Of a stretch of DNA of 64,000 nt, positions 1 through 64,000 are shown piece after piece; position 1 is the first letter of the stretch; each line of letters begins with the position of its first letter. Both the position numbers and the translations under genes were made by a program. This DNA comes from Paeniglutamicibacter psychrophenolicus. Its GTDB lineage: Bacteria; Actinomycetota; Actinomycetes; Actinomycetales; Micrococcaceae. The notes under the pieces were generated by a model. That model worked only from the letters and a program-made list of their open reading frames with translations. It was not told where the DNA came from and did no database searches. The stretch lies in the NCBI RefSeq assembly GCF_030812255.1, contig NZ_JAUSSH010000002.1, positions 310,001-374,000 of the forward strand, in the 5' to 3' direction.

Positions 1-2
1 TC

Positions 3-374
3 TACTCCCCGCGGAATTCCGGGGGTTTCAGGGAGTCCTGGGCACTCCATTGCTCGCACCCAGGAACCGGGCGTCCGCTGCGCGGCCGGCTGTTGCCTTC
101 GGCCAAATAGGGCGAGTCGGGCCGGTTCGCCGCCCGTTCCCCGCCCGCTAGACGCTACGCAAGCTTCGGCTTGTAAATAGAGCCGGCCGAACAAGCAAGA
201 AAGACTTGCGATGATGAGTCTCAGCCGTAGTTCTACCCAGAAGAAAATCGGATTCACCGCCTCACGAAAGGAGAGTCCGTGGGCTTCGCACACGGTTTCG
301 ATGTCATCAAGGTAATCGGCTGCTAAGACAAACGGATCTATAGGGCTGCATGTTGTCGCGATCTTGCAATCCAT
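3..374 (-). CDS. possible partial hypothetical gene running off the left edge
   Basis: An open frame begins at an ATG at 374 on the minus strand and stays open to the window edge, at least 124 codons. The first 65 or so residues look protein-like, with an acidic stretch (ADYLDDIETVCEAHG) and a hydrophobic segment (LRLIIASLSCLFGRLYLQA); the rest runs through a GC-rich imperfect repeat and is probably less meaningful. I see no convincing ribosome binding site and recognise no family. In DNA this GC-rich a long open frame can arise by chance, so this is a weak call. Confidence 0.2.
   Translation of the reverse strand, partial: MDCKIATTCSPIDPFVLAADYLDDIETVCEAHGLSFREAVNPIFFWVELRLRLIIASLSCLFGRLYLQAEACVASSGRGTGGEPARLALFGRRQQPAAQRTPGSWVRAMECPGLPETPGIPRGV
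32..95 (+). repeat. imperfect direct repeat, copy 1
   Basis: This 64-bp segment begins GGAGTCCTGGGCACTC and ends GCGCGGCCGGCTGTTG. It recurs with a few substitutions and a 4-base length difference about 378 bp downstream (410-469). The last 23 bases are identical in both copies. The pair flanks a stretch without a clear gene, upstream of the small-gene cluster. Confidence 0.75.
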
Positions 375-785
375 GTGTGCGGCGCACCGTGTCCAGCTCA
401 CCGGAGGGAGGAGTCCTGGGTACTCGCTCGCATCCAGGGACCGGGTGTCCGCTGCGCGGCCGGCTGTTGACCTGATCCGCCTCCGGCGCATCAGGTGCCG
501 GCCTGCGGCCGTCGCCTTTTTCGGTTGCTGTCCTTCGGAGTTTATGTCCCGACACCAAGGGCACAAGCCCCTTGCTGCGCTGCGGGGCCAGCCCGGCAAA
601 TTCTGTGTCCGGCGCTGCGCTTATTTCCGGACAAACAATTGGCCGGCCTGCCCTAAAGGGTTGCTGCTCCTTGGTGCTCGGTCCGCTCATTTCATTTCGC
701 CAGCAACCAAAAAAACGCGGGGGAGAGACAAAGCGCGGGGCTGGTTCCGCGATCCCCCCTCATCCACAGATTGAGGAAAACAACC
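375..785. other. gene-less leader region before the small-gene cluster
   Basis: I see no supported gene here. The stretch holds repeat copy 2, then a GC-rich leader, and ends with the ribosome binding site (GAGGA at 773-777) of the DUF4192 gene. Confidence 0.5.
410..469 (+). repeat. imperfect direct repeat, copy 2
   Basis: Second copy of the segment at 32-95, 60 bp long, beginning GGAGTCCTGGGTACTC and sharing the same last 23 bases. Confidence 0.75.
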
Positions 786-1775
786 ATGGAAAGCATCGAA
801 GCAACCACCATGGCCGAGGTCACGGCAGTCGCCATCCACGGAATCGGCTTCATCCCCACTTCGTCGGTGGTTCTCATGCTGACGAACGACAACGGACTGC
901 TGGCCACCCTGCGCGTGGACGCCCTCCCCAAAGCACCCGCCGAGGAATGGGCACAGCAAATCACCACGTACGTTCAACGCGTGAGTGATGCCTACAGCGT
1001 TATCCTGTTGAGCTTCGAGAACGAAAAGTCCATGACCACCCAGCAGTTCCGCGCGTTGGGCGATACCTTGGCCCGCGCGGGATGCCCCATCAGGAACTCG
1101 GTGCTCATCACCGATGGATGGGTCATGGACTACGACGGCGACTCCACCGACGCGGTGGAATTCTCCACCGTGGCCGAATCCAACGCGGCACTCGCCTTGA
1201 TGGTCAGCACCACCAAGGCCGCCAAGATGGCCGCAGACATCCCGGCCTGCACCACCCCGGCCAGCATCAGCGACCTCGAGAAATTCATCAATGACGCCCG
1301 CCACATGGGCTTCGAGGAGGCCGAAACCCGCACCGTGGTGCGCGGCACGCTGGCCGACATGGTCGGCGGCTACCGCCACAACGGGAGCGTCACCCCCGCG
1401 CACGCCGCATGGCTGGCCGGGATCTGCACCAACAAGAACGTGCGCGACCTGCTGTTCGCCTCGCTGGCCACCACCAGCGACGACGCCGAAACGATTAGCG
1501 CCGTCCTGATGGGGGAGAAAGCACCGGAAGATTGGGAATTCTTCCTCACGGGTGCCGACGCAGTCTATACCGCGCTGGAATTCATCCCCGAAGCCAGCCG
1601 CACCGACCTACTGGCCGGAGTCGGATGGATACGCTGGATCGACGGCAAGGGAAGCGAAGCCATGAAATTCCTGGCCCTCGCACTTGAAGCCGACCCCGAG
1701 CACCGCCTCACCACCCTGTTGATCAAAATGATCAACACCGGCGAACTCCCGAGGTCAGCCAGCACCAAGCGCTAG
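786..1775 (+). CDS. DUF4192 domain protein
   Basis: The 329-residue product looks like the actinobacterial DUF4192 family, whose biochemical role is not established. The N-terminal part has the family's pattern of a short strand, 'FIPTSSVVLMLT' and a basic/hydrophobic stretch, followed by an alanine-rich helical C-terminal half. I place the start at ATG 786 because GAGGA lies at 773-777 at good spacing; an in-frame TTG at 771 would leave no room for that site. It is the first of four same-strand genes, the other three small and unknown. Such clusters are common on actinobacterial plasmids and integrative elements, which fits the accessory setting but is inference. A long hairpin follows the stop codon. 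Confidence 0.8.
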   Translation: MESIEATTMAEVTAVAIHGIGFIPTSSVVLMLTNDNGLLATLRVDALPKAPAEEWAQQITTYVQRVSDAYSVILLSFENEKSMTTQQFRALGDTLARAGCPIRNSVLITDGWVMDYDGDSTDAVEFSTVAESNAALALMVSTTKAAKMAADIPACTTPASISDLEKFINDARHMGFEEAETRTVVRGTLADMVGGYRHNGSVTPAHAAWLAGICTNKNVRDLLFASLATTSDDAETISAVLMGEKAPEDWEFFLTGADAVYTALEFIPEASRTDLLAGVGWIRWIDGKGSEAMKFLALALEADPEHRLTTLLIKMINTGELPRSASTKR

Positions 1776-1785
1776 CCCAACCACC

Positions 1786-1827
1786 AGCTAAGTGGGGCGA
1801 CGTTCCAAAACGTCGCCCCACTTAGCT
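1786..1827 (+). terminator. perfect 19-bp stem-loop after the DUF4192 gene
   Basis: Arms at 1786-1804 (AGCTAAGTGGGGCGACGTT) and 1809-1827 pair perfectly around a CCAA loop. It begins 10 bases after the DUF4192 stop. No T run follows on the plus strand, so it may be an intrinsic terminator of the actinobacterial type without a U tail, or a processing site between this gene and the next. Confidence 0.7.
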
Positions 1828-1856
1828 ACACTCACACCCAAAAGGGAGACCCACAC

Positions 1857-2273
1857 ATGAGCATCGACATGGCCTTTGGCCACCACCCCACGCAGCTCCG
1901 CAATGAATCCCCTTGGGAGCCGCGGCTACAGAATTCGGCGGCGGCCTCCTCCGCAAGCTCCCCCGGCCGCCGCACCAGGGCGCTGCGCGCCCCGGACACC
2001 CCGGCACGGGGAAACCACGACACCTTCACCCACCAAGGCACCGCGTACGAACTCATACGCTTTTACCCCGGCGACGCACCGGCCCAAGCAGTGCCGCACC
2101 ACCGGGCCACCGCCGAGATCCCCACCAACAGCGGAAACCTGGTCCTTCCGGTTGAAGTCACCGCCCGCACCACACACCTGGTGCACGTCGCCTGGACCGA
2201 CGACACCGGGGAACTCGTGGGCACCTGGTGCCCCACCGATATGGTGAGAACAGAACTCGGACCAAGGAACTAG
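1857..2273 (+). CDS. small hypothetical protein in the DUF4192 cluster
   Basis: The 138-residue product has no family I recognise. The N-terminal third is rich in proline, serine and arginine; the C-terminal half looks folded, with alternating hydrophobic residues (LVLPVEVTART, LVHVAWTDDTG) typical of beta strands and a cysteine in 'GTWCPTD'. The start at 1857 follows AAAGGGAG at a usual spacing. It lies between the DUF4192 gene and another small gene 12 bp downstream, on the same strand, so the last three genes probably form one transcript. Confidence 0.6.
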   Translation: MSIDMAFGHHPTQLRNESPWEPRLQNSAAASSASSPGRRTRALRAPDTPARGNHDTFTHQGTAYELIRFYPGDAPAQAVPHHRATAEIPTNSGNLVLPVEVTARTTHLVHVAWTDDTGELVGTWCPTDMVRTELGPRN

Positions 2274-2285
2274 GAGACCACGATC

Positions 2286-2690
2286 ATGGACGATGACAAG
2301 ACCCCCGCGGCGGTGCAGGAAGCCGACACCACCTACGACGCACTGCGCGCCCTGGCCCACCTCACCCTGGGAACCCACCCGGCACCGGTGGTGTACGGGA
2401 TCCTGGGAATCCTCAAAAACTTCGGCAGCTTCCTGCCCCAGATTTCCGAACAGCTCGCCCAGGGACTGGTGAAATCGCTCGAGGAATACGACGTCACCGA
2501 ATACGAGGGCAAAGACCCAGCAGTCAGCGTCACCCTGGACGGGGAACACCTCCCCCGGGCCGCAAAGCTGGCCCAGCAAATGGGCGAGGAACTGGCCAAG
2601 AGCCAAAACGCCATCGGCGGGCAAGGATACCGAACCGCCGAGGAGCGCCGCCGTCTGGAAGAACTCCGACGCGAAAACACCGGCGGCTAA
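2286..2690 (+). CDS. small hypothetical protein, helical
   Basis: The 134-residue product is predicted by eye to be mainly helical, with a hydrophobic centre (VVYGILGILKNFGSFLP) and a charged C terminus rich in Glu and Arg (AEERRRLEELRREN) that could form a short coiled coil. AGGAG lies just before the ATG. It follows the previous gene by 12 bp, and its stop is 2 bp before the next start, so the genes are probably cotranscribed. I recognise no family. Confidence 0.6.
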   Translation: MDDDKTPAAVQEADTTYDALRALAHLTLGTHPAPVVYGILGILKNFGSFLPQISEQLAQGLVKSLEEYDVTEYEGKDPAVSVTLDGEHLPRAAKLAQQMGEELAKSQNAIGGQGYRTAEERRRLEELRRENTGG

Positions 2691-2692
2691 CC

Positions 2693-2995
2693 ATGGGAAC
2701 GCTGGACCCCGATAAGTACCAGGAACTACTCAACGCCCACGACGAGCTGGACAACGTCCCGGTCCGCCTGACCCGCCACCAAGCGCAAAAATGTGCCGCC
2801 ATCATCGCCGCCGGCCAAGACGGCCATACCGCCTACGCCGAGGCCACGGTCACCGTCGCCAAGTACCTGCAGGCACTCGCCCTGGACGTGCTGCCGGGCA
2901 TTTCCCTCACCGAAAAGGACGGTGCCGCGCTGTGGCAGATTCTCGAGGACCTGCCCTGGCCCGCCCCCGGACCACCGGCTCAGCAACCCACCTGA
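2693..2995 (+). CDS. small hypothetical protein
   Basis: The 100-residue acidic helical protein starts 2 bp after the preceding stop codon, which suggests translational coupling. Its middle (LTRHQAQKCAAIIAAGQDG) resembles a helical bundle; the last 15 residues are proline-rich. I recognise no family. It ends the plus-strand cluster; the next genes run towards it from the right, with about 100 bp of non-coding sequence between, so this is the border with the defence locus. Confidence 0.55.
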   Translation: MGTLDPDKYQELLNAHDELDNVPVRLTRHQAQKCAAIIAAGQDGHTAYAEATVTVAKYLQALALDVLPGISLTEKDGAALWQILEDLPWPAPGPPAQQPT

Positions 2996-3097
2996 ACCGG
3001 CCGCACCACAAACCAAAACAGCCAAAGACGGCGTTGACGACCAAAAGGGTGTCCGCGTCATTGTCCGTGCAGCGGGCAAACTGAATCCTGCGCGTCC

Positions 3098-3463
3098 TTA
3101 GACTTGGTCGAAGATATCTCCAACACTGCCAATGTGGCCCTGACTGATGTCCAAGGCTAGGCGTCTCAGCCCTTTGCTCATCAGGATTTGGACGACTCTA
3201 TAGGGCTCGGAAGCATGTACGGGGTGCGTTTCCTGAACTATGAAGGCCATCAGTCCCTCATCATCGAGGTTTGAACTGACGTAGTTGGCTCCGCCCGGTG
3301 TCCCCGTCGAGATATCCCGCTCCGGGGACAGTCCTTTTTCTATTGCATAGGCAAAACCCAAGCGGATGAGTGACATCTGGTCCTCCAGAGCAAGAACCCT
3401 TTTCAAGTCCTCCACGCAAGCGTCTGCTTCGATCGTCAATGCGATGTTCCTCAGGTCAGACAT
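3098..3463 (-). CDS. small protein ending the ATPase/helicase defence operon
   Basis: The 121-residue product is the last gene of a five-gene minus-strand run and overlaps the end of the ATPase gene by 8 bp, so it is almost certainly cotranslated with it. The N-terminal half is helical (ALEDQMSLIRLGFAYAIEKG); the C-terminal half is more polar. Its length and place next to a DndD-like ATPase recall the small DndE protein of DNA phosphorothioation systems, but I cannot see a convincing sequence match, so function is left open. It probably forms part of the same complex. Confidence 0.65.
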   Translation of the reverse strand: MSDLRNIALTIEADACVEDLKRVLALEDQMSLIRLGFAYAIEKGLSPERDISTGTPGGANYVSSNLDDEGLMAFIVQETHPVHASEPYRVVQILMSKGLRRLALDISQGHIGSVGDIFDQV

Positions 3464-5408
3464 TGACTTGGCTCCCTTGCTTAGCTATTTCCGTGTGACG
3501 CACGGAAATTCGTTCCAACGAGTACTCGCTTATCAAATTCGCACCGAGTGCATCCACGGCTTCTTGTCGATCGAACTCGCCTTCGAATGCGAGTAGAACG
3601 ACTTGTCTAGCCATCTTCGGGAGAGCGGCAACCACGTGGGCAGTGTGGTCGCTATCTAACCGTCCGAAGGGTGAATCCATGATGACAGGACCTCGCACGG
3701 CTGCACTGTCCTGAAGAGCTGCTATCAGCGAAAGGGCGACAAGATGTTCATAGCCCGCCGATCGTCCGGTGACGACTTCATTATCTGGTCCCAGTATCTG
3801 GAGACCATAGCCTTCGGTGATGGCGAGGCCTCGATAGTCAGGTTCCGCGGCCAAATCAATGAAGACCTCGGAGGCACGCTGCTCTACTTTATTGCGGAGT
3901 TTGGCGCGGTACGCAGTGATGGACTCATCGAAGAGTTTGAGGAGTTCGGCTGCGACTTGTTCTTTAAGGATGACCGAAGGGTCGGTCTTACTGGCGTGGC
4001 TGCGAATGTTGCGAATGATTAGCTGGATAGAGGCATCTTGCTCGGCGACCTTCTTATTCAGGTCTTGATGTCTCTCGTTGTCCCGGTAAAGCTGGATCCT
4101 GCGTTGGTCCCGCTCGCTTTTCAGCTGGCGGATTTTATCCTCGCCGATGTTACTCAGCTTTGCCTCGATCTCAGCCATCTCTTCGAGAATCTCGTGTTGT
4201 TCCAGCTGTAAGTCACGAAGGGCCTTATCCCTGTCGGTCACTAGTCTTCTATCGATGGAGCTGAAGGAACTCCATTTTTGCTTGGAACGTCGCGATATCT
4301 CAAGGTTTACGTGCAGATCTTCACTGTTGAGACCACCAAGTCCATCCTGCAGCTCGGCGATTAGTTGTTCCCTAAGATGTGGGTCCGTCCCTCTATGGCA
4401 AACGGGGCAGTCTGAATGGAGATCAAGATGTTTTAGGTCCCGGTCCAGTGCTTGGGCGTTGCCCAGGTCCGTCTCGTATTTTTCGATCTGGGTAGTCAAG
4501 TGGTCGACGTGCTTCTTAGCCCGGGCTGAGATCAGTAGTTTCCAAAGGTCCGGGGAAAGTTCATTCAGTGCTTGCCGGGCCAGGACCTGGCCATCTTCGG
4601 TTCGTTTGAGTCCTTGGCGCAGTGAATCAAGCTTGTCCAATAGGCCTTCGCTCTGTTGGTGGGATCGGAGGAGCTCTTCGAGTTCGTCGAAGCGTGCCTG
4701 CGCCGCTTCTAGCTCCTTTACGATTTCTTGGGCAGACCGCTGATAACTGGCTTTGTAATCTTCGGCTGTCGTGAGGGCTGCGCCGAGCCGCTTCGTTTCG
4801 TCCTCTGTTTTGGCTATTTCTGCGAGCCTGCGGGCCGCTGATCTCCTATATTCTGAGACGTGTTCCCTGGCCTGGCTAACGAGGGGGATACCCAAAACTC
4901 GTTCGATTTCCTTCTCAAGGTCCTGTCCCTCCGGCGAATCGTTGTCCAAGAGTGCTTCGTACTTCCGCAGTAACTCCCCATCGAACAAAAAGAATTGACT
5001 GACTGAGCGCGGAGCCAGCTGGTTCATCACCTTGTCTGTCACATCTTGGGGGAGAACGGAGCCATCCCGCTCGAGCAGGATGGATTCTTGGGGATTTTTC
5101 CGGTCGTCATAGTTTCGAGTGAGCCGGTAATTTAAAGCGTCGCTGGTGAATTCCAGCACGGTCGCAAACGACCCATATCCCCGTTCCTTGCGGGACTCCG
5201 AATTGGCCAGTTCACTAGCCTGCTCGACTCTGTTTCGGCGCAAAATCTCCCCGTAGAGGGCATAACGGAATGCGTTGTGGAGGGTCGTTTTGCCCCTGCC
5301 GTTTGGACCGTACGCAATATAGACACCGCGATCCCGAGAAAATGAAATCGTTTGTTCGCCCTTGTAAGGACCGAAGTCCCGCATCGTGAGGCTATTTAGT
5401 GTCAACAT
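3456..5408 (-). CDS. DndD-like SMC/Rad50-type ATPase with zinc hook
   Basis: The 650-residue protein is an ABC-type ATPase of the SMC/Rad50/RecN class, closest in layout to DndD-like proteins of DNA modification and defence systems. Walker A (GPNGRGKTT) lies near residue 35. Two long coiled-coil arms (about 170-330 and 380-500) flank a CPVCHRG zinc-hook motif near 335. An ABC signature-like TGRSAGYEH and a Walker B (VIMDSPFGRLD) near 575 close the head domain; that Walker B is typical of DndD. The start lies inside the end of the upstream 71-residue gene (17-bp overlap). With the helicase and methyltransferase next door, a role in sensing or cutting unmodified foreign DNA is likely, but that is inference. 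Confidence 0.85.
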   Translation of the reverse strand: MLTLNSLTMRDFGPYKGEQTISFSRDRGVYIAYGPNGRGKTTLHNAFRYALYGEILRRNRVEQASELANSESRKERGYGSFATVLEFTSDALNYRLTRNYDDRKNPQESILLERDGSVLPQDVTDKVMNQLAPRSVSQFFLFDGELLRKYEALLDNDSPEGQDLEKEIERVLGIPLVSQAREHVSEYRRSAARRLAEIAKTEDETKRLGAALTTAEDYKASYQRSAQEIVKELEAAQARFDELEELLRSHQQSEGLLDKLDSLRQGLKRTEDGQVLARQALNELSPDLWKLLISARAKKHVDHLTTQIEKYETDLGNAQALDRDLKHLDLHSDCPVCHRGTDPHLREQLIAELQDGLGGLNSEDLHVNLEISRRSKQKWSSFSSIDRRLVTDRDKALRDLQLEQHEILEEMAEIEAKLSNIGEDKIRQLKSERDQRRIQLYRDNERHQDLNKKVAEQDASIQLIIRNIRSHASKTDPSVILKEQVAAELLKLFDESITAYRAKLRNKVEQRASEVFIDLAAEPDYRGLAITEGYGLQILGPDNEVVTGRSAGYEHLVALSLIAALQDSAAVRGPVIMDSPFGRLDSDHTAHVVAALPKMARQVVLLAFEGEFDRQEAVDALGANLISEYSLERISVRHTEIAKQGSQVNV

Positions 5409-5607
5409 TCAGGTCTCCCTTTTCCACGCGGCCGGCAGCCCAAGCGTTGATGATTTTGTCGCTTTGCTTTTTGGCTTCTGCAGCATCCGCCGAGAAATTC
5501 ACCTGGATATTCAGGAGATCTTCCACCAGCCTTGCGTCCAGACCTGGAAAATTCCTTTCTCGGACTTCTTGAACCGTCAAATACAGTTCTGATGAATCGC
5601 TCTTCAA
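5392..5607 (-). CDS. small protein between helicase and ATPase
   Basis: This 71-residue gene begins directly after the helicase stop codon and overlaps the ATPase start by 17 bp, which argues that it is real despite its size. The sequence is acidic and helical (YLTVQEVRERNFPGLDARLVEDLLNI, split here by its own predicted turn at FPGL). Small proteins of similar size often sit beside DndD-like ATPases in DNA modification clusters. No catalytic motif is visible; an accessory or bridging subunit is the simplest guess. Confidence 0.65.
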   Translation of the reverse strand: MKSDSSELYLTVQEVRERNFPGLDARLVEDLLNIQVNFSADAAEAKKQSDKIINAWAAGRVEKGDLNVDTK

Positions 5608-7737
5608 CTAATCCCCCTCAATTGATTCTTCATCTTCTTCATATCCTGCTTTCATGAGCTCACTGAGTTCTTCAAGTTGGATGCCCATGTCAATGATCTT
5701 CGCTTCAATTTTTGATACCGAGTCTGTGTTCAGTCCCCAGGCCGCGAATTGAGAAGCCCGCGCGAGTTCGCCGACGACGAGAGGCCATGAAGAGTCTGTT
5801 CGCTGAACTTCGTCGGGGAGCACCAAGATGTCCACCAAAGTCGCGATGGTTTTATTGGGTGCTTTCCTGAGAATCCTTCCTCGACGTTGGATGAACTCTC
5901 GCTCGTTGCGCGACGAAGCGATGACAAGTGCATGCGTAGCCGAGGGGATGTCTACTCCCTCGTCGAGGCACTTGATCGAAATGATGATTCCCCCTTCTGA
6001 ATCGAACATACGCAAGGTGTTTATCGGGTCGCCGGTCATGGCGCTGTGGTAAGCCCAGGCTGTTATATCGAGGTCGTTGAGACCCACCCGTAGTTCCTCT
6101 ACTTGCACTTGGTTGTCACAGTAGATAAGCCACTTTTGTTTCTCATCCGGCTTGTAGTTTTCAACGACAGTGCGGATCGCTGCGGGGATCTTGCGCGATG
6201 CAGACTTAGCTATGCGCGCCCGTTCAATGAGCTTCATCTTTAGCTGGTCGGACATAGGGGCGGTTGCGTCAGATGATCTATCCATTGCTGTGCGCCGGCG
6301 TATTTCCGTCGTCAGAATATCCCAGCGTTCTTGTTCTTCCTCGGTGAGACTGACCCACTGTGGATGGTATTCATACTTAGCCAGAACCCCGTCATCTAGG
6401 GCATTCTTCAGGGTGTATCGATGCACGGTGCCGTCGAAATAGTTGGAGACGGCCAGCGTTCCTTCGGGATCGTTTGCTCGGTTCGGAGTTGCGCTCAGAC
6501 CTAATCGCTGAGGTGCCGTTAGCCATTCAAGCAGTTCCCTGTACTGCAGGCTTCCGGCTCGATGAGACTCATCAAAGAGAACGAAGGCCTTATCCACGCC
6601 CCGCTGTACCTGGGCCCTGAACATCGGCGTGGATGCGCTGTTGAGCACTGCGACGATGACGTACGGTCGGTTCGTCTCATGGTTCTCCATGGCCGCCCTG
6701 AGGATGGGCGCTGTGCGCCATCTGTTATGTCCAGCACCGACGGAGATGACCTTTGCACCTAAGACCTCGCGTGCTTGTACGGCCCATTGCTCGAGTAGTA
6801 GCTTGGACGGCACCAGAATGATGGGGATGAGGCCGCCCCGGATCGCTTGTTGAGCGCAATATAGGCCCGAGACGCTTTTTCCGGAGCCAGTGGCATGCGC
6901 AAATATGCCTTGGTGGCCATTGGCTTGCCATGCCCTGAAGGCCGCCCCCTGATGGTCTCGGAGTTCGATCCCACCGACTTCGAGTTTTGCAGCGTTGGCT
7001 TTCGAGACGGAAGCGTCCCGAAGGAATGCTTCAAGGTCGACATCCTTCGCCACGATCTCGATCTCACGGCGGATGTCGTCGGGCAAACCCACAACGGTGA
7101 CGCCGGGGACCTTCGAATCCCAAATGTCCTCGAATCTTCCGACGGCTTTTGCGACCCGCTCGGCGTCCCTTCCACCGGCCCAGGATGGCCAGACATCGAT
7201 GGATTCAATATTCCCATGCCTAGAAAGCCCCAGGTACGTCTCGTTGAGGGAACCTCTGAATCCGACGCTGTCGCCGGCGGAGTCCCGAAACAAGCCAACT
7301 TTGTCATGAAACATGCTTTTGCTGCTGGAAGCGGTGTGCAGGGCGACTTTGGCCAGCCGTAGATCCAGAAGCCCGTTGGCTACCAGGGCGGCAAACAACT
7401 TAGCTCCGTCTGCCGCGGGAGAAGCAAGAAGATCTCGGAGCTCACAGCGGAGCATTTCGGAGAGCTCGGTATCGTTCCGCGCCGCATAGCCGTAGACGAG
7501 CCCATCGGCATCATTCGAACTCATCCTTGGAGAGCATAGAATTCGCATCCTCCCGCCGTTAGTTTGGAAAAAGGTGCCCAACGACCCGTGCAGCAGATGA
7601 AAAACCGTCGAGCTGAAGAATCCCGTGATCCGGTCGTAAGTCGTGGCGTGCCGATAGCACGGTCCGTAGAAATCCCTTGCTATGTCGTCCGATTCACTGG
7701 AGTACTCGGTTTTCAGGTCTCCTATCGCCCTGAGCAT
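5608..7737 (-). CDS. PLD-nuclease/DEAD-box superfamily 2 helicase
   Basis: The 709-residue protein joins an N-terminal phospholipase D-like domain to a superfamily 2 helicase. The PLD-like HKD signature is visible near residue 143 (FHDKVGLF, then GFRGSLNET). Helicase motifs follow in order: Walker A ATGSGKS near 285, DESH (motif II) near 390, SATPNR (III) near 415 and QRRGRILR (VI) near 618. A single HKD motif suggests the protein would act as a nuclease only as a dimer. Its ATG shares one base with the stop codon of the upstream 207-residue gene (TGATG). Helicases of this build occur in restriction and phage-defence loci; the role here is probably DNA translocation or cleavage with the ATPase. 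Confidence 0.85.
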   Translation of the reverse strand: MLRAIGDLKTEYSSESDDIARDFYGPCYRHATTYDRITGFFSSTVFHLLHGSLGTFFQTNGGRMRILCSPRMSSNDADGLVYGYAARNDTELSEMLRCELRDLLASPAADGAKLFAALVANGLLDLRLAKVALHTASSSKSMFHDKVGLFRDSAGDSVGFRGSLNETYLGLSRHGNIESIDVWPSWAGGRDAERVAKAVGRFEDIWDSKVPGVTVVGLPDDIRREIEIVAKDVDLEAFLRDASVSKANAAKLEVGGIELRDHQGAAFRAWQANGHQGIFAHATGSGKSVSGLYCAQQAIRGGLIPIILVPSKLLLEQWAVQAREVLGAKVISVGAGHNRWRTAPILRAAMENHETNRPYVIVAVLNSASTPMFRAQVQRGVDKAFVLFDESHRAGSLQYRELLEWLTAPQRLGLSATPNRANDPEGTLAVSNYFDGTVHRYTLKNALDDGVLAKYEYHPQWVSLTEEEQERWDILTTEIRRRTAMDRSSDATAPMSDQLKMKLIERARIAKSASRKIPAAIRTVVENYKPDEKQKWLIYCDNQVQVEELRVGLNDLDITAWAYHSAMTGDPINTLRMFDSEGGIIISIKCLDEGVDIPSATHALVIASSRNEREFIQRRGRILRKAPNKTIATLVDILVLPDEVQRTDSSWPLVVGELARASQFAAWGLNTDSVSKIEAKIIDMGIQLEELSELMKAGYEEDEESIEGD

Positions 7738-8360
7738 CAGATCCCCCCTTTGAGAAGAGTTTCCGTCGACCGTTGAAGGCGCAGCGACAATGCCTCAACC
7801 AGCCGCGCCGGTCGAGCGCACACTATAGTTTCGCTGACTCGCATCCCCTTTAGCCGGCGCTCCCCCTCGGCCAATCCTGCGGACAAGGCCCCGAAGACGA
7901 CTTCCGGCGGAGCCTGAATGCTCTTGGAGAACGGGAATCCAGCCCCCGCATCATGAAGGTCCGTATCCCACAAAATGAAGACATCCAGTTCGAGGTGATA
8001 CCCCACTACTATGGGGCGGACGCCCAGACTGCGGTCGAATTCATACCGCGAGCTACCTTCTACAACCTTCTGAATGCCGGAGGTGAGCTGAATTTTGAAG
8101 GTACCCAACTGCCGTTCGGAGGCATGCTGGGTAGCGTTATATATGTAGAAACGAAGCGAGTGGGGAAGTGGAAGCTCGGTCTTAACAATGAGTGGCTTCT
8201 GCTTGAGCGTTTCTTCGTCTGGAATCTCGGACAAGGAGCTAGATAAAGCCCTAATCAGGACTCGATGCAATTGAACCGTGGTGGCAGTTCCCTTGTCCGG
8301 AAGCGCCGAACGGAAAATGGCGTCGGGTACGGTCACCCATGACGGATCGAAAAGTGCCAT
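7737..8360 (-). CDS. MTaX1-like methyltransferase-associated protein
   Basis: The 207-residue product leads the minus-strand operon. Its pattern (FYIYNATQH near the middle, then KIQL, VVGYHLELDVFILWD, and a C-terminal FSKSIQ...VVFGALSAGL) resembles a domain found beside DNA methyltransferases and type II restriction genes that I recall as MTaX1; I assign this from memory with moderate confidence. The D-x-F-x-L-W-D segment is the most conserved-looking part. No clear PD-(D/E)XK triad is visible. A role in recognising target DNA or as a restriction component is possible. The methyltransferase gene is divergent, 215 bp away. Confidence 0.6.
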   Translation of the reverse strand: MALFDPSWVTVPDAIFRSALPDKGTATTVQLHRVLIRALSSSLSEIPDEETLKQKPLIVKTELPLPHSLRFYIYNATQHASERQLGTFKIQLTSGIQKVVEGSSRYEFDRSLGVRPIVVGYHLELDVFILWDTDLHDAGAGFPFSKSIQAPPEVVFGALSAGLAEGERRLKGMRVSETIVCARPARLVEALSLRLQRSTETLLKGGI

Positions 8361-8575
8361 GGCGGTTCCCCCAGTCCCAAATCGCTTGATGAATTATGAA
8401 TCTCAGTGTCTCAGCTGATTCGGGATTTATCCGTATTGACCACAGGAATAGCCAGGATTGGCGTAGTAGAGATCGATCTGGCCTCTTTGAGATTGATCTC
8501 ATCCAGATGCCCCTCCGGAGGAACGATGCTTGGAACGGCTAAGCTGAGATGTCGCAGATCTACTGAAGGAAGCTC
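8361..8575. promoter_or_regulatory. divergent promoter region between defence operon and methyltransferase
   Basis: These 215 bp separate two divergent starts and must carry promoters for both. I see a possible plus-strand -35 (TTGACC near 8437) but no clear -10, and no convincing operator. AAGGAAGC just before 8576 serves as the methyltransferase ribosome binding site. A 75-codon open frame on the minus strand overlaps the methyltransferase start and is judged spurious. Confidence 0.45.
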
Positions 8576-9565
8576 ATGCAAGAAATATTGGATGAAATGT
8601 CCGAACGGATCTGTTACACGACTTCGCTCGGAGCCCAAGCCTGCGGTGACAGTCTAGAGCTGCTCAGTCACTTGCCACCAGAGAGCGTGGACTTGTTCGT
8701 TACCAGTCCGCCGTTTCCTCTCCTCCGGAAGAAAGCGTATGGAAACGAGGACCAGGAGCAATACGTAGCGTGGCTGGTTCAGTTTGCCAAACTTGCTTTT
8801 GACGCCCTGAAACCTACAGGTAGCTTAGTGATCGACATCGGCGGCGCCTATCAGAAGGGCTCTCCCGTCCGATCCCTGCATCAGTTTCGGGCCCTGTTGG
8901 CATTTGTCGATGACCTTGGATACTTCCTCGCTGAGGAATTCTATTGGCACAACACTTCCAAACTCCCTTCTCCCATTGAGTGGGTGAATAAGCGCAAGAT
9001 TCGTGCCAAGGACTCCGTCAATACAGTCTGGTGGCTGTCAAAGAGTGAATTTCCCAAAGCGGACGTTGGCCGGGTCCGTGTTCCGTACTCAAAGTCCATG
9101 AAAAAGCTGCTGGAGAACCCGGCCAAGCACTACACACCTAAAGATCGGCCTTCCGAACACAAGATCGGTGAGGCCTTTGGAATCGATAACGGTGGGGCCC
9201 TCCCTGGAAATCTCTTGTCCATACCAAACAGCCAGTCCAACGATCAGTACTTGCGAGATTGCAAAGCAATGGGGTTAGTCGGTCACCCGGCGCGTTTCCC
9301 TGAGAAGCTCCCGGCATTTTTCATTGAAATGCTGACCGATCCCGGAGACTTAGTTGTGGACTTTTTCGGTGGTTCAAATACCACCGGCATGGCCGCCGAG
9401 AAGTTGAATCGGAAGTGGTTGAGCTTCGAGCTGGATCGTTCCTATGCTGCACTATCAGCAATTCGTTTCTTGCCTCCGGATATGGCCGCCGACTCGAAGC
9501 GCTTAGTAGTAGAACAAATCGTTGCCGGGTCTTCCGCTGAGCTCAGCCCTAAAACATCCGGATAG
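8576..9565 (+). CDS. DNA methyltransferase, beta-class (N4-cytosine or N6-adenine)
   Basis: The 329-residue enzyme would transfer a methyl group from S-adenosylmethionine to an exocyclic amino group in DNA. The catalytic motif IV, TSPPF, lies near residue 43, and the AdoMet-binding motif (DFFGGSNTTG, an F-x-G-S/G-x-T form) near 263. Motif IV before motif I marks the circularly permuted beta class. TSPPF is more usual in N4-cytosine enzymes, but specificity cannot be fixed from sequence. The target recognition region would lie between the motifs. It is divergent from the helicase/ATPase operon and would supply the self-marking activity. The DUF1643 gene follows after 12 bp, so the two are probably cotranscribed. 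Confidence 0.85.
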   Translation: MQEILDEMSERICYTTSLGAQACGDSLELLSHLPPESVDLFVTSPPFPLLRKKAYGNEDQEQYVAWLVQFAKLAFDALKPTGSLVIDIGGAYQKGSPVRSLHQFRALLAFVDDLGYFLAEEFYWHNTSKLPSPIEWVNKRKIRAKDSVNTVWWLSKSEFPKADVGRVRVPYSKSMKKLLENPAKHYTPKDRPSEHKIGEAFGIDNGGALPGNLLSIPNSQSNDQYLRDCKAMGLVGHPARFPEKLPAFFIEMLTDPGDLVVDFFGGSNTTGMAAEKLNRKWLSFELDRSYAALSAIRFLPPDMAADSKRLVVEQIVAGSSAELSPKTSG

Positions 9566-9577
9566 ACGACCTGCCAT

Positions 9578-10060
9578 ATGACCAGGCTTCTTGCCGTATT
9601 ACTCAATCCACCTCTCACCTCAGGGGTTGCTTCCCTGCGTCATGTTGAAGCGGCACGCCTAGCACTGGCATGCGATTCCGTCTTGATAGCAAATCTATTC
9701 TCGGAGCCCACCCGCTCCGTGGAAGACATCAACGTCATTGGAAAATGTCCAGAAGGATGGACCCAATCCAGGGAACAGCTACTGAACGCACTGGACAGCG
9801 CTGACGTGTTGATGGGAGCGTGGGGGATCAGTGGACTGACAGGAGAAGCTGCTCGGATGAGGAAATCACAGGTGGCCTGGCTTGCACAGTCGGCAATGGA
9901 CCAAGGGTTCGACAAGCTCTGGACTGTTGGGGGCACACCCCGCCACCCATCTAGATGGCACCAATATGTCAGTGATAAATATCAGAGGGCTGTGGGCGAA
10001 ACTCTTGAACTACGCCTTTCATCGGTCCTAAGCACTGTCGATTTGGCTGATTTTACTTAG
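9578..10060 (+). CDS. DUF1643-like protein
   Basis: The 160-residue product resembles the DUF1643 family: the opening 'LLAVLLNPPLTSG' matches the family's L-N-P-S/P motif, followed by a conserved-type 'ALACDSVLIANLFSEPT' and a later 'LMGAWG'. The family's activity is unknown to me; it appears often in mobile DNA. It starts 12 bp after the methyltransferase stop, with no strong ribosome binding site, which suggests coupling. Its 3' end touches the end of the decayed repeat-protein gene on the opposite strand. Confidence 0.7.
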   Translation: MTRLLAVLLNPPLTSGVASLRHVEAARLALACDSVLIANLFSEPTRSVEDINVIGKCPEGWTQSREQLLNALDSADVLMGAWGISGLTGEAARMRKSQVAWLAQSAMDQGFDKLWTVGGTPRHPSRWHQYVSDKYQRAVGETLELRLSSVLSTVDLADFT

Positions 10061-10580
10061 GTAGGATTTAGCCTCGCAATAACGCTAGCTTGTCGACTGC
10101 GGTTGGCGACAAACCGAACAAGTGGATTGTCGTCTCGCGCAAGAGCGGCAAGGACGGCACCGGGGCCGCGGGGTTCATGGCGACGAGGATGGCGAGGTCG
10201 ATGCTGCGGCCTACCAGCTCCGCAAGGAGAGTCCACGGCGTTGCGCCATTGAAGGTGACTGCCTGGCGAATTTGTTCGTCGTTGTCGTCGGCGAGTGAGC
10301 CCAGGACTGCGGCGGGGGTGTTCGGGTTCGCCGCGATGGCGCGCTTCATTTGGACGTTTCATTCTCCACCCAGCAGGGCAAGCAGATCCGCGTTAGCCGT
10401 CGAACTGAAAGCAACATGAATTCGGACCTCGGCGCGGTTGTGCGCGACCATTTCCTCCAAGGCAATACAGTCGGGACCCGAACGACGGGGTGGCCAGCTC
10501 CAATTCGGCTTTCACTTCACGCACCAAATCCACCGGCGTGGCAGGGTTCTTTGCAGTCTGTGGCTTCAGCTAAAGGCCAC
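10057..10580 (-). pseudogene. decayed paralogue of the LRV-repeat protein, C-terminal part
   Basis: Minus-strand translation gives the C-terminal part of the large repeat protein found intact at 14191-17403, broken in several places. 'NPATPVDLVREV' (about 10510-10550) is in one frame; 'ALEEMVAHNRAEVRIHVAF' and 'LLALLGGE' continue in another and meet an in-frame TGA near 10365; 'MKRAIAANPNTPAAVLGSL' (from 10349) carries on; then a further shift near 10165 is needed to reach 'VLAALARDDNPLVRFVAN'. The intact copy has LLGG-like 'FLGGERRSVKVRRAVAAHPN' and 'ALVRFVAD' at the matching places. So there are at least two frameshifts and one stop: a pseudogene, not expressed as a whole. Confidence 0.85.
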
Positions 10581-10672
10581 TTGCACGGGTCTATTTCAAT
10601 TCCGGTGCAGGGTGTCGGGTAAATGGATGCAGCTCGGTAGAGGATGCTCTCTGCCGTAGGGGTTCTCTGGGT

Positions 10673-11395
10673 CTAGTCGTGATGAGTCTGTTGGATGCCC
10701 AAACCCTTTTGCAGGTCCCGCCGCCGCAACAGATCAACACCTTCCCAGGGGGCTTCTACCCGACCTAAATTCTCTTCTTTCAAAAACTGCGGTTGAAAGC
10801 CTCTTTTCTCAAGACGACCGTAGTGAACTTCCCAGATGTCCCCAGGACAAGGTATGAGCTTTCCGAGCACTAATCCACTGCTTCTCCACTTGACCAGAAG
10901 AGACAAATCGTTGAGGTTGCGGTGAGTGCTGATCCTCCCGTAAATCGTCTGACCCGCCAGTCTGCCGTGTCTTCCCTTCGGAGGAACCGCGTCAGCTTCC
11001 CTCTTTGCTCTAACTTTTCCCTCCTGCTCTATCAGTCGGTTCATGTCAGTGCGACTCACAAGTCGCAATCCGAGCCAACTAATGGCCCCTCTAAGTAGCC
11101 TGGCTCCAGGCAGCCAAAAATTCTGCCGCCATCGGCGGGAAAAGAATGAGAGCAGAAGTGCCAAGACCGTCACTCCGACGATCCAAATTCCCCAGCCGAG
11201 GAGGACAAAAAGAAACTGATGCAGACCACTCAATGAATCCCACCACCCGCCCTCCGCGAAGAAACGACTGTTCTCGAAGAGTGGAGTGACAGCACCGATC
11301 TGGACCAATAACGGAAGACCTAGTACGGCGAGAAAGCGCTTGATGTCTGGTTTGAGCCCAGGCTCGTCCTGATTGTCCTTGGATTGCACAGTCAA
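10673..11395 (-). CDS. hypothetical two-pass membrane protein
   Basis: The 240-residue product has two probable membrane helices: about residues 24-42 (LAVLGLPLLVQIGAVTPLF) and 62-86 (FLFVLLGWGIWIVGVTVLAL). The remaining 150 residues are basic and probably cytoplasmic, with no motif I recognise. It stands alone between the decayed repeat gene and a gene-poor stretch. Small membrane proteins with a soluble tail can be effectors in defence islands, but nothing in this sequence shows that. Confidence 0.6.
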   Translation of the reverse strand: MTVQSKDNQDEPGLKPDIKRFLAVLGLPLLVQIGAVTPLFENSRFFAEGGWWDSLSGLHQFLFVLLGWGIWIVGVTVLALLLSFFSRRWRQNFWLPGARLLRGAISWLGLRLVSRTDMNRLIEQEGKVRAKREADAVPPKGRHGRLAGQTIYGRISTHRNLNDLSLLVKWRSSGLVLGKLIPCPGDIWEVHYGRLEKRGFQPQFLKEENLGRVEAPWEGVDLLRRRDLQKGLGIQQTHHD

Positions 11396-12072
11396 AGCTT
11401 ATACGGGTAGAAAGCAAGGCTTGGATCGATCCCCTGACTCTTACGAATTGCTGCTTCGGGAAGGATGTCGTGTTAGCCCAATTCGGTGAACTGCCCGGTG
11501 AAGGAGTGCAAAACGGAATTTATCGGGGCATCGACTTCACCAGCACGCGCGCTGTTGACGCCTACGAGACGAAGAACTCCCGGGCTCGGACGACCTCGTA
11601 GGCTGTCTCAGAACTCTAGGGATATGTGTCTCCTGCCTTCGGGACCTGTAGCCCAGCGAATGCCACAAAACAGAAGGGGGCATCGTGCGACCGGAGATTC
11701 TTATAACCATGTGTGTTGAAACCTAATGCTTGAAATGAGCTACTCCCCGAGGGGCACGAGACGTACCGAAGCCATAGATTATGAAGCTGATCGGCTCCCT
11801 GCATGTGCAACCTTCCAGATGCGAGGTCGTCCCATGCTTTGCTGTCGCATCAAAGGAACCTTTGATGCTAATGCGGGGACTTCGATCCCTTGAGGGGAAG
11901 AGACCTAGGACATCGACCGAGAAGAGGTCCCAACAGGGGGTCATACTTCCTCCGTCGCATAGAGGACGATCCGGCACCTTTGCTGAGACATTCGTGTCAC
12001 TATCGGAGTTGGAGGGAAGCCCATGCGTCGGCATAACGGGGCTCGAGGAACGAGCGATTCTTCTATGAAGTA
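11396..12072. other. gene-poor stretch
   Basis: I see no supported gene in these 677 bp. A short frame around 11485-11600 reads 'YRGIDFTSTRAVDAYETK' before a stop and could be a gene fragment, but I do not recognise it. A perfect palindrome lies at 11847-11868. Confidence 0.4.
11847..11868. repeat. perfect 22-bp palindrome
   Basis: GCATCAAAGG at 11847-11856 and its exact complement at 11859-11868 are separated by AA. The size and symmetry fit a dimeric regulator site or a short hairpin. No gene starts nearby, so its role is open. Confidence 0.6.
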
Positions 12073-12384
12073 ATGCTGCAACCCATTACACGAACACTGG
12101 CCACCTTCGCAGCCACACAGCAGCAGGCACGCGAACTACTGAACTCGCGCATCGAATCGGTAACCGATCTGGTCAAGGCACGCCAGTTCGTGACCGACCT
12201 GGAAGCCGAACTTGCGAAGCGAAAAAGGAGGATAAGAAGGCTTACGTGCGTGCCACCAAAGACGGGTGGAGGATCGACGAACTAAAGAAACTTGGGCTGG
12301 ATCGGCATGTAACGAAACGTCGCCGACAAACACACAAGAGGCCTTCCGGTGTTCGGTCAACCAGCCAAACGAATGAAAATCTGT
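12073..12384 (+). pseudogene. small gene with a -1 frameshift in an A5 run
   Basis: The frame from ATG 12073 reads 'MLQPITRTLATFAATQQQAR' and on to 'DLEAELAKRKRR', then continues poorly to a stop at 12285. Shifting back one base at the A5 run near 12230 (codons CGA AAA AGG) gives a much better continuation, 'KEDKKAYVRATKDGWRIDEL', then 'KKLGLDRHVTKRRR', ending at TGA 12382-12384. The joined 104-residue product is helical and highly basic at its end, like a small DNA-binding protein or antitoxin. The shift may be a mutation, a sequencing error or programmed slippage (AAA can re-pair at -1; AGGAGG overlaps the site). It ends 19 bp before the next gene. Confidence 0.65.
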
Positions 12385-12403
12385 GACGTACTAGGCTGGG
12401 CCT

Positions 12404-13831
12404 ATGACTTCCTTGATTCCTGCGGGCTCATCGCCCAACGCTCAGTTGCAACAGTTCGAAACGGCCCTTCTTGGGCACCTAGAGGATCTGGGGCTTCCGT
12501 CCGATGGCATCCTTGTGGGAATTCCCCAACGCGCAGCAGTTCTAAGCAATCTTCCGACCGCCTTAAGCGCCCTCGAAGGCGACGAAAGAGACCAGGCGAT
12601 GTACATCAGCAAGATGATCGCCGCTGCATCCGCAGGCCTTTTCGACGCAGCACTCAACTACCTCTGGGACGAGACGGTAGGTGTACTTCGGCAGCGTGTT
12701 GAAACCTACGACCTTGGGTACTTCTTTGATGTAGCGGTTCCCTCTCCCGACCGCCGTAAATACCTCTCCAAACCCGAGGATCTTGCTCAGGTTGCCGACG
12801 TCGACTTGTTGCGAGCTACCAAAGAGATGGGCCTACTAAGCGACGTAGGCCATCACCAACTCGATGGAATTCGTTATATGCGCAACCACGCCAGTGCTGC
12901 GCACCCGAATCAGATTGAAATATCTGGCTTGCAACTGGTGTCGTGGTTAGAAACCTGTATCCGTCAAGTGATCATGGCTCCCCCTGATGAAGTTGCCGCA
13001 GAAGTGGGGCGTCTGCTCAAGAACATTAAGGAGAGGCGTCTCACTGATCTAGAAGCAGGGTCCACGGCCATCTTCTTCTCGAACTTGGTTCCTGATCGTG
13101 CTGATTCAATCTCTTCCGGGCTGTTCGGTTTGTACTCAGATCCTAATGTCGCCGCACACACGGCGGACAACGTACGTGATCTATGGCCCCCCATTTGGCA
13201 ATACATCTCTGATGACGCCCGGTATCGTTTCGGTACGCTAATCGCTCGACACGTGGCCAATGCCGACCACGATAGAGCAGCCAAAGGACGTGAACTTTTT
13301 GATCTGGTTGACGGTGGCTCATTCCTCCCAGAACCAGTCAGAGCAGCCGAAATTTCGAGGTCACTCGAAGCACTTCTTACCGCCCATCATGGATGGAACA
13401 ACTTTGCGACCGAACCGGCACCAGCGCGGGCTCTAGAAGAACTAGTGGGGACCCAAGGGGACATTCCAAAAGCCCTGGCAAAACGCTATGTAGAGACCAT
13501 CGTTGAAGTGTTCTTAAGCAACGGCAGTGGAATTACATGGGCGGCAGATCCGATCTACCGGCGCCTAATTGAGAAGTTTGATTCAACACAAGCCGGATAT
13601 GCGCTAAGGGCTTTCAAGGGCGTGAACATAGCGAGTCGTCTCCAGACAGATCTCGCCCGTGGCCAGTGGAAGAAGCTCTTAGAATTGCTCGAACCAAAGC
13701 TCACTCGAAACGTCGACCGAAGCCTGCATGATGCTCTCCAGAAAACGAACATCACTCCTGACCTTTTGAGTAAAGATAGGGCAATCCTCAATCTCGCCAA
13801 TCCTCCCGCAGTAAAGCTGCGCAAGGGCTAG
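12404..13831 (+). CDS. HEPN-like hypothetical protein
   Basis: The 475-residue protein has no family I can name. Between residues 150 and 190 is 'DGIRYMRNHASAAHPN', which fits the R-N-x(4-6)-H pattern of HEPN ribonuclease domains, followed by 'LQLVSWLETCIRQVI', the kind of helix that follows that motif in abortive-infection proteins. The rest is helical with no metal-binding or nucleotide-binding motif visible. It follows the frameshifted small gene by 19 bp, so a toxin-antitoxin type pairing is conceivable, though unproven. Its codon use is less GC-rich than the catabolic genes to the right, in line with a transferred defence-type gene. Confidence 0.65.
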   Translation: MTSLIPAGSSPNAQLQQFETALLGHLEDLGLPSDGILVGIPQRAAVLSNLPTALSALEGDERDQAMYISKMIAAASAGLFDAALNYLWDETVGVLRQRVETYDLGYFFDVAVPSPDRRKYLSKPEDLAQVADVDLLRATKEMGLLSDVGHHQLDGIRYMRNHASAAHPNQIEISGLQLVSWLETCIRQVIMAPPDEVAAEVGRLLKNIKERRLTDLEAGSTAIFFSNLVPDRADSISSGLFGLYSDPNVAAHTADNVRDLWPPIWQYISDDARYRFGTLIARHVANADHDRAAKGRELFDLVDGGSFLPEPVRAAEISRSLEALLTAHHGWNNFATEPAPARALEELVGTQGDIPKALAKRYVETIVEVFLSNGSGITWAADPIYRRLIEKFDSTQAGYALRAFKGVNIASRLQTDLARGQWKKLLELLEPKLTRNVDRSLHDALQKTNITPDLLSKDRAILNLANPPAVKLRKG

Positions 13832-14190
13832 CCAGATATCCTCGTTCTACGTGATTAGAAGCATCGCCCGAACGGTGTGTCTTCCAAGAAAAACGATCGC
13901 GAAGTTGCCAATGAACCAAAAGCTGGCTTGACGCCATCGGCAACCGTTCAACCACCAATGAAAATACAACAAAGCTCGCACTAGCCACGGCTGCCCCGCG
14001 TCCACATGTGCACGGCAAAAGATATTTCCTTCGGTCTTTTCCCCACACATGTGGACACCGGGACCCAGCCCACCGCCTGCACACAACGCCCGGGGCATCA
14101 ACATCCCGAAAGGTGACCTGAAGTGACCGGGCGACGTGCACAACCTCCACTCACTGGGCTGCATGTCGTCAACCAGATTCGGATGACGTG
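13832..14190. other. intergenic region with an 11-bp inverted repeat
   Basis: No gene is supported in these 359 bp between convergent genes. GTCCACATGTG at 14000-14010 and its complement at 14046-14056 form an 11-bp inverted repeat with a 35-base centre; it could act as a weak bidirectional terminator or be the trace of a mobile element. Confidence 0.45.
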
Positions 14191-17100
14191 TCAGTCGGCG
14201 TTCTCGGTCCTTGCAGAGAGCTGAAGTATTTCAGCGCCAGCGACCAGCGCTCGATGAGTCCTCGTGATGTCGGCGACGAACCTCACCAGCGCTTCGCCAT
14301 CGGCTGCAAGTGCATCAAGCACCTCATCTGGTACTCCTGGGTTCAGCGATACCAGAAGCGCGAAGTCGAGGCTCCGGCCTGCCAGTTGCACCAGCAGTTC
14401 AGCCGGCGTATTGGAGTTCAAGGCAATAACTTGATGCACTTCTAAATCCTTGTCGGTTGCCAGCGACCACAGGACTTCTGCAGGCGTGTTCGGATGGGCG
14501 GCCACCGCCCTGCGTACCTTCACGCTCCGTCGTTCTCCGCCGAGGAACTTGAGGATATCCGGTGGTGCGTCCTCGTTGTAAGCGACCTGAATCCGCGTCT
14601 GTGCCTTTGTAGCTATGGCCATCTCTTCTAGGTCAGCACGTGCCAGTCGCGATCTAGTTGGCTTCTCGTGACGTTCAAGCTCCCCATGATGTACGTCCTG
14701 GGCATTAGCCGAAGGGTTCTGGCTTGCAGCCTGGCGAACATGGGGATCATCATCAGTGAGCAACACTCGGAGAGCCTCTTGCGAGAGATTCGAGTTCCTG
14801 GCGACAGCCAGACGCACCACGACATCATAGTCTTGAGAAAGTTCAATCAGCGCCGAGAGCCCTGTCGCATGGTTCCCAGCAGCAGCAGCTCGTACATCTG
14901 AGTCAAGGTCAGTTGCAAGTAGTTCCAGAACAGTAGCCGACGCACGAGTGTTACCGGCCACCACTCGTCGAACTCCCTCATCGGCGCTCTTTGAAAGTCT
15001 CTTCAGCGTCCGCTCACCGGCACGCCCGTCGCTGCCAACCTCATAACGCATGTCAGGTTCGCGAACACGGCTCCTGGACAGCTCATCGAGCGCGCCCTCG
15101 ACCAGTGTCGTGGGTAGCGTCACGTCCATTCGGTAAGCCAATGCGTCAAGAATCGACAAGAGCTCTTGGTCGACACTGTCCACCAAGAGCTCCTGCGCGA
15201 TCGAAGTCGCCAGATCCGCGGGCGTCGCGGGGTTGCTGAGCACGGCGAGGCGCACCGCCCGACTGCGGTCCGTGGACAACGCCGCGAGCATCTGCAGGGG
15301 GGCCTGCATGTTCCCGGCCAGGATCTCACGCACATCGGCTATCCGAACGGATGCCAAGGCCTGTAGGACCTCCGGCGGCGTGTGAGGAGATGAGGCAAAC
15401 AGCTCACGTGCAGCGAGCGACCTGGACGCGATCATCTTGTGAATGAGGGCTTCGAGGTCCCCTGATTCGAGAGCGGTGTTGCGCGCCAGGGCGAGCAGAA
15501 CTTCAGGTTGCTTGCTTTCAATGAGCCCCTGAAGCACCTGGCGGGGCGTCGCTGGGTGCCCCGCAAGGAGTCGAAGAACCTGCTGGTCAAGCTCCGTCGG
15601 TGTCGGGGACCAATACGCAGAGTTGTGCTCGTCCTTGCAAAAACGCAGACGAACTTCACGCGACCCGGCTAGTTCCCCGAGAAACTCGGACAGACTGTCG
15701 TCTGTCTGCTCGAGGGTCCGCTTCAGCGTCGACCAACGTATCTCGGCATCCCCATCTTTGAGAAGCCTCGTCCTGACTTCGACATCGGACACCGGCAGGC
15801 TCCCAGCCACGACTCTGCGCACAGCTGCCGGTCGATCACCCCGGAAAAGGTCGGCCATCACAGCGTCGGAGAACCCGCCCTGCAGTTGATGCGGGAACCG
15901 GAACGGGCGACCTGAGATGTATGACCACATTTGGCTGGCTTCCGGTACCTGGACTCCAACCTGGTAAGCAGGGTCGGCGTGTAGCGCCCTGGACAAGAAA
16001 GTTGTGAGCCATCTCGTGTCCAGTGACCAATCTGCGCGATCCTGGTTGATCTCAACGGCGCCGCCAATGAAGTCGCGTGCATTGCCAGTAGTGACTGGCT
16101 GATCGATCATCGCCAATGCATCTGGCTGACTTCCCCTAGTGCCAGAGCCCAACGCGGTTGCAGATTGCCACGATGACCCTCGGTTCGTAGCCGCGGCTTG
16201 TTGAACCATCACGCTCGAATCGCGGGAGAGCGTTTCGAGCACATCTGCAGGAACGCGTTCGTTCGTCGCTACGCCCTCGCGTGCCCGCGCGTAGCGATCC
16301 TTGGCTAGCAACCGCACGGTGGCTTCAGGGGTCATGTCGTTGCGTCCCACACGGAACCGGATGTCGGTGTCGTCACTGTTAGCCAGTGCGTCCAGCATCC
16401 CTGGGCGAGTGTGTCGGTTGTCTGCCAAAAGCTGGTGCTTACGCCGTTGTGTGGCGGGAATGTGCAGGGCAATCTGAGTAGCGTTTGTCGCTTTGATGAA
16501 TTCATCGCGCAACCTGGGCAGGACTTCTTCAGGATCCCCAGCAAGGAGGTACTCAAGGCGCCAGGTCGGCGTCAACTGCTGCCGGGGAAGCCAGAGGCCC
16601 ACATGCCGGATCTTCAGGGCGTCGTCGAGGTCGAGCATCACATAGCCCAACAGTTGCAGCAGGAAGTTTCGAAGTTTGGGGGTCGATAGCTGGCCGTAGA
16701 CCTTGCAGTCGATCAGCGTCTCACCTATGAGCCAGTCTCCGTCTGCGCCGTCGACCAAGAGTGAGCCCGCGAAGTCAGGGTTCGGCTCGAAGCGGTCGCC
16801 ACCTGCGATCTGCGACTTCCATGCGTCAACTTGTAGAGTGCCAGCGTTCATCAGCGCACGCACGTCCGCCAACACACCGGAATCAATGTTGTTTGCGAAC
16901 TCATGAGCGCTCAATGCTTGATCGCATGCTTCTCCCAGCTGCCCCTGCAAAGCCATGGTGCCGCCACGGAGAATTTGTTCGCAGTACGCAAACAAGACCG
17001 CGGCAAGATCGAGCTGGGTCTCATCCTTGGTGTCGAGAAGAAGTCCTTCAGCTAAATCGAAGCTCTCGGCAAGGACAGTAGCTCGGTGGCGACCGTTCTC

Positions 17101-17403
17101 GATGTGGTCGGCTTGTGCAAGCAACCTGGAGACACCGGCGAATGACGCAGATATTCGTGCGTCGAAGCCGCCCAGTGCGATCCGGGCTCGAATGTCCAAG
17201 GCGGTCCCGGTCGTGGCGGAGTCCCCACCCTGAGGAGCAGACACCATCGCGGGGCTTCTTGTCAGATCCTCCAAGCCCAGGGAAGCTGCCATGGCTCGGG
17301 CACTGCTCGTTGGGCCACGGAGTGAAGATATGTGGGGCGAGATGCCCTCAAGGAATGCGCGCACAGGAGACTCTGAATCCCTGAGGCGATCTGACAAGCT
17401 CAT
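14191..17403 (-). CDS. PD-(D/E)XK-like domain fused to leucine-rich-variant repeats
   Basis: The 1070-residue protein has two parts. The first 300 residues carry a probable RecB-like nuclease core: an acidic strand (LLVDGADGDW), D232-C-K234 in 'LIDCKV', and Q250-x3-Y254 in 'QLLGY', which together match the D...(D/E)xK...QxxxY pattern of that superfamily. From about 305 to 1045 the sequence is built of about 24-residue helical units with recurring 'NPxTPxxVLxxLAxD' and 'VRxAVAxNP', the leucine-rich variant (LRV) repeat. The repeats would form a long solenoid for binding DNA or protein. A decayed paralogue lies at 10057-10580. A defence role is inferred from the setting; metal-dependent nuclease activity is inferred from the motif only. 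Confidence 0.75.
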   Translation of the reverse strand: MSLSDRLRDSESPVRAFLEGISPHISSLRGPTSSARAMAASLGLEDLTRSPAMVSAPQGGDSATTGTALDIRARIALGGFDARISASFAGVSRLLAQADHIENGRHRATVLAESFDLAEGLLLDTKDETQLDLAAVLFAYCEQILRGGTMALQGQLGEACDQALSAHEFANNIDSGVLADVRALMNAGTLQVDAWKSQIAGGDRFEPNPDFAGSLLVDGADGDWLIGETLIDCKVYGQLSTPKLRNFLLQLLGYVMLDLDDALKIRHVGLWLPRQQLTPTWRLEYLLAGDPEEVLPRLRDEFIKATNATQIALHIPATQRRKHQLLADNRHTRPGMLDALANSDDTDIRFRVGRNDMTPEATVRLLAKDRYARAREGVATNERVPADVLETLSRDSSVMVQQAAATNRGSSWQSATALGSGTRGSQPDALAMIDQPVTTGNARDFIGGAVEINQDRADWSLDTRWLTTFLSRALHADPAYQVGVQVPEASQMWSYISGRPFRFPHQLQGGFSDAVMADLFRGDRPAAVRRVVAGSLPVSDVEVRTRLLKDGDAEIRWSTLKRTLEQTDDSLSEFLGELAGSREVRLRFCKDEHNSAYWSPTPTELDQQVLRLLAGHPATPRQVLQGLIESKQPEVLLALARNTALESGDLEALIHKMIASRSLAARELFASSPHTPPEVLQALASVRIADVREILAGNMQAPLQMLAALSTDRSRAVRLAVLSNPATPADLATSIAQELLVDSVDQELLSILDALAYRMDVTLPTTLVEGALDELSRSRVREPDMRYEVGSDGRAGERTLKRLSKSADEGVRRVVAGNTRASATVLELLATDLDSDVRAAAAGNHATGLSALIELSQDYDVVVRLAVARNSNLSQEALRVLLTDDDPHVRQAASQNPSANAQDVHHGELERHEKPTRSRLARADLEEMAIATKAQTRIQVAYNEDAPPDILKFLGGERRSVKVRRAVAAHPNTPAEVLWSLATDKDLEVHQVIALNSNTPAELLVQLAGRSLDFALLVSLNPGVPDEVLDALAADGEALVRFVADITRTHRALVAGAEILQLSARTENAD

Positions 17404-18429
17404 CGCTGGATCCGTTCGTGTTTTCTTGTCGGGCGGTCTACGGGCCCGCGGGGCTTGACCCGCAGAATGCAGTCGAGGTCAACTCTCATAGCTGCTCCGC
17501 CTTGTCCGCCCGAGCGCGATCGACCAACGCGTACACAGCAGTGCAGACGGCTTCTGATGAAGGAAGAAAACCTATTCACTAGAGGACCATCCACCATGAC
17601 CACCCCAATCTCATCTGTTATCCCTGTAAAAACGCCACCCGCATCCAGTGCAGGCGCCAAGAATGGATCGAAACAACGAGCCAGCTCTCATTAACATCTG
17701 GCAGGACCGAGAACAAGGACCGAGAACTCGTCGCCCCGTTGTAAGGCTGTTGTTGGATCAAGCGGACCGACAACGTCCGATAACGCAGGAAACCCAGGAC
17801 GCATTCGCGCGCCAGGTAAGCGCCTCGGTCGAACGAACCACTTTTCTGTTCATGGGGACCCCACGCCGAAGATTCATTCCGGATCCCACGTCTGTAGGCC
17901 CGGGCGTTCGCGGTTCCGGCCCGTCAAGCCGTGGTCGACGTAGACCAAATCCTCGGGCACGCCCAGGTCCTTCAGTCCCGCCTGCTGAGAGGCGAGGTCC
18001 TGGGAGTTGGTGGAGACGCGCGCATATCCGACCAGGTGCAGTGACATGGTTTGAGTCTAGCGTTTGTGCCACGTGACCAGGACAGCTTCTCGGGCGGGGC
18101 AACCGCGAATCGAGATTCTGTGAGTTTTCAACGTATTTAGGGGACGGGTTTTTGGGGCCCGGGTGTCGCGGTGGGCCATCGGCATAAGGTTCCTATTCAG
18201 CAGGCCACTGTTCTCAAGTACCCGTCTAGGGAACAATGGGCAGGTTGATTGTGACGCAAGATCTAATACCTCAAAATTGATTCCAGGAAAATTCTCAGTG
18301 GCGAACTTTTGTAGGTCAATTCAAGAAAATGAATCACTTGAATGAAAGCCGGACGCTGCGAGAGTACGGATCGTTGGCCACCAAGTGTTGATCCCTGATA
18401 CGGATACCGAGTTCGAGTAGCCTGGCAAG
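17404..18429. other. gene-poor stretch with a recombinase remnant
   Basis: Apart from the truncated serine recombinase (17874-18047) I see no supported gene in this 1-kb stretch. A short open frame from ATG 17595 (32 codons, Ser/Thr/Pro-rich) has no recognisable family. The region probably marks an old mobile-element boundary between the repeat-protein gene and the helicase gene. Confidence 0.45.
17874..18047 (-). pseudogene. truncated serine recombinase (resolvase/invertase N terminus)
   Basis: Minus-strand translation from ATG 18047 gives 57 residues starting 'MSLHLVGYARVSTNSQDLA', then 'QQAGLKDLG', 'VYVDHGLTGRNRERPGLQ' and a stop after a few unrelated residues. This is the N terminus of a resolvase/invertase-type serine recombinase: the catalytic serine is in 'YARVST', and 'GLTGRNRERPGL' is the usual start of the next conserved block. 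About two thirds of a normal 180-200-residue resolvase is missing, so it is a remnant with no activity. It points to a former transposon or phage here. Confidence 0.85.
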
Positions 18430-21400
18430 ATGGACAAAGCTGGGCAGAATAGCGCGTTCGACTTGGGTGAAGGAATTTTTGAGAGCCTAATTACCGATCA
18501 CTTGGCTGGTAGGTTGGCATCGTTGCACGGTTTCACGCGGTCGGTGGAGTCTGTGGAGGGCGAGGACGCGCCAGGTGAACTGGCACGTTTTCTTGGTCGC
18601 GCAATTGAGGCTCGTCTTGGGTCGCTCGAACCGGTACAGATGGTCACCCTGACCAACCAAATTCTTGAACTTGTTGGGCACACAGAAGATGTCCTCCCCG
18701 GCCCCCAAAAGCTCATGGAACTACAACGCGACGATGGCATCCGTACTCGCTCGTTCAAACGACCTCAGACCTCGCTAAGCTCGGCTGCCTTGCTCACGAA
18801 CAGCCGTGAAGATCCGCAACTTGCCGCAGAGCTTCGGGCCGAGCTATCCTCGGCAGACCGCGTGGACCTGTTATGCGCATTCATCAAGTGGGAAGGCCTG
18901 CGCCTGCTTTCCGACTCGCTTGAGTCACTCAAGGATTACGGCATCCCGATTCGGGTCATCACCACGACTTATATGGGAGCCACCCAACGCCACGCCATCG
19001 ATGAGCTGGTCCGTCGCTTCGGTGCCGAGGTCCGCATCAACTACGAGACCAACGCGACCAGGCTGCATGCCAAGGCCTGGATGTTCCACCGCAATTCCGG
19101 ATTCGATACCGCCTATGTCGGAAGCTCCAACCTCAGCAGGCCTGCGCTGCTTGACGGGCTTGAATGGAACGTACGACTCTCAGGCGTGGCTACGCCGGGT
19201 CTCCTGCAGAAATTCGCGCTGACCTTCGACAGCTACTGGGAAGACGACGCGTTCGTCCCCTACGATCCCGAGACCGACGCCGAACAGCTGGATGCGGCAC
19301 TGAAGCGGGCAGGCGGAACCACGGCCGAGCGCATGCTCGGGTCCACCGGGCTGGAAGTGCAACCGTTGCTGCACCAGAAGGAAATGCTGGAGGAGCTCGA
19401 AGCTGCCCGTTCCAACCGCAACGAGCATCGAAACCTGGTGGTCGCCGCGACCGGCACCGGCAAGACCGTTCTGGCAGCACTCGACTACAAGCGACTGTGC
19501 CAAGCAGCGGGCAGGGAACTAACACTCTTGTTCGTGGCGCATCGCAAGGAAATTCTTGAGCAATCCCTGAAAACCTATCGCAAGGTTTTGGGAAAGGGCT
19601 CCTTTGGAGAGATGTTCGTGGACGGGCAGAAGCCAATCGTCTGGAGACATGTGTTCGCCAGCGTACAGTCCCTGGCCGCGCTCGGACTGTCGAAGATCGA
19701 CGCGGAGGCCTTTGACGTCGTGGTGATCGACGAGTTCCACCATGCCGAGGCACCTTCATACAGCAGACTTATTCAACACCTGAAGCCCATGGAACTTCTG
19801 GGCCTCACCGCGACTCCCGAACGCGGTGACGGTATCAATGTTGCAGATACCTACTTTGACGGAAAGATCGCTTCTGAGCTGCGTCTGTGGGATGCGCTGG
19901 ACGCGGATCTGCTGGTGCCCTTCCATTACTTCGGCGTGGCGGATGACGTCGATCTGAGCGCCATCGAATGGAAAAGAGGGTCCTACGACCTGGAGCAGCT
20001 GAACAACGTGTACACGGGCAACGACATCCGTGCCCTGAAAATCATCAATGAATTGCGCGACAAGGTCCTCAGTACTTCAATGATGCGAGCGATTGGATTC
20101 TGCGTTTCGGTCCAGCACGCGCATTACATGGCCAAGGTCTTCAATGATGCGGGCATTCCGTCGGTGGCCGTGTCGGGAAACTCAAGCACAGAGGAACGAG
20201 AAGGAGCCCTTTCCAAGCTTCGTGCCCGCGAACTCAATTGCGTCTTTGCTGTTGATCTTTTCAACGAGGGCCTGGATGTACCGGAGATCGACACAATTTT
20301 GCTGTTGCGTCCTACCCAGAGTTCGACAATATTCTTGCAGCAGCTCGGTCGTGGGTTGCGGCGGGCAGACGATAAAGCGGTGCTCACGGTGCTCGATTTC
20401 ATTGGCCAGCAACGCCGGGAGTTCCGTTTCGACGTCAAGTACCGCGCCTTGTTGGATGTCCCGCGCAAGAAGCTGGAGCGCGTCATCGATGATGGTGCAC
20501 CAGGGTTGCCGTCGGGTTGTCAGCTAATGCTCGACCGTGTGGCGCGAGCCATCGTGCTGGACAACATCCGAGACCAGCTCAAGCTAAACAAACCGGTCTT
20601 GGTTCGGGAAATCAAGTCCTACGGTTTTGTTGAGATGGACGAATATCTTGAAGAATCCGGCAGGGACGTTAAGGATATCTACCGCAGAACGGGGGATTCG
20701 TGGACGGATCTGATCCGCAAGGCGGGCCTGATTTCTGCTCGCTCCCCTTGGGAAGAAGGACTGGGCGGCTTTGATGGAGTCCAGCAGGATGAGGAGCGGG
20801 AGCTTCTCAAGCGCGTTACGCGCTTCCTCCACGTAGATGATGCGGAGCGTGCCGAAGCGTATGCCGAACTGCTTTCAATAGATGCCCCGCGCTATGCGGA
20901 GCTGGGGCAGCGACTCCAGACGTTTGCGCGCATGCTGTTCTACATGTTCTGGGACAACGGCGGCGGCTTGGCTTCCTACGATGCGGGCCTGGACCGTATC
21001 CGTGCCAACGGTTACTTGGTTCGGGAGCTGCGTGCTGCGTTCTCGCGTGGCGTGGCCCGAAGCCCGCATGCACCAAAGGGACTCCCCTTGGGACTGCAGC
21101 AGGTTCCGCTCTATTCCCATGCCACGTACTGGAGGTCGGAAGTTCTGGCTGCACTGGAATATGGTTCCTTGGAACAGGGCAAGGGTGTGAGTCACCGGGA
21201 GGGCGTGGCTTGGTGCCCACAAGCTAGAGCCGATGCTCTTTTCGTAACGCTGGATAAAGACGAAGCGGTCCACAGCCCCAACACGTTGTACAAGGACTAC
21301 GCGATTAGCCCCAGTCTCTTCCACTGGGAATCGCAGAACACAACCAGTCCAACGAGCCCAACCGGGCAACGTTACTTGAATCGGAAGGAGCATGGATCGC

Positions 21401-21582
21401 ATATCCTGCTCTTTACCCGTGACGCTGCAAAAGACATCGACGGGTTGGTCATGCCATTCACATGCCTGGGCGCAGTCGACTACGTGAAGCACCAGGGCGC
21501 CAAACCCATCGCCATCACTTGGAAGCTGCAGCGCGATATGCCGGTAGGAGTGTTTACATCCGCAAGTGCGGTGGCGCGCTAA
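18430..21582 (+). CDS. PLD-nuclease/superfamily 2 helicase with C-terminal DUF3427
   Basis: The 1050-residue protein has an N-terminal phospholipase D-like domain (HAKAWMFHR near residue 213, then YVGSSNLSR), a superfamily 2 helicase core and a C-terminal DUF3427 domain. Helicase motifs: ATGTGKT near 340, DEFH near 434, TATPERGDG near 459 and QQLGRGLRRAD near 637. The DUF3427 part (about 870-1045) contains 'HILLFTRD' and 'PFTCLGAVDYVKHQG', both typical. Proteins of this build are common in actinobacteria, sometimes with restriction or repair genes; substrate and role are not established. It stands alone on the plus strand at the right edge of the defence-type region. Full length, no broken motif. 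Confidence 0.85.
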   Translation: MDKAGQNSAFDLGEGIFESLITDHLAGRLASLHGFTRSVESVEGEDAPGELARFLGRAIEARLGSLEPVQMVTLTNQILELVGHTEDVLPGPQKLMELQRDDGIRTRSFKRPQTSLSSAALLTNSREDPQLAAELRAELSSADRVDLLCAFIKWEGLRLLSDSLESLKDYGIPIRVITTTYMGATQRHAIDELVRRFGAEVRINYETNATRLHAKAWMFHRNSGFDTAYVGSSNLSRPALLDGLEWNVRLSGVATPGLLQKFALTFDSYWEDDAFVPYDPETDAEQLDAALKRAGGTTAERMLGSTGLEVQPLLHQKEMLEELEAARSNRNEHRNLVVAATGTGKTVLAALDYKRLCQAAGRELTLLFVAHRKEILEQSLKTYRKVLGKGSFGEMFVDGQKPIVWRHVFASVQSLAALGLSKIDAEAFDVVVIDEFHHAEAPSYSRLIQHLKPMELLGLTATPERGDGINVADTYFDGKIASELRLWDALDADLLVPFHYFGVADDVDLSAIEWKRGSYDLEQLNNVYTGNDIRALKIINELRDKVLSTSMMRAIGFCVSVQHAHYMAKVFNDAGIPSVAVSGNSSTEEREGALSKLRARELNCVFAVDLFNEGLDVPEIDTILLLRPTQSSTIFLQQLGRGLRRADDKAVLTVLDFIGQQRREFRFDVKYRALLDVPRKKLERVIDDGAPGLPSGCQLMLDRVARAIVLDNIRDQLKLNKPVLVREIKSYGFVEMDEYLEESGRDVKDIYRRTGDSWTDLIRKAGLISARSPWEEGLGGFDGVQQDEERELLKRVTRFLHVDDAERAEAYAELLSIDAPRYAELGQRLQTFARMLFYMFWDNGGGLASYDAGLDRIRANGYLVRELRAAFSRGVARSPHAPKGLPLGLQQVPLYSHATYWRSEVLAALEYGSLEQGKGVSHREGVAWCPQARADALFVTLDKDEAVHSPNTLYKDYAISPSLFHWESQNTTSPTSPTGQRYLNRKEHGSHILLFTRDAAKDIDGLVMPFTCLGAVDYVKHQGAKPIAITWKLQRDMPVGVFTSASAVAR

Positions 21583-22104
21583 TATCTGCCCTCATTGACG
21601 TGCTCGTTTTTAGATCGGTTCACGAAAAATACGGAGGACTTGCCTACCCTGCTGTCAGCAGAACGCCCTGGCCCACGATAAACGGGCGGAAGTTCGGCCA
21701 GAAGGACAGGCGCCGATGAGATTTCGTATTGACGTGTAGCGGGTGCCTAATAAGGCGGTGTGCTTGATCTGGTGGGAGCTGCAACCTGTTCCACCACGAT
21801 CGCTTACTTTATGTTCCACACCGAACTGGCAGAAGTCTCCGGGATAGCGAATGCCAAACCCTCATGATAGGGCAAGTGCGCACGCCGGACCCCCAGGTCG
21901 GCCCGTCGAAGCAGCTGGTCTCGGCCAGCCCATTCAAGATCCGGGAAGTGGTGCTCTTGTGCAGACTGTCTCGGGTCGCGTTCTCGGGGACACTCCGGAC
22001 GGGCGAAGTGCCCCGGACTCATTAATGTCCGCCCGACTGCGATTCCCAGGGGCCAGGGAATTGCCGCCGGACGGACGGTGTTCGTGGTGCCGGGTCCAGC
22101 CGCG
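21583..22104. other. intergenic region between helicase and MFS gene
   Basis: No intact gene is present. The minus strand carries an IclR helix-turn-helix remnant at about 21890-21995. The rest shows nothing I can name. Confidence 0.5.
21890..21995 (-). pseudogene. IclR-family regulator remnant (helix-turn-helix only)
   Basis: Minus-strand translation gives 'LHKSTTSRILNGLAETSCF' at about 21910-21964. The intact IclR regulator at 31515-32327 has 'LHKSTVSRMLNGLAEAGYV' at the matching place, so this is the recognition-helix region of a close paralogue. Sequence on both sides no longer resembles an IclR protein and there is no start codon in a sensible position, so only a fragment survives. It lies directly downstream of the MFS gene on the same strand. 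Confidence 0.75.
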
Positions 22105-23469
22105 TCAGTCGGTGCGGATGGTGCGAGGGTCGACGTTGCGGGCAGCGAAGATCAGCAGCCCGGAGGCCAAGATGGGGATGACTCCCCACCACAACGTGGC
22201 ATTGATCCAGCCGCTGCCTGCGGCCAGGGAGGCAGTGATCAGCAGGCCGCCGATGATCGCACCGACCTGGCCCGCGGCGTTGATCAGAGAGCTGCCGGTG
22301 GCCCGGGTATGGACAGGGAAACTCTCACCGGTGAAGAACATCAAAGCCGAGAAGGGGCCGATGAGGAAGAACAGCCCGGCACTGTAGAGGGCGATGATCA
22401 GCGGGAAGTTCCCGTTCGGGGCTTGGAGCATGGTGAAGAAGGACCCGGCGCACAGGATCCAACCGAAGCCAATGGCGTTGCGGCGTCCGATTCGGTCACC
22501 CAGCCAGCCATGGAAGAGATAACCGGCAAAGGCCGTGGCATTGGAGATGATCAGGACCAGCAGCGCACTGCTGAACTCGATGCCCTTACCATCCGGTGCC
22601 GTCAACAGCGAGGTGCCAAGGATTGCGAAGGACAGGACCCCGAGCCAGTTCAGGAGGAAGGCGCCACCGATCGTCACGGTGGAGCGCAGCGATTCCCCGC
22701 GGAAGACCGAAGCCAGGGGACTGGCCTTCTCGGAGACATCGATGCCGTACTTTTCCCCGAGCAACTGTGCCTCTTCCAATTGACCGGCCTTGAGCATCCG
22801 GTCGATTTGGTGCCGGTGGGAGAACTGGGGGCTTTCCTTGAGCCAGCGTCCGGCCCAGAGGATGAAGATCGCCGGTAGCGCCGCGACGACGAAGCAGAGC
22901 TGCCATCCGCCCAGGGGGAAGAGCAGGTAGACGGATCCGGCGGCGAGCACGGAGCCGACCGGCCAGCCGGACTGGACCAGCGAGTAGACCAGCCCCCGGC
23001 GCTTGGCCTTGGCCGGGTCGCTGTTGTGGGCGAACATCTCGTTGAGGTAGGCCGCGTTGATGGCCTGTTCGGCGTAGCCCAGGCCGGCCAGCGACCGCAC
23101 GAGGACCAGGAAGACGAGCCCCAGGCCGGCGGCGAGGCCGATGACCCAGCCGACCATGGCGGTCAGCAACGAGGCCACGGCGGCTCCGGCCACGGCAATC
23201 AGGATGCCCTTGCGCCGACCGATCCGGTCCACGACCGGACCGATCGCGAAGGCCACGATGGCCGTGCCGGCCGTGACCCAGGTGTTGACCTCGGTCGAGT
23301 GGGCCCCTGTCCATCCGAGGTCCTCGGCGAGCTGGGGCAACAGATTTCCGAACAGGACGAAGTCGTAGACGGCGAAGGTCCAGGCGAAGAAGCAGATCCA
23401 GGTGGCCAACCGGACGTCCTTGGGCCGGACATCCGATTCGACAAATTGAGTGTGTTGCACAGTAGACAT
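22105..23469 (-). CDS. MFS transporter, metabolite:H+ symporter type
   Basis: The 454-residue protein has about 12 hydrophobic segments and the major-facilitator loop 2-3 signature 'GPVVDRIGRRKG', repeated in the second half as 'GWLGDRIGRRNA'. It is probably a proton-coupled importer of the sugar-porter/metabolite symporter group. It sits 153 bp downstream of the hydantoinase gene on the same strand, so N-methylhydantoin, creatinine or a related ring compound is the likely substrate; that is inference from position. AAGGAA precedes the ATG at 23469. Full length. Confidence 0.85.
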   Translation of the reverse strand: MSTVQHTQFVESDVRPKDVRLATWICFFAWTFAVYDFVLFGNLLPQLAEDLGWTGAHSTEVNTWVTAGTAIVAFAIGPVVDRIGRRKGILIAVAGAAVASLLTAMVGWVIGLAAGLGLVFLVLVRSLAGLGYAEQAINAAYLNEMFAHNSDPAKAKRRGLVYSLVQSGWPVGSVLAAGSVYLLFPLGGWQLCFVVAALPAIFILWAGRWLKESPQFSHRHQIDRMLKAGQLEEAQLLGEKYGIDVSEKASPLASVFRGESLRSTVTIGGAFLLNWLGVLSFAILGTSLLTAPDGKGIEFSSALLVLIISNATAFAGYLFHGWLGDRIGRRNAIGFGWILCAGSFFTMLQAPNGNFPLIIALYSAGLFFLIGPFSALMFFTGESFPVHTRATGSSLINAAGQVGAIIGGLLITASLAAGSGWINATLWWGVIPILASGLLIFAARNVDPRTIRTD

Positions 23470-23551
23470 GACGATTCCTTGAGGACGGTGGGGAAATGAC
23501 AGGGTCAGGGTGGCAAAGCGACAGGGGCAGGGTGGTGGATCGGGAACGAGA

Positions 23552-23600
23552 GGGGGCGGACCGGCGACCAGGCAATGACGCTGGCCTCCAATCCGCCCCC
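23552..23600 (-). terminator. weak hairpin between hydantoinase and MFS genes
   Basis: GGGGGCGGA (23552-23560) and TCCGCCCCC (23592-23600) can pair around a 31-base centre. It lies after the hydantoinase stop on the minus strand and may reduce readthrough into the MFS gene. The long loop and missing T run make this uncertain. Confidence 0.35.
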
Positions 23601-23622
23601 CTTTACTGCTGCGGCTTCGGGA

Positions 23623-26600
23623 TCAGTTGATGGGACTGAGCTCGGAGGCCACGTTCTTCCGGAGTTCGGCGGTGGCGACCAAATCGACCGTGAGCTGGTC
23701 GTTGACCTTCTTGAGGACCACGCCGTAGTCGCGGGTGGCGGCCTCGGCGGTGGTGAAGCCGTCCAGCACGTCCTCGAGGACCTTCGAGGGGTCGCGCTTG
23801 AGCGGATCGCCGAACCCGCCGCCGCTGGGCACGGTGATCTGAAGGGAATCGCCGGCCACCAGCTGCCAGCCGGTGACCTTGGAAGGCCAGGAGGCCTCCC
23901 CGTCCCGGCCGGGGTTCTTCACCAGGGACGCGTTCAGGCCGTCATGCCCGCCAAAGGCGCCCCAGGGAACGTCCGAGTCGTGGCGTTCGCCCTCGCAGGT
24001 GACCGCGGTGTCGGTCAGGAAGGTGTTCTCCCGCACGATGCCGATGCCGCCGCGGAATTCACCGGCGGCTGCCGGATCGTCGCGCAGTTCGTAGCGGTCG
24101 GTGCGCATCGGGAAGCGCCACTCCAGTTCCTCGATCGGGTTGTTGCGGGTGTTGGCGATGAGGTTGTCCACCGAGTCCGGCCCGTCCGAGTGCTGGCGGC
24201 CGCCGTAGGAGCCTTCGTTGACCTCGAGGTAGACCCAGTACTCGCCCTGCTTCTGGTCCCAGCCGGAGTAGGACATGAAGTGGATGTGCGCCGAGTTCCC
24301 GGCGGTGACCCGTTCGGGCATCACCGGAGCCAGCGCCCGCAGGGCCAGGTCCACGGCCCGCTGCACCTGGGAGAACCGGCTGAAGGTGGCCGCCGGGTAC
24401 TTCGGGTTGAAGATGGTGCCTTCCGGGGCAATCACCTTCAGCGGCTTGAGCATCCCCTCGTTCTGCGGGACGAACACCGGGAAGGCGACCTCGTCCAGGA
24501 ACATCATGCGGGTGATGAACGTGAACGCCGAGACCGTGGTGCCCTCGAAGGCGCAGTTGTAGGCGGTGGGCACCTGTTCGGAGGAACCGGTCAGGTCGTA
24601 GGTGATCTCGTCGCCCTCGACGATGACCTTGACCACGATGGGCAGCTTCTTGCCGTAGTTGCGCCCGTCGTCATCGAGGTAGCCGACCTCCGTCTCGTAC
24701 ACGCCGTCCGGGATCTTGGCGATCTCCTGGCGCAGCATCCGCTCCGAGTAGTCGATCCAGAACTGGCCGGCGTCGCGGACCGAATCCAGGCCATAGCGTT
24801 CCACCAGGGCCAGGTAGCGGGACTTGGCGAGGTCGCAGGCGGCGATCATCGCCTGGAAGTCGCCCTCGTTGGAGGTGGGCGTCCGGGTGTTGTTCAGGAT
24901 GTGCTGGATCAAGGACGCCTGGCGGACGCCCTTCTCGTAGACCTTCACCGCGCGGAAGATGGTGCCCTCGGACTGGATGTCCTGGATGTCCACCATCAGC
25001 CCGGAGAACGCCCCGCCGTTGTCGATCAGCTGCCCGGAGGCGCCGGCGAAGCCGACGAGTTGCCCGTCGTGGAAGATCGGTTCGATGATCGCCACGTCCG
25101 GGGAGTGGGTGGCGCCCAGGTACGGGTCGTTGTGCAGGATGACATCCCCCTCGTGGATGTCATCGCCCAGCACGGAGATGACGCCCTTGACGATCTTGGG
25201 CATTGAACCCATGAACATCGGGGTGGAGTCGGATTCGGCCAGCACGTTGCCGTCCTTGTCGAACAATCCGGCACCCAGGTCCTCGGATTCGCGGATGATC
25301 GAGGAGTAGGCCATGCGGAAGAGCACCGAGGCCATCTCCTTGGCCGCGGAGTTCAGCGCGCCGCCGATCACGCGCATCAGGATCGGGGTGGCCAGCTGCT
25401 CGGCGCTCTGGGTGGCGGCGGGGCAGGCGATGACCAGGTTGCCGGCCTCGTCGACCGTCCCGGTGAAGCCCGGGGGAATGACGGTGGTGGAGTCGTACTG
25501 CTCGATGATGGCCGGGCCGGTGAAGGTGGTTCCCACGCCCATCTTGGCCCGGTCATAGAAGCCGGTGTCCAGGGTGACCGGATGGCCGTCCTGCTGGAAG
25601 GTCACCGGACGGGTTTCCACCAGCGCCTGTTCCAGGGAGCCGGACTGCGTGGCTTCCGGGGTGGGCAGCTCGTCCATCACGGCGCGGGCCTCCACGCGGA
25701 TGTTGATGACCTCCACGGTGCCGTCCTTGAAGCGGTGGCCATACTCCTCGAAGTGGGCGTCGTGGAAGGCGGCCTCGGCTTGGTCCAGCCAGGCGGTGGT
25801 CACCGGTCCCTCGGGGACGTCGAAGCGGATCTCGTAGCCCTGGCCCTCATAGCGGGCATCGGCCAGCCAGTCGATCCTGCGGCGTTCGGCGGGGACTTCC
25901 TCGGCGTCCAGCTGGGCATTGGCGTCGCGCTCGAGCTGTTCGAAGGACGCCTGGATGGCCGCCGGATCGGCGTCGGAGAACCTGAACCGGTTGGTGGCAA
26001 CGAACTCGTACTGTTCGTCCGTCGCCAGTAGCCCGATGCCGGCGATGATGCCCGGGTGGGCAGGGACCAGCACGTGGGGCACTTCGAGCTCGGCGGCGAT
26101 TTCGCAGGCGAACAGCGCGCCGGCTCCGCCGGCAGCGACCAGGGTGAAGTCGCGCGGGTCGTAGCCGCGGCGCACCGAGTTCTGCTCGATGGCCTGGGTC
26201 ATGCCGAACTTCTGGATCTGCAGCGCACCCAGGGCGGCCTCCTCGACGGACATGCCGAGCTTGTCGGCCAGTTTCTCCATGGCCGTGCGGGCGCCGTCGA
26301 GGTCCATGTCCAGGCCCGAGCCGGCCAGCATGCGGTCCGGGCGCATCCGGCCCAGCAGCACCTGGGCGTCGGTCGAGGTCGGCTCCGTGCCGCCGCGGCC
26401 GTAGCAGACCGGTCCCGGCACGGCGCCGGCCGACTGGGGGCCGACGCGGAAAACTCCGCCGGCATCGACATAGGCGATGGAACCGCCGCCTGCGCCGATG
26501 GTGTCGATGTCCACCATGGGGACCATGGCCTGGTGGTCGCCGATCTTGGTGTCCAGCAGGTGGCGCATGCGCAGCTCGCCCTGGTAGGCGACGCCGATGT

Positions 26601-27489
26601 CCGCCGAGGTGCCCCCGATGTCCAGGGTGACGACGTTCTCAAAGCCGGACTGCTTGGCGGCCCACATGCCGCCGATCAGACCCCCGACCGGACCGGACAT
26701 CATCAGGGTGACCGGCCGCTTGGCGGCCTCGCGGATGGGCACCATGCCGCCGGAGGACTGCATCAGCAGGATCTCGCGCCGGTAACCCAGGTCTTCGGCC
26801 TGTTCCTGCAGACGGTGCAGGTAGCGCGAGACCTTCGGCCCGACATAGGCATTCAGGGCGGTGGTGGAGAAGCGCTCGTACTCCCGGTACAGCGGGACGA
26901 TCTCGCTGGACAGGGACAGGTAGGCCTCGGGGAACTCCTCGTTGACGATCTGCCCGATGCGCTGTTCGTGGGCGGGGTTCAGGTAGGAGTGCAGCAGGCA
27001 CACGGCGATGGCCTGGACACCTGCGGCCTTGAGCTCGCGCACCCGGGTGCGGACCTCTTCCTCGTCCAGGGGAACCAGGACTTCGCCGTGGGGGGCGGTG
27101 ATGCGTTCCTTCACGGTGAGCCGGTGGCGGCGCTTGATCAGCGGCTTGGTCTGCCACGGCAGGTCCTGCTGGAGGGAGAAATTGTGCGGCTTCTTGTGGC
27201 GGGCGATGTGCAGGATATCCCGGAATCCCTCGGTGGTGATCATCCCGACTTCGGCGCCGGTATGCGTCAGCGCGGTGTTCGTGGCCACCGTGGTCCCGTG
27301 CACCAACTGGTCGATCTCCGACAGGGGCACGCCGGCCTTCTCACAGAGCAACTTGATGCCGTTGACCACGCCCTCGGACGGGTCGTGGGGAGTGGAGGGA
27401 ACCTTCTCGACGACGGCGATGCGGCGTTCATCATCTGAATAGTAAAGGTCGGTGAATGTGCCGCCGACGTCGACTCCGATGCGCTTCAT
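23623..27489 (-). CDS. fused ATP-dependent N-methylhydantoinase (HyuA-HyuB/5-oxoprolinase family)
   Basis: The 1288-residue protein joins both subunits of the hydantoinase/oxoprolinase family, as eukaryotic 5-oxoprolinase does. The HyuA part (1 to about 690) starts 'MKRIGVDVGGTFTD', the actin-like ATP-binding motif, with further blocks 'VHGTTVATN' and 'DIGGTSADIG'. The HyuB part begins near 698 and contains 'HNDPYLGATHSPD' near 785. I choose ATG 27489: AAAGGA stands before it and family homologues begin with 'KRIGVDVGGTFTD'; the frame is open upstream but has no homology. Next to N-carbamoylsarcosine amidase, the likely reaction is ATP-driven opening of N-methylhydantoin to N-carbamoylsarcosine. 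5-Oxoproline or another hydantoin cannot be excluded by sequence. Confidence 0.85.
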   Translation of the reverse strand: MKRIGVDVGGTFTDLYYSDDERRIAVVEKVPSTPHDPSEGVVNGIKLLCEKAGVPLSEIDQLVHGTTVATNTALTHTGAEVGMITTEGFRDILHIARHKKPHNFSLQQDLPWQTKPLIKRRHRLTVKERITAPHGEVLVPLDEEEVRTRVRELKAAGVQAIAVCLLHSYLNPAHEQRIGQIVNEEFPEAYLSLSSEIVPLYREYERFSTTALNAYVGPKVSRYLHRLQEQAEDLGYRREILLMQSSGGMVPIREAAKRPVTLMMSGPVGGLIGGMWAAKQSGFENVVTLDIGGTSADIGVAYQGELRMRHLLDTKIGDHQAMVPMVDIDTIGAGGGSIAYVDAGGVFRVGPQSAGAVPGPVCYGRGGTEPTSTDAQVLLGRMRPDRMLAGSGLDMDLDGARTAMEKLADKLGMSVEEAALGALQIQKFGMTQAIEQNSVRRGYDPRDFTLVAAGGAGALFACEIAAELEVPHVLVPAHPGIIAGIGLLATDEQYEFVATNRFRFSDADPAAIQASFEQLERDANAQLDAEEVPAERRRIDWLADARYEGQGYEIRFDVPEGPVTTAWLDQAEAAFHDAHFEEYGHRFKDGTVEVINIRVEARAVMDELPTPEATQSGSLEQALVETRPVTFQQDGHPVTLDTGFYDRAKMGVGTTFTGPAIIEQYDSTTVIPPGFTGTVDEAGNLVIACPAATQSAEQLATPILMRVIGGALNSAAKEMASVLFRMAYSSIIRESEDLGAGLFDKDGNVLAESDSTPMFMGSMPKIVKGVISVLGDDIHEGDVILHNDPYLGATHSPDVAIIEPIFHDGQLVGFAGASGQLIDNGGAFSGLMVDIQDIQSEGTIFRAVKVYEKGVRQASLIQHILNNTRTPTSNEGDFQAMIAACDLAKSRYLALVERYGLDSVRDAGQFWIDYSERMLRQEIAKIPDGVYETEVGYLDDDGRNYGKKLPIVVKVIVEGDEITYDLTGSSEQVPTAYNCAFEGTTVSAFTFITRMMFLDEVAFPVFVPQNEGMLKPLKVIAPEGTIFNPKYPAATFSRFSQVQRAVDLALRALAPVMPERVTAGNSAHIHFMSYSGWDQKQGEYWVYLEVNEGSYGGRQHSDGPDSVDNLIANTRNNPIEELEWRFPMRTDRYELRDDPAAAGEFRGGIGIVRENTFLTDTAVTCEGERHDSDVPWGAFGGHDGLNASLVKNPGRDGEASWPSKVTGWQLVAGDSLQITVPSGGGFGDPLKRDPSKVLEDVLDGFTTAEAATRDYGVVLKKVNDQLTVDLVATAELRKNVASELSPIN

Positions 27490-27656
27490 GATGGGTCCTT
27501 TCGATAGGGGGATGCCCAGGATTGTGGTGGAAAAAGGAATAGCCCGGGAAGAATAGGGGATGCAGGGAATGGGGCCCGTACCGGGCCGCGGATGGGAAGG
27601 ATGGTCCACAGTGGTGGGGCCTCCTCCGACAGGTCGTGTGATTCGGCTCACGCAAC

Positions 27657-27695
27657 GTTGCTTAGGTAGCAATCTAATGCCCCTCTGAGCAACAA
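27657..27695. promoter_or_regulatory. candidate IclR operator upstream of hydantoinase gene
   Basis: GTTGCT-TAGGT-AGCAAT (27657-27673) is an almost perfect inverted repeat with a 5-base centre, and AGCAACAA follows at 27688-27695. The same half-sites occur before the amidase gene and between the IclR gene and the truncated amidase. The IclR regulator encoded nearby is the natural candidate to bind them. Confidence 0.6.
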
Positions 27696-27707
27696 GCAAT
27701 GCCTAAG

Positions 27708-28240
27708 TGGGATCCATTCGATATTTTTTTTGCGTGCGGAGTGGTCTGTTGCGGACACTGTCCCCGCAGCCCCCCTGCTTGTCCGGTGATCCAGCCCAGA
27801 GGGCCCGTGGGGTGGGTGCCGGGTGCCGTCTCGATGGGGTGCTGCTTCCGATCGGTGGATGGTCGCCCCCTTTAGTGTCGCCACGAACCCCGCGTCTTCA
27901 TGTCGGTCTCGATAGGGGAGCTGCGGGCCGGTGGCCGCGGCAATATGAGCGCCATCCACCGTCTCCTCTCGGGCCCAGCGGTGACAGCGCCACCGGACGG
28001 ACCGACGCCACCGATTGCCGGCGCGGGAGGGCGGCCTTGCTCACCTTCGGCGCGGAGGGGGCCTCGGCATTCACCTGGGGCTCGGTTCCAATCCTGTTGC
28101 CCGGCCTTGTGATCACGCGGGGCGGGAGGTGGCCCTCGCTGGGCTGCAGGGGTGGCGCAGCTGCCGATGTCCGCGCGCTACCGTGCGGTGGGCCCTGGAA
28201 AAATTCGGGTTCCGTGCACCTCTGGCGCTGGGCTGTGATG
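27708..28240. other. intergenic region between divergent hydantoinase and amidase genes
   Basis: The 825-bp gap between the two divergent starts carries operator-like repeats at each end. In the middle I see only short open frames of the kind expected by chance in GC-rich DNA. The length is unusual for a simple divergent promoter and may mean that a gene has been lost. Confidence 0.4.
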
Positions 28241-28246
28241 TGGGTT

Positions 28247-28286
28247 ATAGTACTTACTAGAGCAACACAGTTGCTTGGTTAGCAAC
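28247..28286 (+). promoter_or_regulatory. promoter -10 and candidate IclR operator of the amidase gene
   Basis: TATAGT at 28247-28252 is a good -10. Directly after it come AGCAAC-ACA-GTTGCT (28261-28275) and GTTGCT-TGGTT-AGCAAC (28270-28286), two overlapping perfect inverted repeats that share the central GTTGCT. A regulator bound here would cover the transcription start, which fits repression relieved by a pathway metabolite. Confidence 0.65.
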
Positions 28287-28314
28287 ATTCCAATGGATGA
28301 GAGTGGAGAGAAAA

Positions 28315-29109
28315 ATGACTGAAGCGACAGGGAAGTTCAACGACATCGAAGCCCGCCTTGCAGCAGTGCTGGAAGAAGCGTTCGAAGCCGGAACGAGCAT
28401 CTACAACGAGCGCGGTTTCAAGCGCCGGATCGGCTACGGCAACCGCCCCGCCGTCATCCACATCGACCTCGCCAACGCCTGGACGCGTCCGGGCCACCCG
28501 TTCAGCTGCCCGGGCATGGAGACGATCATCCCGAATGTGCAGCGGATCAACGAAGCAGCGCGCGCCAAGGGCGTCCCGGTCTTCTACACCACCAACGTGT
28601 ACCGCAACCGCGACGCGACCTCCGGCACGAACGACATGGGCCTGTGGTACTCGAAGATCCCCACGGAAACCCTTCCGGCGGATTCCTACTGGGCGCAGAT
28701 CGATGACCGCATCGCGCCGGCAGAGGGCGAGGTCGTGCTCGAGAAGAACCGTGCCTCGGCATTCCCGGGGACGAACCTCGAGCTCTTCCTGACCTCCAAC
28801 CGCATCGACACCCTGATTGTGACCGGTGCGACCGCAGCCGGGTGCGTGCGCCACACCGTCGAGGACGCGATCGCGAAGGGCTTCCGCCCGATCATCCCCC
28901 GCGAGACCATCGGCGACCGCGTCCCGGGCGTTGTGCAGTGGAACCTCTACGACATCGACAACAAGTTTGGTGACGTGGAGTCCACGGATTCGGTGGTGCA
29001 GTACCTGAACGCACTCCCGATGTTCAAGGACACCGTCCCGAAGACCCTCTCGGATCCCCAGCCCGAGGTGGAGGCTCCGGCAGACCCGGTCTTCGCCGAA
29101 CAGTACTAA
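28315..29109 (+). CDS. N-carbamoylsarcosine amidase
   Basis: The 264-residue enzyme (EC 3.5.1.59) hydrolyses N-carbamoylsarcosine to sarcosine, CO2 and ammonia, the step after N-methylhydantoinase in creatinine breakdown. The sequence closely follows what I remember of the Arthrobacter enzyme of known structure, also 264 residues. The isochorismatase-fold triad is in place: D51 (HIDLANAW), K144 (VLEKNRASAF) and C177 (GATAAGCVRH). I choose ATG 28315, preceded by GGAGAG, over an in-frame ATG at 28297, because it gives the known N terminus 'MTEATGKFND'. It is divergent from the hydantoinase gene and preceded by candidate IclR operators. A strong hairpin follows. Confidence 0.95.
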   Translation: MTEATGKFNDIEARLAAVLEEAFEAGTSIYNERGFKRRIGYGNRPAVIHIDLANAWTRPGHPFSCPGMETIIPNVQRINEAARAKGVPVFYTTNVYRNRDATSGTNDMGLWYSKIPTETLPADSYWAQIDDRIAPAEGEVVLEKNRASAFPGTNLELFLTSNRIDTLIVTGATAAGCVRHTVEDAIAKGFRPIIPRETIGDRVPGVVQWNLYDIDNKFGDVESTDSVVQYLNALPMFKDTVPKTLSDPQPEVEAPADPVFAEQY

Positions 29110-29146
29110 CAGCGTCCTACCGGCCGGCGGCCCTGGGCCGTGGCGA

Positions 29147-29184
29147 CAACAGTCCGGCACCCCTTGGTGGGTGCCGGACTGTTG
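29147..29184 (+). terminator. terminator of the amidase gene
   Basis: CAACAGTCCGGCACCC (29147-29162) pairs perfectly with 29169-29184 around a 6-base loop. It begins 37 bp after the amidase stop codon. There is no T run, as is common in actinobacteria. Confidence 0.75.
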
Positions 29185-29498
29185 CGCATCCGGGAGGACT
29201 TGGAAGTCTGGGGTATCCGTAGCAGGCGCCCTGCACACCACGCCGCGGCTGCCAGAAGGTCTCGCTCGAGAGTATGGAATAGGTTTCGAATGGCAGGTAG
29301 GGGCGGTCCGGCAGCGGACGTGGGTGGACCGCGAAGCGCTTCCTGCAATGGCGGAAGGGGATGGTTTCCGCCCGCGACATGGGCTGCGCGGGGGCGTCCG
29401 CAAGCGGAACCTTGACCGGGAACACTCTGGTTGTGAACTCGGCGTGATTAGTTGTTTGCGGCCGGATGCTTGGCGAACAAGATGATTCCGGTTGGCCA
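29185..29498. other. intergenic stretch, nothing recognised
   Basis: About 310 bp between the amidase terminator and the FMN-reductase fragment. Open frames exist on both strands but none resembles a known protein. Confidence 0.4.
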
Positions 29499-29693
29499 TC
29501 AACGATTGAACGCCGCGCCCTCCGGTGGGTAGGCGGCGTCGTAGTCGTAGCTGTACAACGGGAGATCCTTGATAGGGATCTCGGTGAATTGAAGATTATC
29601 CGGGGCCAGCTTGATCAGCGCCGTGGACAAGGTGCGATTGATGGAGTTGGTGGCCAGGGACGCGACGAAATAACCAATGTTGTATTGAGTCAA
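29499..29693 (-). pseudogene. N-terminal fragment of an FMN reductase gene
   Basis: The 64-codon frame from ATG 29693 begins 'MTQYNIGYFVASLATNSINR' and contains 'FTEIPIKDLPLYSYDYDA'. By my count about 52 of 64 residues are identical to the start of the intact FMN reductase at 35446-36054, after which the frame ends. The missing part includes the flavin-binding 'SPEYNRSIPGALKNAIDW', so the fragment cannot be functional. It lies 270 bp from the ISL3 element. Confidence 0.85.
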
Positions 29694-29732
29694 GGGGACA
29701 GTCCGGCACGTGGCAGCAAGGGGGCGTCCATA

Positions 29733-29773
29733 GTTTCAGAGCGATTTATGGTGAATGCGCGGCGCTCTGAAAC
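29733..29773. repeat. 11-bp inverted repeat
   Basis: GTTTCAGAGCG (29733-29743) and CGCTCTGAAAC (29763-29773) pair perfectly around a 19-base centre. It lies between the FMN-reductase fragment and the ISL3 element and could be the trace of another element's end or a hairpin. Confidence 0.55.
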
Positions 29774-29963
29774 GGTCGACCCAGCAGGGATGGTGCTTGC
29801 CAGTGGCATCGAGCCGCAGCTTTTTGGGCGAAGAGCTGCGACGTCCTGGGTGGTGGACCCGGTTGCCATGGTGCGATGCCGTGCAATTTGACGCCGTCCG
29901 ACTGGAGCCCTCATGCCGACCACGCCGGCCTGCGACCGCATGAAAAGTATCCAGGACAAAACG

Positions 29964-31401
29964 GGCTCTTCTGACATAACCGTGGGCGTGGCCAGCGAGC
30001 CTTAACGCCCACACGCCGCTTCCTGCCTAGGATTTTTGACTGACTAAGGTACAAAAATTCAAGGGCTGAAAACGGCGTGCAGAAAACAAGCATATGGGCC
30101 ACCCTGCTGGGTGTCGAAAAAACGACCGTCCACCACGTGGAGACCTGCCCCGACACCGGGGTCCTGCTGGCCCGGGTGACACCCCACAAGTCCATGCGCA
30201 ACAGGTGCGGGAGCTGCTCCAGGAAGTCCCCGCGCTACGACCGCGGCGCCGGACCCCGACGCTGGCGCACCCTGGATTTGGGAACCACCGAAACCTACCT
30301 GGTCGCCGAGTCCCCGCGCGTGAACTGCCCCGAGCACGGGGTCACCGTTGCCGCCGTGCCCTGGGCCCGCCACCAGGCCGGACACACCCGCGTCTTTGAC
30401 CAGCAGGTCTCCTGGCTGGCCACCCAGTGCTCCAAGTTCGCGGTGACCGTGCTGATGCGCATCGCCTGGCGCACCGTGGGCTCCATCATCGACCGGGTCT
30501 GGAAGGACACCGCCAAGGCCTTCGACCCGTTCAAGAACCTCAGGCGCATCGGCATTGACGAGATCTCCTACAAGCGCGGCCACAAGTACATCACCGTGGT
30601 CGTGGACCACGACTCCGGCAGACTAATCTGGGCGTCCCCGGGCCGGGACAAGGCCACGCTGCGGAAATTCTTTGATGCCCTCGGGGAGGAACGATCCGCC
30701 CAGATTACGCATGTTTCCGCCGATGCCGCGAACTGGATCTCCACCGTTGTGGCCGAACGCTGCCCCGGCGCCGTCCGCGTGGCCGATCCGTTCCATGTCG
30801 TCATGTGGGCCACCGACGCCCTGGACGAGGAACGCCGCGCATCCTGGAACCGGGCCCGGGCCGCGGCCCGGCAGAACGAGCCGGCCCGCGGCCCGGGACG
30901 CCCGGCCAAGGACGCGCCCTCCCGGCCGGACAGCGAGAAGGCCAGGAAGCTGAAGGACTCCCGCATGGCCCTGTGGAAGAACCCCGAGAACCTCACCGAC
31001 AAGCAGGAGGTGAAGCTCGGTTGGATCGTGAAGACCGACCCGAGGCTGGGCCGGGCCTACTACCTCAAGGAGGGCCTGCGCACCGTCTTCAAGCTTCCCC
31101 ATGCGGATGCGGTGGTGGCCCTGGACAGGTGGGTGGCCTGGGCCAGGCGCTGCCGGATTCCCGCGTTCGTGAAGCTGCAAAAGAGCATCGTCAAGCACCG
31201 CGACAGCATCCTGGCCTCGATCGAGCACGGGCTCAGCAACGGGCGGATCGAATCAATGAATACGAAGATCCGGCTCATCACCCGGGTCGCATTCGGATTC
31301 AAATCTCCGGAAGCCTTGATCGGCCTGGCCATGCTCAGCCTCGGAGGCCAGAAACCGGTGCTCCCGGGACGGGAATTACCCACGGATATGTCAGTAGAGC
31401 C
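29964..31401 (+). mobile_element. ISL3-family insertion sequence with 8-bp target duplication
   Basis: The element is 1438 bp long. Its left end reads GGCTCTTCTGACATAACCG (from 29964) and its right end, on the other strand, GGCTCTACTGACATATCCG (from 31401); over 23 bp the two inverted repeats differ at two positions. ACAAAACG occurs directly outside both ends (29956-29963 and 31402-31409), an 8-bp target duplication as expected for ISL3. The clean duplication suggests a fairly recent insertion. One transposase gene fills the element. Confidence 0.93.
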
Positions 31402-31645
31402 ACAAAACGGGCAGGAAAACTTAACTAGGCAACGATTCGTTGATACCCGCGGCCTTTGGCCCGGCTTGCGTCGTCGCCAGGCGTCGTGGGCCAAACCCAG
31501 CCGGCGGATGGGAATCAGGCTACGTTGTCGCCGTTCCCTTGCTGAAGACCGAGGCGAGCCGACACCGCACGGGCAGTCTCCTTGGTCGCCTCCGCCAGCT
31601 CGTCTCCGAGTCCCAGATGCTGTACGCGGGAGCGGGGGGCGCTGA
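30077..31645 (+). CDS. ISL3-family transposase, reading through the right end of the element
   Basis: The 522-residue frame starts at GTG 30077. Its first 441 codons lie inside the element and show ISL3 features: an N-terminal zinc-finger-type region with paired cysteines (C-x2-C in 'RCGSCSRK', then 'VNCPEHG'), a DDE catalytic core with 'IGIDEISYKRGH', 'VSADAANW' and 'ADPFHVV', and 'NGRIESMNTKIRLI', which supplies the last acidic residue. The stop expected before the right inverted repeat is missing, so the frame crosses the element border and runs 81 codons into flanking DNA, antisense to the IclR gene. The tail is not expected to matter for function. Otherwise full length and apparently intact. 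Confidence 0.9.
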   Translation: MQKTSIWATLLGVEKTTVHHVETCPDTGVLLARVTPHKSMRNRCGSCSRKSPRYDRGAGPRRWRTLDLGTTETYLVAESPRVNCPEHGVTVAAVPWARHQAGHTRVFDQQVSWLATQCSKFAVTVLMRIAWRTVGSIIDRVWKDTAKAFDPFKNLRRIGIDEISYKRGHKYITVVVDHDSGRLIWASPGRDKATLRKFFDALGEERSAQITHVSADAANWISTVVAERCPGAVRVADPFHVVMWATDALDEERRASWNRARAAARQNEPARGPGRPAKDAPSRPDSEKARKLKDSRMALWKNPENLTDKQEVKLGWIVKTDPRLGRAYYLKEGLRTVFKLPHADAVVALDRWVAWARRCRIPAFVKLQKSIVKHRDSILASIEHGLSNGRIESMNTKIRLITRVAFGFKSPEALIGLAMLSLGGQKPVLPGRELPTDMSVEPQNGQENLTRQRFVDTRGLWPGLRRRQASWAKPSRRMGIRLRCRRSLAEDRGEPTPHGQSPWSPPPARLRVPDAVRGSGGR

Positions 31646-32327
31646 CGGTGATGCAACCGGCGATCCTGCCACGGTAGTCCCGGATGGCGGCCGAAACCCC
31701 GAATTCCTCATAGGTTGTCTGGCCGTCGTTGACGGCCAGGCCCGCCTCCCGGATCATGGCCAAATGGGCTGCTGCGTCCGCATAGCCGCCATCAATACGG
31801 TCCTGCTCGGTGACTTCAATGCTCCCGGAATCCACCAGTTGTTCCACGGTCCCCATGTCCAGGGTGGAGAGGAATATCCGCACCGACGAGGAAGCCCAGC
31901 GCGTGTAGCGCGTACCGATGTGGGCCGAGTGCTTGACCTGGTGCGGGCTGGCAACCTGCTCAATGACCACGGCCTCGTTGCCGTTCCACAGTGAAATTGC
32001 CGAGGTTTCGCTGGTGCGTGCCGTCAGGTCCTCCAGATGGGGAAGCGCGGCACGGCGCACATCCAGTTCCGCGAGCAGCGGTGCGGCCAGTCCCAGTAAG
32101 CCGAGCCCCAGGCGGAAACGCCCGCTGCCCTCGTCGCGCTGGACGTAGCCGGCCTCGGCCAATCCGTTGAGCATGCGCGACACCGTGGACTTGTGCAGAC
32201 CGACCCGGTCGGAAACTTCGGTGACTCCAAGAACCGGGTGGGCGGTGGTGAAGGCCTCGAGCACCGCCAGCCCGTTGAGCAGTGAGGCAGCTGCCCCCTG
32301 TGGTTGCGTGCCAACGCGTTCGGTCAT
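31515..32327 (-). CDS. IclR-family transcriptional regulator
   Basis: The 270-residue protein has an N-terminal winged helix-turn-helix (VSDRVGLHKSTVSRMLNGLA, about 40-60) and a C-terminal IclR effector-binding domain with the typical ending 'AGCITVSAPRSRV'. AGGAG precedes ATG 32327. It is divergent from the truncated amidase gene, and half-sites TTGTTGCT/AGCAACAA lie between. By position and repeated operator motif it probably controls the hydantoinase/amidase genes, responding to a pathway intermediate. A remnant of a second IclR gene is at 21.9 kb. The ISL3 element inserted 114 bp downstream of its stop codon. Confidence 0.88.
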   Translation of the reverse strand: MTERVGTQPQGAAASLLNGLAVLEAFTTAHPVLGVTEVSDRVGLHKSTVSRMLNGLAEAGYVQRDEGSGRFRLGLGLLGLAAPLLAELDVRRAALPHLEDLTARTSETSAISLWNGNEAVVIEQVASPHQVKHSAHIGTRYTRWASSSVRIFLSTLDMGTVEQLVDSGSIEVTEQDRIDGGYADAAAHLAMIREAGLAVNDGQTTYEEFGVSAAIRDYRGRIAGCITVSAPRSRVQHLGLGDELAEATKETARAVSARLGLQQGNGDNVA

Positions 32328-32467
32328 CGGTGTGGCTCCTCATCTGTGGGTTTGGAGTTGTTGCGGTCCTGCCGGTTCGCAGCGTTCGGCGTACTCAATG
32401 TTCCCATAAGGGACCACGGAAGCCGCTCATGTGCAGTACGTCACAAAAACTTTCCAAAAACTCTTGC

Positions 32468-32508
32468 TTGTTGCTGAGCCGGGAACTATGTTGATATGAA
32501 AGCAACAA
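32468..32508. promoter_or_regulatory. candidate IclR operator between IclR and truncated amidase genes
   Basis: TTGTTGCT (32468-32475) and AGCAACAA (32501-32508) form a perfect 8-bp inverted repeat with a 25-base centre. The half-sites match those before the hydantoinase and intact amidase genes, and suggest autoregulation. Confidence 0.6.
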
Positions 32509-32543
32509 ACTTGCGAATGTAAATCCCGACCACAGGGGGCAAG

Positions 32544-32861
32544 ATGTCGGAAAACTCCCACGCAGTACTCGAAGCCCAGCTGGAAGCGCTGCCCGAGAAG
32601 GTCTTTGCGGCAGGCGCCGAAGAGTGCAACAAGCGCGGATTCAAGCGCCGCGTTGGTTACGGAACCCGCCCGGCCATCATCCACATCGACATGGCCAACG
32701 CCTTGACCCGCCCGGGCCACAACTTCACCTGCAAGAACATGGATGTCATCATCCCGGCCTGCCAGGACCTGAACGCCGCAGCACGCGCCAAGGGCGTCCC
32801 GGTCATCTTCACCACCACCACCTCGTTGTCGGTAAACAACAAGGTACCGGTCAACAGCTAG
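32544..32861 (+). pseudogene. truncated N-carbamoylsarcosine amidase paralogue
   Basis: The 105-codon frame matches the first 95 residues of the intact amidase at 28315-29109, including 'RGFKRRVGYGTRP', the catalytic-Asp segment 'HIDMANALTRPGH' and 'AARAKGVPV'. After 'FTTT' the similarity stops and a short unrelated tail ends at 32861. The catalytic Lys and Cys are missing, so no activity is expected. It differs from the intact copy at many positions, so it is an old paralogue, not a recent duplicate. It is divergent from the IclR gene. Confidence 0.88.
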
Positions 32862-33056
32862 TCGAGGTCGCAAAACGTCCCATCAGTGTTCTGTGCAGAA
32901 GCTGGTCACGTCAACCGTGCATAATGGTGCGCGGTGGATACGGCCCGCTTTGCATACCGGCAAGAGGCTGCCGCCCCCAGTGGTGGGAGCCCCAAGTAAA
33001 GCTATCGCCCGCAGAGATGCGGTATTTTCCCCGATTGAAAATGAGGCGAGTCAACC

Positions 33057-34457
33057 ATGAAGCAGCACCAGCACGGCACCGAACCTTCCCCGGCCAGTTT
33101 GGGCCCCGATCCTTCGCCTCCCGAAGACTACGGGGTCAAGCCGGAAACGCTGCGCCGGGCGACCCTTGCCGGCTTCGCGGGCACCGTGGTGGAATGGTTT
33201 GATTTCGCTGTCTATGGTTTCATGGCACCGATCATCGCCCAGACGTTCTTCGCCTCGGAAAGCGTCGTAGTGTCCCTGTTGCAGACCTTCGCGGTTTTCG
33301 CCGTGGCCTTTGCCCTTCGCCCGGTGGGTGGAGCCTTGTTCGGCATGCTGGGGGACCGGCTGGGTCGCAAGCAGGTGCTGATCACCACGGTCCTGCTCAT
33401 GTCAGGATCCACTGCCGTCATCGGGCTGTTGCCCGGCTACCAGCAGATCGGCGTGTGGGCGGCGGTCCTGCTCACGCTGGCGCGCTGCGCCCAGGGCCTG
33501 TCGGCCGGCGGCGAGTATGCCGGGGCGGTCACCTATGTCATCGAGCATGCCCCGGCGCATCAACGGGCCCGGTGGGGATCGGCGATGCCCACCGCCACAT
33601 TCTTTGCCTTCGCGGTGGCTGCCCTGCTGAGCTTCCTGCTCTCCGCCGGGTTGGGGCAAAGCGCCATGGAACAGTGGGGCTGGCGCATACCATTCCTGGT
33701 GGCCGCGCCCCTGGGCTTGGTGGCCTTCTGGATCCGCCGGCATTTGGATGAGTCCCCGCTCTTCCAGGAGATCAAGGATTCGACCGCGGCCCCGGAGCAT
33801 GCGCCCCTGCGCACCACCCTGGCCGAACAGGGCAAACCCATGCTCATCCTGGGCGGGTACATCTCCCTGACCGCGCTGTCGTTCTACATCTTCTCCACCT
33901 ACATGACCACATTCCTTCGCAATGTCGTGGGGATGGACGCCACCTCCGTGCTGCTGTCGAACGTGATCGCGCTGTCGTGTGCCGCAGTGCTGGCGCCCTT
34001 CGTTGGGATCCTGTGCGACCGGATCGGACGGCGGCGGACCATGTTTGCCTCGGTGTTCCTGCTGATCCTCACCGCCTATCCCGGCTACCTGCTCGCTTCC
34101 TCGGGGACCTTCGGTGGAGCACTGGGCGGCCAAATCATGATCATGCTGGGTACCGTGAGCGCGAATGTGGTCACCGCGGTGCTGCTTACCGAGGTCTTCC
34201 CAACCCGGGTGCGCTACACCGCGGCCGGAATCACCTACAACATCAGCTACGCGCTGTTCGGCGGCACCGCCCCGTTCATTGCCACCTTGCTGATTGACCT
34301 GACCGGCTCGCCCATGGCCCCGGCGGTGTACCTGACGGCCATCGCAGTGGGCGCCTTTGTCGCGGCCATGCTCCTGCCCGAAACCTCCGGACGCCGCCTG
34401 GGTGCCGGCGTGGACGAAGGCTCCATCACCACGGCTGCGGAGCCTGGCCCGCGCTAG
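33057..34457 (+). CDS. MFS transporter, MHS (ProP-like) family
   Basis: The 466-residue protein has 12 predicted membrane helices and the signature of the metabolite:H+ symporter (MHS) family: 'AGTVVEWFDFAVYGFMAP' in helix 1, 'MLGDRLGRKQVL' in loop 2-3 and 'GGEYAGAVTYVIEHAP' in helix 5. Members import dicarboxylates, betaine, shikimate and similar solutes by proton symport. GAGGCGAG precedes ATG 33057. It follows the truncated amidase gene and may once have belonged to the same unit; substrate unknown. An unusual terminator with a tandem repeat follows. Confidence 0.88.
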   Translation: MKQHQHGTEPSPASLGPDPSPPEDYGVKPETLRRATLAGFAGTVVEWFDFAVYGFMAPIIAQTFFASESVVVSLLQTFAVFAVAFALRPVGGALFGMLGDRLGRKQVLITTVLLMSGSTAVIGLLPGYQQIGVWAAVLLTLARCAQGLSAGGEYAGAVTYVIEHAPAHQRARWGSAMPTATFFAFAVAALLSFLLSAGLGQSAMEQWGWRIPFLVAAPLGLVAFWIRRHLDESPLFQEIKDSTAAPEHAPLRTTLAEQGKPMLILGGYISLTALSFYIFSTYMTTFLRNVVGMDATSVLLSNVIALSCAAVLAPFVGILCDRIGRRRTMFASVFLLILTAYPGYLLASSGTFGGALGGQIMIMLGTVSANVVTAVLLTEVFPTRVRYTAAGITYNISYALFGGTAPFIATLLIDLTGSPMAPAVYLTAIAVGAFVAAMLLPETSGRRLGAGVDEGSITTAAEPGPR

Positions 34458-34473
34458 TTCCCGCCGCCCGGTG

Positions 34474-34539
34474 CGCAGGCACGGCAGCCGACCCCGAACG
34501 CAGGCACGGCAGCCAACCCCGAACGCGGGGTCGGCTGCC
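34474..34539 (+). terminator. terminator with duplicated left arm
   Basis: A 25-bp unit (CGCAGGCACGGCAGCC...) is repeated in tandem at 34474-34498 and 34499-34523. Both copies can pair with the single right arm CGGGGTCGGCTGCC (34526-34539): the nearer copy with one mismatch and a short loop, the farther copy (GGCAGCCGACCCCG, 34483-34496) perfectly with a longer loop. Confidence 0.7.
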
Positions 34540-34545
34540 TTGCCG

Positions 34546-34929
34546 TGTCAGGGTTCCTGGACGTGGATATTCGTCCCGACTCAGTGATCCACAACCCGCA
34601 TGTCCTTGCCATGAGGCGGTTTTTGGTGCTGGGGGGACCGTGCAATCGGGGGTGACCTGCGGTGTTGCGGCAGCTCGAGACCAGCCCGTGAGACCGGTCA
34701 AAAAGTTCTCCAGCTCCCTATCATGGCGCCCTGAGTGCAGCTGGGTTGGTCACAGAGCAAAACGGTCTGGTGTTGGGCTTCCCGCCAGTGGATAGCGCCA
34801 GCCCCGGAATAGTTCCAGCAGGGCTTTCATTGTCGCAGCACCGCGCCCAACACCTGGGCAGGGTCACTGGTTTACTGGCATGCTCCAGTCCCCATCACCT
34901 TCTGGTATCCGGGTAAGCCATCAGGCCCA
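34546..34929. other. intergenic stretch before the IS481 remnant
   Basis: No gene is supported here. It may include further decayed sequence of the IS481-type element, but I cannot align it. Confidence 0.35.
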
Positions 34930-35410
34930 TCAAACCTCCCTTCGAGTTCGTCCCGGCTGCGTCGGGGATATGGCAACGCGCCTCGTGGCCCACTGGAAGC
35001 TCTCGGTCTTGCCCTGGGGTGTGGGCTTGTACGGTTTGCCCGTGATCATGCTGACACTCAGGGACGGCATGTGGGTTACCGCGCGGCGCACCGCTCCCCG
35101 CCTGCTTGGGATTGGGGCTGTCCCGTTGTCAGGAGGCGCTGGGCACCCCGCATGCCGCGATGCCTTGCTTCACGACCGCTGTGGCCAATTCGCTGGTTTC
35201 CCCGAAGCGGCCAGGATGGCGACAGCCAGCCGGGAATGGTCATCGTGGAGCTGGAAGACCACGCACTTGCGTCCACCGGTCAGGACCTATTCGGTGGCGT
35301 CCAGTTGCCAGCACGCGTCCGGGGCCGGATGGACGAAGTGACGCCACGCTGCGCGTGGTTTCTTCTTGGACCGGCCGGGAGGCGCGCGAATGACAAGGTG
35401 CTGGGCTCGG
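34930..35410 (-). pseudogene. IS481-type transposase remnant
   Basis: Minus-strand translation yields pieces of an integrase-type DDE transposase: 'WRHFVHPAPDACWQLDATE' followed by an in-frame TAG (35287-35289), then 'VLTGGRKCVVFQLHDDHSR', a shift to 'ETSELATAVVKQGIAACG', and another shift to 'DNGTAPIPSRRG' and 'MITGKPYKPTPQGKTESF', ending at a stop at 34930-34932. The catalytic Asp, Asp (DNG) and Glu regions can all be placed, but with at least one stop and two frameshifts the gene is dead. I see no clear element ends. Confidence 0.8.
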
Positions 35411-35445
35411 GCCGAAGCCTGATCCCAGCATCTATGGGGTGGAAG

Positions 35446-36054
35446 TTACTTCTCGGCCTTTTCGACCGGCTCGGGGTCCCCGATGTGCCCCTGGGCGCTG
35501 GCGTCCAAAACGCGCTCGACGAATGCTGCAAATTCGTTCATGTAGTGGGTGAGGAATTCGGCGGTCGAAGCGTCGGAGACGTTGCCGTCGGCGTCGATGA
35601 GCCCGGGCTTGAAGTTGATGTAGGCCTCGGGGGAGTTCAGCTGCGGGGCGTCGAGAAAGCTGAGGACGCTGCGCATGTTGGACTGCATGACAGCGGTCCC
35701 GATGACCCCTGAGGAAGCCCCGATGATGCCGGTGGGCTTGCGCGAAAAGGAGTTGGTTCCCCAGGGCCGTGAGCCCCAGTCGATGGCGTTCTTTAGGGCG
35801 CCCGGGATGGAACGATTGTATTCGGGGGAGACGAACAGCAAGCCGTCGGATGCCTCGATGGACTGCTTCAGTGCAGTGCCCTCCGGCGGGTAGTTGGCAT
35901 CGTAGTCGTAGCTGTACAAGGGAAGATCCTTGATGGGGATCTCGGTGAAGGACAACGAATCCGGGGCCAACTTGATCAGGGCCTTGGACAGGGTGCGGTT
36001 GATGGACTTGGTCGCCAAGGACCCGATGAAATACCCGATGTTGTATTGAGCCAT
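35446..36054 (-). CDS. NADPH-dependent FMN reductase (flavodoxin-like)
   Basis: The 202-residue protein belongs to the NAD(P)H:FMN/quinone reductase family with a flavodoxin fold. The typical elements are 'GSLATKSINRTLSKALI' at the N terminus (phosphate-binding loop), 'FTEIPIKDLPLYSYDYD' and the flavin-binding 'SPEYNRSIPGALKNAIDW' near residues 75-95. It would supply reduced flavin or reduce quinones in the cytoplasm. The last 50 residues are a longer acidic tail. A fragment of a close paralogue lies at 29499-29693. It stands alone on the minus strand between the IS481 remnant and the hydroxyacid dehydrogenase; its partner is not evident. Confidence 0.88.
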   Translation of the reverse strand: MAQYNIGYFIGSLATKSINRTLSKALIKLAPDSLSFTEIPIKDLPLYSYDYDANYPPEGTALKQSIEASDGLLFVSPEYNRSIPGALKNAIDWGSRPWGTNSFSRKPTGIIGASSGVIGTAVMQSNMRSVLSFLDAPQLNSPEAYINFKPGLIDADGNVSDASTAEFLTHYMNEFAAFVERVLDASAQGHIGDPEPVEKAEK

Positions 36055-36075
36055 GGGGCCAGTTCAGCACCTGGG

Positions 36076-36102
36076 GGCCTTGGACGTCCAGAGTCCAAGG
36101 CC
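36076..36102 (-). terminator. terminator after the hydroxyacid dehydrogenase gene
   Basis: GGCCTTGGAC (36076-36085) pairs perfectly with GTCCAAGGCC (36093-36102) around a 7-base loop, 46 bp beyond the dehydrogenase stop codon on the minus strand. Confidence 0.65.
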
Positions 36103-36147
36103 GAACTCTTGGCGAACTCACAACACCCCGGGGTGGGGCGGAGGTTG

Positions 36148-37143
36148 TCAGGAAACCTGCATGCCCAAGGGCTGGTGACTGTCGAGTTCCTTGCCATCCC
36201 TGAAGGCATTGATGTTGCCGGCAATTTCGGTGGTCCGTCGCACGAAAGTCTGGGCGGCGTGCCCCGAATGGTGCGGCGTGGCAATGACGTTCGGAAGGGA
36301 CGTGAAACGGGATACCGATTCCGGTGCCGCAGTGCCGACTGGTGCGTCCCACCAGACATCCAGGGCCGCACCGCCGATGGTTCCGTCCCGAAGCGCCGCG
36401 TACAGCGCTTCCTCGTCAACGATGGCTCCACGGGAGACATTGACCAGCAGCGCGTCATCGCGCATCTGCGTGAATTGCCTGGCTCCCATCAGCCCGCGGG
36501 TTTCATCGGTCAACGGAAGGCAAAGCACCACTACGTCGCTGACTCCCAGCAACTCGGGAAGGTCCTCCATGGGTCTGACCCACTCGAGGCCCGCGTTCCG
36601 ATCCGATCCGTCCCCGGGGTTGCGGCGCACCGCAACCGCCTTCATGCCCAATCCCGTGCACAGGCGTACCGTCTCGGAGCCGATGCCGCCGAGCCCCACG
36701 AACCCGATGGTCAGTTCATCCAGGGTGCGGTGCAGTGGCGTCTCCAGCTCGGTGGCCACCGAGCGCCACGTACCCGATCGCATTTCCGCGCTCACGCCGA
36801 GCAGCCGCCGCTGGTGCGCCAGCACGACCATGAGGATGTGTTCGGCGATCGAGCGCTCGTGGTGTGCGGTCCGCAAGACCACTGTCCCTTCCCGGAGGTC
36901 CGCGACGGCGACCCGGTCGGCACCGGAGCCGGTGATGTGCACCAGTCCCGCGGGGCAGGCGGCGGCGTCCTCGGGGCTTAGCCTTGCGCACACCAGCACC
37001 TCGGCGCGGGCAATGGCGGCGGATTGCTCTTTCGCGGGTCGGCCGGCCACGAATTCCCAGTGATTGTTCGGGGCCTTTTCCCGCAGCAGGTCCGCGAACC
37101 TGGAGATGATGGGGTCGGTGACAACGATGCGCATGCCGTTCAC
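36148..37143 (-). CDS. D-2-hydroxyacid dehydrogenase family protein (first copy)
   Basis: The 331-residue NAD(P)-dependent enzyme has the family's Rossmann motif 'GFVGLGGIGSETV' near 146-158, the catalytic Arg in 'VNVSRGAIVDEEAL' near 235 and His in 'ATPHHSGH' near 290. It would interconvert a 2-hydroxy acid and a 2-keto acid; the substrate is unknown. The GTG start at 37143 overlaps the stop of the glucarate-dehydratase-like gene by 4 bp (GTGA), so the two are cotranscribed and the substrate probably belongs to aldarate breakdown. An ATG at 37134 is the alternative start. This copy lies within the unit controlled by the shared promoter element at 38.5 kb. Confidence 0.82.
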   Translation of the reverse strand: MNGMRIVVTDPIISRFADLLREKAPNNHWEFVAGRPAKEQSAAIARAEVLVCARLSPEDAAACPAGLVHITGSGADRVAVADLREGTVVLRTAHHERSIAEHILMVVLAHQRRLLGVSAEMRSGTWRSVATELETPLHRTLDELTIGFVGLGGIGSETVRLCTGLGMKAVAVRRNPGDGSDRNAGLEWVRPMEDLPELLGVSDVVVLCLPLTDETRGLMGARQFTQMRDDALLVNVSRGAIVDEEALYAALRDGTIGGAALDVWWDAPVGTAAPESVSRFTSLPNVIATPHHSGHAAQTFVRRTTEIAGNINAFRDGKELDSHQPLGMQVS

Positions 37144-38468
37144 CAGCGAGGGGTGGTGAGCTGGAAGTCCGGGTGGATGCTCTGCATGTAGCCGGTGTCA
37201 TCGCGCTTGGTCAGCCCGCAATCAAGGTACTGCTGGTGCAACCGGGCCAGCGCGTCTTCGTCGAGTTCGATGCCAAGCCCCGGCTTGGTGGAAACGTTGA
37301 CCGAGCCGTCCCTGATTTCCAGGGCACCCGGGAGGATCACGTCATCGCCTGCCGGTTTCCAGGGCCAGTGGGTGTCGCAGGCGTAGTCGATGTTCCTGGT
37401 GGCTGCGGCCAGCTGGATCATCGCGGCGAAGCTGATGCCCAGGTGCGAATTCGAGTGCATGGACAGGGCCAGCCCGAACGTTTCGGCAATGCCGGCCAGT
37501 GCTTGCGAGCGCCGCAGCCCTCCCCAGAAGTGGTGGTCCGAGAGGACAACATCCACCGCGCCGGCGGCGATGGCCGGCGGGACGTCGTTGAACGAGACCA
37601 CGCACATGTTGGTGGCGATGGGCAGGTTGATTTCCTTGCGCACCGCGGCGTTGTCGGCAATCGACAGGCAGGGGTCCTCGAGGTATTCCAGCACCGGCTC
37701 CAGCCGGCGCCCGACCTTGATGGCGGTCTCGACGGTCCACACCCCGTTGGGATCGATGCGCAACGGCAGCCCGGGGAATGCCTCGCGAAGGGCCTCGATG
37801 GTGGCCGCCTCGATTTCCGGCTCGAAGACACCGCCCTTGAGCTTGAGCGCGGTGAATCCGTATTCGTCCACCATCTTGCGGGCCTGGGCCACGATGCCGG
37901 ACGGGTCCAGGGCCTCGCCCCAGGCATCGGGGTCCTGGCCCGGGTGCCCGGCCCACTTGTAGAAGAGGTAGCCGCTGAACGCGACCTCGTCCCGCACCGC
38001 ACCGCCCAACAGCGTGCTGACCGGCACGCCCAGAACCTTGCCCTGGATGTCCAAGCAGGCCACGTCGAATGCCGAGAGCACCCGGTCTTCCAGGGAAGTG
38101 GTGGTGACCATGCCCCCGGTGCCGTGCCCGCCGATTCCCGAGTCTTCGCGCAGTGATTCGGAAACCAGCGTGGCGACCTGGTTGATGTTGAAGGCGTCCG
38201 CACCCACCAGCAGGGCACCGGCCCGGTCCAGCCTGGCCACGTGTGCCTCGTCCCCGTAGGTTTCCCCCAACCCGTAGGTGCCGTCCTGGGTGCGGATGAC
38301 CACGATGGCGCGCAGCGCGAAGGGTTCGTGAACTCCCACGGAGTTCAGCAGCGGGGGATCGGCGAACGCCACGGGAGTCACTGTGACCTCGGTGATGATG
38401 GCCCGATTGGTGTCTGTTGCGCGTGGTGAAAGGGTGGCGAGCGAGCGGTCTGCGTCAGATTCCGACAT
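37140..38468 (-). CDS. glucarate dehydratase-like enolase-superfamily enzyme (divergent)
   Basis: The 442-residue protein is a member of the mandelate racemase/glucarate dehydratase group. The residues that abstract the proton and bind Mg2+ are in place: 'LKLKGG' (K-x-K), 'RIDPNG', 'YLEDPC' and a 'LSDHHFWGG' strand, then 'SMHSNSHLG' with the general-acid/base His. It would dehydrate D-glucarate or a related aldarate to 5-dehydro-4-deoxyglucarate. It is clearly diverged from the canonical GudD at 40597-41928, so it may act on another sugar diacid. I choose ATG 38468 ('MSESDADRSL'); upstream codons overlap the promoter. It is divergent from the first LysR gene and leads the unit with the hydroxyacid dehydrogenase. 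Confidence 0.82.
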   Translation of the reverse strand: MSESDADRSLATLSPRATDTNRAIITEVTVTPVAFADPPLLNSVGVHEPFALRAIVVIRTQDGTYGLGETYGDEAHVARLDRAGALLVGADAFNINQVATLVSESLREDSGIGGHGTGGMVTTTSLEDRVLSAFDVACLDIQGKVLGVPVSTLLGGAVRDEVAFSGYLFYKWAGHPGQDPDAWGEALDPSGIVAQARKMVDEYGFTALKLKGGVFEPEIEAATIEALREAFPGLPLRIDPNGVWTVETAIKVGRRLEPVLEYLEDPCLSIADNAAVRKEINLPIATNMCVVSFNDVPPAIAAGAVDVVLSDHHFWGGLRRSQALAGIAETFGLALSMHSNSHLGISFAAMIQLAAATRNIDYACDTHWPWKPAGDDVILPGALEIRDGSVNVSTKPGLGIELDEDALARLHQQYLDCGLTKRDDTGYMQSIHPDFQLTTPRW

Positions 38469-38502
38469 GTTGGGGCTCCGTATCAATGGGGTGGTTAGAC
38501 TC

Positions 38503-38533
38503 ACCCTAGGAGAGTGCATCGATGCATGTCCAA
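38503..38533 (-). promoter_or_regulatory. shared promoter/operator element, copy 1 (glucarate dehydratase-like unit)
   Basis: Read on the minus strand: TTGGAC (38533-38528), AT, GCATC, ten bases, then CCTAGG (38510-38505) and TAGGGT as a possible -10. The same element precedes three other units. TTGGAC and TAGGGT could be -35 and -10 with a 19-base spacer; GCATCGATGC in the spacer is palindromic and a plausible LysR-type site. Confidence 0.7.
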
Positions 38534-38570
38534 GCTAAAATTGGCAACCAATCATTCAAGGAGTGAATCG

Positions 38571-39506
38571 ATGTTTTCGTTGATCCAACTCGAATCATTC
38601 GTGGCGGTGGCCGAGGAATTGCACTTCGGTGCTGCTGCAGACCGGCTGAACATGACGCAGCCTCCGTTGAGCCGACAGATCCAGCTCCTTGAGCGCGAAC
38701 TCCAGGCGCAGTTGTTCATCCGCAACTCCCGGCGCGTGGAACTCACCGCCGCCGGACGGGTGCTGCTGCCCAACGCCAGACGCATCCTGGACCTGAGCGC
38801 CAAGACCAGCCTTGAGGTTTCCCGGGTGGCCACCGGGGATGCCGGAACGGTGGTCATCGGCTACACGGCCGTTGCGGGCCAGGCGGTGCTGCCGGACCTG
38901 CTGGGCCAGGCCTCCAAGCACCTGCCGCATGTCACGCTGGTGTTGCGCGAGGCGGTGTCCGTTGAGCAATTGGATGCCTTGAGCAAGGGAGCGATCGACA
39001 TGGGAATCCTGCGTCCCATCGTCACCCGGCCCGGCGTGCATACCCAGTTGATCAAGAAGGACCGCCTGGTGGTGGCGCTTCCGGAGGGCCACGACCTGGC
39101 CACGGGCAAGGGGGTCCTCATCAAGGAGCTGGCGGGCCTGCCCCTGATGATGTACTCGACGGGCGAGGCACGGTATTTCTATGACCTGGTCCTGCGGCTC
39201 TTCGACTCGGTTGGCGCCCGCCCGAACATTGCCCAGATCGCAAGCCAGATCCCGGCGCTTTTGGCGTTGGTGGCCGCCGGACTGGGCGTCACGCTGGTGC
39301 CGGCCACGGCCATGGAATTCACCCCGCGCGGAGTGGTCTTCGAGGAGATCACCGGTCCCAACGGGCTGTCCAACCTGAACCACTCGGACATGTACCTGGC
39401 CTGGGACGAATCCTCCAGCAACCCCGCCGCTGAGATGCTCCGCAAGATCTACCTGGAATCTCTCACTGAGGAAACCTCGGAAACCAACGGGCCAACGGCC
39501 CCGTAG
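38571..39506 (+). CDS. LysR-family regulator (first copy)
   Basis: The 311-residue regulator begins 'MFSLIQLESFVAVAEELHFG' with the LysR helix-turn-helix 'AADRLNMTQPPLSRQIQLLE' at about residues 20-40, then a two-lobed effector domain. I start at ATG 38571 because AAGGAG lies at 38559-38564 and LysR proteins start this way; the frame is open farther upstream but overlaps the divergent promoter. It faces the glucarate-dehydratase-like gene across about 100 bp and most likely controls it, with an aldarate or pathway intermediate as coinducer. A second LysR paralogue lies at 44724-45611. It converges with the AEC carrier gene, 14 bp apart. Confidence 0.88.
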   Translation: MFSLIQLESFVAVAEELHFGAAADRLNMTQPPLSRQIQLLERELQAQLFIRNSRRVELTAAGRVLLPNARRILDLSAKTSLEVSRVATGDAGTVVIGYTAVAGQAVLPDLLGQASKHLPHVTLVLREAVSVEQLDALSKGAIDMGILRPIVTRPGVHTQLIKKDRLVVALPEGHDLATGKGVLIKELAGLPLMMYSTGEARYFYDLVLRLFDSVGARPNIAQIASQIPALLALVAAGLGVTLVPATAMEFTPRGVVFEEITGPNGLSNLNHSDMYLAWDESSSNPAAEMLRKIYLESLTEETSETNGPTAP

Positions 39507-39520
39507 GCCAGGGCCGCGAC

Positions 39521-40462
39521 TCAGCCCAGAAAGAGCGTGATCACCAGCGTCACCGGCAGGGCCAGCAGCGTGCTGCACAGGATGACCTCGCGCACCACCG
39601 TGGTTTCGAGCCTGAACTGCTGGGAGAAGAGCAGCACGTTTTGGGCCGTGGGCAGGGCGGCCATGATCACGACCCCGAGCAGGTCCGTGCCTTCCAGCTT
39701 GAACACCAGCGAGGCTAAGGCCCAGGCCACCAACGGCATGAAAAGCATCTTGAAAAAGGTGGCCAGGAAAACCTCGCCGCGCAACGCCTTGTCTGCCAGC
39801 GGGCGCTGACCAAAAAGCGACATGCCGAAGGCCATCAAGAGTAGCGGAATGGAGGCTTGGCCCAGCATGTCGATGGGGATGTTGATGACTTCGGGCAGGT
39901 GCAGGTCGAAGGCCGCGAACAGGGCGCCAATGAATGTGGCGATGGTGACCGGGTTGGCGATGGAACGAAGGATGGTCTTGCCCAGCGGGGTCTTGTTTTT
40001 CTGGTTGCCGCTGGCCCGGGAGGCCAAGGCAAAGATGCACAGGTAGACCGGGGCGATCATCAGCAGCTGGGCAATGAGAACCGAGACCACCGGGTTGGTG
40101 CTTCCCACGGCGTAGAGCGCCAGCGGCACACCGATGTTCCCGGCGTTGACGTAGCTGGTGGACATGGCCGCGCCCGGAAGCCGGGTGGCCGGGACCTTGA
40201 AGAACAGCTTGGCGCTTAGCGCATACAGCCCGCCGGTGAGTGCGGCGGTGATCAGCGCAATCGGGGTGTACACGCCGATCACCGAGCGCAGGTCGGTCTC
40301 CGAGAGCAGCATGAACATCAGCGCCGGATTGGTGATGTAGTAGATCAACGGTGTCAGCCCGGTGGCAATGGACTCGCGCTTGCGCGGCAACAACCTTGCG
40401 GTGACCAAACCAATGCCAATCAAGATCAGCACGATCGAGAACCCCTGGAGCACTCCTTGCAC
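39521..40462 (-). CDS. AEC-family carrier (auxin efflux carrier type)
   Basis: The 313-residue protein has about ten hydrophobic helices in two five-helix halves with the family's polar breaks, such as 'TNPALMFMLL' and 'YVNAGNIGVPLALYAVG' in the first half and 'NPVTIATFIGALFAA' and 'ALPTAQNVLLFSQQ' in the second. AEC carriers export or import small organic acids such as malate or malonate in bacteria; an aldarate or keto acid is likely from context. I favour GTG 40462 because GGAGG lies just upstream and the length then matches the family; the longer frame to 40519 adds residues without homology. A hairpin separates it from the gudD operon upstream. Confidence 0.78.
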   Translation of the reverse strand: MQGVLQGFSIVLILIGIGLVTARLLPRKRESIATGLTPLIYYITNPALMFMLLSETDLRSVIGVYTPIALITAALTGGLYALSAKLFFKVPATRLPGAAMSTSYVNAGNIGVPLALYAVGSTNPVVSVLIAQLLMIAPVYLCIFALASRASGNQKNKTPLGKTILRSIANPVTIATFIGALFAAFDLHLPEVINIPIDMLGQASIPLLLMAFGMSLFGQRPLADKALRGEVFLATFFKMLFMPLVAWALASLVFKLEGTDLLGVVIMAALPTAQNVLLFSQQFRLETTVVREVILCSTLLALPVTLVITLFLG

Positions 40463-40517
40463 ATGGCCTCCCGAATAGGCGTTGGTGATCGTTGTGGTGA
40501 ACCGGTGTTTACCAGGC

Positions 40518-40572
40518 AAGGCAAGGGACGGTGGGGGAGTCCGAACGAACCATCCCCACCGTCCCTTGCCTT
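40518..40572 (-). terminator. terminator between gudD operon and AEC gene
   Basis: AAGGCAAGGGACGGTGGGG (40518-40536) pairs perfectly with 40554-40572 around a 17-base loop. It begins 24 bp after the gudD stop codon on the minus strand and lies before the AEC gene, so it ends the kdgD-ALDH-gudD transcript. Confidence 0.75.
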
Positions 40573-40596
40573 ATTTCATTGTTTCCAAGAGCCGTC

Positions 40597-41928
40597 TCAG
40601 CGCACCAGTGCCGGGGACTTGGCGTCGAATTCCCACCCGGGAATCAGGTACTGCATCGAGGCGGCGTCGTCGCGCGAGCCCAGCCCGTGCTTCAGGTATA
40701 GCTCGTGGGCCTCGGCCAGCCGCGTGCGGTCCAGGGTGACGCCCAGGCCCGAACGTTCCGGGACCTTGATCTCGCCATTGCGGATCAGCAGCGGCTCCTC
40801 GGTCAGTCCCTGGCCGTCCTGCCAGATCCAGTGCGTGTCCAGCGCCGTGATCTCGCCCGGTGCGGCGGCACCGACCTGCGTGAACATGGCCAGGGAGATG
40901 TCGAAGTGGTTGTTCGAGTGTGAACCCCACGTCAGCCCGAACTCGTCGCAGAGCTGGGCCACGCGCACCGAACCTGCCATGGTCCAGAAGTGCGGGTCGG
41001 CCAGCGGGATGTCCACGGCATTGGTGCGCACCGCGTGGGACATTTCGCGCCAGTCGGTGGCGATCATGTTGGTGGCGGTCGCCAGGCCGGTGGCACGCCG
41101 GAACTCTGCAACCACCTCGCGGCCGGAGAACTTGCCCTCGGCGCCGCACGGATCCTCGGCGTACGCCACGATCCCGCGCATGCGCTTGCCCAGCCGGATC
41201 GCGTCCTTGAGCAACCAGCCGCCGTTGGGATCCAGGGTGATGCGGGCTTCGGGGAAGCGCTCCTTCAGGGCGATGACCGCATCGACCTCCACGTCGCCTT
41301 CCTGCACGCCGCCCTTGAGCTTGAAGTCCTTGAACCCGTAGCGCTTTTGCGCGGCCTCGGCCAGCCTGACGATGGCATCCGGCGTCATGGCCTCTTCGCG
41401 GCGCACCTTCTCCCAGTCGTCGGTGCCGCCCGGCTCGCGCAGGTAGGGAAGATCGGTGTCATCCGGGTTGCCCACATAGAAGAGGTAGCCAAGCATCGGC
41501 ACCGCATCGCGCTGCTGGCCCTCGCCCAGCAGCTCCGCCACCGGGACGCCGAGGAATTGGCCGTGCAGATCAAGCAGCGCCGACTCGATCGCGGTGACCG
41601 CGTGCACCGTGGTGCGCAGGTCAAAGGTCTGGGCCCCGCGCCCGCCGGAATCCCGGTCCGCGAACCTGCTGGCAACCGCGCGCAGCAGCGTGCGGAACCG
41701 TGCCACCGGGGCACCGACGAGCATTTCACCGGCTTCCTCGATGGTGCGCCGGATGGGTTCCCCGCCCGGGACCTCGCCGAGGCCCGTGCGGCCCTCGGAA
41801 TCGGTGATGATGGTGATGTTGCGGGTGAAGAACGGCCCGTGGGCCCCGGAGAGGTTCAGCAGCATCGAGTCGTGCCCGGCCACCGGGACGACCTCGATGG
41901 AGGCAATGGTGGGTTGGGCTGCACTCAT
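40597..41928 (-). CDS. gudD: glucarate dehydratase
   Basis: The 443-residue enzyme (EC 4.2.1.40) dehydrates D-glucarate to 5-dehydro-4-deoxyglucarate. It shows the canonical GudD signatures: 'FKLKGGVQ' (catalytic K-x-K), 'LDPNGGW' and 'AEDPCG' (Mg2+ ligands), '[11 protein letters not shown]' and '[11 protein letters not shown]' with the catalytic His. The ATG at 41928 overlaps the aldehyde dehydrogenase stop by 4 bp (ATGA), so translation is coupled. It is the third gene of a kdgD-ALDH-gudD operon that turns glucarate into 2-oxoglutarate. A less typical relative is at 37140-38468. Full length, no anomaly. Confidence 0.93.
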
Positions 41929-43532
41929 GCTTGTTCTCCGGCGTTCTTCAGGGTGCCGTCGATGCGGCGGGTCAGCTTCCACGGGTTGGACTGCTGCAGC
42001 GGGGCCGGAAGCAGGGAATCGGGGATGTTCTGGTAGGCGACCGGGCGCAGGAAACGCTCGATGGCCAGCGTGCCGACCGAGGTGGTGCGGGTGTCCGAGG
42101 TTGCGGGGAACGGCCCGCCGTGGACCATGGCGTGCCCCACCTCGACCCCGGTGGGCCAGCCGTTGACCAGGATGCGTCCGGCCTTGCGCTCCAGGATGGG
42201 CAGCACCGCGGCGACGGCCTCGTGGTCCGAATCGTTCAGCTGCAAGGTGGCGGTGAGCTGGCCCTCAAGCTTGGACAGGGCGGTGGCCAGGTCCGCGGCA
42301 TCCGTGTAGCGGATGACCAGGGAGGCGGCACCGAAGATTTCCTCGTGCAGCACCGGGTTGCCCAGTAACTGCGCAACCCCGGTGGAGAAGATGGACGGTG
42401 CCGGGGCGTTCTCGGTTTCACCCTTGTTGCCCTGGGCCAAGAGCTCCACGCCGGGCTGGGAGCCAAGGTTTTGAACGCCCTGGACCCAGGAGTTGTAGAT
42501 GCCCTGGGTCAGCATGGTCTGCCCGGCCGCGGTGGCGGTCTCGGTGCGCAGCGCCGCGGCGAACGTGTCGCCTGCCTCGCCGGCCGGGACGAACACCAGG
42601 CCCGGGGCTGTGCAGAGCTGGCCGCTGGAGCCGGTGACCGAACCCAGGTAGGCCTTGGCGTGGCCGGCGGCGTCATCGGAAAGCGCGCCGGAGAAGAAGA
42701 TGACCGGGTTGATGGAGCTCATTTCCGCGTAGACCGGGATCGGCTCGGGACGTGCGGCGGCGGTGGCCATCAGCGCGGTGCCGCCGCCGCGGGAACCGGT
42801 GAAGCCCACGGCCTTGATGCGCGGGTCCGAGACCAGCGCCTGGCCGATGCTGGCGCCCGGCCCGTAGACCAGCGAGAAGATCCCCGGGTGCAGATTCGCC
42901 TCCGAGATGGCCGCGGTGATGGCCCGGCCCACGATCTCGCTGGTGCCCGGGTGGGCGTTGTGGGCCTTGAAGACCACCGGGCATCCGGCGGCCAGGGCCG
43001 AGGCCGTGTCCCCGCCGGCGGTGGAGAATGCCAGGGGGAAGTTGGACGCACCAAACACCGCTACCGGGCCCACCGGGATCTTGCGCTGGCGGATGTCCAC
43101 CCGCGGCATCGGCGCGCGCTCCGGCAATGCCGGATCGATCCGCACCCCGTGGTGGTCGCCCTGGCGCACCACCTGCGCGAAGATGCGCAACTGGTTGCAG
43201 GTGCGCCCGCGCTCGCCGGTGAGCCGTGCCTCGGGAAGCCCGGTCTCCGCCATGGCCCTTTGCACCAGCTCGGTTCCCACGGCCTCGATGTTCTCCGCTA
43301 TGGATTCGAGGAACCGTGCGTGGGTCTCGGGGTCAAGGGAACGGAAGGAGGCAAAGGCGTCCTCGGCCGCGGCGGTGGCCAGCTCCAACTGCGCGGCGTC
43401 GATCAGGCTGTAGGCCGGGTCGAGCGGCTGGTTGGTGGCGGGATTGAAGCCCCGTACCTCGGCCCCGTTGCCGGGGGTGTTGATCCCGGCCAGGATGGAC
43501 TGGCCGGTGAGTTGCTGGGTATCCGTGGACAT
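41925..43532 (-). CDS. 2,5-dioxovalerate (alpha-ketoglutarate semialdehyde) dehydrogenase
   Basis: The 535-residue NAD(P)-dependent aldehyde dehydrogenase oxidises 2,5-dioxopentanoate to 2-oxoglutarate, the last step of the glucarate route (EC 1.2.1.26). The cofactor site '[13 protein letters not shown]', '[13 protein letters not shown]' and 'GFTGSRGGG', the general-base Glu in 'YAEMSS' (about 269) and the catalytic Cys in 'GQLCTAPGL' (about 307) are all present; the last two segments are typical of this subgroup, which is longer than ordinary aldehyde dehydrogenases. It lies 63 bp downstream of kdgD and overlaps gudD by 4 bp. Assignment is by subgroup motifs and operon context. Confidence 0.9.
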
Positions 43533-43595
43533 TGCTGCTCCTGCGTCGGAAGGTGGGTGTTGCGGTGGTGATGTTTGGTGCGTCCGGGCTGTCGG

Positions 43596-44534
43596 TTAGA
43601 CGGCTGCGGCGGCCGGCATCAGTCCGGCCTTCTGGATCAGGGCGCCGAGGTCGGCCAGGTCGGCCTCGGTGAGGTTCTGCAGCGGCGGGCGCACCGAACC
43701 GGCGTCGCGGCCGATGGCCTTCAGTCCGCCCTTGACGATGGAGACGCCGTAGCCTGCCACGCGGTCGCGGATGTCCAGGTACGGAAGCACGAAGCGCTTG
43801 AGCTTCTCGGTGACCGCCGCGTGGTCCTGATTGCGCACGTCCTTGTAGAAGTCCAAGGCGAACTCGGGGACGAAGTTGTACATGGCCGAGGAGTATGTGC
43901 TCATGCCCAGCTGCAGCAGCGGCAGCGCGAAGGTCTCTGCGGTGGGCAGGCCACCGAGGTAGAACAGGCGGTCGCCGTTCTTGGTGTAGACCTTGGTCAG
44001 GTGCTCGATGTCGCCGGTGGCGTCCTTGAACCCGATGAAGTTTTCGTGGGTGTCGGCCAGGCGGGCCACGGTGTCGGCCGAGTAGATGGCGTTGGCGCGG
44101 TTGTAGACGATGACGCCGGTGGTGGTGGCCTTGCAGACGGCCGAGGCGTGCTGGAAGAGGCCTTCCTGGTCGCATTCGGTCAGGTAGGGCGGCAGCAGCA
44201 GCAGTCCCTCGGCGCCGGCGGCCTCGGAGTCCTGGGCGTTCTGGATCGCCTGCTTGGTGGAGCCTCCGGCCGAGCCGAGCACCGGAACGCGCGTGCCGGC
44301 TTCCTCGACGGCCATGCGGACCACGCGGGCTGCTTCTTCGGGGGTGAGGGTGAAGCCCTCGCCGGTGCCGCCGGCGGCAAAGAGGCCGGCGACGCCGAAG
44401 CTTGACTGCCAGTCGAGGTGGCTGCGGTAGGCGGCCTCGTCGATTTCCAGCTGCGCATCGAATGCGGTCACCGGGAAGGAGAGGAGCCCGTCCTTGAGCT
44501 TGGCGGCAAGTTCGGCTGGGGTGTAGGTGGCCAT
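43596..44534 (-). CDS. kdgD: 5-dehydro-4-deoxyglucarate dehydratase
   Basis: The 312-residue enzyme (EC 4.2.1.41) of the DHDPS/NAL aldolase family dehydrates and decarboxylates 5-dehydro-4-deoxyglucarate to 2,5-dioxopentanoate. The Schiff-base Lys is in 'FIGFKDATGD' (about 169), the family Tyr in 'GVIVYNRANA' (about 143), and the substrate loop is 'GGTGEGFTLTPEEA'. I choose ATG 44534 with AGGAGT eight bases upstream; the frame extends farther but into the promoter element. It is the first gene of the kdgD-ALDH-gudD operon, with the shared promoter element 82-111 bp upstream. Confidence 0.93.
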   Translation of the reverse strand: MATYTPAELAAKLKDGLLSFPVTAFDAQLEIDEAAYRSHLDWQSSFGVAGLFAAGGTGEGFTLTPEEAARVVRMAVEEAGTRVPVLGSAGGSTKQAIQNAQDSEAAGAEGLLLLPPYLTECDQEGLFQHASAVCKATTTGVIVYNRANAIYSADTVARLADTHENFIGFKDATGDIEHLTKVYTKNGDRLFYLGGLPTAETFALPLLQLGMSTYSSAMYNFVPEFALDFYKDVRNQDHAAVTEKLKRFVLPYLDIRDRVAGYGVSIVKGGLKAIGRDAGSVRPPLQNLTEADLADLGALIQKAGLMPAAAAV

Positions 44535-44615
44535 GGGGATACTCCTAAAAGTGGGGCGCCTCCACGACGAAGTGGATTCAGTGGCGGTGGACGATGGTGA
44601 TGTTCGTTGACCCCA

Positions 44616-44645
44616 GCCTAGGGAGCACCAACGATGCCTGTCCAA
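44616..44645 (-). promoter_or_regulatory. shared promoter/operator element, copy 2 (kdgD operon)
   Basis: Minus strand: TTGGAC (44645-44640), AG, GCATC, ten bases, CCTAGG (44622-44617). The distance between the two outer blocks equals that in copies 1 and 3. Confidence 0.7.
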
Positions 44646-44723
44646 GCCCATATTTGTATTGTTTGATACCCGTCGGGTATCGCCAGTTTGGGGGTACGCG
44701 GCCCGGGTGGTCTTTGCCGTGAC

Positions 44724-45611
44724 TTAGGCCTGCATGGAGTCACGAACGATCTGCACCAATTTGGCCAGCGCGGGATTCTTGTAGTCCCGATTCCAGATTG
44801 CGTGCAGCTCGACCGCGTCCGGGGTGACGTCCTCGAGCCGGTGGTAGCTGACCCCGTCAACGCCGAGCAGCTTGGCGCTTTCGGGGACAAAGGCGATGCC
44901 GCGCCCCGCGGCCACCAGGGTGATCATGGTCAGGATCTGGCTGACCGAGTGGACGACGTTTTGGTGCTCGATGTCGATCTCGCGCACAACGAGGTCATAA
45001 AAATAGCGGGCCTTGGTTGCCGAGTGCATGATTAATGGTTCGCCGGCCAGGTCTTCGACCATGAGCTCGCGCGGCAACAGGTCAAGCCGGTGCCCCGTGG
45101 GCACCGCAACGTAGAGGGACTCGGAAAAGAGCATTTGCGATTCAAACGTTTTTTCGTCGAAGGGTGGTCGCGCCAGGCCCAGGTCGATGTCCCCGTCTTG
45201 CAGCGCGGTGATCTGTTCCCCGGTCACCATCTCGAAGAGCTCAAGGTGGACATTGGGAAGCCGCGTCGAGATTTCGGAGAGCAGGGGTCCGAGCAGGCTG
45301 AACCCCGAGGCTGCGGTGAATCCGATGCGCAGCTCCCCGAATTGCCCCGAGGCAATCCGGCGCGCGTTCAGCGGCGCGCGCTCGGCGGAAATCACCAGGC
45401 GCCGGGCATCGATGAGAAAAGCGTGCCCGGCCGCGGTGAGAGACACCTTGCGGTTGTCGCGTTCGAGCAGCTCGACGCCAACGCTTCGCTCGAGCTTCTG
45501 GATTTGCCGGCTCAGCGGGGGTTGGGTCATATTCAGCCGCTCGGCGGCGCGGCCGAAGTGCAGCTCTTCGGCCACGGCCACAAAGCTTCGCGCTTGGTCC
45601 AATGTGAACAA
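44724..45611 (-). CDS. LysR-family regulator (second copy)
   Basis: The 295-residue LysR protein has the helix-turn-helix 'AAERLNMTQPPLSRQIQKLE' near residues 20-40 and a C-terminal effector domain with 'RIGFTAASGFSLLGP' at its start. I favour a TTG start at 45611, preceded by AAAGG and giving 'LFTLDQARSFVAVAEELHFG' as N terminus; an ATG at 45641 is the alternative but runs close to the divergent promoter element. It is paralogous to the LysR protein at 38571-39506, the HTH differing at few residues. It is divergent from the tripartite transporter operon and lies downstream of kdgD on the same strand, so it probably controls aldarate uptake and breakdown. Confidence 0.87.
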   Translation of the reverse strand: MFTLDQARSFVAVAEELHFGRAAERLNMTQPPLSRQIQKLERSVGVELLERDNRKVSLTAAGHAFLIDARRLVISAERAPLNARRIASGQFGELRIGFTAASGFSLLGPLLSEISTRLPNVHLELFEMVTGEQITALQDGDIDLGLARPPFDEKTFESQMLFSESLYVAVPTGHRLDLLPRELMVEDLAGEPLIMHSATKARYFYDLVVREIDIEHQNVVHSVSQILTMITLVAAGRGIAFVPESAKLLGVDGVSYHRLEDVTPDAVELHAIWNRDYKNPALAKLVQIVRDSMQA

Positions 45612-45649
45612 TTGATACCTTTCGGGAATCACTCCATGCATAGATGGGG

Positions 45650-45678
45650 TTGGACAAGCATCATAACTATTTCTAGGC
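45650..45678 (+). promoter_or_regulatory. shared promoter/operator element, copy 4 (transporter operon)
   Basis: Plus strand: TTGGAC (45650-45655), AA, GCATC, nine bases, TCTAGG (45672-45677). It lies about 85 bp before tctC and 39 bp from the start of the divergent LysR gene. The spacer is one base shorter than in the other copies. Confidence 0.68.
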
Positions 45679-45763
45679 TCAAGCAGAAGTAAGAAACGTG
45701 TTGTGACTCACTCGCAGGTGGGAGCCCCCGAGCAACACGTGTCGAAAACAAGGAGATCTCGCA

Positions 45764-46765
45764 ATGAAGAAGCAATTCACACGCCGCGCAATGCTGTCCA
45801 TGGCCGCGGCCACCGCGGCTCTTTCGCTTGCTGCCTGCGGCGGCAACGTCGGTGGCGGTGCCGCCGAGGGAGCCACCTTCCCCAGCGGCCCGGTGACCCT
45901 CACCGTCGGCCAGGCCCCGGGTGGTTCCACCGACCTGATCGCCCGCGCAGCGGCCGAGGGCATGGCGGAAAAGCTCGGCGTGGCCATGCCGGTCGTCAAC
46001 AAGCCCGGCGCCAACGGTGCCCTGGCCACCCAGGAAGTCGCAGCAATGAAGGCAGACGGCCAGAACCTGGTCCTGCTCAACGCGTCGCTGATCACCATCA
46101 CCCCGCTGGCGGTCTCCGCATCCGAAGCCGTCACCCTGGACGAGCTCGATGTCATCGGTGGCCTGTCCCAGGACGACTACGTCATGGTTGCCAGCACCAA
46201 GTCGGGCGTCAAGTCCGTTGCGGATTTGAAGAAGAGCGAATCGAAGCTTTCCTTCGGCACCACGGGCGTCGGCACCGGATCGCAGCTGGCCCAGGCCTTG
46301 CTGCTGGCCCAGGGCGACATCAAGGGGACCATCGTTCCCTTCGACTCCGGCTCCCCGGCGCTGACCGCCGTCATGGGCAACCAGGTGCAGGTTTCCACCG
46401 TCCAGCTCGGCGAGGCCAAGCCGCAGATCGATGCCGGCACCGTGGTCCCGCTGGTCGTCTTCTCCTCCGAACGCAACAGCTTCCTGCCGGATGTTCCCAC
46501 CGCCGTTGAAGAAGGCTACGACGTCCCGGTCTCGCAGTACCGCGCCATTGCCGCACCCAAGGGCCTGAGTGCCGAGACCAAGACCGCCTTGGTCGACGCA
46601 CTCAAGGCAGCAACGGCCCGCGACTCCTACAAGTCCTTCAACGAGTCCAACATGCTCAGCCCGAAGGAAATCTCCGGTGAGGAAGTTGTCACCGAATGGA
46701 ACGAACTGGCCGCCAAGTACAAGAAGCTGACCGAGCAGTACAACATCTCGCTGGCTTCCAAGTAA
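45764..46765 (+). CDS. tctC: tripartite tricarboxylate-type transporter, substrate-binding lipoprotein
   Basis: The 333-residue protein is the extracytoplasmic solute-binding component of a TctCBA transporter. A basic start, hydrophobic stretch and lipobox 'LSLAACGG' (Cys near 27) mark a lipoprotein signal. Family motifs include 'PGGSTDLIARAAAEGMAEKLG', shown here up to its core PGGSTDLIAR, and 'VVNKPGANGALAT' further on. It would bind a carboxylate outside the membrane; glucarate, galactarate or talarate is likely since the shared promoter element precedes it. AAGGAG stands before the ATG. tctB and tctA follow, and a universal stress protein gene ends the operon. Confidence 0.92.
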   Translation: MKKQFTRRAMLSMAAATAALSLAACGGNVGGGAAEGATFPSGPVTLTVGQAPGGSTDLIARAAAEGMAEKLGVAMPVVNKPGANGALATQEVAAMKADGQNLVLLNASLITITPLAVSASEAVTLDELDVIGGLSQDDYVMVASTKSGVKSVADLKKSESKLSFGTTGVGTGSQLAQALLLAQGDIKGTIVPFDSGSPALTAVMGNQVQVSTVQLGEAKPQIDAGTVVPLVVFSSERNSFLPDVPTAVEEGYDVPVSQYRAIAAPKGLSAETKTALVDALKAATARDSYKSFNESNMLSPKEISGEEVVTEWNELAAKYKKLTEQYNISLASK

Positions 46766-46833
46766 CACCTCGCCCGTTCCCAATCCCAGGCGCCACCGCA
46801 GGTGGCGCACGCTAGACCCAAAGGAAGCACGCT

Positions 46834-47394
46834 ATGCGAGCCGATAAAGCGCCGCACGTCGAAGACGCCCCGGAAACGGACCTCCCGGAGACGGACGAAG
46901 AGATCCTGACCCCCGAGCAACTCGCTGCTGCATGGGCAGCCGAGGCTCCGGAACCGGCCGGGCCCGTGGCCAACCTGGTTTCCTCACTGGTGGCCATGGC
47001 CCTGGGCATCGCAGGGTTGCTGCTCTCGCTGAAACTGGGATTGGGAACTCCGGCCGAACCACGGCCGGGCATGTGGCCGTTCATCGTCAGCCTCGTCGTT
47101 GCCGTGCTGTCGGTGGTCCAGGTCGTCATCGGCCGCGCCGGCGGCAAGGACGGGGAAAAGTTCTCGTCCTACTCCTGGTACGCCGGAATCGGTTTTGCCA
47201 CGCTCGTGGGCATGGTGCTGCTCATGCCGGTGGTGGGCTTCGAGATCCCGTCGCTGCTGTTGTGCTTCGTCTGGATGCGGTGGCTCGGCGGCGAGCGCTG
47301 GCGCTCGGCCACCATGTATTCGATCCTGATTGTTGCAGCGTTCTACGCGATCTTCATTGCCGCACTCGGAACCACCATCCCCCGACTTTTCTAA
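46834..47394 (+). CDS. tctB: tripartite tricarboxylate transporter small membrane subunit
   Basis: The 186-residue protein is the poorly conserved small subunit of the TctCBA transporter. Four membrane helices are visible (about 48-68, 78-98, 113-135 and 160-182), with the family's 'PGMWPFIVSLVVAVLS' between the first and second. The first 45 residues are unusually acidic (many Glu/Asp/Pro) and probably cytoplasmic. It lies 68 bp after tctC and 23 bp before tctA on the same strand. Confidence 0.88.
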   Translation: MRADKAPHVEDAPETDLPETDEEILTPEQLAAAWAAEAPEPAGPVANLVSSLVAMALGIAGLLLSLKLGLGTPAEPRPGMWPFIVSLVVAVLSVVQVVIGRAGGKDGEKFSSYSWYAGIGFATLVGMVLLMPVVGFEIPSLLLCFVWMRWLGGERWRSATMYSILIVAAFYAIFIAALGTTIPRLF

Positions 47395-47417
47395 GTCAAG
47401 ACCAAAGGTAAAACGGC

Positions 47418-48947
47418 ATGGATTTCTTCGGCCCGGTCTTGGACGGCTTTGGTGTTGTCCTGGACCCAACCAATCTTCTGTACTGCCTGCTCGGCGTCGC
47501 CATTGGCATGCTGATCGGCGTGCTGCCGGGCCTGGGCCCGGCAGCAACCATCGCCATCCTGCTTCCCCTGACCTACGGGGTGGAGCCGGTCACCGCGATC
47601 ATCATGCTCGCGGGCATCTTCTACGGCGCCCAGTACGGCGGCACCATCACCTCCGTGTTGCTGCGCATTCCCGGCGAGGCCAGTTCCGTGGTGACCGTCT
47701 TTGACGGCTACGTCCTGGCCAAGCAGGGGCGGGCTGGCACCGCACTGGGCATCGCCGCCATCGGTTCCTTCATCGGCGGCACCGTGGGCATCATCGGATT
47801 GACCTTCCTGGCCCCGGTGGTCGCGAGCTTCGCCCTGGACTTCGGCCCGCCGGAGTACACGGCACTGGCCCTGCTGGGCATCCTGCTGGTCGCCACCATT
47901 TCCGGCGGATCGAAGATCAAGGCCTTGATTGCCGCGGCCTTCGGACTGTTCCTGGCCACGGTGGGACGCGATATCTTCACCGGTGCCGAGCGCTTCACCT
48001 TCGGAAACCTCTCGATGGCAGACGGCATCGACTTCGTGCCCATCGCCATGGGCCTGTTCGGTGTGGGAGAGATCCTCTACAACCTCGAGGAACGGCACCG
48101 TGCTGCCTCCGCGCCCGCCACGGTCGCCAACGTCTGGCCCTCGCGCAAGGACCTCAAGCAAGCCTCCGGCGCCATCGGACGCGGCTCGGTGCTCGGATTC
48201 TTCCTGGGCATCCTGCCCGGCGGCGGAGCCACCATCGCCTCGCTGGCCGCCTACGCCGTGGAAAAGAAGCGGGCCAAGGACCCCTCACGTTTCGGCAAGG
48301 GCGCCATCGAGGGCGTGGCCGGACCGGAAACCGCGAACAATGCGGCGGCCACCAGCTCCTTCATCCCGCTGCTGACCCTGGGCATCCCCGCCAACGCCAC
48401 CATGGCCATCATCTTCGGTGCGCTGCTGATCCAGGGCGTGACCCCTGGCCCGCAGCTGATCACCGAGCACCCGGACCTGTTCTGGGGCGTGGTGAACTCG
48501 ATGTACATCGGCAACATCCTGCTGCTGATCATGTCGATCCCGCTGGTGGGACTGTTCGTGAAGATCCTGCGGATCCGTGCAGCGATCCTTGCCCCGATCA
48601 CGGCGCTGATCACAATGCTCGGCGCCTACACGATCCGCAACTCGATGTTCGACGTCATGCTCGTGGTCCTCTTCGGCGCACTGGGCTACCTGATGAAGAA
48701 GTTCGGCTTCGAGCCCGGCCCGCTGGTGCTGGCATTCGTGCTCGGAAGCCTCCTCGAGTCCTCGCTGCGCCGCTCGCTGCTGGTGCTTGAGGGCGACCCG
48801 ACCGGGTTCTTCACCCGGCCGATCTCCGCCACGCTGCTGGTGACATTCGTGATCGTGGCCGTCTGGCCCATGATCAAGACAGTTCTCGACAAACGCAAGA
48901 AGGCAAACGCCGTCTTGTCCGACCCCAAGGTTAAGGAAAAGGTATGA
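47418..48947 (+). CDS. tctA: tripartite tricarboxylate transporter large membrane subunit
   Basis: The 509-residue protein is the main transport subunit, with 11-12 membrane helices. The conserved TctA blocks are visible: 'GVLPGLGPAATIAILLP' near 34-50, 'IFYGAQYGGTITSVLLRIPG' near 65-85, 'GILPGGGATIASLAAYAVEK' near 265-285 and 'GPETANNAAATSSFIPLLTL' near 300-320. It works with tctB and the binding protein to import a carboxylate with Na+ or H+. Its stop overlaps the start of the universal stress gene by 4 bp. Confidence 0.93.
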   Translation: MDFFGPVLDGFGVVLDPTNLLYCLLGVAIGMLIGVLPGLGPAATIAILLPLTYGVEPVTAIIMLAGIFYGAQYGGTITSVLLRIPGEASSVVTVFDGYVLAKQGRAGTALGIAAIGSFIGGTVGIIGLTFLAPVVASFALDFGPPEYTALALLGILLVATISGGSKIKALIAAAFGLFLATVGRDIFTGAERFTFGNLSMADGIDFVPIAMGLFGVGEILYNLEERHRAASAPATVANVWPSRKDLKQASGAIGRGSVLGFFLGILPGGGATIASLAAYAVEKKRAKDPSRFGKGAIEGVAGPETANNAAATSSFIPLLTLGIPANATMAIIFGALLIQGVTPGPQLITEHPDLFWGVVNSMYIGNILLLIMSIPLVGLFVKILRIRAAILAPITALITMLGAYTIRNSMFDVMLVVLFGALGYLMKKFGFEPGPLVLAFVLGSLLESSLRRSLLVLEGDPTGFFTRPISATLLVTFVIVAVWPMIKTVLDKRKKANAVLSDPKVKEKV

Positions 48948-49342
48948 GCATCCTAGTTGGATACGTTCCGACCAAGGTCGGTGAGGCCGCGGTGCGCGCC
49001 GCGATCAGCGAGGCCAAGCTTCGCAACGAGGAGCTGCTGATCGTGAACTCGGTGCGCGAAGGTGCACTGGTGGACAAGTCGGTGGCGAGCGCCGAGGACA
49101 TCGAGCGCATCAAGGCCTCCACCGTGGATGCGGGCATCAAGGCGCGGATCCTGGAATCCATCCACCGCGACGACCTCGCCGAGGAGATCCTGGACCTGGC
49201 CGAGAAGCACGACGTCTCACTGATCGTCATTGGGTTGCGCCAGCGCTCCCAGGTGGGCAAGTTCATCATGGGCTCCCACGCCCAGCGCATCCTGTTGCAG
49301 GCCGAGCACCCGGTGCTCGCAGTCAAGGCGGACCAGGTCTAG
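48944..49342 (+). CDS. universal stress protein (UspA family)
   Basis: The 132-residue protein has the UspA fold with the ATP-binding pattern G-2x-G-9x-G(S/T): 'IGLRQRSQVGKFIMGSHAQR', near residues 97-116. It is translationally coupled to tctA (ATGA overlap), an arrangement seen in other TRAP/TTT transporter operons where a Usp may tune transport by sensing ATP. Here that regulatory role is inferred from the overlap alone. A strong terminator follows 22 bp after the stop. Confidence 0.9.
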   Translation: MSILVGYVPTKVGEAAVRAAISEAKLRNEELLIVNSVREGALVDKSVASAEDIERIKASTVDAGIKARILESIHRDDLAEEILDLAEKHDVSLIVIGLRQRSQVGKFIMGSHAQRILLQAEHPVLAVKADQV

Positions 49343-49364
49343 AAGGATTTCTTCCGCAGACCAA

Positions 49365-49404
49365 GGCAGGGTCCCTGAACCGCGTGCGGTTCAGGGACCC
49401 TGCC
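49365..49404 (+). terminator. terminator of the transporter operon
   Basis: GGCAGGGTCCCTGAACC (49365-49381) pairs perfectly with 49388-49404 around a 6-base loop, just after the universal stress gene. It may serve both strands, since mqo converges from the right. Confidence 0.8.
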
Positions 49405-49464
49405 TGCTTATCGCGGTGGTCCTGGCCCCTTGGGAACCACGGCATGATTCGCTTGGGAGGGCGA

Positions 49465-50946
49465 TCACCAATCCAGCAACAAGTGCTCTCCAACCTGTTC
49501 GCGCACGCCTGCCAGCGCCGCGGGGTCGTCATTCAGCTTCGTGCCCAGATGAGGCATGTCCCGACGCAGCGTCGACAACCAGCCGGGGTAGCGTTCCGGG
49601 AAGCTGCGTGCCAGCAGCTCCAGGACCAAGCCCACCGAGGCGGACGCGCCGGGGGAAGCGCCCAGTAGTCCCGCCAGGGAACGGTCCGCGGTGAGCACGA
49701 CCTCGGTGCCGAACCCGGCAATCGTGCCGGCACCGTCGACCCGCTTGATGACTTGGACGCGTTGCCCGGCCGTTACCAGCTCCCAGTCCTCGGCCCGCGC
49801 GTGGGGGACGAACACCCGCAGTGCCTTGAGGCGTTGTGCCGGGGTGGTGAGGATCTGGGTCACTAGGTAGCGCACGAAGTCAAGGTTGGTGCGTGCGGCC
49901 GAGAGCAGGGTTCCCAGGTTTCCGCGGGTCACCGACCTGGCCAGGTCCAGCAGTCTGCCGCGCTTGAGGAAGCGCGGGGAGGAGGCACCGAAGGGCCCAA
50001 ACATGAGGTATTCCTTGCCGTCGAGAACTCTCAGATCCAGATGGGGAACGGAGATGGCCGGTTCGCCATCGGCCGGGTGTCCGTAGACCTTGGCCCGGTG
50101 CCCGGCGATGAGTTCCGGGTTGTCGGTGCGCAGGAACAAGCCGCTGATCGGGAAGCCGCCCACCGTTGCGGTTTCGGGCAGGCGCGCCGATTGCAGCAGG
50201 GGCAGGGTTCCGCCGCCGGCCGCAACGAAGACGTACCGTGCGGTCAGTCCGCGTTCGGCCGCGGCGTGCCGTGCGCGGATGTGCCAGAGATTGGTGTGCG
50301 TATCCTGGCACAGTGAGCGCACCCGGGTTTCCAGCTGCAGCTCGGCACCGGAGGCCGCGGCATCGGCCATGAGCTTGGAGGTCAATGATCCGTAATCCAC
50401 GTCGGTACCCAGCGGGCTGCGGGTTGCTGCAACCTCCTCGGTCGCCTCGCGGCCCTGGAACATCAGGGGAAGCCAGTGGCGCAGGGTTTCGGGGTCATGC
50501 GTGTATTCCATGGAGTCGAAGAGCGGGTGGGCGCTGAGCTCGGTGTGCCGGGTGCGCAGGATCGCGGTCCATCGGCCGCGGGCAAAGCTGCAGTGCGGGA
50601 CGCTGCGGATGAATTCGGTTGGCTCGCCCAGGCGGCCCCTCGCAGAAAGGTGTGCCCAATACTGCACCGAGACGAGGAACTGCTCGTGGATGGCCAAGGC
50701 ATCGGCCGGATCGATGCTGCCGTCGGGCGCGGCGGGGGTGTAGTTGAATTCGCACAGGCCTGCATGTCCGGTTCCGGCGTTGTTCCAGCCATTCGAGCTC
50801 TCGGCCCCGGCGACTTCCAGGGCCTCGAGCACGCCGATGCGCCATCCGGGTTCCAGGGTGGCCAGCAGTCCGGCGGCGGTGGAGCCCATGATCCCGGCTC
50901 CAATGATGAGGACGTCGTAGTGTTCGGTGGTGCCGGGATGCTTCAC
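49465..50946 (-). CDS. mqo: malate:quinone oxidoreductase
   Basis: The 493-residue FAD enzyme oxidises L-malate to oxaloacetate and passes electrons to membrane quinone. It has the FAD-binding 'DVLIIGAGIMGSTAAGLL' near 10-27 and the Mqo block 'NGWNNAGTGHAGLCEFNYTP' near 52-71 (usual form has GHS/ALCE). The GTG start at 50946 is preceded by AAGGAAA. It lies 38 bp downstream of the GntR gene, which follows the talarate/galactarate dehydratase gene on the same strand, so the three probably form an operon. That link is unusual for a central-metabolism enzyme; oxidation of another 2-hydroxy acid is possible but not indicated by the motifs. Confidence 0.9.
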   Translation of the reverse strand: MKHPGTTEHYDVLIIGAGIMGSTAAGLLATLEPGWRIGVLEALEVAGAESSNGWNNAGTGHAGLCEFNYTPAAPDGSIDPADALAIHEQFLVSVQYWAHLSARGRLGEPTEFIRSVPHCSFARGRWTAILRTRHTELSAHPLFDSMEYTHDPETLRHWLPLMFQGREATEEVAATRSPLGTDVDYGSLTSKLMADAAASGAELQLETRVRSLCQDTHTNLWHIRARHAAAERGLTARYVFVAAGGGTLPLLQSARLPETATVGGFPISGLFLRTDNPELIAGHRAKVYGHPADGEPAISVPHLDLRVLDGKEYLMFGPFGASSPRFLKRGRLLDLARSVTRGNLGTLLSAARTNLDFVRYLVTQILTTPAQRLKALRVFVPHARAEDWELVTAGQRVQVIKRVDGAGTIAGFGTEVVLTADRSLAGLLGASPGASASVGLVLELLARSFPERYPGWLSTLRRDMPHLGTKLNDDPAALAGVREQVGEHLLLDW

Positions 50947-50984
50947 GGGGGTGTTTCCTTCGCGTGTTGGCGGGCCTGACCCGC

Positions 50985-51689
50985 TCAGTGGGTGGGCGGC
51001 GCGACTCCTGCTTCGACCTCGAGCCGCTGCAGGGAATTTGCCAGGTGAACGCGCATGGCTGCGGCTGCGGCCATGGCGTTGCCCGAGGCGATGGCATTGC
51101 GGATGCCCAGGTGCTCGGTCGCAACCTGCTCCAGGCGGGCGTCGGGGATGGAGTCCTTGGATTCCAGGCGTTGGCGTGGCATGGCAATCATCGCCGGACC
51201 GAGGTGGCGCACCGCATCAAGGAAGTAGGGGTTCCCGCTGCCTGCTGCAACGGCCGAGTGGAACTCGAAGTCGCAGCTCATCGAGCGCGAGGCGTTGGTT
51301 CCGGCCTGCCGGAATGCCGCGAGCGCCGCATCGAGGGCGGGCAGGGTGTCGGCGCTCGATGCAACCGCTGCCGCAGCTGCAGCCTCGGATTCGAGTCCCA
51401 TGCGGAACTCGAGCAATTGCCGGCGCTCGGCCAGGGTTCTGGGGACCCGCGGCTGCGCACCGGTTTCGGGTGCCGGGGGAGTGAGGGCAAAACTTCCGGC
51501 ACCGCGGCGCGTGTGGACCAACCCCTCAGCCTGCAGCCGGGTCACGGCCTCACGCACCACGGTGCGGGAGACTCCGTGCTCTGCGATCAGGGCATTTTCG
51601 CTCGGGAGCTTGTCTCCCGGGGCGATTGCTCCGGAGCTGATCTGCTCGCGCAGGTGCTCAATCAGGCCGGCCGTCAGATTGGGTTTCAT
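50985..51689 (-). CDS. GntR-family (FadR/FCD) transcriptional regulator
   Basis: The 234-residue protein has an N-terminal winged helix ('LPSENALIAEHGVSRTVVRE', about 28-47, then 'TRLQAEGLVHTRRGAGS') and a helical FCD effector domain with the expected metal-binding Asp and His residues ('DFEFHSAVAAGSGN'). FCD regulators of the UxuR/GalR-like group often respond to sugar acids. It lies 36 bp downstream of the talarate/galactarate dehydratase gene; two palindromes before that gene are the likely operators. Confidence 0.88.
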   Translation of the reverse strand: MKPNLTAGLIEHLREQISSGAIAPGDKLPSENALIAEHGVSRTVVREAVTRLQAEGLVHTRRGAGSFALTPPAPETGAQPRVPRTLAERRQLLEFRMGLESEAAAAAAVASSADTLPALDAALAAFRQAGTNASRSMSCDFEFHSAVAAGSGNPYFLDAVRHLGPAMIAMPRQRLESKDSIPDARLEQVATEHLGIRNAIASGNAMAAAAAMRVHLANSLQRLEVEAGVAPPTH

Positions 51690-51725
51690 AGAATGAATGC
51701 TTTCACGCGCGCCGCGGCAGGAGGC

Positions 51726-52859
51726 TTAAGCTCGGCCGAACTCGACGGTGTCGGTCGTCCAGGCGCGGGCCTGGTCGCTGAAGGTGAAGCCGAGTCCGGG
51801 CCGGTTCGGGACGATCATGCGTCCGTCCTTGGTCTCAAGACGCTCGTTGAACAGCGGGTCGAGCCAGTCGAAGTGCTCCACCCATGGTTCGCGCGGGTAG
51901 GCGGCGGCGAGGTGCAGGTGAATCTCCATGGCGAAGTGCGGCGCAAGGTCCAAGCCGGCCTGGTCCGCAAGCGTGGCCAGGCGCAGGAACTGGGTGATGC
52001 CGCCGATGCGCGGGGCATCGGGCTGGATGATGTCGCAGGCACGGGTGGCGATCAGTCGTTCGTGCTCGGCGACGGATGCGAGCATCTCGCCGGTGGCAAT
52101 CGGGGTGTCAAGGGCCGCGGCGAGGGCCGCGTGTCCCTCGGCGTCGTAGGCGTCGAGCGGTTCCTCGATCCAAACCAGGTCGAATTCCTCGAGCTTGCGA
52201 CCCATGCGCAGCGCGGTGGCGCGGTCCCACTGCTGGTTGGCATCCACCATCAACGGCACGTTGGGGCCGATGTGTTCGCGCACCGCGGCGACGCGGCGCA
52301 GGTCCTCGGAGGAATCGGGCAGGCCGACCTTGATCTTGATGCCGCCGATTCCTTCTTCGATGGACTGGCTGGCGCGGTCCTTGACCTCGGAGATGGAGGC
52401 GTTGAGGAAGCCGCCGGAGGTGTTGTAGGTGCGTACCGAGTCCCGGTGGGATCCGAGGAACTTGGCCAGCGGCAGGCCCGCGCGCTTGGACTTCAGGTCG
52501 TAGAGGGCAATGTCGAGGGCGGCGAGTGCCTGGGTGGCGACACCGGAGCGGCCCACGGAGGCGCCGGCCCACAGGAGTTTGGTGTAGAGCTTGGCAATGT
52601 CGTTGGGGTCCTCGCCGATCATGGTCTCGGCGACTTCCTTGGCGTGGGCGAACTGTGCAGGCCCGCCGGCGCGCTTCGAGTAGGAAAAACCGACACCTTC
52701 GTGGCCCTGCTCGGTCTTGATCTCCGCGAAGAGGAAGACGACCTCGGTCATCGGCTTTTGGCGGCCGGTGAAGACCTTGGCATCGGAGATCGGGGTGGCC
52801 AGTGGCAAGCGCGCGGTGGACAGCTTGACGTGGCGAATGGCATCGGGGGAGTAGCTCAT
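51726..52859 (-). CDS. L-talarate/galactarate dehydratase-type enolase-superfamily enzyme
   Basis: The 377-residue enzyme belongs to the mandelate-racemase subgroup and best fits L-talarate/galactarate dehydratase (EC 4.2.1.156/4.2.1.42). The catalytic Lys pair is in 'GGIKIKVG', Mg2+ ligands in 'MVDANQQW', 'WIEEPLDAYD' and 'TGEMLAS', and the catalytic His in 'LAPHFAMEIH'. The product would be 5-dehydro-4-deoxyglucarate, which feeds into kdgD at 43.6 kb. ATG 52859 is chosen because AGGAGC lies upstream and the family starts here. It leads a probable dehydratase-gntR-mqo operon with two palindromic operators upstream. Exact substrate is inferred. Confidence 0.8.
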   Translation of the reverse strand: MSYSPDAIRHVKLSTARLPLATPISDAKVFTGRQKPMTEVVFLFAEIKTEQGHEGVGFSYSKRAGGPAQFAHAKEVAETMIGEDPNDIAKLYTKLLWAGASVGRSGVATQALAALDIALYDLKSKRAGLPLAKFLGSHRDSVRTYNTSGGFLNASISEVKDRASQSIEEGIGGIKIKVGLPDSSEDLRRVAAVREHIGPNVPLMVDANQQWDRATALRMGRKLEEFDLVWIEEPLDAYDAEGHAALAAALDTPIATGEMLASVAEHERLIATRACDIIQPDAPRIGGITQFLRLATLADQAGLDLAPHFAMEIHLHLAAAYPREPWVEHFDWLDPLFNERLETKDGRMIVPNRPGLGFTFSDQARAWTTDTVEFGRA

Positions 52860-52910
52860 GGCGGGTCTGTGCTCCTGGGAAGGGAAAGGCGGGATTGTGT
52901 CAGCGAACAC

Positions 52911-52947
52911 AACTTATCGTATAAGTTCAACACTTGTAATACAAGTG
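52911..52947 (-). promoter_or_regulatory. two GntR-type palindromic operators
   Basis: AACTTAT-CGT-ATAAGTT (52911-52927) and CACTTGTA-A-TACAAGTG (52931-52947) are both perfect 17-bp palindromes, 3 bp apart. The second matches the FadR-type consensus (TNGT-N-ACNA). Their centres are 20 bp apart, about two helix turns, so two dimers could bind on the same face. The GntR protein of the same operon is the likely ligand. Confidence 0.75.
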
Positions 52948-53129
52948 ATTTCGGGCAAGGCCTTTCAACCGTGGATTTTCCGCATTCAACTGACAACCAT
53001 GCGGTACCTGTGGAGCACCGAGAAGGCTCGGGTGTCAGTGGGTCCGGGTATGGATTTTTTCTGGAGTCCTGCGAACCTATGGCGGTCTTCCGCAACCAAT
53101 GGCGATTCGGGATGTCTTGAATGCGATGA

Positions 53130-53886
53130 TCAGGGAATTGGATAGAGGGGGTGCTTTGCCAAGGCTTCAGATATGGTTTCTTGGTTCCTGAGCCACGAAG
53201 GTAGAAACGCGCCGATGTCACCAAGAACTCGTTCCACTGCGTCGTAAACCTCTTGAACCTGCTGGCTATCGAGCATTGGTTCTAGGTGGGCGATTCGGTT
53301 TCGAGCCTCGTAGATTCGAGTGACGTCGACAACGAGTTCTCGCGGTGTCCGGGTCATGTTGGGAAACGCGTTGGGGAGTACATCCCTCCACAGCAGGGCG
53401 CTTCCCGGGTCGGGGCGACGCCCGGCTGGTGCCTTAAGGGCGAATCGCCAAGTGCCAAACATAAGCTGTGCCAGGATGTCGCAGTGTTCTGGAGTTTGGC
53501 CTGACCTGTGGCTAACGCGGCGCCGTTGTATGTGCTTGCGAGCCCGTTCGGTCGCTTCTGCAATCTTGTCTTTTCGAACGATGCGTTCCAGAAGTGGAGC
53601 TGGGTCCAATAGCCAATGTGCGGATCGCCTCTCGCCCGTCGTGCGATTGGTTTGGGTCTGGTTCCAGATCGAAAATTGTTCATCTATCGTGTTGCGAAGT
53701 GCGATCTCGACGATGTGCAATGTCTCGTAAATGGCGGCAGAAGCGCGCATGTTCCAGTGATAGAGATGTAACCCCTTGCTTCGGTTCCCCCCCGGCGGCC
53801 CGAAGGTAGGAGCCAAATCTGTCGTCGGAAATCGCCATAATGGCGGCCTCGAACAGCGGAGATAGGTGTTGGACAGCGGGATTCAT
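53130..53886 (-). pseudogene. Abi-like (Abi_2) gene broken in a run of seven Gs
   Basis: A frame from ATG 53886 reads 'FEAAIMAISDDRFGSYLRAA' and 'GG', then loses similarity. A second frame, ending at 53130, picks up with 'NRSKGLHLYHWNMRASAAIY', 'ETLHIVEIALRNTIDEQF' and a C-terminal 'YEARNRIAHLEP' that fits the HEPN R-N-x3-H-type motif of Abi-family abortive-infection proteins. The join falls in a G7 run on the minus strand (about 53787-53793); removing one G fuses the frames into a full-length protein of about 250 residues. So the gene is either inactivated, phase-variable or affected by a sequencing error. Function would be growth arrest after phage infection. Confidence 0.78.
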
Positions 53887-54078
53887 GCTCTGTAGAGTAG
53901 CTAATGAAAGCGGAGGCAGGTCTCTCCGTCACAGGATTGTGGAAGGTTTGGTTTCCTTTGCGAAACCAGACCTTCTTCATTTAACTTGGAAGTCTCCAAC
54001 TGGGATTCGCAGGCAGTGCTTTTCTGCTCACGGTACGGTCGGACCGTGCACGGTTGTGGTGTCTCCAACGCGACGCAT

Positions 54079-54110
54079 TGTGGCCCGCCCGGATCACCGG
54101 ACGGGCCACA
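54079..54110 (-). terminator. terminator after the second hydroxyacid dehydrogenase gene
   Basis: TGTGGCCCGCCCGG (54079-54092) pairs with 54097-54110 around a 4-base loop with one mismatch, 15 bp beyond the dehydrogenase stop codon. Confidence 0.7.
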
Positions 54111-54124
54111 AGCGTTCTGGCTGC

Positions 54125-55117
54125 CTACGAGACGGGCGTGATGAGCTTCCCCGAGTCGATGTAGCTGCGCAGGTTATCCAGCACAAGCGCTGCCATGTCC
54201 GCGCGGGTCTCGTGCGTGCCGCTGCCCAGGTGCGGCAGCAGGACCACGTTCTCCAGCGCGAAGAGCTCTTCGGGAGCGTGGGGCTCGTTGACGAATACGT
54301 CCAGCCCGGCACCTGCGATGGTGCCGCTCTGCAGGGCCGCGACCAGGGCCGGCTCGTCAACCACGCTGCCACGGGCAATGTTGATCAGGAACCCTTTCGG
54401 GCCGATCGCCTCCAGGACGTTCGCGTCAACCAGTCCGGCGGAGGCCGGGCCGCCCGCAGCGGCCACGACGAGCACGTCGGTGGCCTCAGCCAGTGCGGCG
54501 GCAGAGGGGTGGTACGTGTACGGGCTGCCGCTGATTTCCGAGCGGTTGTGATAGTGGATTTCGCAGCCGAAGGCCTCAAGGCGCTTGGCGATTGCCGCGC
54601 CGATGCGGCCTAGGCCCAGGATTCCCACGCGCTTGGAACTGGCGCGGGTGGCCAGCGGGAAGTTCGTGCCGGTGGCCCAGGTTCCGGCGCGCACGAAGCG
54701 CTCGGCTGCGCCCAGCGAGCGCAGGGTGTTCAGGTAGAGGCCCAGCGCGGTGTCGGCGACGCAGTCGGTGAGGACGTCCGGGGTGTTGCTGATCGGGATG
54801 TTGCGCTCGTTCGCCTGTGCGACGTCGGAGGCGTCGTAGCCGACACCGAAGTTCACGATGGCTTCGAGGTTTGGCAGGCGCTTCATGAGTTCGGTGTCCA
54901 CGCCGATCTTCCCGGAGCACACCGCGATGCGGATCGCTTCGCCGTGCTCGTTCAGGAATTGATCGCGGGCCGGGCCCGCTTCCGGCAGTACCAGCGAGTC
55001 GTAATCGTCCACCAGCGCCTGAGCGACCGTTGGGTTGACCGGGCCGACGCGCAGGATGGCGTTCCCGGAAATGGGGCTGGGATCGCGCCGCGTGATGGCG
55101 CTGGTTTCTGTTGACAT
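54125..55117 (-). CDS. D-2-hydroxyacid dehydrogenase (second copy, glyoxylate/hydroxypyruvate reductase-like)
   Basis: The 330-residue NAD(P)-dependent enzyme has 'GILGLGRIGAAIAKRL' (Rossmann) near 160-175, the catalytic Arg in 'INIARGSVVDEPAL', Glu in 'VNEPHAPEE' and His in 'LLPHLGSGTHETR'. It resembles glyoxylate/hydroxypyruvate reductases but could act on another 2-keto acid. It is only distantly related to the copy at 36148. The shared TTGGAC/CCTAGG element precedes it, which places it in the aldarate regulon; reduction of tartronate semialdehyde, hydroxypyruvate or a keto-sugar acid is possible. It is divergent from the ABC transporter operon. Confidence 0.85.
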   Translation of the reverse strand: MSTETSAITRRDPSPISGNAILRVGPVNPTVAQALVDDYDSLVLPEAGPARDQFLNEHGEAIRIAVCSGKIGVDTELMKRLPNLEAIVNFGVGYDASDVAQANERNIPISNTPDVLTDCVADTALGLYLNTLRSLGAAERFVRAGTWATGTNFPLATRASSKRVGILGLGRIGAAIAKRLEAFGCEIHYHNRSEISGSPYTYHPSAAALAEATDVLVVAAAGGPASAGLVDANVLEAIGPKGFLINIARGSVVDEPALVAALQSGTIAGAGLDVFVNEPHAPEELFALENVVLLPHLGSGTHETRADMAALVLDNLRSYIDSGKLITPVS

Positions 55118-55125
55118 ACCTGAAT

Positions 55126-55154
55126 CCTAGGAAGCGGCAAGGATGCGCGTCCAA
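55126..55154 (-). promoter_or_regulatory. shared promoter/operator element, copy 3 (second hydroxyacid dehydrogenase)
   Basis: Minus strand: TTGGAC (55154-55149), GC, GCATC, ten bases, CCTAGG (55131-55126), nine bases before the ATG at 55117. With the -10-like TAGGAT so close to the start the message would have a very short leader. Confidence 0.7.
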
Positions 55155-55403
55155 CACGGAGATTGCATGGATCAATACCGTTGAGGCATTGATAGGCCGA
55201 CAGCCGCGGGATGTAGCGGAAGTCACAATCCTTGCCCCGGGTGCTTGGGTCCGTATGCGTCGGCAACCGCGTCTTCATGCGGTTGTTGGCCCTTGACGGG
55301 TTGCGCCGGTGCCGCCGAAGCTGTTCAAACACGACCGGCAGATCGCTTGCTCCTCCAGGTCGTTCGAACTCATCTCATTCGCTCACTCCCAGAGGAAACA
55401 ACG

Positions 55404-57005
55404 ATGTTTTTTGCCAACAAGCCCGGGACCCCCGTGACCCGCACCCGACGACTCTCGATGGCCGTGGCTGCCGGCGCCCTGCTGGGCACCACCGTGCTCG
55501 CAGGCTGCTCCGTGGCCAACTCCGAAGGCGCCACCGGATCCTCCGGGGCCGGTGGACCGGCCGCCGGCGACACCCTGCGCGTGGTCCTGCAGCAGGAACC
55601 GCCGACCCTCGAGGCCTGCGAATCGAACCTCACCAGCACCGGCGTGGTGGTGCGCTCGACCATCACCGAGCCGTTGATCGAACGCAACCCCACCACCGGT
55701 GAGCTCGAGCCCAAGCTCGCCACCGAATGGACCAGCAGCGACGACACCACATGGACCCTGAAGCTGCGCGAGGGCGTGAAATTCCACGACGGCTCCGAAT
55801 TCACCGCCGAGGATGCCGCTGCCACCATCGATCGCGCGGTCAACGGCAAGCTCGGCTGCAACGTCGAGGGCTACGTCTTCGGCGACGACGACCTGAAGCT
55901 CAAGGTCGTTGACGCCACCACGCTGACGGTCACCGCACCCAAGGCCGACCCGATCCTCCCGCTGCGCCTCTCCTTCCTGGAGGTCGTGCCCTCCGAAACC
56001 TCGAAGACCGAAAAGGTGCGCGAACCGATCGGCACCGGGCCCTACAAGCTGGACAAATGGGAAGCCGGGCAGCGCATCGATGTCTCCGCCTTCGCCGACT
56101 ACTGGGGCGAGGCCCCCGCCTTCCCGAAGGCCAACTACCAGTGGCGTAGCGAGGGCAGCGTCCGCGCCGCCATGATCACCTCCGGCGAGGCGGACATTGC
56201 CACCGGCCTGAGCCCGGAAGACAACATCGGGGACCTGGGCGTCTCCTACCCCAACAACGAGACCGTCGCCCTGCGCATGCACGCCGACAAGGCCCCGTTC
56301 ACCGACATCCGGGTTCGCCAGGCCGTGAACTACGCCATCGACAAGGAAGCCATCGTCGCCTCGCTCTATGGCGGACGCGACAAGGCAGCAGCCCAGCTGG
56401 TGCCCGAGGGCGTCGTGGGGCACAGCGACTCGCTGGCCGTCTGGCCCTACGACCCGGAAAAGGCCAAGTCCCTGGTGGACGAGGCCAAGGCCGACGGGGT
56501 GGACACCTCCGCGCAGATCAGCATGATCGTGCGCACCGCGCAGTTCCCCAAGATCGAGGAACTGGGCCAGGTGCTGCAGGAACAGCTGACGCAGGCCGGG
56601 CTGAACGTGAAGCTGAAGATGCTCGAGACCAGCCAGCACCTGACCTATCAGGTCCGCCCGTTCCCCACCGATGACGAGGGCGCCATCATGCTGATGACCC
56701 AGCACGGCAACCAGGCCGGCGACGCGGCCTTCACTGTGGACCAGTACATGACGACCAAGGGCGCCCAGTCCGCCTTCGGCACCCCGGAGCTCGACAAGCT
56801 CATCGCAGAAGCGGACGCTGCCACCGGCGAGGACCGCCAGGGAGCCTTCGAGAAGGTCTTCTCCTACCAGAACGACAACGTCGTCCAGTTCGCCCACATC
56901 GCCCACCAGACCGGCATGCTCGGCATCGCCAAGACCGTGGGATACACGCCGAACTCCTCCTCGGGCGACGAACTGCGCCTGGCCGAGGTCACCACGGCCA
57001 AGTAG
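55404..57005 (+). CDS. ABC transporter substrate-binding lipoprotein (family 5, dipeptide/oligopeptide type)
   Basis: The 533-residue protein is an extracellular solute-binding protein of family 5. A twin-Arg-like basic start, hydrophobic core and lipobox 'TVLAGCS' (Cys near 34) mark a lipoprotein. Family features: 'TEPLIERNPTTGELEPKLA' early on, 'GVKFHDGSEFTAEDA' near 130 and 'PFTDIRVRQAVNYAIDKEA' near 300. I choose ATG 55404 because AGAGGAA precedes it and the signal sequence follows. It begins an operon with two permeases and two ATPases. The ligand could be a peptide, but in this setting may be another polar solute. Confidence 0.92.
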   Translation: MFFANKPGTPVTRTRRLSMAVAAGALLGTTVLAGCSVANSEGATGSSGAGGPAAGDTLRVVLQQEPPTLEACESNLTSTGVVVRSTITEPLIERNPTTGELEPKLATEWTSSDDTTWTLKLREGVKFHDGSEFTAEDAAATIDRAVNGKLGCNVEGYVFGDDDLKLKVVDATTLTVTAPKADPILPLRLSFLEVVPSETSKTEKVREPIGTGPYKLDKWEAGQRIDVSAFADYWGEAPAFPKANYQWRSEGSVRAAMITSGEADIATGLSPEDNIGDLGVSYPNNETVALRMHADKAPFTDIRVRQAVNYAIDKEAIVASLYGGRDKAAAQLVPEGVVGHSDSLAVWPYDPEKAKSLVDEAKADGVDTSAQISMIVRTAQFPKIEELGQVLQEQLTQAGLNVKLKMLETSQHLTYQVRPFPTDDEGAIMLMTQHGNQAGDAAFTVDQYMTTKGAQSAFGTPELDKLIAEADAATGEDRQGAFEKVFSYQNDNVVQFAHIAHQTGMLGIAKTVGYTPNSSSGDELRLAEVTTAK

Positions 57006-57065
57006 GCCGCTCGCTCCAGTCCGCACGCAAGGCAACCAAGAAATCGACGGAAAGCACCAAGGATC

Positions 57066-58085
57066 ATGCTCACCTATCTGCGTAAAAGGATCATCTCCTC
57101 CGCACTGCCGCTGGTGGTCGTGGTGGTGGGGGTCTTCGCCCTGGCCCGGATGACCGGCAACCCGGCAAGCCTCTACCTGCCGCTGAACGCCACCGAGGCC
57201 ATGCGCGCCGACTTCATTGCCAAGAACGGACTGGACCAGCCGGTCATCATCCAGATGGCCGACTACTTCGGGGGCCTGCTCCGGCTGGACTTCGGAACCT
57301 CGCTGCGCACCGGGGAGGACGCCGCAGCCATGGCGCTGCGCGCCTTCCCGGCCACGCTGCAACTGGCCGCGATGACCATGGTGATCGCCATCGTGCTGGC
57401 GATCATCGTGGGCTCCGCGGCCGCCCTGAAACCCAACGGGGTGCTGGACCGCTTCGCGTCCTTCGTCTCCATGGCCGCGGCCTCGATTCCCGACTTCTGG
57501 CTGGCGATCGTGGGCATCTGGGTCTTCGCCATCTACCTGGGCTGGCTGCCCACCTCCGGGGTCATGGGCGCCGCGGCCTGGGTGCTGCCGGTGGCGACAC
57601 TGGTGATGCGGCCCTTCGGGGCGCTGGTCCAGGTCATCCGCGGGGCCATGGTCACCTCCCTGTCCGAGCCCTATATCAAGCTCGCCCGCTCCAAGGGCGC
57701 CACCGAATACCGCGTGGTCACCTCCCACGCCCTGCGCAACGCCGCGGCCCCGGCCCTGACGGTCGCCGGGGACCTCACGGTCGGGCTGATCAACGGTGCA
57801 GTGGTCGTCGAGACCATCTTCGGCTGGCCGGGCATCGGCAAGCTGATGATCGACTCGATCCTGCAGCGCGACTTCGCGGTCCTCCAGGCCTGCGTGCTGC
57901 TCACGGCCCTGGCCATCTTCGTGCTGAACATCGTGATCGATGTGGGATACGCGCTGCTTGACCCGCGGGTCCGTCCCACCGCCGGGGCCCGGGCCCGCCG
58001 CAAGGCGCGCACGGCGTCAATCGACAGCCCACCGGCCGCACCGAACGAGACCCCCGTCCCCGCCGCCGCCGGCGCGAACGTCTAG
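57066..58085 (+). CDS. ABC transporter permease (DppB type)
   Basis: The 339-residue protein has about six membrane helices and the permease EAA-type loop 'YIKLARSKGATEYRVVTSHA' near 200-220, followed by 'LRNAAAPALTV'. 'GAVVVETIFGWPGIGKLMID' near 245-265 is typical of DppB/OppB. The last 35 residues are Pro/Ala-rich. It lies 60 bp after the binding-protein gene with AAGGA before the start, and 8 bp before the second permease gene. Confidence 0.92.
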   Translation: MLTYLRKRIISSALPLVVVVVGVFALARMTGNPASLYLPLNATEAMRADFIAKNGLDQPVIIQMADYFGGLLRLDFGTSLRTGEDAAAMALRAFPATLQLAAMTMVIAIVLAIIVGSAAALKPNGVLDRFASFVSMAAASIPDFWLAIVGIWVFAIYLGWLPTSGVMGAAAWVLPVATLVMRPFGALVQVIRGAMVTSLSEPYIKLARSKGATEYRVVTSHALRNAAAPALTVAGDLTVGLINGAVVVETIFGWPGIGKLMIDSILQRDFAVLQACVLLTALAIFVLNIVIDVGYALLDPRVRPTAGARARRKARTASIDSPPAAPNETPVPAAAGANV

Positions 58086-58093
58086 GAAGAGAC

Positions 58094-59068
58094 ATGACAC
58101 AGACAATGAACGCCCCGGTGCAGGGCAAACGCTCCACACGGCCCACGAAGGCGGCGCTGGGCGGACCGAGCATGTTCGCCATGCTGCTGCGCGACAAGTT
58201 CGCTTCCGTCGGCGCGGTGATCCTGGGCCTGGTGGTCCTTACCGCGATCTTCGGGCCCGTGCTGATGGGTGAACTGGCCACCAAGCAGAACCTGATGTTC
58301 ATGAACAAATCTCCCTTCAATCCGGAAAACGGGTGGGCGTACTTCCTGGGCTCGGATTCGCTGGGCCGCTCGGTGCTCGCCCGCCTCATCGTCGCCACCC
58401 GCACGACCCTGCTGGTCGCGGTGCCCGCCGTTGCCGTGGCCCTGTTCATCGGCTCCCTCTGGGGAGTCTGGGCCGGATACCACCGGGGCAAGCGCGAAAA
58501 CATCTCCATGCGCATCGCCGACATCATCATGTCCTTCCCCTCCCTGCTGCTGGCCGTCGTGGTCCTCTATGTCTTCAGCCCCTCGGTGGCCAACATCGTG
58601 CTGATCCTGGCCGTGACCCGCATCCCGATCTACATGCGCACCGCCCGGGCCGAATCCGCCGAGCTGCAGTCGCGCACCTTCGTGGACGCGGCGCGGACCT
58701 TCGGCACCAAGCCCAACTCGATCATCGCGATGCACGTGATCCCGGTGGTCACCCCGACCCTGCTGACGCTGGCCACGCTGGAGTTCTGCTACGTGATGCT
58801 CGCCGAATCCTCGCTGTCCTTCCTGGGCATCGGCATCCAGCCCCCGGATGTGAGCTGGGGGCTGATGGTGGCCCAGGGCCGCCAATACCTGCAGACCGCC
58901 TGGTGGCTCTCGATCCTGCCGGGCCTGGCCATCGTCATCACCGCGATCGCGGCGAACATGCTGGCCGCCTGGCTGCGCATTGCCACGGATCCGGCCCAGC
59001 GCTGGCGCCTGACCCTGCAGAAGCCGGCACGCACGGCATCCAAGACCGCATCGAAGGAGGCAAAGTGA
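58094..59068 (+). CDS. ABC transporter permease (DppC type)
   Basis: The 324-residue protein is the second permease, with an N-terminal helix, the DppC-type 'YFLGSDSLGRSVLARLIV' near 80-97 and the EAA loop 'TFVDAARTFGTKPNSIIAMH' near 195-215. 'SFLGIGIQPPDVSWGLMVAQ' near 237-256 is a family marker. It pairs with the upstream permease to form the membrane channel. Its TGA stop shares one base with the ATG of the first ATPase gene. Confidence 0.92.
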   Translation: MTQTMNAPVQGKRSTRPTKAALGGPSMFAMLLRDKFASVGAVILGLVVLTAIFGPVLMGELATKQNLMFMNKSPFNPENGWAYFLGSDSLGRSVLARLIVATRTTLLVAVPAVAVALFIGSLWGVWAGYHRGKRENISMRIADIIMSFPSLLLAVVVLYVFSPSVANIVLILAVTRIPIYMRTARAESAELQSRTFVDAARTFGTKPNSIIAMHVIPVVTPTLLTLATLEFCYVMLAESSLSFLGIGIQPPDVSWGLMVAQGRQYLQTAWWLSILPGLAIVITAIAANMLAAWLRIATDPAQRWRLTLQKPARTASKTASKEAK

Positions 59069-60144
59069 TGATGGAAGTACTTGATCGCCAAACCCGGGAC
59101 ACATCCACCGCCAAGGCCGTATTGGCCGTTGACGGGCTGGACGTGGACATCCGCACCCCCTCCGGCACCGTGCGGGTGGTCGGCAACGTTTCCTTCACCG
59201 CCTACCAGGGCCAGACCCTGGCGCTGCTGGGCGAATCCGGCTGCGGAAAGTCGATGACGGCCAAGGCCATCGCCGGCCTGCTGGACCCGGTGGCCTCGGT
59301 CGCCGGGGGAACCGTTCAGCTCGAGGGGCGGGACCTGAACTCCATGAGCCCCCGGCAGCGGCGCGAGGTCGCCGGCCCGGGCCTGGGCATCGTCTTCCAG
59401 GACGCGCTGACCGCGCTGAACCCCGTCTACACCGTCGGCACGCAGCTCGGGGAGGCCTTCCGGATCCACCGCGGCATGAACAAGAAGCAGGCCCGCGCCC
59501 AGGCCATCGAGCTGATGCGCCGGGTCGGCATCCCCGAGCCCGAGGTGCGGGTCTCGGCCTACCCCCACCAGTTCTCCGGCGGCATGCGCCAGCGCATCCT
59601 CATCGCCATGGCCGTGGCCCTGGGCCCGCGGCTGCTGATCGCCGATGAGCCGACCACGGCGCTGGATGTCACGGTGCAGGCGCAGATCATGGAGCTGCTG
59701 CGCCGGCTGCGCGAGGAAGAGGACATGGCCGTCGTGCTGATCACCCACGACCTCGCGGTGGTCGCCGAGGAAGCCGACGACGTCTGCATCATGTACGCCG
59801 GCAACGTGGTCGAAAGCGGGCCGGTGGCCACGGTGTTCTCCACCCCCACCCACCCCTACACCAAGGGCCTGCTCGAATCGGTTCCCACCCACGCGGTGCG
59901 CGGGGATGACCTGTCCTCGATCCCCGGCAGTCCGCCGGAGCTCAAGAATATCCCCGCCGGCTGCGTCTATGCGGACCGCTGCCCCATGGCCGCGGCGATC
60001 TGCCGCGAGGTCCGCCCCGAACTGCGCCCGAGCGGGGAGAACCAGTTCTCCGCCTGCCACTTCTCCGAATCCCTGCGCGCGGATCCGGCCACGGCACCGG
60101 CAGGCCAGGCCGTTGCCTCGACACAGCATGAGGAAACCCCATGA
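59068..60144 (+). CDS. ABC transporter ATP-binding protein (DppD type)
   Basis: The 358-residue ATPase has Walker A 'GESGCGKS' near 48, the ABC signature 'FSGGMRQRI' near 170, Walker B '[12 protein letters not shown]' near 190, and the C-terminal oligopeptide-transporter extension with Cys residues ('[13 protein letters not shown]') that may bind an Fe-S cluster or metal. I choose ATG 59068, which follows AAGGAGG by seven bases and overlaps the upstream stop (TGATG); the adjacent ATG 59071 is possible. The stop overlaps the next start by 4 bp. Confidence 0.92.
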
Positions 60145-61220
60145 GCACCAACATCGCCGAATCCACCCGGCACAACGTCCTTGAGGTCCAGGACCTCTCC
60201 AAGTCCTTCACCGTCTCGGCCGGATCCGGGGGCTCGCGGAAACTGAAGGCCCTTGACGGGATCTCCCTGTCGGTGGGCAAGGGGGAGACCCTGGGCCTGG
60301 TGGGGGAGTCGGGCTGCGGCAAGTCCACGCTCGCCCGCACCCTGATGATGCTCGAGACCCCGGACTCCGGCACGGTGCGCTTCGACGGGCAGGACCCGTT
60401 TGCGCTCAAGGGCAAGGAGCTGCTGGCCTGGCGCCGGCGGGTGCAGATGGTCTTCCAGGACCCCTTCGCCTCGCTGAACGCGCGGATGACCGCCGGGCAG
60501 ATCATCTCCGAACCCTTCGCCACGCACAAGGACCTGCACCGCGGCACGGCGGCCCGGAGCAAGCGGCTCAACGAGCTGCTTGACCTGGTGGGGTTGCGCA
60601 GCACCGACGCGCACAAAACCCCGCAGGAGTTCTCCGGCGGGCAGCGCCAACGCATCGGCATCGCCCGCGCCCTGGCGCTGGATCCGGACCTGGTCATCCT
60701 GGATGAGCCGGTTTCCGCGCTGGACCTCTCGGTGCAGGCGCAGGTGCTGAACCTGCTCAACGAACTGCAGCAGCAGCTGGGCGTCAGCTACATCTTCATC
60801 TCCCACGATTTGTCGGTGGTCCGCCACGTGACCGATCGGGTCGCGGTGATGTACCTGGGCCGCATCATCGAATCGGGCGTCACCGAGGACGTCTTTGACC
60901 GGCCGCTGCATCCCTACACCGCCGCGTTGATGTCCGCCTCGCCGAAGCTGGACCCGGCGATGCGCCCGGCCAAGCGGATTGTGCTGAATGGTGAGCTGCC
61001 CTCGCCGCTGGATCCGCCCAGCGGCTGCAGGTTTCGCACCCGCTGCTGGAAGGCCCAAGACATCTGCGCCTCCCTGCCACCCGAAGCCGCCGGCCGCAAT
61101 GCGGACGGGACGGTCTCCCTGGGCATCCCTGCCATCGGGCCCGGCCAGTCGGTGCACGTGGCCGAATGCCACTTCCCGGTCTCCACCCCGGCCGAGGCCG
61201 GGTTGGTGCCGGCCGGGTAG
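60141..61220 (+). CDS. ABC transporter ATP-binding protein (DppF type)
   Basis: The 359-residue ATPase is the partner of the preceding one: Walker A '[12 protein letters not shown]' near 57, signature 'FSGGQRQRIGIARAL' near 165, Walker B 'LVILDEPVSALDLS' near 190 and a C-terminal 'PPSGCRFRTRCWKAQDIC' block typical of OppF/DppF. The ATGA overlap with the upstream gene indicates coupled synthesis of both ATPases in equal amounts. It ends the operon; a hairpin follows. Confidence 0.93.
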   Translation: MSTNIAESTRHNVLEVQDLSKSFTVSAGSGGSRKLKALDGISLSVGKGETLGLVGESGCGKSTLARTLMMLETPDSGTVRFDGQDPFALKGKELLAWRRRVQMVFQDPFASLNARMTAGQIISEPFATHKDLHRGTAARSKRLNELLDLVGLRSTDAHKTPQEFSGGQRQRIGIARALALDPDLVILDEPVSALDLSVQAQVLNLLNELQQQLGVSYIFISHDLSVVRHVTDRVAVMYLGRIIESGVTEDVFDRPLHPYTAALMSASPKLDPAMRPAKRIVLNGELPSPLDPPSGCRFRTRCWKAQDICASLPPEAAGRNADGTVSLGIPAIGPGQSVHVAECHFPVSTPAEAGLVPAG

Positions 61221-61243
61221 GAAACTTGAGCGGATGGCAGCCG

Positions 61244-61275
61244 TGGCCGCACCCGATGGTTCATGGGTGCGGCCA
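61244..61275 (+). terminator. terminator of the ABC transporter operon
   Basis: TGGCCGCACCC (61244-61254) pairs perfectly with 61265-61275 around a 10-base loop, 24 bp after the last ATPase gene. Confidence 0.75.
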
Positions 61276-61378
61276 ACGCACCTGCCAACCGCGTGGCAGG
61301 GCAGAGGTCCAGCGCCGGGTCTCGGGTAGGCCGTTCCACCCCAACTGGGCGTGGCCCAGGCGCCAAGCCGGAACTTCC

Positions 61379-63871
61379 CTACCTCGCGGCATCGAGCAAT
61401 TCATGGGTGCGGCGCCGGGCCTGGGCGTCGCGTATGCCCAGCTTGTCCACCAGGTTCTGCAACTTGTCGATCTGCTGCAGGTAATCGGCGCCGAGCCGCT
61501 GGGACAGCGGACGGGCAGCGAGGTCGTCAGCCATCCGCCAGGCCACGGCCAGGGCCCGTTCAAAGATCCGCTGGTCGGCGTCCGCGCTGCTGGCCGCCGG
61601 GCCGGCGCCAAGCACCGCAACGGTGTTGAGCCGTGAATCATCCAAGCCGAGCGCAAGGTCGTCCAACCGGCGGCGCAGCCTGCGCAGCGTCTTGGCGTTG
61701 CGCCCAAAACGGCCCAGCCGCATCGAGACGGTGCCGCCGTAGGCGACGACCTGGGTGAGAGTGATCAGCGCGAGGGCAAAGGTCAGCGTCAGCAGCCAGT
61801 AGAGCAGTGATTCGTTGAGCGGTTGCTTCGTGAAACCGTTGCCCTGCAAGCCGCGGGCGAGTTCCTCGATGCTGTTGGCGACCTTGATCTCGGGGTAGGT
61901 CGAGACGTAGTAGCTGCCGTACTTCCATGAGGTGTCGACCAGCCTGCTGTTGCCGCCCAGTCCCACCGCGCCGGTGATCTGGACCGGTATGGTCACTGTC
62001 CCGTCGGGGAAGGTCCACACGGGGATGATGTTTTGGTCGGGGAAAAGCTCGCCAGTGGTGGGATCGACCAGGGCCGGGAGTTCGCCCTTGATTTTCCACA
62101 AGGCATCGACCAGCACCGTTGGATCGATCTTCTGTCTGGTGGCTTCGTCGTCCGTGTCCGGCTCGGGGCGTACCTGCAGGTATTCCTTCGCATCGCGCAC
62201 GGCGAGGGTGACATCTACCTGCTCGGTGAACTTGTCCTCCAGGTATTTGCGGATTCCTGCTTCGGTGATCACCGCGGAGTGTCCGTCAATGGCCAGGGAA
62301 CGCAGAGGCTGGGTACCCTCCAGCGTCCACGAGGGTCGCATCGTCAGCTTGTCGCTGGCCACGCCGCCGGCGATGAGCGACACCACCATAATCACGGCAC
62401 CGATGCCGATCCACGCTCCCCGGTGGCGAATGCGCGGCAGCGACAATTTCCAGCGGCGGCGCGGGGCGGCGGGCTCCCGGTATCCCATGGCTTCCGGCAA
62501 CGGGCCGAACAGCGCCTTGGACGCGGCGTTGGCGCCGTCCAAGACATGCAGCGCCCGCAGCGAGCCACGGGGCGAAAGCCCCATGCCCGCACGCAACGTT
62601 GACAAGTCATCGCGGACAGGAGCGGTGCCTCGGACCCGGCCTTCACGTTTGCGGCGCAGCGACCTGTTGACGATCGTTGCGCTGCGCTCCAGTGCGTGCT
62701 CGGCCTTCTCCCAGGCCCGCACGGCCGCTGCAGGATCCTGCTCCGTGGTGCCGGCGGTGAGCAGCGTGGCAAGCGCGCTTTCGAGCCGGCGGATACGCCT
62801 TGGGGCCACGGCGCCCGGGGGAGCGGCGTGCAGGCGTGCCAGCAATTCACGCGTGGCAAAGGCCAGCGGCGCGGCCAGCCGGTCGAGGGTCCGCCCGCTG
62901 TTGACGGACCGGCCAAGCACCGATCCCGCACCCATCAAGGCGTCCGCGGAGGCCGCAAGGCTACGGGCGCCCGCCTCGAATTCCGCAAGGAGGGTTTCGG
63001 TGCGTGGCTTCAACGCATCCCTGGACGCATGGACCGCGTCGATCACGGCATCCTCGGTACGCGCCAAATCCAGGGAAGAGGTGCGTATCTTGTTCCAGGC
63101 GGCGTTGAACCCCGCCGGCCGGTCGGCCTTCTCCGTGGCCTGATAGGTGACTTCCAAGGCCTCGAGGTCGAGAACCACGCGGGCAAGCTGGCGCTGGGCG
63201 GCCGTGAGCCGGCGAAAGCGTGATTCCCTGCGCATGCGCCGGGACAGGGAATAGCCGAGGCCAAGCATGGTGAGCAGAAGCCCGAACGCCGTGCCCGCCA
63301 CCCAGAACACGGGGGTTCGGACGGGACCGTCGTCGAGAACCTCCGCCGCCCGCTGCGCGGTGGCGGCGATCGCCGTCGGTCCGTGGCCCAGACCCAGGTT
63401 GCCCATGTAGGCCTTGTGGATTGCGAACCGGCTGGCCGAATGCTCCTGGCGATCGGCCAGCTCCGGGTAGATGCCGACACCCGTGAAGCGTGCATCCTTG
63501 CCGAAGTCCTTGGTGTCGTCGACGATCGCGGTGCTCAGGATGACGTCGGCGCCCGGATCCGTCTTTCCCTGGAGCTCGTCGTAGCTGAGCAGGCGGTTGG
63601 TGACCCTGATCGTCAGCGGTCGCCACGCGAGGATCGGCTCGGTGACCACCGCGTCGACGGTGGCCTGGGAGATGTTCCAGGGATGTTCACCGTCCACGAT
63701 GATTTCCACTGGTGCCGCAGGCCGCTCGGTGACGGCGTGGATTCCGGTTCCGGCGAAGACGATGGTGCCGATTCCCAACAGCATGGCCAGCCACGGAAGG
63801 CCGAAGCGTGGTTTGCGTCTGGCATGGATCAATTGGCGGGTCATCGGCTCGCTTGAATCGGTAGGTGGCAC
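61379..63871 (-). CDS. large membrane protein of unknown function (possibly DUF5129)
   Basis: The 830-residue protein has about four membrane helices: near 27-47, 190-212, 492-515 and 690-715. Between the first two is an outside domain beginning 'VEIIVDGEHPWNISQATVDA'; between helices 2 and 3 a long helical, Arg/Ala-rich region that may be coiled coil; between 3 and 4 a second outside domain. The N-terminal domain recalls TPM-type proteins and I suspect the actinobacterial DUF5129 family, but cannot confirm it. No catalytic motif is visible. It converges with the ABC operon and is not linked to it. ATG 63871 or 63844 are both possible starts. Confidence 0.7.
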   Translation of the reverse strand: MPPTDSSEPMTRQLIHARRKPRFGLPWLAMLLGIGTIVFAGTGIHAVTERPAAPVEIIVDGEHPWNISQATVDAVVTEPILAWRPLTIRVTNRLLSYDELQGKTDPGADVILSTAIVDDTKDFGKDARFTGVGIYPELADRQEHSASRFAIHKAYMGNLGLGHGPTAIAATAQRAAEVLDDGPVRTPVFWVAGTAFGLLLTMLGLGYSLSRRMRRESRFRRLTAAQRQLARVVLDLEALEVTYQATEKADRPAGFNAAWNKIRTSSLDLARTEDAVIDAVHASRDALKPRTETLLAEFEAGARSLAASADALMGAGSVLGRSVNSGRTLDRLAAPLAFATRELLARLHAAPPGAVAPRRIRRLESALATLLTAGTTEQDPAAAVRAWEKAEHALERSATIVNRSLRRKREGRVRGTAPVRDDLSTLRAGMGLSPRGSLRALHVLDGANAASKALFGPLPEAMGYREPAAPRRRWKLSLPRIRHRGAWIGIGAVIMVVSLIAGGVASDKLTMRPSWTLEGTQPLRSLAIDGHSAVITEAGIRKYLEDKFTEQVDVTLAVRDAKEYLQVRPEPDTDDEATRQKIDPTVLVDALWKIKGELPALVDPTTGELFPDQNIIPVWTFPDGTVTIPVQITGAVGLGGNSRLVDTSWKYGSYYVSTYPEIKVANSIEELARGLQGNGFTKQPLNESLLYWLLTLTFALALITLTQVVAYGGTVSMRLGRFGRNAKTLRRLRRRLDDLALGLDDSRLNTVAVLGAGPAASSADADQRIFERALAVAWRMADDLAARPLSQRLGADYLQQIDKLQNLVDKLGIRDAQARRRTHELLDAAR

Positions 63872-64000
63872 ATCGACCTGATTCTAACGTCTATTGACTA
63901 ACGGCGTCCCCGAAGCCGCATTGGCCGCCGCCTGTTTGTGTGGCCTTGGGTAGTATTGCCCGCCTCCCGGTAGCCTGCCGACGGCAGGGCACCCTGCGGG
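63872..64000. other. right-edge non-coding sequence
   Basis: The last 129 bases are upstream of the large membrane-protein gene and show no start of another gene. Confidence 0.5.

Follow-up and report, generated by a model that had tools for sequence, protein, structure and literature searches.

A methylase-type CxC-ATPase/PbeABCD locus with an M.PvuII-like DNA methyltransferase in Paeniglutamicibacter psychrophenolicus

The window analysed here, a stretch of 64,000 nucleotides from Paeniglutamicibacter psychrophenolicus, carries seven open reading frames at positions 3098–10060, five on the minus strand and two on the plus strand. The minus-strand operon opens with an MTaX1 protein of 207 aa (7737–8360), which is followed by PbeA, a 709-aa HKD/PLD nuclease fused to an SF2 helicase (5608–7737); a small protein of 71 aa with a TTG start in the PbeB position (5392–5607); PbeC, a 650-aa CxC zinc-hook ABC ATPase of a sister clade to DndD (3456–5408); and a 121-aa protein in the PbeD position (3098–3463). 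Divergent from this operon, on the plus strand, lie an M.PvuII-like beta-class cytosine-N4 DNA methyltransferase of 329 aa (8576–9565) and, 12 bp 3' of it, a DUF1643 protein of 160 aa (9578–10060). The open reading frame list agrees with a preliminary description of this DNA in that the five minus-strand genes overlap or abut by 1, 0, 17, and 8 bp, and the operon products plausibly act together. No match to Rfam was found between window positions 2500 and 11000, and promoter and terminator scans at the locus returned signals no more frequent than those in shuffled sequence.

Both large proteins of the operon are named by PADLOC profiles. PbeA matches the PbeA model PDLC02707 with an E-value of 4.2e-185 and carries the Pfam domains ResIII (1.8e-17) and Helicase_C (2.3e-9); Pfam returned no PLD domain in this protein, and its HKD residues H, K, and N are invariant in all 81 of 81 aligned rows. 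PbeC matches the PbeC model PDLC02747 at 3.7e-175, compared with 2.2e-49 for DndD; its zinc hook scores below the Pfam cut-off (18 versus 24.3 bits), and 76 of 77 aligned rows retain its CxxC motif, the remaining row having a gap there. A PLD helicase and a DndD-like zinc-hook ATPase had previously been proposed as parts of a compact defence or restriction operon, and the two profile assignments bear this out.

The names PbeB and PbeD are assigned to the 71- and 121-aa proteins mainly by position. For the former, no meaningful match was obtained in PADLOC, Pfam, or NCBIfam; an iterated profile built from it matches 27 of the 93 loci searched (E ≤ 1e-3), with the relatives standing between PbeA and PbeC in the neighbourhoods drawn, and identity to the three nearest of them is 38–40% over 57–58 residues. 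A small, fast-evolving protein is thus found between PbeA and PbeC, as is characteristic of PbeB. The 121-aa protein likewise has no match in the PADLOC, Pfam, and NCBIfam libraries, has the place and size of PbeD, and yields a profile that matches 47 of 80 genome loci. The PbeD of methylase-type systems is described as a DndE cognate with two RHH domains (PMC10853773); when the 121-aa profile was compared with the PbeD-position proteins of 13 other loci, mostly Dnd-linked ones, the match was collinear over 103 columns and weak (probability 12%, E = 0.0024).

The 207-residue protein was rightly called MTaX1-like, since it matches PF20296 at an E-value of 5.1e-18 (66.1 bits; cut-off 25). Its AF2 model is confident (pLDDT 90.6), and a Foldseek search of that model against the PDB gave no significant fold match (best E = 0.43), just as a PDB sequence search with the MTaX1 profile gave nothing credible (best E = 0.062). 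A likeness to viral models was considered and set aside as not credible (best E = 0.005, TM 0.29), and viral contigs searched with the single MTaX1 protein as query returned no match. In other proteins, the domain occurs fused to HTH_17, HNH, or, weakly, AAA domains. We propose that MTaX1 is a reader of DNA or of its modification.

The methyltransferase closely resembles the well-characterized M.PvuII. It aligns with M.PvuII (PDB 1boo_A) over residues 10–324, nearly its full length, at an E-value of 2.1e-127, with the match running through the target-recognition region, and it shares 59% identity with the methyltransferase carried by the 4,675-bp Proteus vulgaris plasmid NC_002632.1; further matches are to PADLOC MTase_II (2.2e-151) and Pfam N6_N4_Mtase (1e-40), in agreement with the beta-class methyltransferase reported to face the operon together with DUF1643. 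Since the enzyme is a homologue of M.PvuII, whose product is given as CAGm4CTG (PMC2614495), the same mark is predicted here, and the exact site would be CAGCTG. DNA marked by M.PvuII is a target of McrBC (PMC2614495). Within the window, this site is not avoided relative to dinucleotide shuffles (31 occurrences versus 22.9, with 6 of 100 shuffles reaching 31). Across 19 loci with related methylases, CAGCTG stands at 0.68 of the Markov expectation (96 versus 141.6), is the fourth lowest of 62 palindromic hexamers, and falls under expectation in 16 of the 19 in the per-locus table; in 66 other loci, taken as a control, it stands at 0.87 of expectation and ranks 19 of 64. This depletion, measured in short stretches from hosts that were not matched, is only a hint at the site. 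Autoregulation via the CAGCTG at 8412–8417, in the divergent promoter region, was also considered and rejected, there being no such site there in the related loci L046, L047, and L048.

The DUF1643 protein scores just over the cut-off for PF07799 (E = 2e-5; 25.1 versus 22.5 bits). Relatives are present in only 3 of 80 genome loci (L058, L068, and L083), with one more standing beside two methyltransferase-like reading frames in a phage contig (L126), and DUF1643 is an occasional accessory of the locus. A uracil-DNA-glycosylase-like fold, guessed from an HPSRW motif, was not supported by structure search: the model, built from only five sequences (pLDDT 84.2), has a best Foldseek PDB match at E = 0.012, and no DNA glycosylase is among the best 50 matches listed. 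A PDB sequence search with the DUF1643 profile likewise returned no credible match (best E = 0.9).

A variable segment with approximate edges at 3005 and 17,893, delimited by comparison with genus relatives and by GC content, contains the locus. Matches to these relatives end at window positions 2976–3004 in three of four genus stretches and at 2738 in the fourth, and an 82% match to one of them (G014) starts again at about 17,896; GC is 0.53–0.57 in the five 2-kb bins spanning 4,001–14,000 and 0.63–0.69 in 20 of the 21 bins beyond 22,000. The corresponding segment holds an M.Eco57I-like methylase and a GmrSD_N protein in G014 and a type IIG RM-like protein in a second relative (G002). P-type ATPases and redox genes are also found there in the relatives, so the segment is not devoted to defence alone. 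At 10,068–10,349, what appears by eye to be a piece of a broken LRV-repeat gene adjoins the locus.

The set is that of a methylase-type CxC-ATPase/PbeABCD system rather than of Hma or DISARM. Rakesh, Aravind and Krishnan (2024; PMC10853773) described such methylase-type CxC-ABC-ATPase/DndE systems on genomic evidence, and Xiong et al. (2019; PMC6459918) had already anticipated a methylase-paired PbeABCD. The published systems and the present locus have in common the HKD-SF2 helicase, small protein, CxC ATPase, cytosine-N4 methylase, and MTaX1, and the published DndE cognate has a candidate counterpart here in the 121-aa protein. In the present locus, PbeA is an HKD nuclease-SF2 helicase, PbeC is a DndD-like ATPase with a CxxC hook, and a cytosine-N4 methylase and MTaX1 lie nearby. 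DUF1643, in contrast, receives no mention in the main text of PMC10853773, and a predicted M.PvuII-like specificity distinguishes the present locus and a few related ones. The view that the set has no counterpart among known systems therefore falls, the gene set being already contained in PMC10853773 and PADLOC naming PbeA and PbeC; by the preliminary description's own rule, under which placement of the whole set in one known system would end the claim, most of the novelty goes with it, and DUF1643 alone is not covered by the published set.

Other described systems share fewer features with the locus. The phosphorothioate (PT) system DndCDEA-PbeABCD (PMC6459918) has the same order, PbeA-B-C-D, with PbeA and PbeC recognized here by profile and the other two proteins by their position and size, but it carries its own Dnd modification genes, in whose stead the present locus has a DNA methylase and MTaX1; no Dnd modification genes were seen beside the locus, and DndC (TIGR03183) has no match in the 35 contigs of the same genome. 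The likeness to the PvuII type II restriction-modification system (PDB 1boo; PMC2614495) lies in the methyltransferase, which is related over almost its whole length at about 59% identity, whereas the place of restriction is occupied by MTaX1-PbeABCD and the methylase has MTaX1 and DUF1643 as neighbours. Hma (Payne et al., 2021; PMC8565338) also brings together a helicase, a methylase, and an ATPase, but as a three-gene operon whose methylase, HmaB, is of the m5C type; the methylase here is of the N4 type, and the helicase and ATPase are Pbe-family proteins. No DrmA or DrmB of DISARM appears among the PADLOC and NCBIfam matches listed for the seven proteins (the best 25 of 71 for the ATPase and the best 25 of 61 for the methylase), DrmD alone being present at E = 0.083 (NCBIfam). 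The suggested kinship to described systems thus holds for the Dnd type and lapses for Hma and DISARM.

Conservation of gene order in other genomes, named earlier as a check, is found: 26 of the 80 genome loci, from several phyla, have MTaX1 as the gene immediately upstream of PbeA, and the order is therefore far beyond chance. By profile search, an N-methyltransferase is nearby in 21 of these 26.

Taken as a whole, the locus is presumably active and very probably belongs to the methylase-type CxC-ATPase/PbeABCD systems, in which restriction would be guided by modification. The M.PvuII-like enzyme would mark host CAGCTG sites as CAGm4CTG; the PbeC ATPase and the DndE-like PbeD would scan DNA; MTaX1, as a DNA-reader module, may help to distinguish marked from unmarked DNA; and unmarked foreign DNA would engage the PbeA helicase-nuclease, which would block or cut it, with PbeB perhaps acting as a small regulator. 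Wet-lab defence is reported for DndCDEA-PbeABCD, with about 10^4-fold fewer plaques and escape of marked virus, and no cleavage of viral DNA is reported by the same authors, so the final step may be a block rather than a cut (Xiong et al., 2019; PMC6459918).

The assignment of the reading step was approached through covariation with methylase distance, starting from the 26 MTaX1 loci and the window and leaving 19 after the removal of L049 and L059 (cut contigs), L054, L060, and L069 (no PbeC or PbeD row), and L067, L068, and L086 (no methylase match); methylase classes were set by hand. Once PbeA was controlled for, MTaX1 distance showed no tie to methylase distance (partial r −0.11, p = 0.92, and −0.21, p = 0.997), and its identification as site reader by covariation was dropped. 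PbeD gave 0.48 and 0.60 (both p = 0.0005), or 0.30 to 0.70 with each of five clades omitted in turn, and PbeC was intermediate at 0.19 (p = 0.017) and 0.27 (p = 0.004); over 36 loci, PbeC equals PbeD (0.34 and 0.31). Trees of the four proteins over 22 loci are without conflict and place seven M.PvuII-type rows on one side of a branch (support 98/96 for PbeC, 95/92 for PbeD, 68/52 for PbeA, and 61/18 for MTaX1), L060 being an M.PvuII-type row outside this group. The single methylase replacement found is in that same locus, whose PbeD lies off the contig. Because there are about five independent clades and the row permutations ignore relatedness, the covariation of PbeC and PbeD with the methylase is at most a hint.

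A variant compatible with the preferred explanation, quite possible if short of probable, is that modification serves as licence as well as shield: PbeABCD would be inactive unless host DNA is marked, and loss of the methylase would abolish defence and not be lethal. The haloarchaeal pbeABCD without PT modification is reported as non-toxic and non-protective (PMC6459918), although such behaviour is known only from the PT-paired version. We consider it unlikely that the locus is a suicide (abortive) system in which PbeB restrains the nuclease until infection frees it against host DNA; an abortive role is proposed for PbeB cognates in PMC10853773, and PbeB is small and diverges fast, but the PT system shows escape of marked virus and inhibition of viral DNA replication (PMC6459918), which a choice between self and non-self fits better than suicide does. 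Equally doubtful is the fuller reading in which MTaX1, its fold having no relative of solved structure, recognizes base methylation on behalf of a PbeABCD machine, the M.PvuII mark is needed to turn that machine on as well as to spare the host, and DUF1643 contributes an additional enzyme to the modification arm.

It is more improbable still that the methyltransferase and DUF1643 form a separate orphan methylation unit that merely lies beside the Pbe operon. They are encoded on the opposite strand, the methyltransferase follows PbeD, away from MTaX1, in three loci (L058, L063, and L066), and its relatives (E ≤ 1e-30) occur on 2,095 plasmid records, with identity below 60% in 2,093; against this, an M.PvuII-like methyltransferase (61–78% identity) accompanies MTaX1-PbeA in 7 of 80 genome loci, a further 10 of the 80 have one at 41–54% identity with PbeA and no MTaX1 upstream, and profile search finds DndC in none of the 26 MTaX1 loci. 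That the locus is a non-working relic in a decaying island, as the adjoining apparent LRV-repeat fragment might suggest, is the least likely reading, given that all seven frames are open, the motifs intact, and the overlaps tight.

A literature search by title and abstract opening found no experimental study of a methylase-paired PbeABCD. The M.PvuII-like version is testable with off-the-shelf tools, in that M.PvuII marks any phage and the mark can be read with PvuII endonuclease. The locus pairs an ordinary DNA methylase with DNA-attacking machinery familiar from sulphur-marked DNA, which bears on how PbeABCD separates self from non-self and on why the haloarchaeal case, as reported, needs the mark.

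The preliminary description rightly recognised the locus at 3098-10060 as one of defence, and its seven open reading frames, with their coordinates and overlaps of 1, 0, 17 and 8 bp, are all present in the sequence; the locus is ordinary in kind and well conserved, and its gene set was misjudged as matching no system known in full. PADLOC-DB names the minus-strand 709-aa protein (5608-7737) PbeA (E 4.2e-185) and the 650-aa protein (3456-5408) PbeC (E 3.7e-175, with DndD a weaker match at 2.2e-49), members of the PbeABCD restriction module known from DndCDEA phosphorothioate (PT) systems. NCBIfam is the same in kind, below its cut-offs (dnd_restrict_1, 293.8 vs 600 bits; DndD, 147.3 vs 245.85 bits), and Pfam confirms MTaX1, N6_N4_Mtase, DUF1643, AAA_23 and the ResIII/Helicase_C pair. 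In the alignments, the HKD nuclease residues are invariant (81 of 81 PbeA rows) and 76 of 77 PbeC rows carry the zinc-hook CxxC. The 71-aa (5392-5607) and 121-aa (3098-3463) proteins stand where PbeB and PbeD are expected; searches of PADLOC-DB, Pfam and NCBIfam gave no meaningful match for either. Iterated profiles built from them found matches in 27 and 50, respectively, of 93 loci searched. The 121-aa family aligned collinearly over 103 columns, weakly (probability 12%, E 0.0024; 0.1-0.5% in four unrelated control comparisons), with PbeD-position proteins of 13 other, mostly Dnd-linked loci, and the sole one of these 13 that was scanned (locus L043) matches NCBIfam dnd_assoc_4.

Genome contigs were scanned with six aligned PbeA proteins, yielding at least 556 candidate relatives, and the contents of the best 80 loci were called by our own ORF calling and profiles. 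MTaX1 lies within 300 bp upstream of PbeA in 26 of these best 80; 21 of the 26 have an N-MTase profile match within 6.5 kb, and none has a DndC profile match. The five lacking an N-MTase match are L049 and L059 (contigs of just 5.2-5.5 kb), L067, and L068 and L086, which carry an ORF that is methylase-like by motif only (no Pfam domain in that of L068). The remaining 54 loci comprise 14 with N-MTase, 14 with DndC and none with both; C5 methylases, sought by motif only, were flagged once in the drawn neighbourhoods (L093). Hosts of the MTaX1 arrangement include Actinomycetota, Bacillota, Bacteroidales, Pseudomonadota, Acidobacteriota and Nitrospirota. The nearest loci among the matches listed, from Segeticoccus and two Streptomyces (PbeA identity 59-60%), have the methylase divergent from MTaX1, as in the window. 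Several PbeABCD loci without upstream MTaX1 carry an 832-945-aa ORF after PbeD (L070, L072-L077, L080, L081, L084, L098), which in the two scanned (L075, L080) combines an RNA polymerase alpha C-terminal domain with sigma-70 region 4; sigma-like proteins also follow PbeD in L042 and L062, and the main text of PMC10853773 uses "sigma" once, for a DndH variant.

The plus-strand methyltransferase (8576-9565) aligns over residues 10-324 to M.PvuII (1boo; E 2.1e-127), which recognises CAGCTG and yields CAGm4CTG (PMC2614495), and shares 59% identity with the enzyme from the 4,675-bp Proteus vulgaris plasmid NC_002632.1. Seven MTaX1 loci (L046, L047, L048, L058, L060, L063, L066) encode methylases 61-78% identical to it, or 61-80% across a recognition region whose limits we chose; a further ten of the 80 loci, together with plasmid locus L042, encode a more distant one (41-54% identity) and have no MTaX1 upstream of PbeA. 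CAGCTG occurs at 0.68 of Markov expectation in 19 loci with related methylases, the window included by its first 20 kb only (fourth lowest of 62 palindromic hexamers), and at 0.87 in 66 other loci (rank 19 of 64), but the window as a whole does not avoid the site relative to dinucleotide shuffles; CAGCTG specificity is therefore only predicted. Methylase relatives at E <= 1e-40 were found in two of 296 genomes, the source genome and one other (62% identity).

MTaX1 (7737-8360) was found in three of 99 genomes searched, source genome included, and in none of 14 other genus members. Its domain is fused to HTH_17 in L057 and L064, to HNH in L045 and the second copy of L061 and, weakly, to an AAA domain in L117, fusions that fit a DNA-reader or targeting module. 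The MTaX1 and PbeA trees run largely parallel. One Enterococcus locus (L060) pairs an M.PvuII-like methylase (61% identity) with PbeA and MTaX1 of the Bacillota group, its PbeA grouping with two Bacillota loci (support 98/97); other members of that group carry methylases of lower similarity. The methylase is thus exchangeable while MTaX1 stays in place, and this one case argues against MTaX1 being a rigid sequence reader. The structural model is confident (pLDDT 90.6); since Foldseek can miss distant folds, we state only that no solved relative was found (best PDB match E 0.43), nor any credible viral structural match. Two Acidimicrobiaceae loci (L050, L056) encode two MTaX1 proteins each, the first beside PbeA with a long N-terminal extension, the second beside two large methylases with a C-terminal extension; Pfam names no other domain in them.

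DUF1643 (9578-10060) has relatives in three of the 80 loci: L068, L083 and L058, in the last of which the gene immediately follows the methylase. Judged by gene content it is not core to the locus, because among the seven M.PvuII-type MTaX1 loci, L060 being a 5.3-kb contig, only L058 shows it. On a phage contig (L126:3968-6254) DUF1643 directly precedes two ORFs that are DNA methyltransferase-like by motif; it may be a phage-borne methylation partner.

The locus lies in a variable segment (3,005-17,893) of mixed cargo, with restriction-modification genes in all three genomes compared. The left flank is 92% identical to congeneric genome G014 up to 3000, and other matches end at 2976 (L138), 3004 (L139) and 2738 (L140); the right-flank match restarts at about 17,896 (G014) and 17,893 (G002, same genus). 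By coordinates the segment measures roughly 14.9 kb in the window, against some 36.6 kb (G014) and 43 kb (G002) in the relatives. Ten of 22 ORFs from the fetched parts of the latter two were scanned: G014 has an M.Eco57I-type methylase (PADLOC, 4.7e-257), a GmrSD_N protein, a VKOR protein and a pyridine-nucleotide oxidoreductase, G002 a type IIG RM-like protein (2.5e-28) and a CoiA nuclease-like protein, and both have P-type ATPases. GC is 0.53-0.57 across 4,001-14,000. A 93-aa minus-strand ORF (10,068-10,349) adjoining the DUF1643 gene resembles by eye the C terminus of the 1070-aa LRV-repeat protein (14,191-17,403), and is likely a truncated copy of its gene. Between locus and LRV gene, a 475-aa ORF (12,404-13,831) has no match in PADLOC, Pfam or NCBIfam, and a 240-aa ORF (10,673-11,395) none above cut-off in Pfam or NCBIfam.

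The source genome has no DndC match. A genomic study already lists HKD-SF2 helicase, small protein, CxC ATPase, DndE cognate, cytosine-N4 methylase and MTaX1 as one set, leaving just DUF1643 outside it (PMC10853773). DndCDEA-PbeABCD is reported to give about 10^4-fold protection, for which pbeB, pbeC and pbeD are essential and pbeA is partly required; virus carrying the PT mark escapes, and without the PT mark there is neither protection nor toxicity (PMC6459918). A nearby MTase is shaded for 155 of 553 PbeAC homologues in the same report, which proposes methylation-paired modules (PMC6459918). No experimental study of methylase-paired PbeABCD was found among the matches listed in the largely open-access literature searched. 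The nature of the restriction event is described as still obscure (PMC12707154). The value of the locus is that its well-known methyltransferase gives direct experimental access to the mechanism of PbeABCD.
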